DNA of 64,000 nt from Acanthosoma haemorrhoidale (taxonomy: Eukaryota > Arthropoda > Insecta > Hemiptera > Acanthosomatidae), in assembly GCA_930367205.1 (NCBI GenBank), contig OV884009.1, positions 90,541,189 to 90,605,188 of the forward strand, written 5' to 3'. Position numbers and translations under genes: made by a program. Below the pieces are notes generated by a model. The model was not told where the DNA came from. It worked only from the letters and a program-made list of their open reading frames with translations, and made no database searches. This document shows, in pieces, positions 1-64,000 of this stretch (position 1 is its first letter; each line of letters starts with the position of its first letter).

Positions 1-99
1 AATAGCAATATATGATCTAAGAAAAAATTGAATTTATAATGCAAATGATTATTTGCTTAGTACAATAGGTAATACCGTAGGTTGTATCAACCTACCTCC

Positions 100-690
100 C
101 TACAGAGCTCACCCTATAGAGCTTTTGACTGCTATTTTCTTGTCCATTCATAGAGCCCAGCCGAAAAAATTCCACCCCCACCTAACTCTCCCCGTGACAC
201 ACTCAGTTTAGCACTCACCAGGCCTTCAGTAAACTGTCATCTGTTCATCTAGTGTATGAAGAATAAAGAGAGAAGCGTGACTCATCTGAAAACAGCATGT
301 TGCTCTATTTGCTTTCAGTCCACACTACTCCATTCCATAAGGTGTACCCAAGTTAATTCCAAATAACCTCTAAAATGTTCTCTGGTCAACGATGGCCCTG
401 ATGCTGGTCTCTGAGGGTTTTATAATTCACTTTGGGAAGCCTTATAACAGTTCCTCATATTGCTACTCCCCGAGTTGTGCAAAGACGTTGAGCAGTCTCA
501 GTAGCAGTTGGAAATCAATTCTGGAGTATGTGTAGAACAATAAATCAGTCAACTCTTGGATCTGTCATTCGTGGCTGACCAGATCAGGGTCTGCAATTCC
601 ACAAGCCTGTCTCATAGTTATTTCTAATTGCTCTCCGAACAGTAGTTTCTGGTAAACCCTATACATGGATGGGTACTTGCTCAGCAGTCC
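100..690 (-). mobile_element. Tc1-like transposase pseudogene fragment
   Basis: Read on the - strand from 690 downward, broken pieces of a Tc1-family transposase appear in the right order: TIRNNYETGLWN, then PRSGQPRMTDPRVD, then TATETAQRLC, then NMLFSDESRFSLY near 270-300, then a Gly/Trp-rich stretch near 155-190. In Tc1 transposases these correspond to the end of the paired-type DNA-binding domain, the GRPR linker, and the catalytic core with its conserved DESRF. Several frameshifts and stops separate the pieces, so it cannot be active. No terminal inverted repeats were found, so the ends are approximate. Confidence 0.75.
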
Positions 691-2924
691 AAATTATTTT
701 TTAAGTTAAAATTAAAACAAAAATACCTTTTGCTAAATTTTTAGATTCTTGTTACACAAGAAATCAATATTGAAATTTCTGTATGATTTATTTAAAATAA
801 ATTTATGGGGGGTTTCCTTCATATTTATAGGCTCTTATCATTGAAAATGTTTGATATTAATTAAAAAAGAATTGAAAGCCAAAATAATTCTATTAGGAAG
901 CAAATATTTGAATTTTTCTATGTCTGCCACTTTTTTTTGTGGGGCACTGTATTTATATATTATATTTTTATTCCTTGCAGTTAGGTATCCTTGGAATGAA
1001 GCCATAACAAGGTTTGTCTATTCTAAAACCCCTCATGAAGGATCACTCTTTATAACCCTGTATTACCTTACTGAATCTAAAATCTGAAATACCTACACCT
1101 GTACCTTTGCGCTAAAGTCCCATATCCAATAGAACCTCCTTAGTAATGTCTCAGTTATAAACACATCTCCTCCGTCTCATATCTCACCGGATGACCTCAA
1201 TTATATTTGTTTACAGTTTCAACCTCTTTATCACTATTCTCTTCTTTCAGGCCTAAAAACTATAATTTTGATCAAAACAGCTGTTTTTACACCACATATC
1301 TCCTATTTATTTTATATCTTCGGTCATTAAATTCAGTACAAGATCCATAGGTCGCAATGGAATTCCAGGAAAATATTCTTAAAATTTTGCTTTACCATTC
1401 TTTTTCCTTTGAATTACATCTATAATTTCCCTCTACGAAATTCTGTATTGCTATCTTTCTAGAAAGTAACTTGTGCTCTAGCCCTAAAATATAGTCCCAA
1501 AACCCCTCCAATGACTGTTGGCCTTTATATCTATCCTCTCTAATCTCACAAAACCTCTGGAACGGCTTTTCCAAATTAAAATACCTCTGTCTACTATATT
1601 TCACTAGATCAACCCCCTTCTAGTCCACCTTGCTTGTCCTCATGAGAAGTTCAAGGCTTCTCTCTCCAAGTGCTATTTAGCTCCTACATTAACAACCTCC
1701 ATTTATCAATCCAACACTGCTTGTCTTGCCTATATACCAAGATTTACCCATCCTTTTCCCTCCCTAAGCTTCAATCTGCCTCTCTGCTAATCCAACATCA
1801 TCTGAATCGAATTGATGCTTGGGATTTATATCATAAACTTGGATTAAATATAGATAAATCAAAAGTTATAGTGATTGTCTTGCATTACATTTTCAAAAAC
1901 CTACTTGATTTCCTTACACTCATAGCTGACTCCCTCATCTTCAAGTACTTCTTTTCTTCCTTTAATCTTAAACCAAACCTTATCCTGTATTAAAATGAAT
2001 GGGGATATTTGCAAATTAAATTCTTTTCATTCATTTTAGTTATAATTCTTTTAAATTATTTCTTCCCTTAGTTCACTTCCTAGCTGCAGGATTTGTTGCT
2101 TGGTGGCCTGATAGGGGTCTTAAAGGAAAACAGAAATGTGTTTCAAATAAAGTATAATCCATTTCCCAGTGTATGTCTGATTCAAAATCATGTAAAAAAT
2201 GAATGAGAATACCTAACTTTTGATGTAATTGAGTAACTTAAAAATAATTAGCTCTAAGTAAAAAAAAGTGAACACTGTCTTGCTATTCGTTTTTGAGCAG
2301 TTAATTTATTTTAGTTTTTATTGAAATATTTATGTTTCTTGAGTTAACAATGTTTCCAAGTTTATGATTTTGTTAATTTTTTCAATACCGGAAAACCCTG
2401 CTTCTGTCCACTGGAAGCACTTACAAGCGATTAAGTGACTACACTACAACAGGTGACTTAGATTCTAGAACTACTGGAGTTGTTCACTGTAGGTGATTTC
2501 GTGCGACATAAAAGAGCTAGTTTGCATGTATGACCACTAGCATGCCCTGTCTATTTGGCTGATTGGAATCCAATTTGGCACAGTGATCAAATGCACAAAT
2601 GTGAGCTAACACCATAGGAATTATTTAATATTCCAATTAATTTTTTTAAGAGGTGGAAATTCTGTAATATTAATATTTATTTTTGATTATTTTCCTCCTA
2701 ACTTCTCAATGGAAAGAACGATTTTTGCGCGGTAAGATTGTCACTTTAAGATAGCTTATAAGAATTTAAGGAAAATCGGTAGTTGCTGTGTTTTAGGGGG
2801 GGAAACTGGGCTGCTGGACTTCCCAGTAGTGTGCTTCATTTTTAATCTTTAGGGTCTATGGCTCTGGTCGAGAGAGGATTGAGTTGCCAAGACAGTACCA
2901 ATTAGCTGCCGATTTTGTAATTCC
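691..2924. other. Non-coding stretch, nothing recognised
   Basis: AT-rich DNA with a pyrimidine-rich + strand between about 1100 and 1980. Open frames here (a 107-codon frame at 1670-1993 and a 70-codon frame on the - strand at 1392-1604) resemble no family I know and have no splice context tying them to a gene. It is probably part of an upstream intron of nonstop, or old repeat DNA. Confidence 0.4.
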
Positions 2925-3333
2925 TTTTTCTGTTTGTTGGTTAGATAGGACAAAAGACTGATGGTCGAGTTTTTTTGGACTGTCAAATTAGTAAATACAG
3001 TCCACTTGCTTCAACATTAGTTGGTCCTCTAAACCGGGATAGAAAAATAATACATTTTTGGCGTTGGTTCGAACTCTTTATCATTAATTAAAATAAAAAA
3101 TAGCAGTCTGAGCCTCTGAGATATTAGCTTGGGGTTTAGTTTTAAGTTTTGTTTATTTGGTTGTGGTAACTAACTTCAGTGAATTCGTGTTTTTTAATTT
3201 TTTGTTGTTATTATTGTCCAAGATCAGGTAAGCGGAACAATTTTCTGTTTGTTGGTTGGACGGGGAAAAAGACTAGTTTTCAGGTTTTTTGGGTTGTTGA
3301 ATTAGTAAATACTGCCCATACTTGCTTCAACAA
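2925..3333. repeat. Imperfect direct repeat pair, about 95 bp each, 315 bp apart
   Basis: The segment 2925-3020 recurs in diverged form at 3241-3333. Both begin with TTTTCTGTTTGTTGGTT, continue through a T-rich stretch, share AATTAGTAAATAC, and end with CTTGCTTCAACA. They are separated by single-copy DNA. The pair could be two copies of an unknown interspersed element or a local duplication. Confidence 0.6.
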
Positions 3334-4883
3334 GCTACAATTTTTGTTTTCATACAATTGAGCGAATGAAAACTCGGTTAAATCTTCCGGTTGTACTAAC
3401 ATACCTGTGATTACTTTTTATGAGATATTTTAATATGAAGCTGGAAGTCATTTCTTTGAAACTTTTAGATTAACATATAAGATGTTGAAAAATAAAGTGG
3501 TGAAGTCAGAAAAATTTAAAAAGTGTTACACCATAATTTTAGGAAGCATTAGAAAAACATACTATGTTTAAATTCATATTAAATTGAATTATAGTTTGTT
3601 TAAATTCCGCTAGATTGAATGTTTTTTTACGATGTTACTATGTTGAGGCTACTAGAATATCATGCATCTGTTAAGGAAAATAGTGGTGTAAGTTAAGTTG
3701 TGGCCTTCAAAAATAGTGAAACAGATGGATAGTGGTAATGGGGATAGATTAGCTTCATTACAGCACTAAAGCAATGAGAGATAAAAAAACAACAAGAACA
3801 CTTGACTTTTTTATGGAGACAAATGTGAAAGTGTTTTTTACTCAAAATTCTTCTACACTCACTTACACCACTATACTTCTCAACCTCTCATATCATGACA
3901 ACTGCAAACATTTTAAATGTTGTGTAAGTGACAAAGTGACAGAATTTCATACATTTTAAAATGATAAACAAACAATCACCATAGCTTTACCCCGTTAAAA
4001 GGTTACAATAAAAAAAACACTAAAATTCTAAGAAATTATCCCTGGCTGGGATGCTTGGTAATTCTCTTAGTTATTTCTAAAAGAACAGAGCACAAATGTA
4101 TTTTAATAAAATGTAACTATGTGTCATTCCATAACAAAAAAAATGTATTTGATGATGAGGAACGGTTGATAATAGGTTGTAGGAACATTGGTTTTCTCAT
4201 GACTAAAAGCGACTAAATACATTCTAGATAGATCTGTCACTGATCGCCAGAAGTCAGTCTCAATGTCACTTGTAAAGGATGTGGTTCCATTGTTTTTCAT
4301 GTATTGAGGATCAGCCACTCTTTTATGGACATAATTGTTTGGTCACCAAGTTGCTCAGAGTCACTTCAAGTGGGTTAGAGGTGTTGTTATGATTTCACAC
4401 ATATGGTAACAAATTATTACTAAAAATTAATTACTGTGCATTAAAAAAATGCATTGTATTCTTATTATATTCAGCAATGTATCAAATTAAATATGTTTAC
4501 TTCCTGATCAATAATATGTATTATATGTTATAATAATTACCAAACCTCATTAAAATGACATTAACAGCAGACTTTGTTTTCATAATGTTTGAATAAAACA
4601 GCTGTGGCTATGGTTACAAACTCACTTATAAGGTATCATTCAATGAATGGGTCATGTTAAAGAAACTGTTTTTGAATCTGAATGTTGATAAAAATAAGTC
4701 AATGAAAATTAGGTGACCAATCAGGTGGGAGTTACTAATAAGATTATCAAAACCCTTAATTGTGTGATATTGCACTGATTAATTTTTAATTTATTTACAC
4801 TTCTTTCAAATTATTTTTTTTTTTAATGTGCATGTTTTGGACAAACTATTCAGTACCTATAATTGAATTTTTATTTTTTGAAG
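3334..4883. other. Intron or upstream DNA of nonstop, no coding exon recognised
   Basis: I looked here for the preceding USP22/Nonstop exons (the catalytic Cys box and the first zinc-binding Cys pair) and saw none. A 64-codon frame on the - strand at 4124-4318 matches nothing known to me. The 5' part of the gene must lie further left, or on a stretch I failed to recognise. Confidence 0.4.
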
Positions 4884-5103
4884 GAACGTATCCACTAAAA
4901 TAGATCCTCTATGGGAAATTTCATTGGACATTCCAGAACCTCCATGGGAAGGTGGACTCCTAGAATGTTTATATCACTACACCAGTCCAGAACCATTAGG
5001 GTCAGATGGGAAGATAGACTGTATTGCTTGCAAAAGTTACCAAGAAGGAACCAAACAATTGACATTCAAACTATTGCCTCTTATAATAGTTATTCAGTTA
5101 AAG
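4884..5103 (+). CDS. not: nonstop exon, zinc-finger insertion of the USP domain
   Basis: The acceptor is the AAG at 4881-4883 and the donor is AAG|GTATTT. One base completes a codon from the missing upstream exon, then 73 codons follow starting NVSTKIDPLWEISLD. Residues CIAC in this exon form the second Cys pair of the structural zinc site; the first pair should be in the preceding exon. The segment SYQEGTKQLTFK closely follows the USP22 family pattern, and the exon ends in VIQLK, matching family FHLK just before the RF motif. Confidence 0.9.
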
Positions 5104-8100
5104 GTATTTCTTTTTGTGTTATTTGTAAAATATTTTATTGCATAAATTAATCCCTGATGAAAATAAAAGTCACTGGTGTATAGCTGTGTTCAGTTGCAGT
5201 CTATTTAACTTAAGTCTGTGCTTATAAATTCTAACTTTATTTTTAAAAATTATTTTTATTTATATTATTTTTTTATATATTATATTTAGGGCTGGAATTT
5301 ATATGTATTTAGATATTTTTCCTGGAGCAAAATATTTGGTGTATGATCATTTACTATACTTTCTAAGGCGTTTTAAGTAAATATAGGGTAATTTTATTTG
5401 TACATATTGTTGTGATATTAGATATTGGGGAGTTTTTGTATAATGTTTAATCCAACCTTGAATCGGGAAGGCAGGTGAAAACAAATGAGAGTGGGGAGAA
5501 AAAACAAAAGACAGTCTACTGTTAGTTGTGATGAGAAAAACACACAGTATTACTCTCTAGTTATTTTAGCCAGTGATAATAAATTAGTATTGTTGTGGTT
5601 GTGGATATAAAAAACACACAGAGATACTGGTTGTTGTGATGATAGAAGAACACATAAAATTACTCTCTAGTTTAGCAGTTATAATGAGTTGTTGTTGTGG
5701 GTCTGAGAAAACATACAGAGCATTATATTCACTCTAGTTTGGAATCAGCCTGATATATGTAAAAAGAAGACCATTGAAGAAGAAAAGGAATCAAATTAAT
5801 GGACAAGTAATTATAAAATTAATATAAGTATATTTTTTATGTTTGTAAAATTAAATTCATCTTTTTGCCAGAATTATTTTGTTAATAGAACCTAATAATA
5901 AAAATAAATATTAAATAAAATAATATTAAAGCAAAGAACGTAATAATATATTACATATTTCAGTGAAATTACATATTTTTAAATATTTCTTACATGGTCT
6001 TCCATATTTTGTTACATATTTCTCTGAGAGTTAGTCGCACTGTTTTTAAATTAAAATTAATTCAGTGCTTTATATTGAAAGACAAGAACTTTCAAAAAAT
6101 GATAATCTGTGGGTTGGATTCTTCGAACAGGTGGCCTTATTTATTGGGAAAATCAAACTGAGAATTGTGTACTTTGAAAGATGCAGTCTTGGAGAAATGA
6201 TAAACTGTTTGTCGGATTCTTGGACAACTAATTTAAAAAACTGAATTAAATTTTCTTTTATAGCAATGAATACTCATGACTTCTGTTTATTAGTAACTTG
6301 TTCCTTTGGGGGGCAAAGGCTCTTTAGCCAAACCACACAATTGACGCAGTATCACACAGAGCTCACAAGATCAAAATGCTAGTTGGTTTAAAGGAAGTCA
6401 TGAGGACACCTCCGCCATAGGCGTCGCTTTGGGTTAATGGAGATGATATGGGAGAATAGAGCATTAGCATAAGGATTAAAATGCCCCGGGAGGAAATGAA
6501 AGTCCCAATATCATATTGGGAAGTTGCTAGGTCTTGAATGAATGGGATCAGCGTGAAGGGTACAGTTGTTAACATAAAAGGTTTTTTTTCAACTTTGGGA
6601 ACAAAATGAAGTCGCAAGGAGCCATGTCCGGCGAATACAGTGGCTTAGGTAACACAACAGTGTTGTTTTTTGCTAAAAAATTACGAACAATCAGTGAGGT
6701 GTGAGTGGGTGCAGTATCGTGATGCAATTTCCATGAATTGTTTTGCCACAATTCCGGTTGTTTTCATCGGATTGCTTCATGCATCACTTCCAATTAATAT
6801 ACTTGGCCGTACGACCTTCTGGCAGGAATTCATGATGCACTACGGCATTAAAAGAGAAAAAAACAGTGATTAAAAAATTCTTGTTACTTTTTGATCAAAC
6901 CTCGTACATATAGGTATGTACTCTTACCGTGCAGATATCGATATTCACTTGTTTGAAAAATGGCATTATTATTAGCAACATAATTAGCAAAACCGATTAA
7001 GATCATAAATAAAAAATTATATGTTTAGACATAGAAATTTATAATTTAAATTCATGAGAATATTTGGTGAATACAGTTAACTCTCTATAATTTGAAACCC
7101 AAGGGATCACTGAAAAATTTGAGTTGGATTTATCAATTTGGATGTTTGTAATTTCCAAAATGAAAGAACAACAAAATTTGAATTACGAAAAGTTTATACC
7201 CGTAATACAAAAAATACATAGGTCCATTAGAATGAAAACTGCAAAAATAATAACTGTAGAATTATGTATGTATACACCTAATTCTGACTGGTGTACATAT
7301 AACTGAATGTAATGTGAAACAACTCTGTTACGAGGATGTGAACAGTATGTGAAAAATGAGAGTTAACATTACCAGGAAAATTTAGAATTATAAAAAAGAG
7401 AAAACGATTGGAATTGATATCTAAAAAACATTTTTTGAAGAATCTCACCCTAGTGAAGTATAGTAACATCCAAATAGGAGTGAATTCAAAAACTCCCTCT
7501 TGGCATAATTAATACACAAAATAATAATATATAATAATTAATAGAAAAAGCTAAACATTTCATCAGCTAGCTTACCTGCTACTTGGTATGGACATCTTTA
7601 TTTTTATCAGGAAGAATGGCCTTCTTTCGAAAACCAGTTCAAATTGTGACAGCTTTAGAAAATACCCTTTCATACTGCATCTATTAACTTTAGGACAGAC
7701 AACACCAGCTTTCAAAAATTGGATGAGAATTTTATCTTGGCGGAAGACTCAACTGCTAATCTACTTTTTCTGATCTTCCAATCAATAGTTTGTTTGAGAA
7801 AATTTTAGCACTCTCATTTTTTCCCTAGAGTTATCTTTAGTATGTATCCCCTAAAAATGTATTTTTTAAGCATGTGTTAACTGGGATGACAGGCAGAGTT
7901 TGTCGATTTATTCACTGAGTAGTACCACCAGAGCTCCTCCCATTAGTTTGTTGTTTCCTCTCAGATCTCTCAAAGTGATATGATGTCAAGGGCCTCAAGA
8001 GCTATGCTTTATTCATCCCATAGTATTAATTCATATGTTTCATCCACCCAACCAGTTGAAGAATGTGAAGACACTAATGTAATTTCTTTTGGACATTTTA

Positions 8101-11100
8101 TTTATCTCTCCTTCTCACTCCTAATGCCAGGTTCCCACAGGAAGTGAGTATTATTGATACTCTTAATATGGATTTATGAATTAATTACATTAAAATTAAT
8201 TTTGTCTTTACAATTCGTGTGAAATACCAAATCATGTGAACAGTTCACGACATTTTTTTTTCATGAGCGGGTACGAGCGCAAGCTAGCTGCCATGCGTCA
8301 CTTTTGTGATTCACACCATATTGGATACTGATAAGGCTGAACTTGGACTTAAAAGGCATTGGGAGTGTCACTATCAATCTATGTTACCCTAAAAACAATG
8401 AATTCAACACTGATATCAGTTGTTTTCGGTTATTTTTACATACCCTTCCCACCTACATCAGGGGTGGTAGGAGTGTCTTAACTCTATAAACTATTTTTCC
8501 AGATTCAAGTCGTACATGTACATAGATACATATACGCTCCAGCCATTTCAGAGTTATGCTGAAAGATACGTACATTCAAACATCCATTTATATGTAGAGA
8601 GAGAGATTTTTGAGTGTGTTATGTTTTTTTTTTCAGATGTGAACAAACAAACTTGATAAAATAAAAAAATTCAAGAATCATTCAATCTGTTGTTTATCCC
8701 CCCCCCCAAAAAAAATTTAGTTCTCTCATTTCCAAATCTGTTGGGCAGATTTATTTATGAGTTTATCTCCTCCTCCTCACCCCTTCTTCTTGTTGTAGTC
8801 CTGCTTTAGTATATATAATATATCAGCAACTGTATAACCCTCAAAAACCATAAAAATAACATCGACTTGTCTAATTTTTTTGTGATTTGTATGACAGAAA
8901 TGTACCAACGTTTGAAAATATGGAGGGAAAAAGGAATGTTTTGAACAGATAACAGTGTGGAGGAGGTAATGGAGTTGGTGGGAATGAAAACAAGAGCATA
9001 TGAATGGATACATTTTTGTTTTTGGTTTGATTAACAATTGCTCTGAGTTTTGTTTGACTATAACAATAATTTATTTATTAAAAATCAAATGTACTTCTAA
9101 ATTACAAACTGTTTGTTTTGTTTTTCCTGTTGTGCTAAACATAGATTAAAGCCGAAAAGAAAACTACGAGATATGGAAATTTCAGTATAATGTATTTTCA
9201 AGTGGAATGAAGGAAAGAGATAAGTTAAAATGAAGTTTATAAGGAAAATTATTGTGTGTGCTACATCAAATGATATGCTAACCAAGTTATTGTCTTTGTA
9301 TGGTATTGATCTCACTATCAATTAATTATAGTTACAATATGAGTTTTATTCTTTCAAATGTATAATGTATAAGAAATTTTGTCAGAAGAAATGAAGGTTG
9401 TTAAAGTACTTAATAGTTTGATAAATTGCTATAAGTCTTTTGTGGTTGCGTATGAATGTTCAACTCAAAAAATTACTTTTGAGATTTTAAGAACTAAGCA
9501 TATCTTTGAGACTGAAAGAAGGAACCTAAAAAAAATTGCGAAAAAATCCAATGGTAAAGAAAAGAATGCAGAAGAAAAGGACCTGAATGATGAAGTCAGT
9601 AAGGCATTTGTTAGCTTAGCACAAGTCAAATATGGAATTCTGTAAGCAAAATGGATATTTTCTGATAGATTATGCAATACTGAAGAAAAAGAACAGCACA
9701 ATTAAATGTTTCAAATGTGGCAGAACAGGCTAGCTCGATAATATAGCATATTGGCATATCATGAAAAAGGCTGCCTGATATGGAAGAGTGCAACAATAAG
9801 CCAGGCATGTGTTTTCTCTATACAAAATATGAAAAATGTGGAATGCCAACTTTTAGGATGGAATTTACTCAGGTTCATGCTGGTAGTTGTAGCTAAGAAG
9901 GCTGTTATCTCGTCCCAGAGAGCTTCACTGACTGATTTTTATATCATTTTTTGTTTTTGTTAAACTAGAGATACGTTCATTTGTGATGTTCACTATACAG
10001 CCAACTATTAAATTGAATTGAACTATGTTAATGGCTATATTTTAAGGGTTGAATAGATCTACAACTCATAAGTAACAAACTAATAAATTCTTAAAAATTC
10101 AGTTCATATATATCTTCAACTTAACTAATTTTTTGGGGGGTTTTGTTTTAATTCTTAATTTTGTGCTAAACAATTCACCTATAAATTTATAACTACACCA
10201 GTTTTAAGTACATAAAATAAACTTGAAGACTGTATAGCGATCAGAATTACAATCATAGTAAAATCATATTTTAGGGAAAATTTATTTGTTTACTTTATTA
10301 CCCAAATTAATGGCCGCAGACCATCTGATCTGGATAGAATCTTAAGCAATATACAAGATAGATGGTAACCCTGACCTTAAATCTATTATACTTCAAAACG
10401 GCCACTTAAGTTAGGGGAAAGACCCTTGAACATAAAAACTAAATGGTAGAATAAGGAAATCAGGGTGCAAGAAGAATGAGAAATATATGGAAATCTATAT
10501 AAGTAGCTGAGGGACTAGCAGAAGTATGAAAACATAAGTAATTAAATACTTCATTAAGAGTACAATTCCTAAGGGTTAAAATTATTGATAAATCAATAAT
10601 TAGCAACTGACATGACCGTTTTTGAATTTGTTAAAAAATTGTCTGCCTCAAAACTTTAAAGCTTAATTAGGGAATATTTATTTGTGCTTCACCTAGAAAT
10701 ATTACTGTCAGTTACAGTGTGGTGTTGTATCTAGGGGGAGGGCCTTAACATTAATTCTGTTGAATATATACATTATAATACATCAGTTCTTTTTCCATAA
10801 TTACTGAATCCTATACTTCTCTGATAAATTGGTAACTAAGAAAAAGATCATCCAATGACATTGCTCAAAAGTGTAGGATGATATACATGGATTCCTTTAT
10901 CGCGGTTTCCCTTGTATAACTGAGATTTCTCTTGAGCTTTTTCCGCCATGGCAACATTTTTTAAGATGATAGTCTGCTTGGACAGCCAGTAAATATAAAG
11001 AAAATGGTACTTGATACTTTATGACAAATCATGTTTTTATCATTAAACTAGATGGCTCAACACTCAATATTCCAGTGAAATTCTAAACCTCTTTAAGCTA

Positions 11101-14100
11101 AACAGTTTGCATTTAATGCTATTTCCTCTTTTGGCTTGGAATGACTTATTTTCTGCTATCCTAGTCTTTATGTAAGTTTCTTGATTTAAGTCACCTGATC
11201 TATGTGACTGTGTGGTCATCAAGGATATTGTTCTTAAATCTATAAATAATGAAAAAAATTTATGACTGTGGTTTATTTTCAATTGAATTTTTTTAACTTA
11301 GTTTATCATGCTTCATCTGCAAATAATTTTTGAATATTTGCATATATTGATGAACTGTTTCCTTGGTTGATTCATGTCTGTAACAAATTTTAAGCCAACT
11401 CATGCTAATAGTTAGTCTGTGTAGCTCTTGTGGACACTGCTGATGCATTTGAATTACAAAATTGGGAGATCGTTCATTATTTGCTAATTGTAGTAACAGG
11501 GATTTTGCGCTTTAAATGCGGGATTTAAATTATGCAAGGTAACCAAATTAATATTTTTGGAGATTAAGAATTGTTAAATGCAGAACTTAAACATAAGAGG
11601 TACAACTTAACTCTTACTTACTTGTTGGTACAACTTTATAAGCATTTAAATGTTGACCTTGCTATGTTTGCAGCAAACCCGCACTGACAACACAGCAAGT
11701 TAATCCATAGAGGTGACACTCCCAGGACTTGTAATTTCCGTAAGTGCTTTTAAGTCGGCTTCCTTGATTTTGCAGTACTTCTCATGGAACATTACTCAGC
11801 TTGAACTAATACCCAGGAGATTAGGACTTAATGTTAAATAAGCGTTGATAATATTTAAAGATAAGGGAGCCTTTAGTGGCAAGCTATGTTTTTGAGTAGT
11901 TGAGCAGCAGTTCATTTTTTAGGGGGGAAAAATGTTTATAACAAAAATGAACTATTTTGAAGAGAAATAAATGGAGTATTTCCAAATATGTGGAATAGGG
12001 CTTACTTGTATTTAAATGAAAGTTTCTCCCATGAATTTCAGATTAGTGTGAATTAGCGGTATTGGAGGAAATGTTCTAATTAGGATTTTTGTGACACTAT
12101 TTATAGGGAACCTTTAAGAAGAAGTTATTTGCTAGTGGATTGTGATCAGGCTCAGGACAGGTCACTTTTGTTTTAAGCCCCATCAGTATCAGTTTGGTAT
12201 TGAAGACAGTGACCTTTCTGGATGTGGAGAAACCCCGCAGACATTTCAGCACAGTACACTTACAGAAAAGTATAATTTTAGGCAAGATTCAAATTTAGAT
12301 ATGAAGATAGTACCTGGGCACGCCATATATATCTTTATAGTTACAAACTGTATGGCAGCCTCAATAGCCGTTGACAATTAGTGAAGCATGGTAGATGCCA
12401 CCAAACTACTAGGTTGTATAGTGCCACATCAATTAAGTGAGAAGATGGATTGGAATTGCACATAAAAAAAAGACATTTTTTCATTTTGATAATAATGCCC
12501 TTGGTGACAATAAACCCAGTAGGAATCCAGTGGGAAGGGCACTTATTACCTAATAATACAGCACATCTAGACTTCGATTTACATGAAAACTACAGTCATG
12601 GAGTATTCAAGAAGTAGCTTTAGGACTTGTCTTTTCGAAGTCAGGCCATTTTTCCTGTTTTCTCTCAACTTTGTATGATCAAATATGGATGCTCCATGCT
12701 AAATCGATCAATTTTTGGGGCCCATAGCTGTTGACTGTCTCATTAGGAGTGCTTGAAAACAATAAAGCCTTTATTTTTTTTGTCCTTTACCATAATACCT
12801 TTACAATTTGTCTCTTGTATCTGCCATCCTCATTCAGACTGAAGTTGGCCCTTGAGTTTCTCCCTGTTGATGTGTTCACTATGCTCAAGTTATGGCAGAA
12901 TGATGTGTCCCAAGCTGTCTTGAGAATGTCCATCACAAGACATAGTGATTGAAGAATGTACACTATGATTGTGTGGATTGTGGAGAAATTGATGAGTGCA
13001 AATGAAGGAATTTCAGCATTAATGTTATTATCATTATCATAACCACATCCTCTTTATCTGTCCTCTCTTTTCCTGTTAGTCTACCTCCTCATATCAAAAG
13101 CTTCTCTAACTCTGCGCTCCCATGTCTTTCTAGTTCTTCCTTATGGTCTCCTCTCATCTACACTAGTTTTGTAAGTGACCCAAGCCCTAAGATCCTTTAA
13201 CATTCTCAAGGAAATTGTATATCTCCTGAGTACTAATTGTACTTTAATCTTGAAAATTCATTTGCTTTTCCTTCCCTTATAGAATACCATTACTTAAAAT
13301 AAACATACCAGGTTAGGATTCTTATTAGAAACACATATTTAGTGAAATATTCTGGTGTTGGCAATACTTTTAATGATTATTCACTTAGATCTCATCCTCC
13401 TGCATAAGAAAGTCTATCTTAGTTATCTTTTTTTTAATTATTTCACAATTTTATATATTTATCATGTTTATATTTGAAATTTACTTTCATTATATGAAAG
13501 AGTTAGAAAATTATATTTTGGTGGTATAAAAAAAATTTGATTTCTAAAACTTGTTTTTATTTCTTTCAGAGATTCAAGTACATAAATTCTAAAAACATCA
13601 AAAAAAAGAACCTTTATGTACCTTTCCCTATTGACCTTGATATGTCACCTTTCATTACGGGGAAAAGGAATGAAAAAGACACTAAAACATGTAACCCTGG
13701 TACATCTGTTGCAAGTAGTGAAAATAATGACAACAGGTAAGGTTTGAAGATGGTTATTAGTTATTAAATAGTTATCTACGATCTCAATCTTATTATGAAA
13801 ATTATTAGTTGCTAAGATTGGAAATATAATTATCTATAAAATTCATTATCTCTAACTGTCATTTATATTCATGATTTCAAAACAAGAATATGATCAACCT
13901 CCATTCTGTTTCTTTATAATAGTAATGGGATGTTTAATACAGTTAATGCACATGGTTAGAAATTAAGAACTTGTAAAAAATGTCAATTGTATTAATATTG
14001 TTGGGGCCAAACATGGTTGTGGCCATGAATACATCTTTGTCTACAGTCAACAAGAACCCATCACTTGCTGCTGGGTTGTGATGATCAACATCACCCTGAA

Positions 14101-17100
14101 TCTACTTTGAGTGTCACTTGGTCGAGGGCCTCAAGACTTGGCTCTCTCTTAGTACAATCTGGCCACCTATCAGAAGGGTAAAATTTAAAATTTCCCATGT
14201 AGATGAGGAAATCCCCTGGACCGGGAAGAAGATAATTTGACGCCAAGAAGGAAGAAAATGAACGGCAGATTCAATTGAAAGTCAGTCGCTTGTCTAACAC
14301 CATATGAGAGTCAGGTGGTACAGTAGAGAAGAATTCTCTATCAACATCCCCACTACTACTGAACCTCTCCATCTAGCAAAGAGACAGGATGCCTTGGAGC
14401 TACACCGGATCTGATGGACCCCCTGCAAAATTAGTATTCCGGTAAAGATCATCATCAAATACAGATCTTCACACAATAGTGACCAGAAAAAATTGAACAA
14501 ATAAATCTAGAGATTTTCACTCGTTTACCCTGTTGTTATTTACTCTGTATTATCCAGATCAGGAAAATAATTATAAATTATTATTCTACAAGATCATTTC
14601 TGCAGTATGTGCATTTTTATATCAGCTGTAATAGCACTTAAATGCAATGGCAAAAAAAACAACTAATATTAACTTTAAAACGCTTATATAATTATAAAAT
14701 ATTTAAGAACAAAAATTGTAACAGCTTTATTTTATCCAATCATTCAATGTGAGCCATGCTCATTCATCATACCTTTCTAGAGTTTAAAATAAGAATGATT
14801 ATATAAAACTTAAGAGTACTTTCAACTCAAATTCATACTACTTTATCCAGCCTCCTGGAATGCTCAATTGTGATTTGATGAACAGTAAGGTTCTGACGTT
14901 CACTACAAAACCAACAATACCACCAGAAAAAAATGAAGAAATTAATCTAGAGGTACAATACCAAAGCGAACCAACTCGTTCTATCAAGAAATGGGAATCA
15001 ATGTGAAAAATATTAAGGCTGGCCGAGTCTATAATAATTGGCTCATTAGGAATTTTATATATGTGGCTAATAAAACCAATTCAAAAGTTCATTAAATATC
15101 GTAAGAGAGACCAAAGCGTTATGTCATTAATATTATTAATCAATGCTGTTAGAGTCAAATGTTTATTACCTTTTTTAAAAGGAATAAGAAGGTGAAAAAA
15201 AAATTCCATTCATAGATTGATTAGTACTCAGTGTCACAGCAATCTATCATTACAATAAAGTATTTCGCTCCTATACAGTACCAACTAGCAGCCCCAAGAG
15301 AACAGAGAAACAATCATAACATCATAATACACTGAAAAAGAAAAAGGAAAAACAAAATGACCCTAGCACAGATTTATTATTATTCAAAGTTCATTAGGCA
15401 AAATTTAAAAAAAAAGTACAGATAAACACAATAGTACCTGGTAGCAGTAAGTCCTTCTTACATAAGAAAAATAATATAATACTTTATAATTTACAAATAC
15501 TTTAATTTTACTAAAAAATATAAATAGATAGTTTATGAAATAATATTTAAAAAATATCAAAGGATCATAACACTACAGCAGGACAGAAATATTGTGATTC
15601 AAGCTAGGTGTAACCTATTCCCGAGTGCTTGTCAGATTCAAAATTAACTCCAAAATATTACATTGCTGCTGTTATCCACCCAATTTTTTTTGTTTTTGTT
15701 TAATGTTGATTTATTGGCAAAAATCCAAACATTGTTTTTTTGATTATTTGTTTTCTTTTTTATTCCAAACTAATCTCATAACTTTTAGCTTGTAAAAAAG
15801 TACTGAAAAAGTTAAGTTGTAATTTACTGAACAAAAATAATAAAACTGTGTAAATTTGATAATGGGATAACCACAATAGCTCTATTTATCCTTGAACAGG
15901 CATTATATTGTACATATATTAAATCTTTATACATTATGTAGGTGTTATTCAACCCTATATTAGTAAGGCCATTTTTACTTTTTGTGTATCGTGAAATACC
16001 TCTTGTTTAAGTTAATCAACATTCTGTTTATGTATATGACTTCAACATAATTATTACTTATTATTATTTAATCCATATTACATAATTTCTGTTGAACAGA
16101 TATTCCTTGTATGCTGTTATTGTCCATAAAGGCACAATGAGTGGAGGACATTATATTGTATATATCAGAAGAACTAACAATAAGTGGTTCTACTGCAATG
16201 ATTTACTAGTTGTGCCTGTTGAAATTCAAGAAGTTTTGGCTAGTGAAGGGTATTATCTCAATTAATTTATTTTATTATTTTATTAATTTTTCTAAAAGAG
16301 AAAAAAAAAATGGAAGACTTTTTTAATGCCTATGATTTTCTCGATAGCTACTGCCATAAGTTGCCTTTTGGGACATGGCCAAATCACTAGGGCTCCTTAA
16401 TGAATCCATCCACCAGCTCTGACTAGTGTGTCATGGCCTCCACGATCACTCTTTACAGTTATCATGGCTTTTTGCTACTACTGTCCACTTCCTGAATACC
16501 AGTGGGGACCATACCTCACACACTACACCATCCTGGTAACAAAGCTTTGCTTAGCCAGAGTTTCTCGTTCTACAATTTTGTTCCAGCAACAAAGCCTTTT
16601 GGGGACTTTAGTCTCTTTCATCCCAGTGTTCTTCAGCCCATTCCAACCTTATTACTCTTATAACATCTGGTTCCGTAGAGTTTTTTGTATGTTCTTCCCT
16701 CTTGCTCTCGTCAATGCTAGTTCCACCACTGATTCATTTAAGAACTTGTCTCTTAGAAATTATTAGAGACTTTTCGTTCTCCTTGGTGATTATCTTTGCC
16801 TTAAGAGATAAAGGCTTACGTCAAGAGGGGACTTATGAATGTCTTGTTAAATAGTAATTTGGTGTATCCAGACCATCATCTTAGTCCTGAAAAACAGAAT
16901 GCAATAATTTTACATTTTAGTTTGGCTAACATTTCATTGTTAAATGATGCAAAAAAATCTTTAACAGAATATTTGTTATTTTAAAAAATTTGTGAAACTT
17001 GCTATAACCAAGATGTTACATTCGGTATAATATGATTAATAGGATTTTTACTATCTTTCCTATGGCATTGTTATCAATAATTTACTCTATCCAATTTTAT

Positions 17101-17245
17101 ACCCATTTACCAATGTTTTATGATAAAAAGAAGGAGAATTGAGGAAAACAACGTATTAAATATATATATACACTTTTTTTTATATGTAATTCTTTGTTGC
17201 AGGTATTTACTCTTTTACCACAAAACAGTTCTTCCGTATGAATAA
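4884..17245 (+). CDS. not: Nonstop / USP22-type ubiquitin hydrolase, C-terminal four exons (5' end missing)
   Basis: Nonstop (USP22 in vertebrates, Ubp8 in yeast) is the catalytic subunit of the SAGA deubiquitinase module; it removes ubiquitin from histone H2B in the nucleus. Four exons join in frame: 4884-5103, 13570-13736, 16100-16249 and 17203-17245. The product reads from the VST-IDP-W-ISLD motif through a zinc-binding CIAC pair, the QLK/RF motif, the FP-DLDM-PF motif, the histidine box GGHY and the family C-terminus SEGYLLFYHK, ending in PYE. All junctions have GT and AG and the phases agree (0, 2, 2). The catalytic Cys box and N-terminal ZnF-UBP domain are not in the window. The 8.5-kb intron between the first two exons has collected mariner and Copia debris. 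It runs tail to tail with lig. Confidence 0.9.
5526..5750 (+). repeat. Degenerate short tandem repeat, roughly 50-60 bp units
   Basis: Four loosely related units follow one another. Each combines a GTTGTGATGAGA- or GTTGTGGTTGTGGA-like start, an AAAACACACAGA-like middle and often ATTACTCTCTAGTTT. The units have drifted in length and sequence, which suggests an old minisatellite. Confidence 0.55.
6575..6870 (-). mobile_element. mariner-family transposase pseudogene fragment
   Basis: On the - strand, pieces of a mariner transposase appear in order: VHHEFLPEGRTAKYINW, then WQNNSWKLHHDTAPTHTSL, then FLAKNNTVVLPKP, then YSPDMAPCDFILFPKLKK. HHD-AP-H and YSPD-APCDF carry the second and third catalytic aspartates of the mariner DDD triad. 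A stop and at least one frameshift interrupt the first part, and similarity is lost after FPKLKK. No inverted repeats were found. It lies inside the nonstop intron, antisense to the gene. Confidence 0.85.
9379..9880 (+). mobile_element. Copia-type gag remnant
   Basis: An 88-codon open frame (9382-9645 from its first ATG) has the spacing of Copia/Ty1 Gag: EEMKVVKVLNSL, then SFVVAYE, then ETERRNLKK. After a frameshift, IKCFKCGRTG near 9700-9730 looks like the start of the CCHC zinc knuckle that follows in Copia Gag. The frame breaks again afterwards, and no protease, integrase or reverse transcriptase is visible. I saw no long terminal repeats. Confidence 0.6.
13570..13736 (+). CDS. not: nonstop exon, FP-DLDM-PF motif
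   Basis: The acceptor is TTTCTTTCAG and the donor is CAACAG|GTAAGG. The exon starts exactly at RFK, which continues QLK of the preceding exon, as in USP22 (LKRF). It holds VPFPIDLDMSPFI, a highly conserved family segment, followed by a variable acidic and polar linker (KRNEKDTKT to SSENNDN). It ends with two bases of an Arg codon completed by the next exon. Confidence 0.9.
13737..16099 (+). other. nonstop intron
   Basis: This intron runs from GTAAGG to GTTGAACAG. The part from about 14000 to 14500 is less AT-rich than its surroundings and reads like old repeat DNA, but it shows no recognisable protein. Short phrases such as AGAAAAAA-TGAA-AAAT-AATCTAGAG recur near 14490 and 14930, hinting at two copies of one unknown element. 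Confidence 0.4.
16100..16249 (+). CDS. not: nonstop exon with catalytic His and Asp/Asn box
   Basis: The acceptor is GTTGAACAG and the donor is GAAGG|GTATTA. It encodes YSLYAVIVHKGTMSGGHY and then WFYCNDLLV. The His of GGHY (16149-16151) is the catalytic general base of the USP fold. The acidic residue that orients it is expected in the WF-C-D box, and an Asp is present at 16200-16202. The vertebrate protein has CDD here and this one has CND, so the second, functional position is kept. The exon ends in the middle of the Gly codon of SEGYLL. Confidence 0.9.
16250..17202 (+). other. last nonstop intron
   Basis: This intron runs from GTATTATCTC to TTTGTTGCAG. An open frame of 112 codons at 16428-16766 has a less AT-rich composition but no family resemblance. 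Read-through of this intron would add only YYLN before a stop. Confidence 0.5.
17203..17245 (+). CDS. not: nonstop terminal coding exon
   Basis: The acceptor is TTTGTTGCAG. One base completes the Gly codon, then YLLFYHKTVLPYE and TAA follow. YLLFYHK is the family's conserved C-terminal strand, and the length of the tail agrees with USP22, so this is the natural end of the protein. Confidence 0.9.
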
Positions 17246-17550
17246 TGTATCGATTTTATAGTACTTAATCTTGAATTTTAAATACTCAAGTAATATATTT
17301 TTAGTTGATTGCATTTTTCTGTGATAAATTTTATTACTGTTGTACACACTACAATGCCTTTTTTTATATTCATGTATTATTTATTTACAAATCTAGTAGT
17401 TAACACATCCTGTTTAAATGCCATTATGTCATTGAAAATATTTGCCATCATTATATTATTTTTAAATAATAATAATATAATGTTTTTATTATTTACTATT
17501 GTGTTTAACTATGCCAGTAGAGATTGCAAAGTAAGTCTATGTTTATTATG

Positions 17551-17556
17551 AATAAA
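17551..17556 (+). terminator. candidate nonstop polyadenylation signal AATAAA
   Basis: This is a canonical AATAAA about 305 nt after the nonstop stop codon. A genomic run of 21 A residues lies at 17682-17702 and could cause internal priming in cDNA data, so ends mapped there should be treated with care. Confidence 0.4.
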
Positions 17557-20500
17557 GCACTACCAAAAAAGGTAGACATACTGTTATATGTCCTCAGTTA
17601 CAGATATATAACAGTTCATTTGATTAATATTAATACTTCGGGTTATGATTTTGGAAGAAGTTCAAATGGACGACTTGCATTAAAAAAAAAAAAAAAAAAA
17701 AAGAATATAAACTCCTAAAAAGGCATTTTCATCTTAGTTTAATTTAATAATACCAAAGACTCAGCTGTTATGTGATGACTTTATCTTCCTTGAATACTTA
17801 GGTCTCCATAACCTGATTAGTGTAATAATTTATTTATTTACTGTGATCTATTAATTTAATTATTATATTTGATGGAGAACATTTCTAGTATGGTGATTAT
17901 ATCATTTATAGTAGAAATGCTAAACAATGGTTTTTAGCTAATATGGCAATTTTAGCATAATAAAGTATTATAAATAAAAAACAATCCTCACGAAGTGAAC
18001 ATTTTTTTTTATCTTGATTTATTTTCTAGTGTAGCCTGAATTTTTTATTTCAGTCAATTGAATTAAATATTATTTAGTTTGTTTTAAACAATATAAATTC
18101 TTTACCTGAAAGAAATACGATTATAATTAAATGACTGATATGCAGAAAATTAGTATAAACTGTTATACTTATAGTTGAAATCGTTTACTTATATGACATG
18201 GCATACAGATATGTTTTGATCATTAATGTAAATAAACAACAGCTATTAGAACTTCTTTATTGTATAAATTATGTTAAAATTGCCATGAAAATAAGTAATC
18301 CCAGTGATAGGACTGCAGTATTCTATCATTTTAATCCTCTTGAAATTATTAAGTGTAAAAAATACTACAGAAAATAGTGACCAGTCACCTCAGTTTGCTG
18401 GCTGTATACTCTTTATCTTTTTATAAGTTTTATCTCAATAATATTTTTAATGTCATGCAGAATCAATTACTTTATTTTATTATTGAAAAAGGTGATGTGC
18501 TTAATCGATCCTAAGACAGTTGTTTCAATATATTGTTATTATTTGTTTGTATATTTATTTTTATAGTGTTCAGTCAGTTTATTATTCATTATGTATATAA
18601 TAGAAAAATTACTATGAAATAGATTTGTGATTTGTACTTCCCAGAAAATGTTTGCTTAAGTGAAAGCCTCGTATTAAGATGCCCATACAATTTATTCCAG
18701 ATTGTACAATCTGAATAGTTGACTAGAGGACACCATAATAATATACTGAATGCCATTCTTTCATCAACAGATGCCCAAACTCACTCTAAGCAGGTTATGA
18801 CTATAAAGATATGGTATCCGTTATAATGTCTTCCATGCTGTTCTTCTTGGGTTTTCTTTCTCTGTTTTCATTTAGGTTGTCTTCCTCATAAGTCTTTTAG
18901 ATATCATGCTAGTTTTAGATATATTTACCAACTCACCCATAGAGATCACCCATTATAATGGGTATTCCGCATGTATCATCAATCACTCACTCAATTGACT
19001 CTTAAATGAAAACATTTCCATTATTCCAGAATTTTTATTGGGTCTAAATGTAATGACACTGTTACAAAATTTTTCCCGTTCCTTTGGTCTTATTGTCTTG
19101 ATACTGTTAATGAAAGTCCAAACTTTAATTGTTTCAGCAATAATTTTTAAAGTCAGTTTAAAAACATTGTTCTTTTTTTAAATTTTACTTACTTTAACCC
19201 CTGCTATTCCAGTGCATCTCCATAACACTCTAGACATCTAGGATCTTTTTATTATTTTTTACTGTTATTATAGTTTTTTTTTACTATATACAATTACTAC
19301 CATTTAACTGATCTGACAAAACGTTTAAAACTGTAACCATTAATACTTATATATTTCGTCTTATTAATTTTATTTTTCTCTCTTTTTTTTCTTTAGGTTT
19401 AATGAAGTATTATTCATTTTTTCTTATAATGTATTTACAAATTCTTTAGTTTTTTTTTTAAATTTGAGTTATATGTTTTTTTTTACTAATTACTCATGAT
19501 CAATTTAAAGTGTATCTAATCATATTTATGTAGTTATGATTTCCATTTAATTCTTGTGTTTGATATGTTACTCATTTAAGTAAAAATAGTTAATTAATCA
19601 TTTGAATTTATAACTGGTCACTTATTTTCATTAGTCTTCCCTTAAGAATGTTCCTAAACCTAATTTTGTTGTAAATATTATGTTAGTAATAAGAAAATAT
19701 CATTCCTCTTCAACTAGTATTATAATGTTTTTAATTGTACTCTCATAAAATTATATTTTTTCACTAGTAGTTTTTTACTGTGCTTTTTAAATAAATTTTT
19801 TATTGAATGATTGTTTTTAATTCTTTACTAACATTCAGGAACATTTCAAAAGTAATCATTAACTGTCTTGAATAAACTCAACATATGACAGTACATAGTA
19901 GTAACATCTAGCAAATAGCTATACTTAAGATTATAAGTATGAATTGCAATAGGCAATTTGACCATTGGACTCTTTTCAACTTCTATGCTTCTAGTACTGC
20001 CCTTTTTTTGATACTGATACTAGTATTATTTTTTATACTTTTATTTTCTTAGCCTATTGTATGTATAAAATATTAATATTTAGAGATATTTTTGAGGGGA
20101 TGTATTTGTTGGGGTAACGGTTTAGTTGATGAAAGAAAGATAGCTATATACTCATTAATGTTATTTATGTATGCTCCTGTTTAAAAAAGGGAGATGTTTA
20201 AAATAGTGTAACAATTTTTATTAAAAGGAATAAAAATAAGAAGCAGATATAAGTGAACTATAGATTATAAAATAGTACATATATGAACTATTGCATTGAT
20301 AAGTTTGAACTTTAAAAGTAAGAACATTTGGTGCAAGTTATCAGTAAGAATATTAATAATTTAGATGAGTATAATACAAATTGAACAATGAGGGGATTAT
20401 AGGACAACTAATAGGCTACATATTGTTTTATTAATAGGATCTGGTTAGTAGCTTTTTGGATAATGAAATCGAGGAGGATATCCATGGCACTTTTAGCTAT

Positions 20501-21997
20501 GTCAGGTGCTAACAAGTTGTTACCTATCCCAAGGTGTTCAATTTGCTTAAAGAGCCACTAGTTTTAACTGAAATATCTGAAGGTATAGCACTTATACTAA
20601 GTTTAACACTTAATAAGCAGATATTTCAGGATGTTGGGAAGTTGGTAGATGGTGTCTCAGTGCTGTTTTGGTAATGATGATTGCTATTTCAGGTGGAATA
20701 TTGGTGAAAATGAATTAACATCAAAAGAGGTTAGAATGAGATGTTGTTATGTGGTGGTTTCTAAGACCTTCATGAGTTCAAAGTAATTTTTCAATCTGTA
20801 TATGTTATTGTGACTGATCGTATTAAAGGTAGCTAGTATAAATTTTGATATTTACTTAAGGAGATTGGATGTTAGACATTATGCGACTGGTGGTAATGTT
20901 GGATTTGTGGAGCTAATAAGCTTCGAGACATTGAGATTTGTAGGATATTAGCAAGAAATTATCATCTATCATACCAACAGTTAGATTAGATTAACCCCGA
21001 GAAATGGGGGGCCGCCTGGTTGATAAGGAGATAGAGAATACTAAGCTGTTGACTAGAGATATAGATTATAGGTATGTTTGCTCTGTTTCAGCAGTTATTA
21101 TTATAGCATAGATGTAAAGGAAATTTTTTCTTATAGTTTTTATAAGCATATTTTGGGTACCAGTATGTTGGTTTGTTGTTGTTGCCAGCAATGTTTGTTT
21201 TCCTTTTTGTCTTCCTGTGTCTTTGACTACTGTCAGTTCTTAAAATAGTTTCAGGCACTGGAGTGTATTGTTGTAAATTATGCTTAGAACTAATTGAATT
21301 ATCTACCCCTTTGATCAGATAAGAGAGGAGGACAGACACTTACTATTGTAGTGAAATCGCGAGTTATGTTTGTTAGCTACATATTTGTATAATCTAAACT
21401 GGATATTTCAAGTCAAATAGCCAAGTTCTAATCAGAGTTTATGAAATAAAAAATATAAATAAATGCAATACTCAAGTAAAATTACAGGTAATAATAACTT
21501 CCTTCTGCATATGAACCCTTGATATATCAAGAACTTAACTGGAACTATTAAACGGGTAGTGTGGTGATTCATTTAAATTATGAATAAAACCTTATATAAC
21601 ATGATTTTTAATGGATACTATTTATATTTTTAATAAATACATACAAATAATTCTTTAATGTATTCACAAATTTTGTTTTATGCCAGTGTATTCTGGCCGG
21701 TAAGTTTATATTTAATATTTTTATAGTAGATGAAAGGTGCTATCCAGATTTACTGCTTATATTATGCCAAGAGACGCTTGCTTAATATTACCTTTTTTTG
21801 AGTTATTTATGTTATTTATATTAAATATTTGCTAGTAAAACTAAGAGGCTTTTTGCTTGTACACATGCACATGTACTAGTCAAATTAAGCAAAGAGAACT
21901 TACATGCTGCTGTTAAATTTTTTTTTGGATCTATTTGTATTGCTTGTGCCCAGTATTTCCATGGTAGATGTTATGTGAAATATTTATGAAGAATACA
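17557..21997. other. Intergenic DNA between the two convergent genes
   Basis: Mostly AT-rich DNA without credible coding potential. The part from about 20090 to 21340 has more G on the + strand and reads like old mobile-element sequence, but no protein motif could be identified in it. An 83-codon - strand frame at 21088-21339 matches nothing I know. Confidence 0.4.
18905..19010 (-). mobile_element. possible non-LTR endonuclease scrap
   Basis: On the - strand, one frame (with stops) reads VIDDTCGIPIIMGDLYG-VGK. This resembles the IVMGDFNAKVG strand of the endonuclease domain of RTE-like and other non-LTR retrotransposons. It is short and isolated, so chance resemblance is possible. Confidence 0.3.
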
Positions 21998-22466
21998 CAG
22001 TGGTGTAAAAAGTCTTTAAACAAATTAAATTTTATCTTATTAGTGGTAAATTTATTAATACTTGCTGAAATCGTTGATGTAATATACTTTAAAATTAACA
22101 TTGTTTTCAATTAACAATGAGCCAAGAGATTACAATGCTTTGTATTGTATTGAAACTTCTTTATTGTGATGAAATTACAATCTGCCTTATTAGACAATAA
22201 GTAATTGTGATAAATGTTCTCATTCATACCATATTTACAATTTTCATTCATACAGTATTTAAAAACAGCCCAGAAACCTCCCAAATCCACATGGTCACCT
22301 CCCTCACATGCAAAAGAGGAAGCGTAGTCTTGGGAAGTCCACCACACTCTGTCAGCTGCATCACTGGATACGAGCCAGTGGAGGCTGACCAAGAGCGCGA
22401 GAGCTACATACGCTCTATACGTGATTGGAGAAACTGCCCTTTGCCAGGACTCCCACTGTCACGTAT

Positions 22467-22880
22467 TTATAGCAGGTCACAAGGCCACTGCCGTTTTAGT
22501 CTCTGAGGAGGATTATAGGGATGATTGGTACAGTGTAATGGCTGTGCTATGGGGATTAGGGTGTTTGGATAGGTTACTATGTAATTTCATGAACTTGGAA
22601 GGGATGAGTTCAAGAATGTAAGGTGTATTAAGATCATTATGAAGGGTTTGTTGCTGACATAATAAGGGGCATTTACTATTGTTCTCAGGACTTTTGATTG
22701 AAAGGATTGGATACACTTGATGTTCAACTTTTTTTCTGTCCCCCATAGCTCTATTCTGTATGTCCAGATTGGCTTAGGTATAACTTTGTAGATTAGTAAT
22801 TTTTTTTCTATTGAGAGATGGGATGTCCTTTGAAGTAGTCTGTTCAGTTGTCCAAAGCGTCTGTTTAGTTACAATGCCTT
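22467..22880 (-). mobile_element. Jockey-clade non-LTR reverse transcriptase, C-terminal fragment
   Basis: Read on the - strand, the fragment has the typical C-terminal order of Jockey reverse transcriptases: RRFGQLNRLLQRTSHLSIEKK, then IPKPIWTYRIELWGT, then FQSKVLRTIVNAPYYVSN, then LHNDLNTPYI, then KHPNPHS, and finally RLKRQWPCDLL with a stop at 22467-22469. At least one frameshift lies between YVSN and LHNDL. No upstream palm domain is present, consistent with the 5' truncation usual for these elements. Confidence 0.85.
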
Positions 22881-23134
22881 GTATTGACATTTTTTATCCT
22901 CCAATTGATGCTACCTTATTGTTTACATTTCACTAGTTTTTAATCCACTTCCATCTTTACTGTTGTTTGTTATATAAGGGTCAAGAGCTGTTGAATAAAC
23001 TCTAATAGCTGAGAAGTTCAGTGAAAATTGTTCTAATATAGGAATTCTTCACTATTTTTCTGTAAGTTAATTTAACATTCCATATTTTCTAATTTATTTT
23101 TGTTTTTCTATTTAATGTTATTTTATTTCAAAAA

Positions 23135-23272
23135 ATGGGAAAATATCATATTTTTGACCGACATAAAATTTTAATTTTGCACCAGCAAGGACTTAAATCA
23201 GCAAAAATTCTAAAAGAAGCTAATAAAAGCTCTTATTCTGGAATTCATTATGTCATAAAAAAATTGAAATAA
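23135..23272 (+). pseudogene. Tc1-like transposase N-terminal HTH remnant
   Basis: A 45-residue frame starts MGKYHIFDRHKILILHQQG, with further text KSAKILKEANKSSYSGI and VIKKLK before a stop. The pattern of a first helix, LHQQGL, then a second helix with S-S and a final VIKKLK, resembles the first helix-turn-helix of Tc1-family transposases. Its position between matching inverted repeats supports this. The rest of the protein is missing. Confidence 0.45.
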
Positions 23273-23373
23273 AAAAAAATTAAGTTAGCCTAAGAACATG
23301 AAAATTGGATGGAAGAAGAGTGCAACTAACTAATAATAGAATACTATTATTCAAAGATTTTTTCACACCACTG

Positions 23374-24800
23374 TATACATGAAATTAGGAAATTTCAGCA
23401 CCTAATTTTTGGAGTCAATTCCTAGGGAAAACCTTGAACCTGACTGCAGTTATCTAAGTGATGTGCAGGGGGCGTTCCCGTAGTTGAATTTCCTCATCGA
23501 GATAGGTCTTGCGACCTGGCGCCCTATCATAATTGTTGTTTTGCTTCATGTGCTAATAAGACACTTCTCCCCCCCCCCCAGGTACATTATGTTTTTTTGT
23601 TTGTGGATGAATTTGTTGAAGGTTTTGGGAGTGATTGTTTAATACCATTTTTAGGTATTAAACATCTTTGAATGTATGCTTCACTATTAATTTACCTCTT
23701 ATTTTCATTCTGTTTAATAACGATTGTTAACACTGTTTTTAACATCCCCTTTTTTTTCTTATTATCAAGACTTGGTGAAAAACATACATTGTACAACATC
23801 CATAAACAAATTTGATGAAAAGCATCTTTCTTTATCTATTTGAGCCGATTTTCCAATAAATACTCCAACTCAAATCTATATTCATAACTAACTTTAAACA
23901 TCCCAGCTATAGATACAGGTTTTTGTAGAATAAAAAGAAAAACAATTTTTTCAAACAATCAAGTATTCAAATTTTTTGTACAACCAACATAGTGTACTTC
24001 CTATGCATTTTAGGCAAAACTTAAATTGCATGGATTTTAATTTTATTAGCAAAAAAAATGCTTTTGATTAATTTTCATGGGCAAAGTAAGGCTATGTGTT
24101 TGCATTTTATGCAAAAGTAAATTTATTTTTGGCAGTCAACATAATTTTATGATCTGGGTGTACTGCATTTTATAAAACCATCAACGTTGCCATAATTGTT
24201 TTTTAAATCACTGATACTGGTCTTAAGTTGAAATGAAAAACATTTGACACAGTATTGCACCTTGACGATGCAAAAATTACTAAAACCAGGGGTATGAGAA
24301 GCCTCACGATCCTTTCCTTACCAACTCACCAAACTAAACTATCTATAGGCAGTGACTTATATCCAACAGAGTTGGGTAACACAACATGAATTGCAATAAC
24401 TATTTTACATGGTTGTAATATTTGAAATTATAATTAAATTATATATAACCTAACAGGGCATAGAAACACAAATTTTATTCCTGAAAGATTTTTAATGGTA
24501 AGCCATTTAACAATGACAAATGGTTGTATGCAATCTAATATTTATTTAACAAAAAAAAAATCAAAAAACCTTTAAAAAATTGGAAAATGAACAAATTTTC
24601 CATATAAATATAGCTAAAATGAAAGGTTTCATTCAACTAAAGACCATCATAATAATGAATTTAATAGTTTAATGATAGATTTATATCACAACTTAAATCA
24701 TTTTAGACATAATCAAATAGCAACAACTGGCATATACAATTTTTTCATATAAAGATACACAAATTGACCACCTTATCTGCAACATCCTCTATACACCAAT
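23374..24800. other. Intergenic DNA and probable lig 3' UTR
   Basis: Transcription of lig runs leftward past its stop at 24836-24838 into this stretch, which is single copy. AATAAA on the - strand at 24541-24546 is a candidate polyadenylation signal about 290 nt after the stop. A short less AT-rich patch near 23460-23520 is unexplained. Confidence 0.45.
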
Positions 24801-24835
24801 CTGACTGTTTAAACAATAATTCTAAATAAAAAAAA

Positions 24836-24940
24836 TTAATTTTGGGTCCAGTAGGCAGAGGATGAATAATTTGCTTTTGTCATTACTACCTTAGCTTGCT
24901 GATTTCCTTGAGATCTTCTACTCATAGCATTTGATCCATC
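24836..24940 (-). CDS. lig: lig terminal exon, copy in block 1
   Basis: The acceptor is TTTTTTAAAG. The exon encodes [19 protein letters not shown] and then [15 protein letters not shown] before TAA: 35 codons including the stop, starting in phase 0. The final Ser/Tyr/Trp and Asn pattern resembles the YSWGAN end of UBAP2L. Of the six copies, this one is the likeliest authentic gene end because it retains a single-copy 3' flank. Confidence 0.85.
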   Translation of the reverse strand, partial: DGSNAMSRRSQGNQQAKVVMTKANYSSSAYWTQN

Positions 24941-27900
24941 CTTTAAAAAACAACACAAAATTAAATTAAATATCATCTGAAAATATTGAAATTTAAATAA
25001 TGTGGTAGATTAATGGATCACATATAACAAATAATCAAAATAGCTTAATGTTTTTTTGAAAAGATAATTTATTTTCATTAACAAATGTACTATATCAGCC
25101 TACAACCACAAGTAGACATTAGTTGATGCATGAAATTATATTAACATAAAAAAAAAAATTGTATCTAGTAGTATATTTACTCCATTTGACTAAATAGCAG
25201 GCAGCACGGCCTTAATACTAAACTCAATCATTCATATTTTACTGTAAGGCAAGAAATTTTTACTGTGATTGTATGAATCAATTTTAATTAATTTGTATCT
25301 TAATAAATAGAAATGATTCTTTAATATAATAAAATTTGATTAACTTCGTTGAGGACGTTTTCTGGGGTCTCAGTCAAAGTTCAATCAGTTTAGTGATGAG
25401 GGAAAATCAGTAGCCACTTAGATAAAGAAATAGGAAATCTAGTCTAGAAAACCAAAACAAAGTTTGAGAAGAAACAACTTAGTGTGTCTACTACTAGGTT
25501 CCTTACTGCTATATCCTAATTATGATGGCTTTAATATAATTCTAATTGCAAAATTTTTTTTGTGAAAATATAAATCAGGTTTATAGCTATATTTGAGGGG
25601 TGAATCTACCCCCTAAACTAAAGACAAAAAAAGAAAAGGGCTTAGCATCATGATTTTTATTAATTCATTAGCCATTTAATTCATTTTATTTTTCTTAAAA
25701 CCTGGAATATTGAAAATTACTATCTATTTATTATAAAATTTATATCTAACTTTATTTAGAAAAGTATTTTTCTACCGTCATTACTGATTGTGCATCATTT
25801 TTTTTTTCCTTCTCATGATGTTAATAAAATAATAATAAAAAGAGACACCTATATATTTTATTAACAGTATGAAAATAAAATTTCACAAAGGCTAATAGTC
25901 TCTAGTTAATTTAAAAGTTGCCAATTCAGATTTGATGATTGTGATGAGTTATTATCATGTTGTTTCATTTTCAGTCCAGACGATGCACAAATAAGAAACA
26001 TGAATGATCGTGTGATGTAAAGAAGACAAATAACAAAATATGGACACACATTTGGCATCTGTTAAAATTTATTTTCATACTATTGATAATAAAATAATTT
26101 TATTTTTAAAGAAATTAATTATCTTACTTGATAAATAGGTTGCTGCATCGAAGTGGTTGCATTATGGTGAGAAGTCATATCATTTATAAAAAGATATTGA
26201 GGATAAAGTCCACCAGGAGCCATGCCAGAATTTTGTGATCCTATGTTAAAGGGGGCTGGTGTCGCAGAGTGGAATCCTTGCTTTTCATAAGAATAAAACT
26301 ATGACAGAATATTGAAAGGCTAATTAGGGGGGGGAAACAAACTAACAGCAGCTAAAGTTGCTCATGGGAAGGAAAATGTATTTTGTAAATGTTAAATGAA
26401 AACATTTATGATTATTGATTCTATTATATAACATAAAATTTAAACTTAATTTTTAATATCTTAATAAGTTAGGATAATATTGATAAAATTGAGCACAGTA
26501 AAGATATTATCTTGATCTTTAAAAATATATTATACGACATTTTTGATATAGCGAGATTTAGATATAGCTCCCACAAAAACAAAATATTTCTTGTTTAAGT
26601 AGAAAACCACAAGGAATTAGCAATTTACTTTTTAAACCACAAACCACCATTGGTTTAGACCTATCTATCAATTGTATTATTCTTCCCCCCCCCAACCCAC
26701 TTCTTACTTGCTTTCAAGCTTCCTCAAGTCACGCCCCCCAGAAGTGAACATAGAATCGATATTGATTTTACATATAAATAAATTAGCAGAAAATTATACC
26801 TCTTTGGAGCTTGAAGGCATGGAAGAAACTAATGCTTGTTTCTGGTGGTGTTGATCACTACTATTGTAAGTGTGATAGGGACTTGTGTACGAGGGCATAG
26901 GCAGACCAGGCGTTCCATAGACACTTTGGCTACCTGAACCATACTGTTGACTTCCAATGTCCTGATCACAACAAAAGAACACTAGTTTTTAAACAAGTGT
27001 AGCAATGTTAATTTACAAAAGATGGGTACATAAGAATAAATTTAAAAAAAAAAAAAGTTATATTATTTTGCACTTCAATAGCATCCAGCTTTCTTTCATT
27101 GTTATCAAGGGGGATGCTGACAGATACAGTATTTCAAAACGTTAATTTATCGTCTGCAAACTATCTAGCCTATCGTGTCTAAATTAGGCTATGTATGCCT
27201 CATTCTACCTTTGGCGCAAATTAGTTTTTTTATCACAGTTGTAGCAATATTGATTAGGAAGAGATAACCCATTGAGAGACTCAGAATCTAAACAAAACTT
27301 AATATTATACGACATTTTTGATATAGCAAGATTTAGATATAGCTCCCACAAAAACAGAATATTTCTTGTTTAAGTAGAAAACCACAAGGAATTAGCAATT
27401 TACTGCTTCAATGAAAGACCATGAAGAACATGAGAAATCGTAAGCGGAAATTACGTAAAGAAGGAATACATTCAATACAAGACCTTACTGACTGTTTAAA
27501 CAATAATTCTAAATAAAAAAAATTAATTTTGGGTCCAGTAGGCAGAGGATGAATAATTTGCTTTTGTCATTACTACCTTAGCTTGCTGATTTCCTTGAGA
27601 TCTTCTACTCATAGCATTTGATCCATCCTTTAAAAAACAACACAAAATTAAATTAAATATCATCTGAAAATATTGAAATTTAAATAATGTGGTAGATTAA
27701 TGGATCACATATAACAAATAATCAAAATAGCTTAATGTTTTTTTGAAAAGATAATTTATTTTCATTAACAAATGTTCTATATCAGCCTACAACCACAAGT
27801 AGACATTAGTTGATGCATGAAATTATATTAACATAAAAAAAAAAATTGTATCTAGTAGTATATTTACTCCATTTGACTAAATAGCAGGCAGCACGGCCTT

Positions 27901-30900
27901 AATACTAAACTCAATCATTCATATTTTACTGTAAGGCAAGAAATTTTTACTGTGATTGTATGAATCAATTTTAATTAATTTGTATCTTAATAAATAGAAA
28001 TGATTCTTTAATATAATAAAATTTGATTAACTTCGTTGAGGACGTTTTCTGGGGTCTCAGTCAAAGTTCAATCAGTTTAGTGATGAGGGAAAATCAGTAG
28101 CCACTTAGATAAAGAAATAGGAAATCTAGTCTAGAAAACCAAAACAAAGTTTGAGAAGAAACAACTTAGTGTGTCTACTACTAGGTTCCTTACTGCTATA
28201 TCCTAATTATGATGGCTTTAATATAATTCTAATTGCAAAATTTTTTTTGTGAAAATATAAATCAGGTTTATAGCTATATTTGAGGGGTGAATCTACCCCC
28301 TAAACTAAAGACAAAAAAAGAAAAGGGCTTAGCATCATGATTTTTATTAATTCATTAGCCATTTAATTCATTTTATTTTTCTTAAAACCTGGAATATTGA
28401 AAATTACTATCTATTTATTATAAAATTTATATCTAACTTTATTTAGAAAAGTATTTTTCTACCGTCATTACTGATTGTGCATCATTTTTTTTTTCCTTCT
28501 CATGATGTTAATAAAATAATAATAAAAAGAGACACCTATATATTTTATTAACAGTATGAAAATAAAATTTCACAAAGGCTAATAGTCTCTAGTTAATTTA
28601 AAAGTTGCCAATTCAGATTTGATGATTGTGATGAGTTATTATCATGTTGTTTCATTTTCAGTCCAGACGATGCACAAATAAGAAACATGAATGATCGTGT
28701 GATGTAAAGAAGACAAATAACAAAATATGGACACACATTTGGCATCTGTTAAAATTTATTTTCATACTATTGATAATAAAATAATTTTATTTTTAAAGAA
28801 ATTAATTATCTTACTTGATAAATAGGTTGCTGCATCGAAGTGGTTGCATTATGGTGAGAAGTCATATCATTTATAAAAAGATATTGAGGATAAAGTCCAC
28901 CAGGAGCCATGCCAGAATTTTGTGATCCTATGTTAAAGGGGGCTGGTGTCGCAGAGTGGAATCCTTGCTTTTCATAAGAATAAAACTATGACAGAATATT
29001 GAAAGGCTAATTAGGGGGGGGGAAACAAACTAACAGCAGCTAAAGTTGCTCATGGGAAGGAAAATGTATTTTGTAAATGTTAAATGAAAACATTTATGAT
29101 TATTGATTCTATTATATAACATAAAATTTAAACTTAATTTTTAATATCTTAATAAGTTAGGATAATATTGATAAAATTGAGCACAGTAAAGATATTATCT
29201 TGATCTTTAAAAATATATTATACGACATTTTTGATATAGCGAGATTTAGATATAGCTCCCACAAAAACAAAATATTTCTTGTTTAAGTAGAAAACCACAA
29301 GGAATTAGCAATTTACTTTTTAAACCACAAACCACCATTGGTTTAGACCTATCTATCAATTGTATTATTCTTCCCCCCCCCCAACCCACTTCTTACTTGC
29401 TTTCAAGCTTCCTCAAGTCACGCCCCCCAGAAGTGAACATAGAATCGATATTGATTTTACATATAAATAAATTAGCAGAAAATTATACCTCTTTGGAGCT
29501 TGAAGGCATGGAAGAAACTAATGCTTGTTTCTGGTGGTGTTGATCACTACTATTGTAAGTGTGATAGGGACTTGTGTACGAGGGCATAGGCAGACCAGGC
29601 GTTCCATAGACACTTTGGCTACCTGAACCATACTGTTGACTTCCAATGTCCTGATCACAACAAAAGAACACTAGTTTTTAAACAAGTGTAGCAATGTTAA
29701 TTAACAAAAGATGGGTACAGAAGAATAAATTAAAAAAAAAAAAAGTTATATTATTTTGCACTTCAATAGCATCCAGCTTTCTTTCATTGTTATCAAGGGG
29801 GATGCTGACAGATACAGTATTTCAAAACGTTAATTTATCGTCTGCAAACTATCTAGCCTATCGTGTCTAAATTAGGCTATGTATGCCTCATTCTACCTTT
29901 GGCGCAAATTAGTTTTTTTATCACAGTTGTAGCAATATTGATTAGGAAGAGATAACCCATTGAGAGACTCAGAATCTAAACAAAACTTAATATTATACGA
30001 CATTTTTGATATAGCAAGATTTAGATATAGCTCCCACAAAAACAGAATATTTCTTGTTTAAGTAGAAAACCACAAGGAATTAGCAATTTACTGCTTCAAT
30101 GAAAGACCATGAAGAACATGAGAAATCGTAAGCGGAAATTACGTAAAGAAGGAATACATTCAATACAAGACCTTACTGACTGTTTAAACAATAATTCTAA
30201 ATAAAAAAAATTAATTTTGGGTCCAGTAGGCAGAGGATGAATAATTTGCTTTTGTCATTACTACCTTAGCTTGCTGATTTCCTTGAGATCTTCTACTCAT
30301 AGCATTTGATCCATCCTTTAAAAAACAACACAAAATTAAATTAAATATCATCTGAAAATATTGAAATTTAAATAATGTGGTAGATTAATGGATCACATAT
30401 AACAAATAATCAAAATAGCTTAATGTTTTTTTGAAAAGATAATTTATTTTCATTAACAAATGTACTATATCAGCCTACAACCACAAGTAGACATTAGTTG
30501 ATGCATGAAATTATATTAACATAAAAAAAAAAATTGTATCTAGTAGTATATTTACTCCATTTGACTAAATAGCAGGCAGCACGGCCTTAATACTAAACTC
30601 AATCATTCATATTTTACTGTAAGGCAAGAAATTTTTACTGTGATTGTATGAACCAATTTTAATTAATTTGTATCTTAATAAATAGAAATGATTCTTTAAT
30701 ATAATAAAATTTGATTAACTTCGTTGAGGACGTTTTCTGCGGTCTCAGTCAAAGTTCAATCAGTTTAGTGATGAGGGAAAATCAGTAGCCACTTAGGTAA
30801 AGAAATAGGAAATCTAGTCTAGAAAACCAAAACAAAGTTTGAGAAGAAACAACTTAGTGTGTCTACTACTAGGTTCCTTACTGCTATATCCTAATTATGA

Positions 30901-33900
30901 TGGCTTTAATATAATTCTAATTGCAAAATTTTTTTTGTGAAAATATAAATCAGGTTTATAGCTATATTTGAGGGGTGAATCTACCCCCTAAACTAAAGAC
31001 AAAAAAAGAAAAGGGCTTAGCATCATGATTTTTATTAATTCATTAGCCATTTAATTCATTTTATTTTTCTTAAAACCTGGAATATTGAAAATTACTATCT
31101 ATTTATTATAAAATTTATATCTAACTTTATTTAGAAAAGTATTTTTCTACCGTCATTACTGATTGTGCATCATTTTTTTTTCCTTCTCATGATGTTAATA
31201 AAATAATAATAAAAAGAGACACCTATATATTTTATTAACAGTATGAAAATAAAATTTCACAAAGGCTAATAGTCTCTAGTTAATTTAAAAGTTGCCAATT
31301 CAGATTTGATGATTGTGATGAGTTATTATCATGTTGTTTCATTTTCAGTCCAGACGATGCACAAATAAGAAACATGAATGATCGTGTGATGTAAAGAAGA
31401 CAAATAACAAAATATGGACACACATTTGGCATTTGTTAAAATTTATTTTCATACTATTGATAATAAAATAATTTTATTTTTAAAGAAATTAATTATCTTA
31501 CTTGATAAATAGGTTGCTGCATCGAAGTGGTTGCATTATGGTGAGAAGTCATATCATTTATAAAAAGATATTGAGGATAAAGTCCACCAGGAGCCATGCC
31601 AGAATTTTGTGATCCTATGTTAAAGGGGGCTGGTGTCGCAGAGTGGAATCCTTGCTTTTCATAAGAATAAAACTATGACAGAATATTGAAAGGCTAATTA
31701 GGGGGGGGAAACAAACTAACAGCAGCTAAAGTTGCTCATGGGAAGGAAAATGTATTTTGTAAATGTTAAATGAAAACATTTATGATTATTGATTCTATTA
31801 TATAACATAAAATTTAAACTTAATTTTTAATATCTTAATAAGTTAGGATAATATTGATAAAATTGAGCACAGTAAAGATATTATCTTGATCTTTAAAAAT
31901 ATATTATACGACATTTTTGATATAGCGAGATTTAGATATAGCTCCCACAAAAACAAAATATTTCTTGTTTAAGTAGAAAACCACAAGGAATTAGCAATTT
32001 ACTTTTTAAACCACAAACCACCATTGGTTTAGACCTATCTATCAATTGTATTATTCTTCCCCCCCCCAACCCACTTCTTACTTGCTTTCAAGCTTCCTCA
32101 AGTCACACCCCCCAGAAGTGAACATAGAATCGATATTGATTTTACATATAAATAAATTAGCAGAAAATTATACCTCTTTGGAGCTTGAAGGCATGGAAGA
32201 AACTAATGCTTGTTTCTGGTTGTGTTGAACACTACTATTGTAAGTGTGATAGGGACTTGTGTACGAGGGCATAGGCAGACCAGGCGTTCCATAGACACTT
32301 TGGCTACCTGAACCATACTGTTGACTCCCAATGTCCTGATAACAACAAAAGAACACTAGTTTTTAAACAAGTGTAGCAATGTTAATTTACAAAAGATGGG
32401 TACATAAGAATAAATTTAAAAAAAAAAAAAGTTATATTATTTCGCACTTCAATAGCATCCAGCTTTCTTTCATTGTTATCAAGGCGGATGCTGACATATA
32501 CAGTGTTTCAAAACGTTAATTTATCGTCTGCAAACTATCTAGCCTATCGTGTCTAAACTAGGCTATGTATGCCTTATTCTACCTTTGGCGCAAATTAGTT
32601 TTTTTTATCACAGTTGTAGCAATATTGATTAGGAAGAGATAACCCATTGAGAGACTCAGAATCTAAACAAAACTTAATATTATACGACATTTTTGATATA
32701 GCAAGATTTAGATATAGCTCCCACAAAAACAAAATATTTCTTGTTTAAGTAGAAAACCACAAGGAATTAGCAATTTACTTTTTAAACCACAAACCACCAT
32801 TGGTTTAGACCTATCTATCAATTGTATTATTCTTCCCCCCCCCCCCAACCCACTTCTTACTTGCTTTCAAGCTTCCTCAAGTCACACCCCCCAGAAGTGA
32901 ACATAGAATCGATATTGATTTTACATATAAATAAATTAGCAGAAAATTATACCTCTTTGGAGCTTGAAGGCATGGAAGAAACTAATGCTTGTTTCTGGTT
33001 GTGTTGAACACTACTATTGTAAGTGTGATAGGGACTTGTGTACGAGGGCATAGGCAGACCAGGCGTTCCATAGACACTTTGGCTACCTGAACCATACTGT
33101 TGACTCCCAATGTCCTGATAACAACAAAAGAACACTAGTTTTTAAACAAGTGTAGCAATGTTAATTTACAAAAGATGGGTACATAAGAATAAATTTAAAA
33201 AAAAAAAAAGTTATATTATTTCGCACTTCAATAGCATCCAGCTTTCTTTCATTGTTATCAAGGCGGATGCTGACATATACAGTGTTTCAAAACGTTAATT
33301 TATCGTCTGCAAACTATCTAGCCTATCGTGTCTAAACTAGGCTATGTATGCCTTATTCTACCTTTGGCGCAAATTAGTTTTTTTTATCACAGTTGTAGCA
33401 ATATTGATTAGGAAGAGATAACCCATTGAGAGACTCAGAATCTAAACAAAACTTAATATTATACGACATTTTTGATATAGCAAGATTTAGATATAGCTCC
33501 CACAAAAACAAAATATTTCTTGTTTAAGTAGAAAACCACAAGGAATTAGCAATTTACTTTTTAAACCACAAACCACCATTGGTTTAGACCTATCTATCAA
33601 TTGTATTATTCTTCCCCCCCCCCCCCCAACCCACTTCTTACTTGCTTTCAAGCTTCCTCAAGTCACATCCCCCAGAAGTGAACATAGAATCGATATTGAT
33701 TTTACATATAAATAAATTAGCAGAAAATTATACCTCTTTGGAGCTTGAAGGCATGGAAGAAACTAATGCTTGTTTCTGGTGGTGTTGATCACTACTATTG
33801 TAAGTGTGATAGGGACTTGTGTACGAGGGCATAGGCAGACCAGGCGTTCCATAGACACTTTGGCTACCTGAACCATACTGTTGACTTCCAATGTCCTGAT

Positions 33901-36900
33901 CACAACAAAAGAACACTAGTTTTTAAACAAGTGTAGCAATGTTAATTAACAAAAGATGGGTACAGAAGAATAAATTAAAAAAAAAAAAAGTTATATTATT
34001 TTGCACTTCAATAGCATCCAGCTTTCTTTCATTGTTATCAAGGGGGATGCTGACAGATACAGTATTTCAAAACATTAATTTATCGTCTGCAAACTATCTA
34101 GCCTATCGTGTCTAAATTAGGCTATGTATGCCTCATTCTACCTTTGGCGCAAATTAGTTTTTTTATCACAGTTGTAGCAATATTGATTAGGAAGAGATAA
34201 CCCATTGAGAGACTCAGAATCTAAACAAAACTTAATATTATACGACATTTTTGATATAGCAAGATTTAGATATAGCTCCCACAAAAACAGAATATTTCTT
34301 GTTTAAGTAGAAAACCACAAGGAATTAGCAATTTACTGCTTCAATGAAAGACCATGAAGAACATGAGAAATCGTAAGCGGAAATTACGTAAAGAAGGAAT
34401 ACATTCAATACAAGACCTTACTGACTGTTTAAACAATAATTCTAAATAAAAAAAATTAATTTTGGGTCCAGTAGGCAGAGGATGAATAATTTGCTTTTGT
34501 CATTACTACCTTAGCTTGCTGATTTCCTTGAGATCTTCTACTCATAGCATTTGATCCATCCTTTAAAAAACAACACAAAATTAAATTAAATATCATCTGA
34601 AAATATTGAAATTTAAATAATGTGGTAGATTAATGGATCACATATAACAAATAATCAAAATAGCTTAATGTTTTTTTGAAAAGATAATTTATTTTCATTA
34701 ACAAATGTACTATATCAGCCTACAACCACAAGTAGACATTAGTTGATGCATGAAATTATATTAACATAAAAAAAAAAATTGTATCTAGTAGTATATTTAC
34801 TCCATTTGACTAAATAGCAGGCAGCACGGCCTTAATACTAAACTCAATCATTCATATTTTACTGTAAGGCAAGAAATTTTTACTGTGATTGTATGAACCA
34901 ATTTTAATTAATTTGTATCTTAATAAATAGAAATGATTCTTTAATATAATAAAATTTGATTAACTTCGTTGAGGACGTTTTCTGCGGTCTCAGTCAAAGT
35001 TCAATCAGTTTAGTGATGAGGGAAAATCAGTAGCCACTTAGGTAAAGAAATAGGAAATCTAGTCTAGAAAACCAAAACAAAGTTTGAGAAGAAACAACTT
35101 AGTGTGTCTACTACTAGGTTCCTTACTGCTATATCCTAATTATGATGGCTTTAATATAATTCTAATTGCAAAATTTTTTTTGTGAAAATATAAATCAGGT
35201 TTATAGCTATATTTGAGGGGTGAATCTACCCCCTAAACTAAAGACAAAAAAAGAAAAGGGCTTAGCATCATGATTTTTATTAATTCATTAGCCATTTAAT
35301 TCATTTTATTTTTCTTAAAACCTGGAATATTGAAAATTACTATCTATTTATTATAAAATTTATATCTAACTTTATTTAGAAAAGTATTTTTCTACCGTCA
35401 TTACTGATTGTGCATCATTTTTTTTTCCTTCTCATGATGTTAATAAAATAATAATAAAAAGAGACACCTATATATTTTATTAACAGTATGAAAATAAAAT
35501 TTCACAAAGGCTAATAGTCTCTAGTTAATTTAAAAGTTGCCAATTCAGATTTGATGATTGTGATGAGTTATTATCATGTTGTTTCATTTTCAGTCCAGAC
35601 GATGCACAAATAAGAAACATGAATGATCGTGTGATGTAAAGAAGACAAATAACAAAATATGGACACACATTTGGCATTTGTTAAAATTTATTTTCATACT
35701 ATTGATAATAAAATAATTTTATTTTTAAAGAAATTAATTATCTTACTTGATAAATAGGTTGCTGCATCGAAGTGGTTGCATTATGGTGAGAAGTCATATC
35801 ATTTATAAAAAGATATTGAGGATAAAGTCCACCAGGAGCCATGCCAGAATTTTGTGATCCTATGTTAAAGGGGGCTGGTGTCGCAGAGTGGAATCCTTGC
35901 TTTTCATAAGAATAAAACTATGACAGAATATTGAAAGGCTAATTAGGGGGGGGAAACAAACTAACAGCAGCTAAAGTTGCTCATGGGAAGGAAAATGTAT
36001 TTTGTAAATGTTAAATGAAAACATTTATGATTATTGATTCTATTATATAACATAAAATTTAAACTTAATTTTTAATATCTTAATAAGTTAGGATAATATT
36101 GATAAAATTGAGCACAGTAAAGATATTATCTTGATCTTTAAAAATATATTATACGACATTTTTGATATAGCGAGATTTAGATATAGCTCCCACAAAAACA
36201 AAATATTTCTTGTTTAAGTAGAAAACCACAAGGAATTAGCAATTTACTTTTTAAACCACAAACCACCATTGGTTTAGACCTATCTATCAATTGTATTATT
36301 CTTCCCCCCCCCAACCCACTTCTTACTTGCTTTCAAGCTTCCTCAAGTCACACCCCCCAGAAGTGAACATAGAATCGATATTGATTTTACATATAAATAA
36401 ATTAGCAGAAAATTATACCTCTTTGGAGCTTGAAGGCATGGAAGAAACTAATGCTTGTTTCTGGTTGTGTTGAACACTACTATTGTAAGTGTGATAGGGA
36501 CTTGTGTACGAGGGCATAGGCAGACCAGGCGTTCCATAGACACTTTGGCTACCTGAACCATACTGTTGACTCCCAATGTCCTGATAACAACAAAAGAACA
36601 CTAGTTTTTAAACAAGTGTAGCAATGTTAATTTACAAAAGATGGGTACATAAGAATAAATTTAAAAAAAAAAAAAGTTATATTATTTCGCACTTCAATAG
36701 CATCCAGCTTTCTTTCATTGTTATCAAGGCGGATGCTGACATATACAGTGTTTCAAAACGTTAATTTATCGTCTGCAAACTATCTAGCCTATCGTGTCTA
36801 AACTAGGCTATGTATGCCTTATTCTACCTTTGGCGCAAATTAGTTTTTTTTATCACAGTTGTAGCAATATTGATTAGGAAGAGATAACCCATTGAGAGAC

Positions 36901-39900
36901 TCAGAATCTAAACAAAACTTAATATTATACGACATTTTTGATATAGCAAGATTTAGATATAGCTCCCACAAAAACAAAATATTTCTTGTTTAAGTAGAAA
37001 ACCACAAGGAATTAGCAATTTACTTTTTAAACCACAAACCACCATTGGTTTAGACCTATCTATCAATTGTATTATTCTTCCCCCCCCCCCAACCCACTTC
37101 TTACTTGCTTTCAAGCTTCCTCAAGTCACACCCCCCAGAAGTGAACATAGAATCGATATTGATTTTACATATAAATAAATTAGCAGAAAATTATACCTCT
37201 TTGGAGCTTGAAGGCATGGAAGAAACTAATGCTTGTTTCTGGTTGTGTTGAACACTACTATTGTAAGTGTGATAGGGACTTGTGTACGAGGGCATAGGCA
37301 GACCAGGCGTTCCATAGACACTTTGGCTACCTGAACCATACTGTTGACTCCCAATGTCCTGATAACAACAAAAGAACACTAGTTTTTAAACAAGTGTAGC
37401 AATGTTAATTTACAAAAGATGGGTACATAAGAATAAATTTAAAAAAAAAAAAAGTTATATTATTTCGCACTTCAATAGCATCCAGCTTTCTTTCATTGTT
37501 ATCAAGGCGGATGCTGACATATACAGTGTTTCAAAACGTTAATTTATCGTCTGCAAACTATCTAGCCTATCGTGTCTAAACTAGGCTATGTATGCCTTAT
37601 TCTACCTTTGGCGCAAATTAGTTTTTTTTATCACAGTTGTAGCAATATTGATTAGGAAGAGATAACCCATTGAGAGACTCAGAATCTAAACAAAACTTAA
37701 TATTATACGACATTTTTGATATAGCAAGATTTAGATATAGCTCCCACAAAAACAAAATATTTCTTGTTTAAGTAGAAAACCACAAGGAATTAGCAATTTA
37801 CTTTTTAAACCACAAACCACCATTGGTTTAGACCTATCTATCAATTGTATTATTCTTCCCCCCCCCCCCAACCCACTTCTTACTTGCTTTCAAGCTTCCT
37901 CAAGTCACATCCCCCAGAAGTGAACATAGAATCGATATTGATTTTACATATAAATAAATTAGCAGAAAATTATACCTCTTTGGAGCTTGAAGGCATGGAA
38001 GAAACTAATGCTTGTTTCTGGTGGTGTTGATCACTACTATTGTAAGTGTGATAGGGACTTGTGTACGAGGGCATAGGCAGACCAGGCGTTCCATAGACAC
38101 TTTGGCTACCTGAACCATACTGTTGACTTCCAATGTCCTGATCACAACAAAAGAACACTAGTTTTTAAACAAGTGTAGCAATGTTAATTAACAAAAGATG
38201 GGTACAGAAGAATAAATTAAAAAAAAAAAAAGTTATATTATTTTGCACTTCAATAGCATCCAGCTTTCTTTCATTGTTATCAAGGGGGATGCTGACAGAT
38301 ACAGTATTTCAAAACGTTAATTTATCGTCTGCAAACTATCTAGCCTATCGTGTCTAAATTAGGCTATGTATGCCTCATTCTACCTTTGGCGCAAATTAGT
38401 TTTTTTATCACAGTTGTAGCAATATTGATTAGGAAGAGATAACCCATTGAGAGACTCAGAATCTAAACAAAACTTAATATTATACGACATTTTTGATATA
38501 GCAAGATTTAGATATAGCTCCCACAAAAACAGAATATTTCTTGTTTAAGTAGAAAACCACAAGGAATTAGCAATTTACTGCTTCAATGAAAGACCATGAA
38601 GAACATGAGAAATCGTAAGCGGAAATTACGTAAAGAAGGAATACATTCAATACAAGACCTTACTGACTGTTTAAACAATAATTCTAAATAAAAAAAATTA
38701 ATTTTGGGTCCAGTAGGCAGAGGATGAATAATTTGCTTTTGTCATTACTACCTTAGCTTGCTGATTTCCTTGAGATCTTCTACTCATAGCATTTGATCCA
38801 TCCTTTAAAAAACAACACAAAATTAAATTAAATATCATCTGAAAATATTGAAATTTAAATAATGTGGTAGATTAATGGATCACATATAACAAATAATCAA
38901 AATAGCTTAATGTTTTTTTGAAAAGATAATTTATTTTCATTAACAAATGTACTATATCAGCCTACAACCACAAGTAGACATTAGTTGATGCATGAAATTA
39001 TATTAACATAAAAAAAAAAATTGTATCTAGTAGTATATTTACTCCATTTGACTAAATAGCAGGCAGCACGGCCTTAATACTAAACTCAATCATTCATATT
39101 TTACTGTAAGGCAAGAAATTTTTACTGTGATTGTATGAACCAATTTTAATTAATTTGTATCTTAATAAATAGAAATGATTCTTTAATATAATAAAATTTG
39201 ATTAACTTCGTTGAGGACGTTTTCTGCGGTCTCAGTCAAAGTTCAATCAGTTTAGTGATGAGGGAAAATCAGTAGCCACTTAGGTAAAGAAATAGGAAAT
39301 CTAGTCTAGAAAACCAAAACAAAGTTTGAGAAGAAACAACTTAGTGTGTCTACTACTAGGTTCCTTACTGCTATATCCTAATTATGATGGCTTTAATATA
39401 ATTCTAATTGCAAAATTTTTTTTGTGAAAATATAAATCAGGTTTATAGCTATATTTGAGGGGTGAATCTACCCCCTAAACTAAAGACAAAAAAAGAAAAG
39501 GGCTTAGCATCATGATTTTTATTAATTCATTAGCCATTTAATTCATTTTATTTTTCTTAAAACCTGGAATATTGAAAATTACTATCTATTTATTATAAAA
39601 TTTATTAAACCACAAACCACCATTGGTTTAGACCTATCTATCAATTGTATTATTCTTCCCCCCCCCCAACCCACTTTTTACTTGCTTTCAAGCTTCCTCA
39701 AGTCACACCCCCCAGAAGTGAACATAGAATCGATATTGATTTTACATATAAATAAATTAGCAGAAAATTATACCTCTTTGGAGCTTGAAGGCATGGAAGA
39801 AACTAATGCTTGTTTCTGGTGGTGTTGATCACTACTATTGTAAGTGTGATAGGGACTTGTGTATGAGGGCATAGGCAGACCAGGCGTTCCATAGACACTT

Positions 39901-42900
39901 TGGCTACCTGAACCATACTGTTGACTCCCAATGTCCTGATAACAACAAAAGAACACTAGCTTTTAAACAAGTGTAGCAATGTTAATTAACAAAAGATGGG
40001 TACAGAAGAATAGATTAAAAAAAAAAAAGTTATATTATTTCGCACTTCAATAGCATCCAGCTTTCTTTCATTGTTATCAAGGCGGATGCTGACATATACA
40101 GTATTTCAAAACGTTAATTTATCGTCTGCAAACTCTCTAGCCTATCGTGTCTAAATTAGGCTATGTATGCCTTATTCTACCTTTGGCGCAAATTAGTTTT
40201 TTTTATCACAGTTGTAGCAATATTGATTAGGAAGATATAACCCATTGAGAGACTCAGAATCTAAACAAAACTTAATATCATACGACATTTTTGATATAGC
40301 AAGATTTAGATATAGCTCCCACAAAAACAAAATATTTCTTGTTTAAGTAGAAAACCACAAGGAATTAGCAATTTACTTTTTAAACCACAAACCACCATTG
40401 GTTTAGACCTATCTATCAATTGTATTATTCTTCCCCCCCCCCAACCCACTTCTTACTTGCTTTCAAGCTTCCTCAAGTCACACCCCCCAGAAGTGAACAT
40501 AGAATCGATATTGATTTTACATATAAATAAATTAGCAGAAAATTATACCTCTTTGGAGCTTGAAGGCATGGAAGAAACTAATGCTTGTTTCTGGTGGTGT
40601 TGATCACTACTATTGTAAGTGTGATAGGGACTTGTGTACGAGGGCATAGGCAGACCAGGCGTTCCATAGACACTTTGGCTACCTGAACCATACTGTTGAC
40701 TCCCAATGTCCTGATAACAACAAAAGAACACTAGCTTTTAAACAAGTGTAGCAATGTTAATTAACAAAAGATGGGTACAGAAGAATAGATTAAAAAAAAA
40801 AAAGTTATATTATTTCGCACTTCAATAGCATCCAGCTTTCTTTCATTGTTATCAAGGCGGATGCTGACATATACAGTATTTCAAAACGTTAATTTATCGT
40901 CTGCAAACTATCTAGCCTATCGTGTCTAAATTAGGCTATGTATGCCTTATTCTACCTTTGGCGCAAATTAGTTTTTTTTATCACAGTTGTAGCAATATTG
41001 ATTAGGAAGATATAACCCATTGAGAGACTCAGAATCTAAACAAAACTTAATATCATACGACATTTTTGATATAGCAAGATTTAGATATAGCTCCCACAAA
41101 AACAAAATATTTCTTGTTTAAGTAGAAAACCATAAGGAATTAGCAATTTACTTTTTAAACCACAAACCACCATTGGTTTAGACCTATCTATCAATTGTAT
41201 TATTCTTCCCCCCCCCCCCCAACCCACTTTTTACTTGCTTTCAAGCTTCCTCAAGTCACACCCCCCAGAAGTGAACATAGAATCGATATTGATTTTACAT
41301 ATAAATAAATTAGCAGAAAATTATACCTCTTTGGAGCTTGAAGGCATGGAAGAAACTAATGCTTGTTTCTGGTGGTGTTGATCACTACTATTGTAAGTGT
41401 GATAGGGACTTGTGTACGAGGGCATAGGCAGACCAGGCGTTCCATAGACACTTTGGCTACCTGAACCATACTGTTGACTCCCAATGTCCTGATAACAACA
41501 AAAGAACACTAGCTTTTAAACAAGTGTAGCAATGTTAATTAACAAAAGATGGGTACAGAAGAATAGATTAAAAAAAAAAAAGTTATATTATTTCGCACTT
41601 CAATAGCATCCAGCTTTCTTTCATTGTTATGAAGGCGGATGCAGACATATACAGTATTTCAAAATGTTAATTTATCGTCTGCAAACTATCTAGCCTATCG
41701 TGTCTAAATTAGGCTATGTATGCCTCATTCTACCTTTGGCGCAAATTAGATTTTTTATCATAGTTGTAGCAATATTGATTAGGAAGAGATAACCCATTGA
41801 GAGACTCAGAATCTAAACAAAACTTAATATTATACGACATTTTTGATATAGCAAGATTTAGATATAGCTCCCACAAAAACAAAATATTTCTTTTTTAAGT
41901 AGAAAACCACAAGGAATTAGCAATTTATTTTTTTAACCACAAACCACCATTGGTTTAGACCTATCTATCAATTGTATTATTCTCCCCCCCCCCAACCCAC
42001 TTCTTAGTTGCTTTCAAGCTTCCTCAAGTCACACCCCCCAGAAGTGAACATAGAATCGATATTGATTTTACATATAAATAAATTAGCAGAAAATTATACC
42101 TCTTTGGAGCTTGAAGGCATGGAAGAAACTAATGCTTGTTTCTGGTGGTGTTGATCACTACTATTGTAAGTGTGATAGGGACTTGTGTACGAGGGCATAG
42201 GCAGACCAGGCGTTCCATAGACACTTTGGCTACCTGAACCATACTGTTGACTTCCAATGTCCTGATCACAACAAAAGAACACTAGTTTTTAAACAAGTGT
42301 AGCAATGTTAATTAACAAAAGATGGGTACAGAAGAATAAATTAAAAAAAAAAAAAGTTATATTATTTTGCACTTCAATAGCATCCAGCTTTCTTTCATTG
42401 TTATCAAGGGGGATGCTGACAGATACAGTATTTCAAAACGTTAATTTATCGTCTGCAAACTATCTAGCCTATCGTGTCTAAATTAGGCTATGTATGCCTC
42501 ATTCTACCTTTGGCGCAAATTAGTTTTTTTTATCACAGTTGTAGCAATATTGATTAGGAAGAGATAACCCATTGAGAGACTCAGAATCTAAACAAAACTT
42601 AATATTATACGACATTTTTGATATAGCAAGATTTAGATATAGCTCCCACAAAAACAGAATATTTCTTGTTTAAGTAGAAAACCACAAGGAATTAGCAATT
42701 TACTGCTTCAATGAAAGACCATGAAGAACATGAGAAATCGTAAGCGGAAATTACGTAAAGAAGGAATACATTCAATACAAGACCTTACTGACTGTTTAAA
42801 CAATAATTCTAAATAAAAAAAATTAATTTTGGGTCCAGTAGGCAGAGGATGAATAATTTGCTTTTGTCATTACTACCTTAGCTTGCTGATTTCCTTGAGA

Positions 42901-45900
42901 TCTTCTACTCATAGCATTTGATCCATCCTTTAAAAAACAACACAAAATTAAATTAAATATCATCTGAAAATATTGAAATTTAAATAATGTGGTAGATTAA
43001 TGGATCACATATAACAAATAATCAAAATAGCTTAATGTTTTTTTGAAAAGATAATTTATTTTCATTAACAAATGTACTATATCAGCCTACAACCACAAGT
43101 AGACATTAGTTGATGCATGAAATTATATTAACATAAAAAAAAAAATTGTATCTAGTAGTATATTTACTCCATTTGACTAAATAGCAGACAGCACGGCCTT
43201 AATACTAAACTCAATCATTCATATTTTACTGTAAGGCAAGAAATTTTTACTGTGATTGTATGAATCAATTTTAATTAATTTGTATCTTAATAAATAGAAA
43301 TGATTCTTTAATATAATAAAATTTGATTAACTTCGTTGAGGACGTTTTCTGCGGTCTCAGTCAAAGTTCAATCAGTTTAGTGATGAGGGAAAATCAGTAG
43401 CCACTTAGATAAAGAAATAGGAAATCTAGTCTAGAAAACCAAAACAAAGTTTGAGAAGAAACAACTTAGTGTGTCTACTACTAGGTTCCTTACTGCTATA
43501 TCCTAATTATGATGGCTTTAATATAATTCTAATTGCAAAATTTTTTTTGTGAAAATATAAATCAGGTTTATAGCTATATTTGAGGGGTGAATCTACCCCC
43601 TAAACTAAAGACAAAAAAAGAAAAGGGCTTAGCATCATGATTTTTATTAATTCATTAGCCATTTAATTCATTTTATTTTTCTTAAAACCTGGAATATTGA
43701 AAATTACTATCTATTTATTATAAAATTTATATCTAACTTTATTTAGAAAAGTATTTTTCTACCGTCATTACTGATTGTGCATCATTTTTTTTTTCCTTCT
43801 CATGATGTTAATAAAATAATAATAAAAAGAGACACCTATATATTTTATTAACAGTATGAAAATAAAATTTCACAAAGGCTAATAGTCTCTAGTTAATTTA
43901 AAAGTTGCCAATTCAGATTTGATGATTGTGATGAGTTATTATCATGTTGTTTCATTTTCAGTCCAGACGATGCACGAATAAGAAACATGAATGATCGTGT
44001 GATGTAAAGAAGACAAATAACAAAATATGGACACACATTTGGCATTTGTTAAAATTTATTTTCATACTATTGATAATAAAATAATTTTATTTTTAAAGAA
44101 ATTAATTATCTTACTTGATAAATAGGTTGCTGCATCGAAGTGGTTGCATTATGGTGAGAAGTCATATCATTTATAAAAAGATATTGAGGATAAAGTCCAC
44201 CAGGAGCCATGCCAGAATTTTGTGATCCTATGTTAAAGGGGGCTGGTGTCGCAGAGTGGAATCCTTGCTTTTCATAAGAATAAAACTATGACAGAATATT
44301 GAAAGGCTAATTAGGGGGGGGGAAACAAACTAACAGCAGCTAAAGTTGCTCATGGGAAGGAAAATGTATTTTGTAAATGTTAAATGAAAACATTTATGAT
44401 TATTGATTCTATTATATAACATAAAATTTAAACTTAATTTTTAATATCTTAATAAGTTAGGATAATATTGATAAAATTGAGCACAGTAAAGATATTATCT
44501 TGATCTTTAAAAATATATTATACGACATTTTTGATATAGCGAGATTTAGATATAGCTCCCACAAAAACAAAATATTTCTTGTTTAAGTAGAAAACCACAA
44601 GGAATTAGCGATTTACTTTTTTAACCACAAACCACCATTGGTTTAGACCTATCTATCAATTGTATTATTCTTCCCCCCCCCCCCCCCAACCCACTTCTTA
44701 CTTGCTTTCAAGCTTCCTCAAGTCACACCCCCAGAAGTTAACATAGAATCGATATTGATTTTACATATAAATAAATTAGCAGAAAATTATACCTCTTTGG
44801 AGCTTGAAGGCATGGAAGAAACTAATGCTTGTTTCTGGTTGTGTTGAACACTACTATTGTAAGTGTGATAGGGACTTGTGTACGAGGGCATAGGCAGACC
44901 AGGCGTTCCATAGACACTTTGGCTACCTGAACCATACTGTTGACTCCCAATGTCCTGATAACAACAAAAGAACACTAGCTTTTAAACAAGTGTAGCAATG
45001 TTAATTAACAAAAGATGGGTACAGAAGAATAGATTAAAAAAAAAAAAAGTTATATTATTTCGCACTTCAATAGCATCCAGCTTTCTTTCATTGTTATCAA
45101 GGCGGATGCTGACATATACAGTATTTCAAAACGTTAATTTATTGTCTGCAAACTATCTAGCCTATCGTGTCTAAATTAGGCTATGTATGCCTCATTCTAC
45201 CTTTGGTGCAAATTAGTTTTTAGTAGTGAATTAGCAATTTACTTTTTTAATGAAAGAACAAACCTGAGCATAAAACCAATTTGAGCCAGCTTAATTATGA
45301 CATTACTGTAAAATATGATTAAACAATAAATGAAAATAGAACATAAATAATAATTTAGAAGAGCTTAAGATTACTTGACTATTTAAGGGGTCTAAAATTT
45401 TAAATCAGGATAGATCGCCAACAGGATCAAAAATTTTGTTCATATTGTTGTAATATTTAGATGCTTTGCCTTTGATTTAAATTTGAAATTAGCGGGCATA
45501 AAAGGGTGGCAAACGAGCCGTGGAAAAGGAGGGGGTGCTTGGAAAACAAGATAGCAAGTAGGTTGTTCTACTGGTTATTCCCGGGAGAGGGGTTGTTGGA
45601 TGAGGATTTGGAGTTTTGGGAAGTTTTAAGATTCTTTTGTTTGTGTGGTGAATGAGGAGAGTGAAATTTGTGAAGCTTGAAGAAACTTTGTTGAGTGGTG
45701 ATTGGATAACATAAATTAAATAAATTGGGAGTACTACTCATTGTTTCACAAAAATTAAGCCACCTTAGAAACATCACTAAGAAAAAAACCATATAATACA
45801 TGCCATTCGATAGTCCATTTAATTGGTAACTTATGTTAGCATTTTTATACTTTGAGAAAATAAGTTCTCAGGATAAAAAATGTCAATATGAGATACCTAT

Positions 45901-48900
45901 TATTACATGAAATTTTATCGAGTGACAAATAAAATGTTTTTATTGGTGACTTGGTGAATTCCTAAGGATGCCTGAAGTTTAGAAAAAAGTTGATAATCGT
46001 GTTGCAAGTTTTTACATTTAATATATTTTACTAATATAGTTGTTAATTAGGATATAACAAAACAAATTAATGGTGAAGTGAATTAATGTAATGACTTTAT
46101 CATTCATAACTCAGAAGATGCATACCCCAATTTTATGCCTCTTGATTTATTTTAAGGGGACAGCAGTCTCAGAATTAAACAAAAATTATTATAGCACCAA
46201 AACTAACTTTAAACCTAAGTAAATATCCCTGGAATATAGTTACACCCAATGGTGAAGGGTTTTGGAAGGAAATGTACAAAAAACAAAGAGAGAAAAATAA
46301 ACAGGGCAGATACAAGTTTAGGAATGATCATAAACATCTGGGATAATATAGTACCATTTATTATATTTGCTGAATAATTTATACGTTAATGATGTAATTA
46401 AACTTACAATCTGTGGTGGGGGCCTTTGCCGTTGCATTAGCTGAAGGTCCTCATAAGTTATTGGCGCTTGTTGAAAACAAGGGAATCCACCCATAATATA
46501 TTGATGTGTTCCGACTAAAGGAGGTACACCAGGAGCCATATAAGCTACCAATGTAGTATTTCCCACTAGAAAATCACATTTAGAAATTAAAGATATATGT
46601 AATATTAATATATTATCTGATGATATTTATTATGTCATAGTGTATAGTCAGTGTGTATATTATATATATCTTACAAGAAATTAAGATTTCTTGAAATTTT
46701 AATTTTTTTTTATGATATTTCTACTGGTCTCAAAACCAATGAGATATTTTTTACCAACAAACTATACATCTTTGCTGACATTGTATAAACCAAAGAAATT
46801 CAATATGAAGCTAATGGTTTATTATCGTTAATACGACCGAGTGATAACTTTAAATAAAATTGCAGGAACATGAAAGGTAATAAATATTAAGAAATTGCCA
46901 AATAATAGGCCCTTTTCAGCATGTTTTTCAATAACTTCAAGGACAATCACTGGAGTTAGAATTCAAGTGTAGTTACGCATGTTTAAAAGATTTGTTAATA
47001 AATTCAGTTAATAAGAGCAAAATTAAAATTATTTCTGCGAATAAGGTACTTAATTGGCAATGTCATACATAGTAAACTTGAAAATAGATGAAATAGAAGC
47101 CAAATATTACCTATATGCACTAAATATTTCCACCAATTTGCATTTAGGAATTTGTACTTAGGAGTAACATTATACACAATATCAAGCAGAATTTAGTGGA
47201 AATATTTTTAAATTAGATGTTAATGACTTTTTCAGATAACTAGTTGTTCTGTCAAGTCAAGTGGTTTCTGCGTGCGAATTTGTGTAAACTTCTTTGTATT
47301 TGATGCTTTCAAAATTGAGGGGAAAACAAGTAGAACAATAAAGATTTTGAGGCCAAACCATGTGGATATGCCTCTTCAAAAGTTTATCTTTGGAATGGCT
47401 TAATACATCAGAATAAATAATCATTAATATGTATTCCAAATAAAACCATATTCATGAGCATTTTTTGATATATGCGCATGCAGTTTTGGGAAGTTTCACT
47501 TGATGAAAATGATTAGAAAAAACTCAAAAAATAATTAAGTACCATTAATTAATTAGCTAAAAACTGATAATCAAGAGTAAGGGGCCGAATTAACGGTATC
47601 AATTGATTAGTCATTCTAATTAATTTAATCAACCCCGTCATGGAGGTTTTTACATAAAACAATTTAAATTTCAACACTGTTAATGAAAAAGTGAAACATT
47701 TGATTAGTCTTTAATTAGGTGCAACTGATAAATTTTCAATTAAACTTTTTGAGCTAGATTAGGTTTTTATTAACATGTTTTCAACAATGAACAATATTTT
47801 CTGACTATTAGAGATGAAACTTATTTAAGAATTTGAATAAGTTTCACCTTCTTTAAGTGCAATTTTTTTTTATGGTTATTTTATGTACCGTTAAATTTTT
47901 CCCCTAGAAAATGCTTGAATAAAATGAATGTAGACATCTGGGATGTTTGGATTATTAATATACTTACTCAAGAGAGTTAAGACCCATTATTTTCTTCAAT
48001 ACTACTTAGTGTCCTGACCTCTCTATTAAAAATACTACTCCCAGAATAATTAGAAATTAGGTATTTCCTGGATGAACAACATTTAGGGGGAAAAAACCAA
48101 TCAAAATAGGTCGGTACTAGCGATTCGTCCAGTCATTTTATTCAATATTGGCTACATTGCTCAACGCAATGTTTTTCTTTTGTTTATTCTATAACTGTCA
48201 CATATTAATTAGATTGAAAGGAGGTGTAATTTAATTATTTTTTCAGAATAACATCATATTTCAAGAAAGAATCTTATATATATATTTAACAAAATCATTT
48301 TTGCCAGTATAAAATACAAATTTATAAAAATTATTGCAATAAAAAAGAAAAAGAAAATACTTACTGTTAGACATGCTGGTTGGTTTTGAAGTCTGGGTTG
48401 TTTGAGTACCGAAAAACAAAGTAGGTCCAGGATTTATTGAGCTTGAGCGAGCTATAGAGTTCAAATTTATGCTCGGTTGAGTGGTATTATCAAACTAGAA
48501 AAAGTAATATCATAATTTTAATCACCAAATATAACTAAAAAATGTTAATATTTTATACATGAAATTTTACTTAAAAAAATGATAACATTGATGCAGTAAA
48601 TGTGTAGATCACACTGTGTTTGGTTGCTTTTTTTGATTGTTATACAAGGCCAAAAGCTTTTCCTTCAATAGAAAATAGTGCTGATGAGGCTGCCAAACCA
48701 CCATTGGTTTAGACCTATCTATCAATTGTATTATTCTATTTTCAAAAAAAATTAGGAAAATAATGGTCTTTGCTGAACTCGATTACGCAGGTTTTATTTT
48801 TAAACAGGTGCAGGGCAATCATTTTTTTTTGCCAGTATATGTGTTCTATTATATTAGTTACAATACTGATTGAAATGACCTGAAAGATTAAAGGTATGAA

Positions 48901-51900
48901 TAACAAAAAAAATCAGCTTGGCCTTAATTAATTAACCCACTTCTTAGTGGCTTTCAAGCTTCCTCAAGTCACACCCCCCAGAAGTTCACATAGAATCGAT
49001 ATTGATTTTACATATAAATAAATTAGCAGAAAATTATACCTCTTTGGAGCTTGAAGGCATGGAAGAAACTAATGCTTGTTTCTGGTGGTGTTGATCACTA
49101 CTATTGTAAGTGTGATAGGGACTTGTGTACGAGGGCATAGGCAGACCAGGCGTTCCATAGACACTTTGGCTACCTGAACCATACTGTTGACTTCCAATGT
49201 CCTGATCACAACAAAAGAACACTAGTTTTTAAAAAAGTGTAGCAATGTTAATTAACAAAAGATGGGTACAGAAGAATAAATTAAAAAAAAAAAAAAAGTT
49301 ATATTATTTTGCACTTCAATAGCATCCAGCTTTCTTTCGTTGTTTGTTTCGTTGTTCCAGCAAAGGCGGATGCTGACATATACAGTATTTCAAAACGTTA
49401 ATTTATCGTCTGCAAACTATCTAGCCTATCGTGTCTAAATTAGGCTATGTATGCCTCATTCTACCTTTGGCGCAAATTAGTTTTTTTATCACAGTTGTAG
49501 CAATATTGATTAGGAAGAGATAACCCATTGAGAGACTCAGAATCTAAACAAAACTTAATATTATACGACATTTTTGATATAGCAAGATTTAGATATAGCT
49601 CCCACAAAAACAAAATATTTCTTGTTTAAGTAGAAAACCACAAGGAATTAGCAATTTACTGCTTCAATGAAAGACCATGAAGAACATGAGAAATCATAAG
49701 CGGAAATTACCTAAAGAAGGAATACATTCAATACAAGACCTTACTGACTGTTTAAACAATAATTCTAAATAAAAAAAATTCAATAAAAAATACGAAACTC
49801 ACACCTTGAAGAAACCTCAAAATTAAGTAATCAGTTGAGCGGATTTATAATGAAACATTCACTTATATCAAATTTCGAGGCTAGCTATGAATACACAGCA
49901 TAAAAATCCAATATTAAAAAAATTTGTTTAAAAGTGTCATCAGATTGTAGATTATAAGCTGACTTGGCAGATAATATATGTTCTAATAACTCTTAATATC
50001 TTATTCATAGTCAGTTGTTTTAAACAACCTTGAGCAGTATGAGGGTTCCATCTGTAGATCTGTAGAACCCAATCCATTTATCTCATTACTAGGCTAACTA
50101 CATTGTCTCCATATTAGTTCTCTATTATTAAAGGCCTCCAGAATACCTTGTCTTCGTAAGAAAGGTGCTGCACAGACATTTGGGCAGGTAAGAGATTGGG
50201 ACCACTGGCTTATCAGAAAAAACAATACTAAAATAGAAAGACTGCATAGGGCCGGTCATGTAGCTCGTAGGGAGAAGACAGCCACCCCTTTGCTGAAGTA
50301 GCATATAGAATGAAGACATTGAGTTGAGCCCTCCTGTGCCTGTGATGAAGTTTTCAGTAATGCAAGTAATCTCCTTAGTGCCGAAGTATGGAAGACGGTG
50401 GGATAGTGTTGTAACTCTAGAATGAATGGAAAAAAAAGTTTCCACCCATGATTTTTGAGAGCATTTTCGGTTTCTTCGGCTCTCTATCAAGGTTTTAAGG
50501 CCATTAGAACTATCCTTGTTTCTGCCATCCTGTGCATATGGCTGAAACTATCAAGCAGTGCCCACTAATGTTTCTTGCAGAGATTTAGCATTCATGTTGT
50601 TTCAGATAAGGTGATATTGATAATTAAGGTTTCTTAGTTTCTTCCCCAATATTTTCCACAGAAATCCCACTTACAGAATTTGGAGTTGGCTGCAGTAAAT
50701 ATTGCTATGATCCATGATATAGTACAATAGAAGTACTAAGAAAAATATAGGTAATCTTATTTATACTCTTCGATTAATCTTAATTGTAATCTAAAAATGT
50801 TGAGATATCAGCTTTACATAAAAACAATTTGTTTTATTAGGCTGATGCCACAGAAGATGGTTGATTGCTAAAATAGCTCAAGCTTAAAATTTTTGTGGAC
50901 ACAAAATTGGCTATCCTTCCCTGCTATATAATCAGACCGCTTTTTAATATATATTAAAGGGTTACCTGCTACGATAAACTCAAATAATATACTGAATTAG
51001 ATTGAAGAATAGAGTAGAAACTAACTTATTAAAATAATTCTGATTCATTAAAGACCAAAGAGGACCTTAAAATTAATAATTGGACCTTAGCAAAATTATT
51101 AGAACTTTAGTTGAAACCAATAATTAAAACGTTAGTTGGAAAACTCTCATACTCATGATTTAATTCTTCTGAATAGTTTTATTCTGTTAAAATTATGTCT
51201 AAAATGGAGAATGATGTACATTTGTTTTTTTATTTAAAATTTTAAATGTTCACTTTAAAGAACTAAATTTTATGTACAAATCAACAGTACCACAATATTT
51301 TTCAAAATAGTAATGGTGGAAGTTTACTTTAGCTCTTTGCCCTTATATCATTAACTATAAGACCTTAATAAAATCTGAGAGTGTACAAGTTCACCTACGG
51401 ATAGATAGAAAGTTTAACAGGATTAATACGGGAACGAACAGGAAAATCATGAATGACAATAAACATTTGAGCTACATTTTTAGCTCGCTCTTAGGACTAA
51501 AAATGCTATTTTCCTCGAAAATGGCTTCAACCCATTTCAAATAGGACTTTGATTAAGGTTATTCCATTCAATCTACTTGAAGATTACCAGCCAAGAATAT
51601 CTGCCATAGATCACCAAAAACATCACTATCGTTATTTTCCTATTCTACCAAGGCTGTTCTACTATTCTCCTAGATTTTACAAAAGCTTTTGACATGATTG
51701 ATTACTTTTATCCCTAAACGAGAAAATAGGTCCTTTTCTAATGCTGTGGTATGGTGAGTCCAGTACTTAATTTCTGACCGACCCAAGTCTTGCTAATCCC
51801 TAATAAACCTCTTTTTTTCCACTACTTTCTTAAGGAGTTGCTTTAAACTCCTTAACTCTATTCTGCTTGTATGGCGCCTAACTCCCCAACCGAAGTCAAT

Positions 51901-54900
51901 CCTGTTATGTTCTTTCAATGCCTTTGTCGGTTACACAGCCTGTGGCTGTCGCCTTTTTAGACACCTGGACCACTTCTTACAAGAAAACAAATTTGATGAC
52001 CAAAAAGCTTAGGAAAATAACTTTATATTCAGAAGGTATGCAAAATCATTAGATACATTGACAAAACTGCATTGATTAATTCTTGTTTTAAAATAGAAGT
52101 TTTTGTTTTTTTAGTTTAAGATCCTAAAATTGCAATTATCTACAAACAACCCAATAAATACATTCATTGAGGTGCTGGTTATGCATCTTTTATTTAGTTA
52201 CAAAATGTTTTTTTTTGCTGATGATAACCAACAAATTTCTCTAGTACCTTGATGTAGCTATTTAACGTATTTATTACTTATATTGAAAATTCTCTATGAA
52301 CAATGAATAAATCAAATTGAAAAACAGAATTGGTAAACTGCTTACATTTGGTTTTAAGGAATCTAAATAACAAAACAAAAAAAACTTTCTTAATAACTAA
52401 GATTCATTTAAAGTCCTGGGACAGCTTCCTAGAAAATGGTAACAGTGATTATTACTTAAGACCCAACTACCCATCCATATTCTGGGAATATAGCCTTCTT
52501 ATATTTCTTGCAAATTAGATAATACTTATCTTGTTTTTACAGATTATTTGACTATACAAGAAGCAACAAGGTAAGCCAAGAAAATAACGCTTAATACCTT
52601 GTGGTAATCTTCAGCAAATTAACATGTAAGATTATATGTTAAGACTCACAAAAGGTATGATGCTTCTAAAAAGATTGGGTTGTAGTACTTCTAACCACAC
52701 TTAAAAGACTGTATATTAGGTATAGGCAATGGTGAAAAACAAAGTTTAATAAGGTACAGATTACTTAAAACTCCACACCCCACTATCCCTGGTGCAATCA
52801 AGTCAATAGAGCAATTGGAATCAGCTGTTGGCTTTAAACCAATGACTGATTGGTACAACCAAAAAGTATTACCAGTTGCCTCACTGAACATCTCATAAAC
52901 AAAATGATTAAAGGGTCACTAAGAGGAAGAATTGGATGAACTAATTTTGTTAAAGCTGATAAAAGGAATAAAACATCAGGCAACCTCTGCTAGAATGAAT
53001 TAAGAGCCATTGGACTAGATAGCAGCCTGAGACATTAAGAGTGCGTGTCTTACCCACAGGTTTTTATTGTAAGAATGGGCTTACTACCCCTAGTAGAACT
53101 ATTATAGTGCTCTTAATTTTGATTACCTCATTGCATGGGTGAGATTGTTCATTGAAGAGGTATAGAATAAACAAAACAGTAGGATAAATATGGAATATCT
53201 GGATGAATGAGTGAGTAGACTCGCATCATCTCAATCCCAACGGGAAGTTATTATTTCAACTTTTGGGCCAAGTGCAATGCACATGTGGAAGCGTTAACCT
53301 AACAAAAAGTACCCCTACTAAAAACCAGGAGCGAACATGTAATCCTCTTTAAACTGCAAGCTGTATACAGCCACCTGAAGGGTTACCTCTTCAGATGATA
53401 TAGGTAAATGTAATAAAGCACAGAAGACAATACATCATATACATGAGGCAGGCTTTAATTTAACATGAGGCATGGTTGTATGATGTGGTGGAGTGTGACA
53501 CAAGGAAGAAAAAGAAAGACAAATGTATTTCAATTGTAAAAAAAAAATTATGTTTGAAGATGCATTGACTGCATAAATACTAATTTTTGAGCTGATTTGT
53601 TTATTAAAAAAAAAACAATAACACATATATAATTCATATTGAAATAAATAACAAAGCTAATTACCTGCCCCAAAGAGTACGTAGAACTATAAACAGAAGG
53701 CGATTGTTGAGCTGTCTTTGAATAAGGGGAAGATTGGTATGTTGGTTCTTGGTACAAACTTGAAGTCACATCAGGAACTTTGGAAGTCAAATCACCGATT
53801 TGTGATATAGATGCAGCAGCAACATTGTTTCTAACTGGACTGAAACTAGTTTCATTCAGACGAAGCGTTGCACCCTATAAGAAACATTTTCAAAACAATA
53901 TAAATATTTCTTAATTCAATTGTTTTAAAACTGATGAATAGTATTATCATTAAATTGGATGAATCATATTACAATATAAAATAAAATGACTATAACATAC
54001 ACTAAAATGAAAAAAAAAAAAATTAGTTATAACTCACCGCCTGGTGTGTTAACAGTTTTTCTGAAGAAACTGGAGATGGAGAGTGACGAGGTACGGGAGA
54101 TGATACTTGAACAGCATCATTAGATTGATTTAATTGAAGTGCACCAAACTGCACATCAATAAATCCTACATTGTTTTCTACTGAATCTGGAGGCATTTCA
54201 ACAGCTGTTGCTGGAATCTGGAAAAAAAAAAAAAAAAGAATTATATCAAAAGTTTCTAAGGAAATTTATTTTAATTTGTAAACAAATTTATTCCTGTCAT
54301 GTGATAATGCAGGTAGGGGTGAAGTGATTTAATTACAAATTTGGTTTAAAATACTGAATTTAAGGTTGAGAGGTAAATCCTAGTGCTGGTTAGCACTGGC
54401 ACCTCTGTGACACCACAAACTAAGGCAACTTCTTCATAGGGTTTTGCACCATGGATTTTTTTAATTGAATTATATTTGTCTATTAGATTCAGGTCTAGGT
54501 CATTTATGACAAGAGACTGAGAGGTGTCCCTATATCTCACTTAGAACTCAACACCACTTAGGTAGAGAAGAGAGATATAGTTTATAAGAAATGCTGTTCA
54601 AGTTTGTTATATAGCTGTGACACAGTGTACATTACTTTTCATTTTTTTCACTTTCTTCATTCTAAAAAGGTAATAAATAGTTGACTTTGATATCAGTAAT
54701 TGATAATATTAATATAATTTAGATTTGGTGTTTTTTTTTTGGATATATGATACAATATCTTTGTTTTCATTTGGCATAGATATGTATTATTAATAATGCT
54801 TTGGGAGTCAACTTTTATTGACTTGTACAACCTTGGCAATTTTTTCACATTGGTCCCCAGTTCCAAAAAAAAGTAACTCATTTGCTATGGTATCATCCCT

Positions 54901-57900
54901 TGAGACTATACTATTACCTGGTAACCTGATAATGTTTAATGGCAAGATATATGTTAATGGTACAGTCTGAAGAGGATAAGTGAGAGGGAAATACTTACTA
55001 ATTGAAAATATTTAGTTTTTGGTCAGGTTTTAATAACATTGAGGTTATGTGCTTATTTAGACTTATGTTTTTTTTTAAGGCCGCAAATAATAGTTTCCCA
55101 GTGAAGCTGCACCATAGATACCTGATAATTTCATTATCCACTGATAATGTGATAGGTACTATCTCTTCTTCATTTTCCATCTGTATAGTTTGGCTTTGCA
55201 GTTTCCCTCTTTTAATTACAACAGAGGTGCTTTTATTTGGATTGACTCTTTAAACAATATCCCTAAAAATCCACTGAGCGTGGTCGAAAACTATTTCTTG
55301 CAAAGGTGAAAAGCCTTGATGTTGCATGCAGTGATGACCTGATTATTTGTTAATCCAGTAAGGATTACTCTATCCATGCCTTCATGCAACTAAAAACCAT
55401 TCTCTTTTATAAAGTCTGAGTTACATATGGTTTAATCATATGAAAACTTACATCAAAGTCATCAGCAGCATTTTTACTGTCCATGATCAGTGAACTAATG
55501 GCAGAAGGTGGTGAATTTCCAGAGCCTGAAGACGTGTAAATCTGACTGTTTGCAAGAGAGCCAGTATATTCATCATCATCCCAATCTCCTAAAAACAATA
55601 TTTACAAGTTTTACTGAACATAATTAGCTTTAAGTACAATTTTGTTAAGTGATGAAAAAGAGTTGTCATGTTTTCATCAAGTTAACTCATGGACCTGTAT
55701 CACGTGAGGAAAAGGTTGATGTGGACTGTTTAATTTAAGACAGCTGGCAAATTCGAAATTTATTTCATTCATTCTAAATCAACAAAGATTTATATTCATA
55801 ATTCTAATACCTTTCATGAGAAAGATGTATAAATTAAATTCCAAGGATTAACATCTATATACACTTTGGAGAAGATGGGGACAGAACGTTAAATAGTGAT
55901 AATTTTATATTTTCTTGCATATCAAGATGTCCTATAATTTAGTGTTTGAATAAAGTAAATGTCTTCTGTTGTAAAGAATTTTGTAATGATCTGTTAAGAC
56001 TGATTGTGGCGGATAAGGGACTAGTTTGGAAAGGAAAAAGAAAAAAAGGGGACATCTAGTTTAAGCCAAGATTCAGAAACAGCTAATATATGATGCAATT
56101 TATCAATAAAGAATTGCAGGAATTTACTGTGATGAGCAGGGAGAGATTGGACGTTAACGTGGCATGTTGGTAGGACACTACTCATAGATGGATCCTGTTG
56201 GATGGAACATTGGTCTCAAGTTAGAATAGAATAGAAAAAAAAAATTACTCCGGGACAAAGTCCCCTATGAATCACAATAGATGACAAATTCACATCTGGT
56301 AAATAAAAAAAACTATATCATAATAAAAAAAAGTAATGCCAATTTAAAGTAAAGTGTAAACCTCTATAGAAATGATAATAATAATTATGAAATAAAAATA
56401 AATATTGTTTGTTCTTTGGAATGATACAGCATAGACAGAAATCTATCAATAACAAAAACATGAACATATTGTTAGTGAGTCAGAAAAACAAACAGGAAAA
56501 GTTAGAACTCGCAAACATCTTGTTAGTATATTTTTTCGTCAGCTAAAATACAAATATCCAAGTCATACACAACCTTACACAGAGTCAAATGGTGCTCCTG
56601 ACAAACCTGCATAAAGGTAAATGTTTACAGTAAATGATAATGTAACTCCCTGCAACAAGTGTTACTAAAATCACCTACTTGAGTGTTCAATGCTCCTGTT
56701 TTAAGTTATTCAGTGGCTTTAACTAATACATTGTTCTGTCTCTAATAACCCTCTTGTTTAGTATGTGATGGAGGGAAAAAGGCATTCCATGCATATAAAC
56801 ATACCATAAATTAAAGCCACATTAATCAATTTTAAAGCATTTCATGTTTTAAGAAAATTTAACAATGGCAGTTCAACAACTATTTGTGGTAAGACCTTGA
56901 GTGCTAAACACTAGTTAAAGACTTTAGAAAACAATTTAAGTATAACTATTTTCAGGACATTCTATACACATTTTAAATTATTTGAAAAATCTTACTTAAT
57001 TTATAACAAGAATGCTTAAACTACTAAGAAATATATATATTTTATTTCATTAAAGAAATTCAATCGATAGCATTGAACAATTAAATTAATTTTTAATTAA
57101 AAATTAAATTGAGATAAAAATTTAAAAAATGTTATTTTTAAATAGTTGTATAATTTGTGAAGTGATATATCAAAGTTGCCGCTAAGATCTAGCAGTGTGG
57201 TGCCTTACTACCTAATCCTCACAAACTTTATTGTGTTTTTAAAGTGTAATAAATTTTTTAAAAGAAGTTAAATAGTGAAAAATGAGACAATCAGATGTCC
57301 TGGACTATGTATGTAGATGAGATAATCATTATTTCCTCCCTGGACCCCCCCCCCACAATGAAGAAGAGTCCCAATATTTTGTTTTACAGTTTTTAGGGGT
57401 ACTAAAAATTAGACTTTCTGGTCATTCTCTTATCCATTTACAGCCTAGTCCCAAAGGGGCGGATTAAAAGACACAGTAGGTCAAAAAATCATTGATTGAT
57501 TACATTAGAATGAACCTGTATTTTCAAGGTATATGTAACTATTTATGTAACAAACTGCTTTTTAGATCTATTGTAGAAATGTGAATAGGGAGACACCCGA
57601 CATTCATAGAATTGTCAATGCAGTAATAAGTTTTTTTTAGAAATTTCTGTATAAAACTTAGATGTGCCTATGCCAGGGGAAAGGATTTCTGGTTTAGTCG
57701 TTAAGTTTATGAGCGAGGATTTGGTGTGCTTCTACTTATAGGCCTTACATTTGGAAATTTTAAACTTCCACTTTGCTTTTTAACTCACTAACTCCTGAAG
57801 AAAGGTCTAATAGTTGCCAACTTGGGCTTTTCATCACATTCATTAATTCTAAGGAAAAACATCATTTTACAAAGCTTAAACTTTGATTAGTTGGTTGTTG

Positions 57901-60900
57901 TTTTTTTTGTAATTTTTATAAAATGTTGAATGTCCTCTGCTAACGCTACACGTTAGTGAAACTCGTTTAATGAAACCATGCCATTTAAATACATAATTTT
58001 ACAAAACTTTAGGTTGCACAACCAAAACAATGTAAATAAAAAATTGAATTTTTAAATTAGTTTTTTTTTGCTTCAGTTCCTAAAATCCATCCATTGTCAA
58101 GAATTCTGAGAAAATTTGTAAAATATAGTTCAAACTAGTATTACCACTAAAAGTTTTGTTGAAATCGGTGACCCCAACGAACACATTTAATGTTTCTTTA
58201 ATTATTTTTTTCTGAGCCCACCTTACATTTACAAATGTGTTGGTTTGCATTTAATACATTTAAATTTCATTGGTATTTATTATATTGACCTACTAGTTAT
58301 TATTAAACAATTGAAACTACCTATTACCTAAATTATCATAATTTAAATTGGAAGATACGTATTGCTGTGGATCCCATGTATTTATAGGCCTTCTGAAAGA
58401 AGCTCTTCCTTGTCCAAAACCTTGACTCTGTGGTCTTCCTCTACTACCATGGCCTCTGATTGGGCCATTAAAAACTTTACCTGTTCTTTTGACACGATCA
58501 TTTCTGTCACTATATTGGGAATTACTAATTCTTCCACCTAAAAAAAAAATCTATTAGAACTATACTATATACATTTATATGGAGATATAATAACTTATTA
58601 AAATTAAATAAATTATTGACATAAAACAATTTTAAATATTGTTATTATTAATATTCTCTTGAGACTTATTACTATTGTAAGAATAATAACGATTATAGGC
58701 ACATCTTATGTAAAGAACTTCAACAAACATGCAAGCAGAAAAGCAGAGAGGTCCAAAAGGTCTACAGTGCAACCACAGTTGAAAAGGAGGATTACTATGA
58801 ACATGGTATAAACATATTAATTAACACACTATTTTTAACTACACAATACTAATGACCGGTTCCATAATCTAATGATTAGCAGGCTGACTACAAAGGAACC
58901 CAAGTTCAAACACTAGCTTGCCCTAGGATTTTTTCTTTGGGGAATGGGTCTAGTCGAGGTCAACTCAGCCTCGTGAGGACAAATCTACTTGAATAAAAAA
59001 GTTTTGAAAAAATTTAAGGTTGAGAGGTAATATATAGTGCTGATCACACTAGCACCTCAGCACAAACCTACCAACTACAATGAAAAACCTTTGGTTGGTC
59101 CTACCTCTTCATGAGGTATTATGCCATAGGTTTATTTAATTATTTTTACATAATACTAAGCATTGTTAATTTAAAGTAAATTCTTAGCGATGCCTGTTAA
59201 AACCACAATAAATGATAAAATAATAATATAATAAAGTGTTGGCAATAAATAAGTCGTACTACCATATGTCCTTGACCCATCAATACCAGAAACCATACAT
59301 AGGGCACTTTCAAAAATTAATGTGTTCAGCACAATTATGGGCCCAATGTTCACAAGCAGAAGAAAGTGGTGTAGAAAAAATTAACCTAGGAAGCTGACAA
59401 ATTGTCTTTATCCACAATTGTAGCTCTTTACTTTGGACATTCTTCTTCATAGACACAATGCTGAAAGGCTCAACTCTCAAGCATATGTGGGTTATTCCTA
59501 CACTGTCTCCAAAATGCTATTAGAGAGCTAAAGAATTAACAAAATCTGGCATTTAGAAATTTACTTTTCAGTCAACAGAGACAAACAGAACTAATCCTGT
59601 TTAATAAGAAAAAAAACAAGGAGTATCTATTCCACTAAAATTGATCAATTCCTACTTTTTCTATAATCAGCAAATAGGTAACTGGTCTTATATTAAGTGC
59701 TGAGAGGAAAGAAAGAATATGAAATTCTTAAAACATTAATTTGTGTGAATGAACCAAGACAGCATTTATCCTTCATTTAAACTGGATTATTTTTTTGACT
59801 ACCAAACAATTAATGAATTCACTAGGTTCCACACACTGCATGTCTCCAGTTATGAGCCTCTTTAACAAAGATAAATATATTTGCCTTTAGGATCTACATG
59901 GCAATGGTAGTCCTATAACGAACTGATTTGTCCTTAGCATCTTGTGATGTTCCTCCTCATTACCACTTCAAATCTAAAAAGGCTCTAAGGAAGGACATCC
60001 CTTGTTCCAGTCCTTTGTAGATCTCCTTATTACTTGCCTTATCTTAATCCTTTTAGCCTGATCTTATCCCTAATCCTGATCTTATCTAATTCCATTAAGC
60101 TTTAATTCCTACAGACTTCTTTTTATCACTTTCTCAGCAGTTAGTTGATAAAGATCTTATTATTGCATTAATTTCATGCCAAGTTCACCAGTCAGACTTT
60201 TTAAAATTTTAAATTGTATTCTTCCCTCAATTGAGATAGTGATACGACTATGCAGAATCCCAACTACTCCATTGTTTTTAATAACCTATGCTCTACCATA
60301 TATGACACTAATTCAATAAACTGATAAATACCTCTTCTTCTGCCACTGATATTTCCAGTTTTGCTGCCAACTGTCAGTTTTGAATTGACGACAGTGTCCC
60401 AATTTTCTTCTTCTGCAGGACCTTCTGGGGATGAATTTTTTTCACCAGAAGGTCGCTTTGTTTCCTCATTTGATGGCATTGCCCACTCACTCTAATAAAG
60501 CAAGTAAAAACACTCATATAATATACACTGTAAGAATCAATATAGTAACTACACCAAAGTTTGATGAAAATTAACCTCAATTCCTTCCAATAGTAGGTTT
60601 ACAGCGCGATTGGGGTCATTATTAACATCATGTAATCCTGTGAAAGCATCATCACTTGAGATCTGGGTAGCATCCATTTCCTGCAATGAATCAAAATATT
60701 AATTTATTAAGTTTAGTTAAAATTTCTGCTACAGAAATCTAAAAATAAAGTTTTCAAATTTATATAGAAAATTGTGTCGGTGGATGTGCTCTGCAAAGGC
60801 CTCTAAACCAGTATTATTCTTATCGAATTTATTACATATACAGTTCAGCACCTTATGATAAATGCAGAGAGGGAAGGTTCAAAGAAGTCCTTCACATTTT

Positions 60901-62506
60901 ATCCCTCCTTCTTCCCTTAATCTGTATGTGTAGTCAGGGTTCATCAGGAATTCGGAGCAAATACTATTTAATAACCCATCTCAAATTAATTCTTGTTTAG
61001 TTGAATTTGCACTATATTATAAATATAGAGCTTTCAGAAAAATGCCATGTTAGGTCTTAGAAGTCATTGAAAACACATTGTTAAACTTCCTGGACCCACA
61101 GCTCGAAAAAAAGTATTATGTTAAATACTGGATCATTTTAGATACAATTTACAAGTGGTGGCATATCTTATTACATATTTTAGCTAATCAAATTATTTTT
61201 CTTGAGATAAATAATTGTACTAACAATAATTATTATTGCTACAAATAAGCAGTGGGGTATGATTTTCAGTATTGTTTATTTGCTATTATAAATAATACGA
61301 ATGGTTAATACATTTACAGATTTTTAAGTTTCAACTTACATACAAAATGGTTCCTCACCAGTGCTATGGTGAAAGATCTTAAAATAGACAGGCTGGTGTC
61401 TAAAAATTTAATATCTTAAATATTAGCTATATGAAATAATTTTGAAATGTGAGAATCTAATTATGAAACTGACATGACCAAACTTTTCATCAAAAATTAT
61501 ATGATAAACTACTAATTACTCATATATGTCCATTAAAAATCCATGAGTGAGGAAATTGTGTGAGCCAAACAGCACTTTTTCCCCCCTGGACCCTGGCAAG
61601 CCTTAATTGATTTGACAGGACGCAGGTCTCCTGAGTTAAAACAAAACTATGAAATGACAGAGGCAAATTTCACAACAGTTACCAATCAATTTCTGAAATG
61701 CTGGATGGTGGCGTCGGGTAATGAAGACAACAGATGAGAGAGCCACTCCGAGTACAGAAATGGTTCGACCACGCATATAAGAAAAATAATTACTCACAAA
61801 TAGCAACTATGAAGACAGTGAAGGTCATTGTAACTTACCATTGCTCAACTGTAAACAATAAAACAATGACCACGTACTGTTAACCGCCTCCATCCAATGC
61901 TACCAATAGAAAAATTTGGTAGACAGAATGTACCATAGACGCGAGTTGATTACATAAATAAACCACTGGAATTTAATTATGTTATTTACATAAACATTTA
62001 CTTCCCAACCAATACAATTTACTTTGATAACACGTTTCAATAAGCTTTCATCAAATACTGCGCAAATAAATAATTTGTGTTTGACATTGTATGAGAGTAC
62101 TTGCTCGCATATAAGATTAAAAGACAAATTATTTAATACATAGTATTGAATAAAAAACGTAAAAACTACTACCTTAATAAATTATATATTGATACTTTTA
62201 TTCATAATTTTTTACATTTAATAATACACTTGTTTTTGACTGAAAATGCCATTTTTAATCAACAGGAATAATGACCAAGTCCCAAAATGATGAAATTTAA
62301 TGTATTCTAAACTTGCATGATTTAGTATTTCTTTTAAAGCTGTATCTTCAGTTCTGGCGTCATTGAGCTATCCTCAGCTGTTCTGCAGTTGGCTAAAAAA
62401 AATAATAAAAAATAATTAGAAGCTAAAACAATATATATAATGATAACAAGTATATAATGATTATTCAGAATAATTATTGTCTTACCTTTCCCAGAAAACT
62501 GAGCAT
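24836..62506 (-). CDS. lig: Lingerer (UBAP2/UBAP2L homologue) with amplified 3' exons
   Basis: Lingerer is a cytoplasmic RNA-associated protein linked in Drosophila to mating behaviour and growth control. Its vertebrate homologue UBAP2L promotes stress-granule assembly. Exons from 60680 down to 46408 chain in frame with matching phases. They encode the end of a UBA domain ([17 protein letters not shown]), an RG-rich segment, [25 protein letters not shown] and [17 protein letters not shown] and YEDLQ. Then come the exons amplified at 24.8-45.2 kb: a Ser/Tyr/Gln-rich exon, an exon with [11 protein letters not shown] (UBAP2L has EKQGFHSGTPA), and a terminal exon ending SAYWTQN. One pass through the unique exons plus one copy of each amplified exon gives 575 residues from 60680, shorter than the usual 1000 or more. 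The 5' end is uncertain: exons at 62486-62506 and 62392 are damaged, and an alternative start exists at 61839. Confidence 0.85.
26128..26298 (-). CDS. lig: lig EKQGFHS exon, copy in block 1
   Basis: The acceptor is TTCTGTCATAG and the donor is TATCAA|GTAAG. The exon has 57 codons, phase 0-0, starting [18 protein letters not shown] and ending [10 protein letters not shown]. The EKQGFHS-TPA core is the best match to UBAP2L in the 3' part of the gene and anchors the identification. Confidence 0.9.
26800..26961 (-). CDS. lig: lig 54-codon Ser/Tyr/Gln-rich exon, copy 1 (class A)
   Basis: The acceptor is TTGTTGTGATCAG and the donor is AAAGAG|GTATAA. The exon encodes 54 residues, [20 protein letters not shown] to MPSSSKE, phase 0-0. 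Thirteen Ser, five Tyr and six Gln give it the composition of prion-like low-complexity segments. Class A copies carry DQHHQ at residues 36-40. Confidence 0.85.
27523..27627 (-). CDS. lig: lig terminal exon, copy in block 2
   Basis: Same 35-codon sequence and acceptor as the block 1 copy. Only 35 bp of 3' flank follow before the block junction, so a transcript ending here would lack the native 3' UTR. Confidence 0.7.
   Translation of the reverse strand, partial: DGSNAMSRRSQGNQQAKVVMTKANYSSSAYWTQN
28815..28985 (-). CDS. lig: lig EKQGFHS exon, copy in block 2
   Basis: Same coding sequence and splice sites as the block 1 copy, as far as I compared them. Confidence 0.75.
29489..29650 (-). CDS. 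lig: lig 54-codon exon, copy 2 (class A)
   Basis: Encodes the same 54 residues as copy 1, with DQHHQ and the GTGATCAG acceptor. Its upstream intron has GGGTACAGAAG where copy 1 has GGGTACATAAG. Confidence 0.75.
30211..30315 (-). CDS. lig: lig terminal exon, copy in block 3
   Basis: Same 35-codon sequence and acceptor as the other copies. Confidence 0.7.
   Translation of the reverse strand, partial: DGSNAMSRRSQGNQQAKVVMTKANYSSSAYWTQN
31502..31672 (-). CDS. lig: lig EKQGFHS exon, copy in block 3
   Basis: Intact 57-codon copy with both splice sites. Confidence 0.75.
32174..32335 (-). CDS. lig: lig 54-codon exon, copy 3 (class B)
   Basis: Class B: residues 36-40 read VQHNQ (GAT to GTT and CAC to AAC), Gly3 is GGG instead of GGA, and the acceptor is GTTATCAG. 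Both splice sites are intact. Confidence 0.75.
32953..33114 (-). CDS. lig: lig 54-codon exon, copy 4 (class B)
   Basis: Same class B sequence as copy 3, 779 bp away. It sits in a small unit with no 171-bp or terminal exon. Confidence 0.75.
33734..33895 (-). CDS. lig: lig 54-codon exon, copy 5 (class A)
   Basis: Class A sequence in a small unit, 781 bp from copy 4; its upstream side carries the ~85-bp block-junction segment. Confidence 0.75.
34456..34560 (-). CDS. lig: lig terminal exon, copy in block 4
   Basis: Intact 35-codon copy with the same acceptor. Confidence 0.7.
   Translation of the reverse strand, partial: DGSNAMSRRSQGNQQAKVVMTKANYSSSAYWTQN
35747..35917 (-). CDS. lig: lig EKQGFHS exon, copy in block 4
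   Basis: Intact 57-codon copy with both splice sites. Confidence 0.75.
36419..36580 (-). CDS. lig: lig 54-codon exon, copy 6 (class B)
   Basis: Class B sequence (VQHNQ), corresponding to copy 3 of block 3. Confidence 0.75.
37197..37358 (-). CDS. lig: lig 54-codon exon, copy 7 (class B)
   Basis: Class B sequence, corresponding to copy 4 of block 3. Confidence 0.75.
37976..38137 (-). CDS. lig: lig 54-codon exon, copy 8 (class A)
   Basis: Class A sequence, corresponding to copy 5 of block 3. Confidence 0.75.
38698..38802 (-). CDS. lig: lig terminal exon, copy in block 5
   Basis: Intact copy; in this block it directly follows 162-bp exons because the 171-bp exon is gone. Phases still allow in-frame splicing. 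Confidence 0.65.
   Translation of the reverse strand, partial: DGSNAMSRRSQGNQQAKVVMTKANYSSSAYWTQN
39774..39935 (-). CDS. lig: lig 54-codon exon, copy 9 (class C)
   Basis: Class C combines DQHHQ of class A with the GTTATCAG acceptor and GGG Gly codon of class B. A silent Ser codon change (TCG to TCA) is private to this copy. Confidence 0.75.
40549..40710 (-). CDS. lig: lig 54-codon exon, copy 10 (class C)
   Basis: Class C sequence, 775 bp from copy 9. Confidence 0.75.
41327..41488 (-). CDS. lig: lig 54-codon exon, copy 11 (class C)
   Basis: Class C sequence, 778 bp from copy 10. Its upstream intron carries several private changes (for example TTATGAAGGCGGATGCAGAC). Confidence 0.75.
42100..42261 (-). 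CDS. lig: lig 54-codon exon, copy 12 (class A)
   Basis: Class A sequence, 773 bp from copy 11, followed upstream by the block-junction segment. Confidence 0.75.
42823..42927 (-). CDS. lig: lig terminal exon, copy in block 6
   Basis: Intact copy and the first terminal exon met by the transcribing polymerase. Use of this exon would give the shortest full transcript. Confidence 0.7.
   Translation of the reverse strand, partial: DGSNAMSRRSQGNQQAKVVMTKANYSSSAYWTQN
44115..44285 (-). CDS. lig: lig EKQGFHS exon, copy in block 6
   Basis: Intact 57-codon copy with both splice sites; the first such exon met in transcription. Confidence 0.8.
44793..44954 (-). CDS. lig: lig 54-codon exon, copy 13 (class B)
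   Basis: Class B exon (VQHNQ) but with intron flanks of the class C type (AGCTTTTAAACAAG and AGAATAGATT). It is the first 162-bp exon after the unique exon 46408-46565. Confidence 0.8.
45231..46407 (-). other. lig intron between unique part and array
   Basis: Mostly AT-rich. A less AT-rich patch at about 45480-45680 contains a 77-codon - strand frame (45568-45801) rich in Ser, Asn and Lys without splice sites or family resemblance; I do not call it a gene. Confidence 0.4.
46408..46565 (-). CDS. lig: lig exon, PGVPPL / YEDLQ segment
   Basis: The acceptor is GATTTTCTAG and the donor is CAGATT|GTAAGTT. Two bases complete a Met codon from the previous exon; 52 codons follow, [20 protein letters not shown] to [12 protein letters not shown]2L has PPGVPPLLPNPYIMAPG and YGYDDLQMLQTR at this place, so both the order and motifs fit. 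It ends in phase 0, ready to join any of the 162-bp exons. Confidence 0.9.
46566..48364 (-). other. lig intron
   Basis: AT-rich intron with nothing recognised. A 60-codon frame at 47257-47439 has no support. Confidence 0.5.
48365..48494 (-). CDS. lig: lig exon, Ser/Thr-rich
   Basis: The acceptor is CTTTTTCTAG and the donor is TCTAACA|GTAAGT. The 43 codons start [13 protein letters not shown] and end TSKPTSMSN, with one base left that makes the Met codon at the next junction. It is low-complexity and was identified by splice sites and by phase agreement with its neighbours. Confidence 0.8.
48694..49780 (-). repeat. lig: Displaced copy of the array unit inside an upstream lig intron
   Basis: From 48694 the small-unit start (AAACCACCATTGGTTTAGACC) is followed by about 195 bp of unrelated DNA replacing the poly-C tract. 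Homology then resumes near 48932 and runs to 49780. It includes a 162-bp exon, the ~85-bp block-junction segment and the first 37 bp of a following block. Because it carries a junction that exists only between tandem blocks, it was copied from the array after the array had formed. Confidence 0.85.
49040..49201 (-). CDS. lig: lig 54-codon exon, displaced copy 14 (class A)
   Basis: Intact class A coding sequence with GTGATCAG acceptor and GTATAA donor, lying between the unique exons 53665-53874 and 48365-48494. Both neighbours are in phase 0 at this point, so its inclusion would be in frame. Whether it is used is unknown. Confidence 0.55.
50130..50300 (+). mobile_element. non-LTR retrotransposon, C-terminal scrap
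   Basis: One + frame reads [12 protein letters not shown], then [16 protein letters not shown]. The RL-AGHVAR motif is the familiar C-terminal signature of many non-LTR retrotransposon polyproteins (RLRWAGHVARM in common copies). It is followed by a stop shortly after. The clade cannot be told from this much. Confidence 0.6.
51640..51710 (+). mobile_element. non-LTR reverse transcriptase motif A scrap
   Basis: A + frame from 51673 reads [11 protein letters not shown], preceded in another frame by AVLLFS. This is the reverse transcriptase palm motif (LDFSKAFDTIDH in typical elements) with its first catalytic Asp. A frameshift separates the two parts. It may belong to the same broken element as 50130-50300, although the order in the genome is reversed. 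Confidence 0.6.
53665..53874 (-). CDS. lig: lig exon, Ser/Tyr/Gln-rich segment
   Basis: The acceptor is TTTCTTATAG and the donor is GGGCAG|GTAATT. It has 70 codons, phase 0-0, starting [17 protein letters not shown] and ending [11 protein letters not shown]. The second half ([20 protein letters not shown]) is rich in Ser, Tyr and Gln, as in the corresponding UBAP2L region. Confidence 0.9.
54038..54217 (-). CDS. lig: lig exon, AVEMP - VQFGAL motif
   Basis: The acceptor is TTTTTTTCCAG and the donor is CAGGCG|GTGAGTT. It has 60 codons, phase 0-0. [16 protein letters not shown] followed by [10 protein letters not shown] is the most conserved block of the UBAP2/Lingerer family (IPALAVEMPG and NLQFGALQFG in UBAP2L). 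This exon is the strongest single piece of evidence for the gene. Confidence 0.95.
54350..54545 (+). repeat. SINE-like repeat, partial copy
   Basis: The text AATTTAAGGTTGAGAGGTAA, TAGTGCTG and AGCACTGGCACCTC, followed by a CTTCTTCATAGGGTTTTGC-ATGG stretch, matches the 3' half of the element at 58850-59150. The two copies are diverged. It lies in the lig intron between 54218 and 55451. Confidence 0.6.
55452..55588 (-). CDS. lig: lig exon, [11 protein letters not shown] acidic segment
   Basis: The acceptor is TTGTTTTTAG and the donor is TTTGAT|GTAAGTT. Two bases complete a Gly codon, then 45 codons run [20 protein letters not shown] to AADDFD. UBAP2L has EDWNEDLSETKIFTASN here, so the acidic start and the I/V-YTSS / FTAS segment agree. 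No LLGKTP-like segment follows, which UBAP2L has; it may be lost or lie on an exon I missed between 54.2 and 55.4 kb. Confidence 0.9.
55589..58327 (-). other. lig intron
   Basis: 2.7-kb AT-rich intron. The patch 55980-56290 has higher GC and ends in GAATAGAATAGAAAAAAAAA, a texture typical of a retroelement 3' end, but no protein motif is visible. Confidence 0.45.
58328..58537 (-). CDS. lig: lig exon, RG-rich segment
   Basis: The acceptor is a T-run followed by AG and the donor is AATTTAG|GTAATAG. It encodes [20 protein letters not shown], then [10 protein letters not shown], then [12 protein letters not shown] and NTWDPQQY. Arg/Gly-rich segments at this place are typical of Lingerer and UBAP2L and are arginine-methylated RNA-binding segments in the vertebrate protein. 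It starts with two bases of a Gly codon and ends with one base of the next Gly codon. Confidence 0.9.
58850..59150 (+). repeat. tRNA-derived SINE
   Basis: The head (58856-58922) resembles a tRNA gene: ATAATCTAATGATTAGCAGG stands where the A box TGGTCTAGTGGTTAG would be, and AAGTTCAAACAC stands for the B box GGTTCGAATCC. The body shares its 3' part with the copy at 54350-54545. The 3' part contains a TTAAGGTTGAGAGGTAA motif and a CTTCATGAGGTATTATGCC motif. It lies in a lig intron. Confidence 0.65.
59151..60331 (-). other. lig intron, nothing recognised
   Basis: AT-rich, with short pyrimidine-rich stretches near 59930-60120. The 60-codon frame at 59171-59353 has no support. Confidence 0.5.
60332..60491 (-). 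CDS. lig: lig exon, post-UBA linker
   Basis: The acceptor is GCTTTATTAG and the donor is AGAAGAG|GTATTTA. Fifty-three codons run [18 protein letters not shown], then [12 protein letters not shown], then GNISGRRR, and one base starts the Gly codon completed in the RG-rich exon. It links the UBA domain to the RG segment as in other family members. Confidence 0.9.
60576..60680 (-). CDS. lig: lig exon, C-terminal part of UBA domain
   Basis: The acceptor is GATTCATTGCAG and the donor is ATTGAG|GTTAAT. Thirty-five codons: [20 protein letters not shown] followed by [19 protein letters not shown]2L has ECVIALHDCNGDVNRAINVLLEG, so helices two and three of the UBA domain are here. Helix one should be on the preceding exon, which is damaged (62360-62392). 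Confidence 0.9.
60681..61838 (-). other. lig 5' intron
   Basis: AT-rich intron. No exon encoding the missing first UBA helix was recognised here in any frame. Confidence 0.5.
61839..61900 (-). promoter_or_regulatory. lig: candidate alternative first exon of lig ending in ATG at the donor
   Basis: On the - strand the sequence GAGCAATG is followed immediately by GTAAGTTAC, a near-perfect donor. Spliced to 60680, this ATG is followed by GAAATGGAT, giving MEMDATQ in the reading frame of the gene. An ATTGG (reverse CCAAT) and a less AT-rich stretch lie just upstream near 61880-61900. The upstream limit of the exon is not known. Confidence 0.4.
62340..62392 (-). pseudogene. lig: damaged lig exon, [10 protein letters not shown]
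   Basis: After a T-rich acceptor ending in TAG, the exon reads [10 protein letters not shown] and then TGA (62360-62362). UBAP2L has KATAEQIRLAQM at the entry to the UBA domain, so the identity is clear. In the next frame the DNA continues MTPELKIQL and then TAA, which looks like the missing entry to UBA helix one. Thus a one-base shift interrupts the frame, and no GT donor follows. Either the exon is decayed or the assembly has base-level errors here. Confidence 0.65.
62486..62506 (-). CDS. lig: candidate lig start exon MLSFLGK
   Basis: ATG at 62504-62506 begins MLSFLGK, and the donor GGGAAAG|GTAAGAC follows. Spliced to 62392 it gives LGK-PTAEQ in phase, and family members have a Lys at that place. 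This is the best candidate for the ancestral start, but the next exon breaks the frame. Confidence 0.45.
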
Positions 62507-62752
62507 GTTTACGTAAGTATAAATGCAATATATTTGCAAGAGAAACCTTCTTTTTTAAAGGTTGGAATCATTTTTTTATATTGGATCAACCCTTATCAAA
62601 TCAACCAATTTAATTTGAAAAGGTTGCTGACTAAATTAATTTATTTGTTTACTTATGTTCGTAATATACTTTACAATAGGTATTCATTCATTTTTTAGAA
62701 GTTCAGTTTGTTGTGAGCAGCCATTTTGTAACAGTGAGTCAGCCTATTTTGC

Positions 62753-62760
62753 CTTTTATA
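62753..62760 (-). promoter_or_regulatory. candidate TATA box for lig
   Basis: On the - strand TATAAAAG is followed about 25 bp later by GACTCACTGTTAC, which could hold the start site, and then by AAAATGGCTGC, which resembles a YY1-type site and opens a nine-codon upstream frame. The spacing to the candidate start exon fits a short 5' leader. In an AT-rich genome a chance TATA box is quite possible. Confidence 0.35.
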
Positions 62761-63600
62761 GAGATTTGCGTTTCGTTGTTCCTTGTTTCCTTAAGCTTCC
62801 GTAGTTTCCTTTTTTTTTAAACATATTTAGTTCAAACAAAAACCATTTTAATAGTCCAGTAAAATTAGGTTTTTTTTTTTGATATAATTCAAAAAGTTTT
62901 GTAACTTCGTAATATTGTATGGGAGGGTCTATAAATCTCCTGATGTATGGGTGAGGGAGGTAAAACAAGATACATTGTTTTTGTTTATTTGCTAATATCT
63001 TTCAATCTATTGGCCCTATGGGGGAAAAAACTCTCACCAGTAATAAAGGCAATTAAATTATCTACAAAAAAAAAAAGGTTAAATTTATTTTAACTCTAGA
63101 GTACATAGTTTACGAGATAATCGCATTAAAAATTGAAAACATTACATCAGCACCAGAGAGCAGCTCAACAACACTTACATTGTAGCTACTTGACTAAAAT
63201 TTAAAAGAGCGTTAATTAATGTTTTGGGCAGGTGAAATAAACAATGAACAATAACTTCAAGAAATGGCATTTTTTATTAATTAAAATCATAGAGAAATGA
63301 AAAATGCTTAAAATACAATATTATATGAATGGATAATATATTCAAGCCCCCAATCATTTTGAATCACTCTTCAACAGAAAATTTAAAAAAATGTTGATTT
63401 TTATTTCATCTTCCATTAGATGTGTTTTTTTTATCCCCTTAAAAATGACAAACTGATTATTTTCATTATATATTCTCAGTCGAATCTATTTACATCTCTT
63501 TTTTATATCTCCTGTAGCGTCACTACATTATATACAGGTTTGGTTGTTTTTTTTTATAAAAGTTATATAATTCAATACAAGTACAATGATACACATTATA
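62761..63600. other. Upstream DNA, nothing recognised
   Basis: AT-rich with several T runs and no credible coding potential. Confidence 0.5.
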
Positions 63601-64000
63601 CTTCACTTGTTTGAAAAGACTCTATAAGGTGATGGGGCTCATCTTTAAATAGGGCCAGCTCCTCAACTGGTGGTGGACTGTTAAAGCCATCTCCATGGCA
63701 GTAGTTGCAGGCGGAAGTGCTTGCGATTCCTGTTTTTTTCTACATCCGCGGCAGTGTTTGTACATTTGTACAACAGGCTAGTTGAACACTGACAGAAGAT
63801 AAGGTTTAATACTGCCTTAGGGATAACAGGGTTATTTTGATAGGCACTGAAGTATAACCGAGCTTACGTTTCCCAACCCTAAATATCACAAGACAGCTCA
63901 TTTCCCTGCCACAGCTGTATCAGATGAAAAGCCCATTATCAGTGTATATAAATATGCATGCGTCCCGTTATATGTGTGCGCCGCTCCTTCTGTGGGAAGT
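63601..64000 (-). other. Less AT-rich terminal stretch, possibly old repeat or exon
   Basis: This segment is visibly richer in G and C than its surroundings. On the - strand a frame near 63600-63740 reads ACNYCHGDGFNSPPPVEELA and then LFKDEPHHL, which has a protein-like texture but matches nothing I can name. On the + strand, 63817-63834 reads TAGGGATAACAGGGTTAT, close to a conserved large-subunit rRNA stretch. It is cut by the window edge, so I leave it unassigned. Confidence 0.3.

What the first reader, a model, noticed from the sequence alone, without database searches (positions are those of the whole stretch)
24801..45230. Tandem amplification of the last three exons of lingerer: 13 + 5 + 6 exon copies in six blocks
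Seen directly: 13 copies of a 162-bp exon, 5 of a 171-bp exon and 6 of a terminal exon, nearly identical, all with GT and AG borders and no stop or frameshift in any 162-bp copy. The family (UBAP2/UBAP2L/Lingerer) is known as a single chain of exons; I know of no report of such an array in it. If real, the locus could make many protein variants from one gene.
Basis: partly seen in the sequence, partly recalled or inferred. Interest (0 to 1): 0.92.

Follow-up and report, generated by a model that had tools for sequence, protein, structure and literature searches.

The report
Exon array in lingerer's damaged twin
Beside the intact lingerer gene of an insect (likely a stink-bug relative) lies a shortened second copy in which one middle exon and the two last exons recur in six similar blocks; the blocks likely spread by uneven exchange between short repeats and would add few new protein forms.

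Summary
The array is in the sequence: 13 copies of a 162-bp exon (A), 5 of a 171-bp exon (B) and 6 of the terminal exon (C) in six blocks; a 14th A lies upstream at 49040-49201. The reading needs correcting. (1) The host is not lingerer proper. An intact 20-exon lingerer lies next to it in the same genome; the window gene is a tandem duplicate without the start exon, missing 8 of 20 exons, with a frameshift in exon 2. (2) A is exon 13 of 20. All 14 copies are chimeric: their 5' edge and acceptor come from a later intron. (3) A 49-bp piece from the 3' end of C, inserted upstream of A, recreates the C-to-A junction, so uneven exchange likely seeded the blocks. (4) The copies encode two A peptides, one B and one C; none of the five internal C exons has a canonical poly-A signal within 700 nt. 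Sequence diversity would be almost nil. (5) The copy has 87 lineage-specific amino-acid changes against 4 in the intact gene, yet 11 of 12 surviving exons are open. That is unexplained. Blocks 3 and 4 differ by 1 substitution and 2 gaps in 4.2 kb, so copy number needs reads.

The parts
24836..24940 (-). terminal exon C, copy 6 (3'-most), the only C copy in the window followed by canonical poly-A signals; other C copies start at 27523, 30211, 34456, 38698, 42823 (105 nt each)
26128..26298 (-). exon B (171 bp); other copies start at 28815, 31502, 35747, 44115; its acceptor lies 6 nt upstream of the intact gene's, in frame
26800..26961 (-). exon A (162 bp, phase 0-0), chimeric; other array copies start at 29489, 32174, 32953, 33734, 36419, 37197, 37976, 39774, 40549, 41327, 42100, 44793
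49040..49201 (-). 14th exon A, at the native place before exon e8, but with the array-type 5' edge and flank
24801..27487 (-). block 6 (A B C), 2687 bp
27488..30175 (-). block 5 (A B C), 2688 bp; 3 substitutions and 3 gaps from block 6
30176..34420 (-). block 4 (A A A B C), 4245 bp; 1 substitution and 2 gaps from block 3
34421..38662 (-). block 3 (A A A B C), 4242 bp
38663..42787 (-). block 2 (A A A A C), 4125 bp, B deleted
42788..45221 (-). block 1 (A B C), 2434 bp, 5' edge shortened
27302..27403 (-). 102-bp direct repeat, 18 copies in the window (e.g. also 26527-26628); it lies on both sides of 11 of the 13 array A copies (not 39774 and 44793)
27404..27487 (-). 84-bp spacer of the C-to-A junction (5 in the array + 49660-49743); 27440-27477 matches the intact gene's intron upstream of A
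49732..49780 (-). 49-bp piece matching the intact gene from the last bases of the stop codon of C into its 3'UTR, lying inside the intron upstream of A with 13 bp of that intron on both sides
46408..46565 (-). exon e9 (parent exon 15)
48365..48494 (-). exon e8 (parent exon 14)
53665..53874 (-). exon e6 (parent exon 11)
54038..54217 (-). exon with the UBAP2-Lig (PF12478) motif (parent exon 10)
55452..55588 (-). exon DWDD (parent exon 6)
58328..58537 (-). RG-rich exon (parent exon 5)
60332..60491 (-). exon e2 (parent exon 4)
60576..60680 (-). UBA-region exon (parent exon 3)
62323..62392 (-). broken parent exon 2: a 5-nt loss shifts the frame and gives a stop

Best explanation
The array sits in a second copy of lingerer that lies directly beside the intact gene, lacks the start exon and seven other exons, and likely grew by unequal exchange between short repeated pieces, so that it would add few or no new protein sequences. 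Shown: the neighbouring intact gene, the missing exons, the chimeric A exon, the 49-bp piece of the C end upstream of A, the 102-bp repeats around A and the near-identity of the copies. Inferred, in order: a stretch containing most of lingerer was duplicated head to tail. In the second copy the A body was joined to intron sequence that supplied a new acceptor. A fragment of the C end landed upstream of A. Exchange between that fragment and the real C end created the C-to-A junction, after which whole blocks and single A cassettes (about 776 bp) expanded and contracted. Without the start exon, and likely without the promoter, the copy is probably little expressed; any transcript would have to run to the last C to meet a canonical poly-A signal.
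For: Intact lingerer, 20 coding segments covering all of H. halys lingerer, at C6:90622392-90662052, minus strand, next to the window copy. The duplicated stretch aligns through introns and 3' flank, about 80-91% in the longer pieces. Exon 1 not found in the copy. 87 window-specific versus 4 intact-gene-specific amino-acid changes at 563 sites. Branch dN/dS 1.20 (bootstrap 0.86-1.72) if half the synonymous changes lie on this branch; 0.99-1.52 for shares of 60-40%. Chimeric A with the same junction in 14 of 14 copies: body up to 90638782, flank from 90633781. The C-end piece inside the A intron with 13 bp of intron on both sides; that intron is unbroken in the intact gene. 102-bp repeat on both sides of 11 of 13 array A copies. 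Two A peptides, one B, one C. No AATAAA/ATTAAA within 700 nt after any of 5 internal C stops, 5 after the last; about 2.8 are expected per 700 nt, and the 5 internal tails are copies of one another, so this counts as one observation. Within the array, exon A is not clearly slower than its flanks: p = 0.26 for 12 copies, 0.069 for 13.
Against: The reading frame looks protected. 0 of 11 exons has a stop although 4.9-5.8 were expected at 15% amino-acid change (P 0.0033-0.0133). No frame-breaking indel was seen in these 11 exons (about 1.7 kb) where 5.0-9.3 were expected from introns (P 0.0066-0.00009); counting broken exon 2, one is seen. All 14 A copies together give p = 0.014 for exon slower than flank. 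The A at 49 kb is identical to five array copies over 162 nt while flanks differ at 13-18 of about 623 sites. The new A acceptor and the shifted B acceptor both keep the frame. Nothing here measures transcription.
Confidence: 0.58

Rival explanations
1. The copy is a live, fast-evolving gene: it is transcribed from a new promoter or by read-through from intact lingerer, starts at the methionine in the UBA exon, and its product carries a variable number of the 54-residue A module. A, B and C all start in phase 0, so any chain of A and B stays in frame.
For: No stops or frame-breaking indels in 11 of 12 surviving exons against expectation; all 14 A copies open; a candidate ATG at the start of the UBA exon; H. 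halys isoform X4 (P0003) lacks B, so B skipping is plausible in the family.
Against: Start exon not found and exon 2 broken; branch dN/dS near 1; including any internal C ends the reading frame; no lingerer protein found encodes more than one A or B (29 examined).
Confidence: 0.24
2. The block count is partly an assembly artefact: repeated traversal of a shorter array or merging of two haplotypes inflated the number.
For: Blocks 3 and 4 differ by 1 substitution and 2 gaps in 4242 bp, blocks 5 and 6 by 3 substitutions and 3 gaps in 2686. No reads could be checked here.
Against: Block 1, block 2 and the A subtypes differ in substitutions, indels and block make-up; the junction pieces also occur once outside the array. 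Even a smaller array would keep the structure.
Confidence: 0.12
3. A pipe-like set of mutually exclusive 3' cassettes: one A-B-C block is chosen per transcript to give alternative C-termini.
For: Blocks repeat a whole 3' module with its terminal exon, as in fly pip (PMC9013439, passages); exons are phase-compatible.
Against: The copies are identical in B and C and nearly so in A, so choice changes almost nothing; internal C exons have no canonical poly-A signal within 700 nt.
Confidence: 0.05

Closest known systems
Drosophila pipe (pip) tandem 3' exon clusters
   Same: tandemly repeated clusters of terminal exons in one gene (PMC9013439, passages)
   Different: pip clusters are described there as mutually exclusive alternatives; here B and C copies are identical and five of six C copies have no canonical poly-A signal within 700 nt
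Human LPA kringle IV-2 coding VNTR
   Same: kilobase-scale coding repeat units within one gene; [quoted passage not shown]
   Different: that LPA's repeat unit holds no terminal exon is recalled. Here each block ends in a stop codon and lies in a truncated duplicate
Lingerer / UBAP2 / UBAP2L family
   Same: PF12478 motif and exon order as in Halyomorpha halys lingerer
   Different: exon 1 not found, exon 2 broken, 8 of 20 exons missing, array at the 3' end

Membership tests
Lingerer/UBAP2 | UBAP2-Lig motif PF12478 | tested here: met
   45.9 bits against a cut-off of 22.2
Lingerer/UBAP2 | complete N-terminus with start exon and intact UBA region | tested here: not met
   exon 1 not found, exon 2 frameshifted; the UBA exon itself is open
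Lingerer/UBAP2 | conserved sequence under constraint | tested here: not met
   87 versus 4 lineage-specific changes; branch dN/dS about 1.2; but frames are kept in 11 of 12 exons
Mutually exclusive exon array | copies in compatible phase with splice borders | tested here: met
   all phase 0 with AG/GT borders
Mutually exclusive exon array | copies encode different alternatives | tested here: not met
   2 A peptides among 14, 1 B among 5, 1 C among 6
Mutually exclusive exon array | one copy per transcript | not testable with these tools
   no RNA data
Coding VNTR of the LPA kind | near-identical kilobase unit holding whole exons | tested here: met
   2.4-4.2 kb blocks
Coding VNTR of the LPA kind | unit can be read through without a stop | tested here: not met
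   each block ends in exon C with TAA; skipping of C not testable
Coding VNTR of the LPA kind | copy number varies between individuals | not testable with these tools
   one assembly only

The most novel reading that the evidence does not exclude
A new gene is being born from a truncated duplicate: intron sequence gave exon A a fresh in-frame acceptor, the rearranged 3' module multiplied, and a frame-protected but otherwise free-running protein with a copy-number-variable 54-residue low-complexity module is made beside the intact parent lingerer.
Probability: 0.2. Interest if true: 0.75.

Novelty: new variant of a known kind. Interest (0 to 1): 0.45.

Why it matters
The intact gene next door serves as an unrearranged reference, so the pieces that built the array can be named: an inserted 49-bp piece of the 3' end, a borrowed acceptor, block and cassette expansion. 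It is a clean case for asking how exon arrays arise, and whether open, in-frame exon arrays should be taken as evidence of splice diversity. The mismatch between free amino-acid change and a kept reading frame is a testable open point.

Tried and rejected
Rejected: that this is the genome's only lingerer (intact gene found). Rejected: my early idea that the GC donor of exon 2 was damage; the intact gene has it too. Rejected: my early idea that the sequence after internal C stops (TCA|GTAAGG) is a new donor; the intact 3'UTR has TCAGTAAGTT there and the site scores weakly (0.26). Rejected: a regional acceleration; the neighbouring USP22-like gene is not clearly accelerated (window 76% to H. halys, H. 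halys 81% to Nezara). Led nowhere: 49 genome matches to one array unit showed no further array; those outside C6:90.58-90.64 Mb are all under 200 bp, but only 39 of 49 candidates were scored, counts are lower bounds, and the array's own stretch was not among the rows. A permissive search for the missing segments found nothing convincing. The 102-bp repeat could not be searched genome-wide. Papers: listings only; no paper held both 'lingerer' and 'exon duplication'. PMC9013439, PMC3708825 and PMC7613587 were seen as passages only; the last gave nothing useful.

An alignment with 500-bp flanks ran past the homologous part and gave too small p values (0.0003, 0.0011); one search replaces it. One search's indel expectation includes homopolymer runs; one search gives the lower figures. 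Intron divergence (8.4% of 10777 aligned sites) is below dS (0.150); against introns the copy's amino-acid rate would look still higher, but base composition differs and only alignable introns count, so I used dS.
Full report
Observation. On the minus strand the window holds 14 copies of a 162-bp exon A, 5 of a 171-bp exon B and 6 of a terminal exon C. Thirteen A, all B and all C lie in 24801-45221; one A lies at 49040-49201. All 14 A copies have AG and GT borders and no stop. Read 5' to 3' the blocks are ABC, AAAAC, AAABC, AAABC, ABC, ABC. The 52 array-internal matches of 500 bp or more are 96.6-99.8% identical (listed). A 102-bp direct repeat occurs 18 times in the window and lies on both sides of 11 of the 13 array A copies.

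Gene. Joined exons match Pfam UBAP2-Lig, and the best relatives are Halyomorpha halys and Riptortus lingerer, so the insect is likely a stink-bug relative. In H. halys lingerer, A lies immediately before the FETSQ exon, far from the end. Three stretches of H. halys lingerer are absent from the window and the second exon is frameshifted.

The intact gene. The own genome (865.6 Mb, 72 contigs; window at C6:90541189-90605188) holds an intact lingerer at C6:90622392-90662052 on the same strand, in 20 coding segments that together cover H. halys lingerer. The window gene aligns with it through introns and 3' flank. The shared stretch ends at about 90660.2-90660.7 kb, short of exon 1 at 90661942-90662052, and exon 1 was not found in the copy. 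The copy misses 8 of 20 exons: 1, 7-9, 12 and 16-18; of the 12 that remain, exon 2 is broken and 11 are open. A further lingerer relative with one long open frame lies on C2:7355376-7357400. Fly lig null mutants are lethal (PMC3708825, passages), which fits the intact gene being the working one; this is inference.

How the array was built. In 14 of 14 A copies the first five bases and the upstream flank come from the intron after parent exon 16 (matching from 90633781), and the rest of A from parent exon 13 (matching up to 90638782). The acceptor is thus borrowed, and the frame is kept. Downstream of 12 of the 13 array A copies the sequence returns to that intron and leads either to B (5) or to the next A (7); the last A of block 2 leads into the intron before C. 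Exons 17 and 18 are missing before B. Upstream of the A at 49 kb a 49-bp piece of the C end sits in the native intron with 13 bp of that intron present on both sides; the intact gene has the intron unbroken. The same order, C end then intron piece then A, is the C-to-A junction of the array. Exchange between the 49-bp piece and the true C end would produce this junction (inference). Block 2 lost B by a deletion of about 0.9 kb. Variable sites group the A copies into three subtypes, one of which looks mosaic, which suggests exchange between copies.

Function. The copies encode two A peptides (VQHN as in the intact gene, and DQHH), one B and one C. Choice among them would change almost nothing. 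None of the 5 internal C copies has AATAAA or ATTAAA within 700 nt of the stop; the last has, and so has the intact gene. About 2.8 such signals are expected per 700 nt on this strand, and the five tails are copies of one another, so this is one observation, not five. In the internal copies the match to the intact 3'UTR stops 47 nt after the stop codon; in the last copy it stops after 35 nt and resumes beyond a gap of about 380 bp of the intact gene. I did not test other poly-A signals.

Evolution. At 563 sites the copy has 87 changes of its own and the intact gene 4, judged against H. halys; requiring Riptortus to agree, 76 and 3. Pairwise dN is 0.090 and dS 0.150 over 572 codons; with half the synonymous changes on the copy's branch, its dN/dS is 1.20 (0.86-1.72). 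Against this, 0 of 11 exons has a stop where simulations at 15% amino-acid change give 4.9-5.8 (P 0.0033-0.0133), and no frame-breaking indel is seen in those exons where introns predict 5.0-9.3; broken exon 2 would count as one. The expectations lean on my mutation settings and on intron rates. Within the array exon A varies at 4 of 162 sites; compared with flanks p is 0.014 (14 copies), 0.069 (13) and 0.26 (12). So coding constraint before the array formed is likely, and constraint on the array copies themselves is not shown.

Relatives and literature. Of 29 lingerer proteins gathered have an A-like module and 23 a B-like one, always one each. The searches of the paper library named in Tried and rejected gave no report of such an array.

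Verdict. The array is as described but lies in a truncated neighbour copy of lingerer. Most likely it is a by-product of uneven exchange in a copy free to change; a live, fast-evolving gene is not excluded.

Noticed in passing
window 4885-17242, + strand: Exons of a USP22-like ubiquitin hydrolase, 76% identical to the H. halys relative over 175 residues and not clearly accelerated; the earlier exons may lie before the window start.
   Followed up: partly
window 6569-6763, - strand: Fragment that looks like a mariner-type transposase (name recalled, not searched).
   Followed up: no
window 22587-22868 (-) and 56024-56215 (-): Fragments that look like non-LTR reverse transcriptase or endonuclease (recalled); the first region recurs near C6:90616 kb and 90677 kb.
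   Followed up: no
G000:C2:7355376-7357400: Lingerer relative with a 758-residue open frame, perhaps a retrocopy related to the second H. halys lingerer (P0010).
   Followed up: no
parent exon 2, C6:90658919-90658999: Exon 2 has a GC donor in both the intact gene and the copy.
   Followed up: yes
window 49721-49785: The 49-bp insert is flanked by 13 bp of intron on both sides, like a target-site duplication; its source mechanism is open.
   Followed up: partly
intact gene, intron after exon 16, C6:90633781: The borrowed acceptor lies in a pyrimidine-rich, acceptor-like stretch of an ordinary intron; whether it is ever used in the intact gene is unknown.
   Followed up: no
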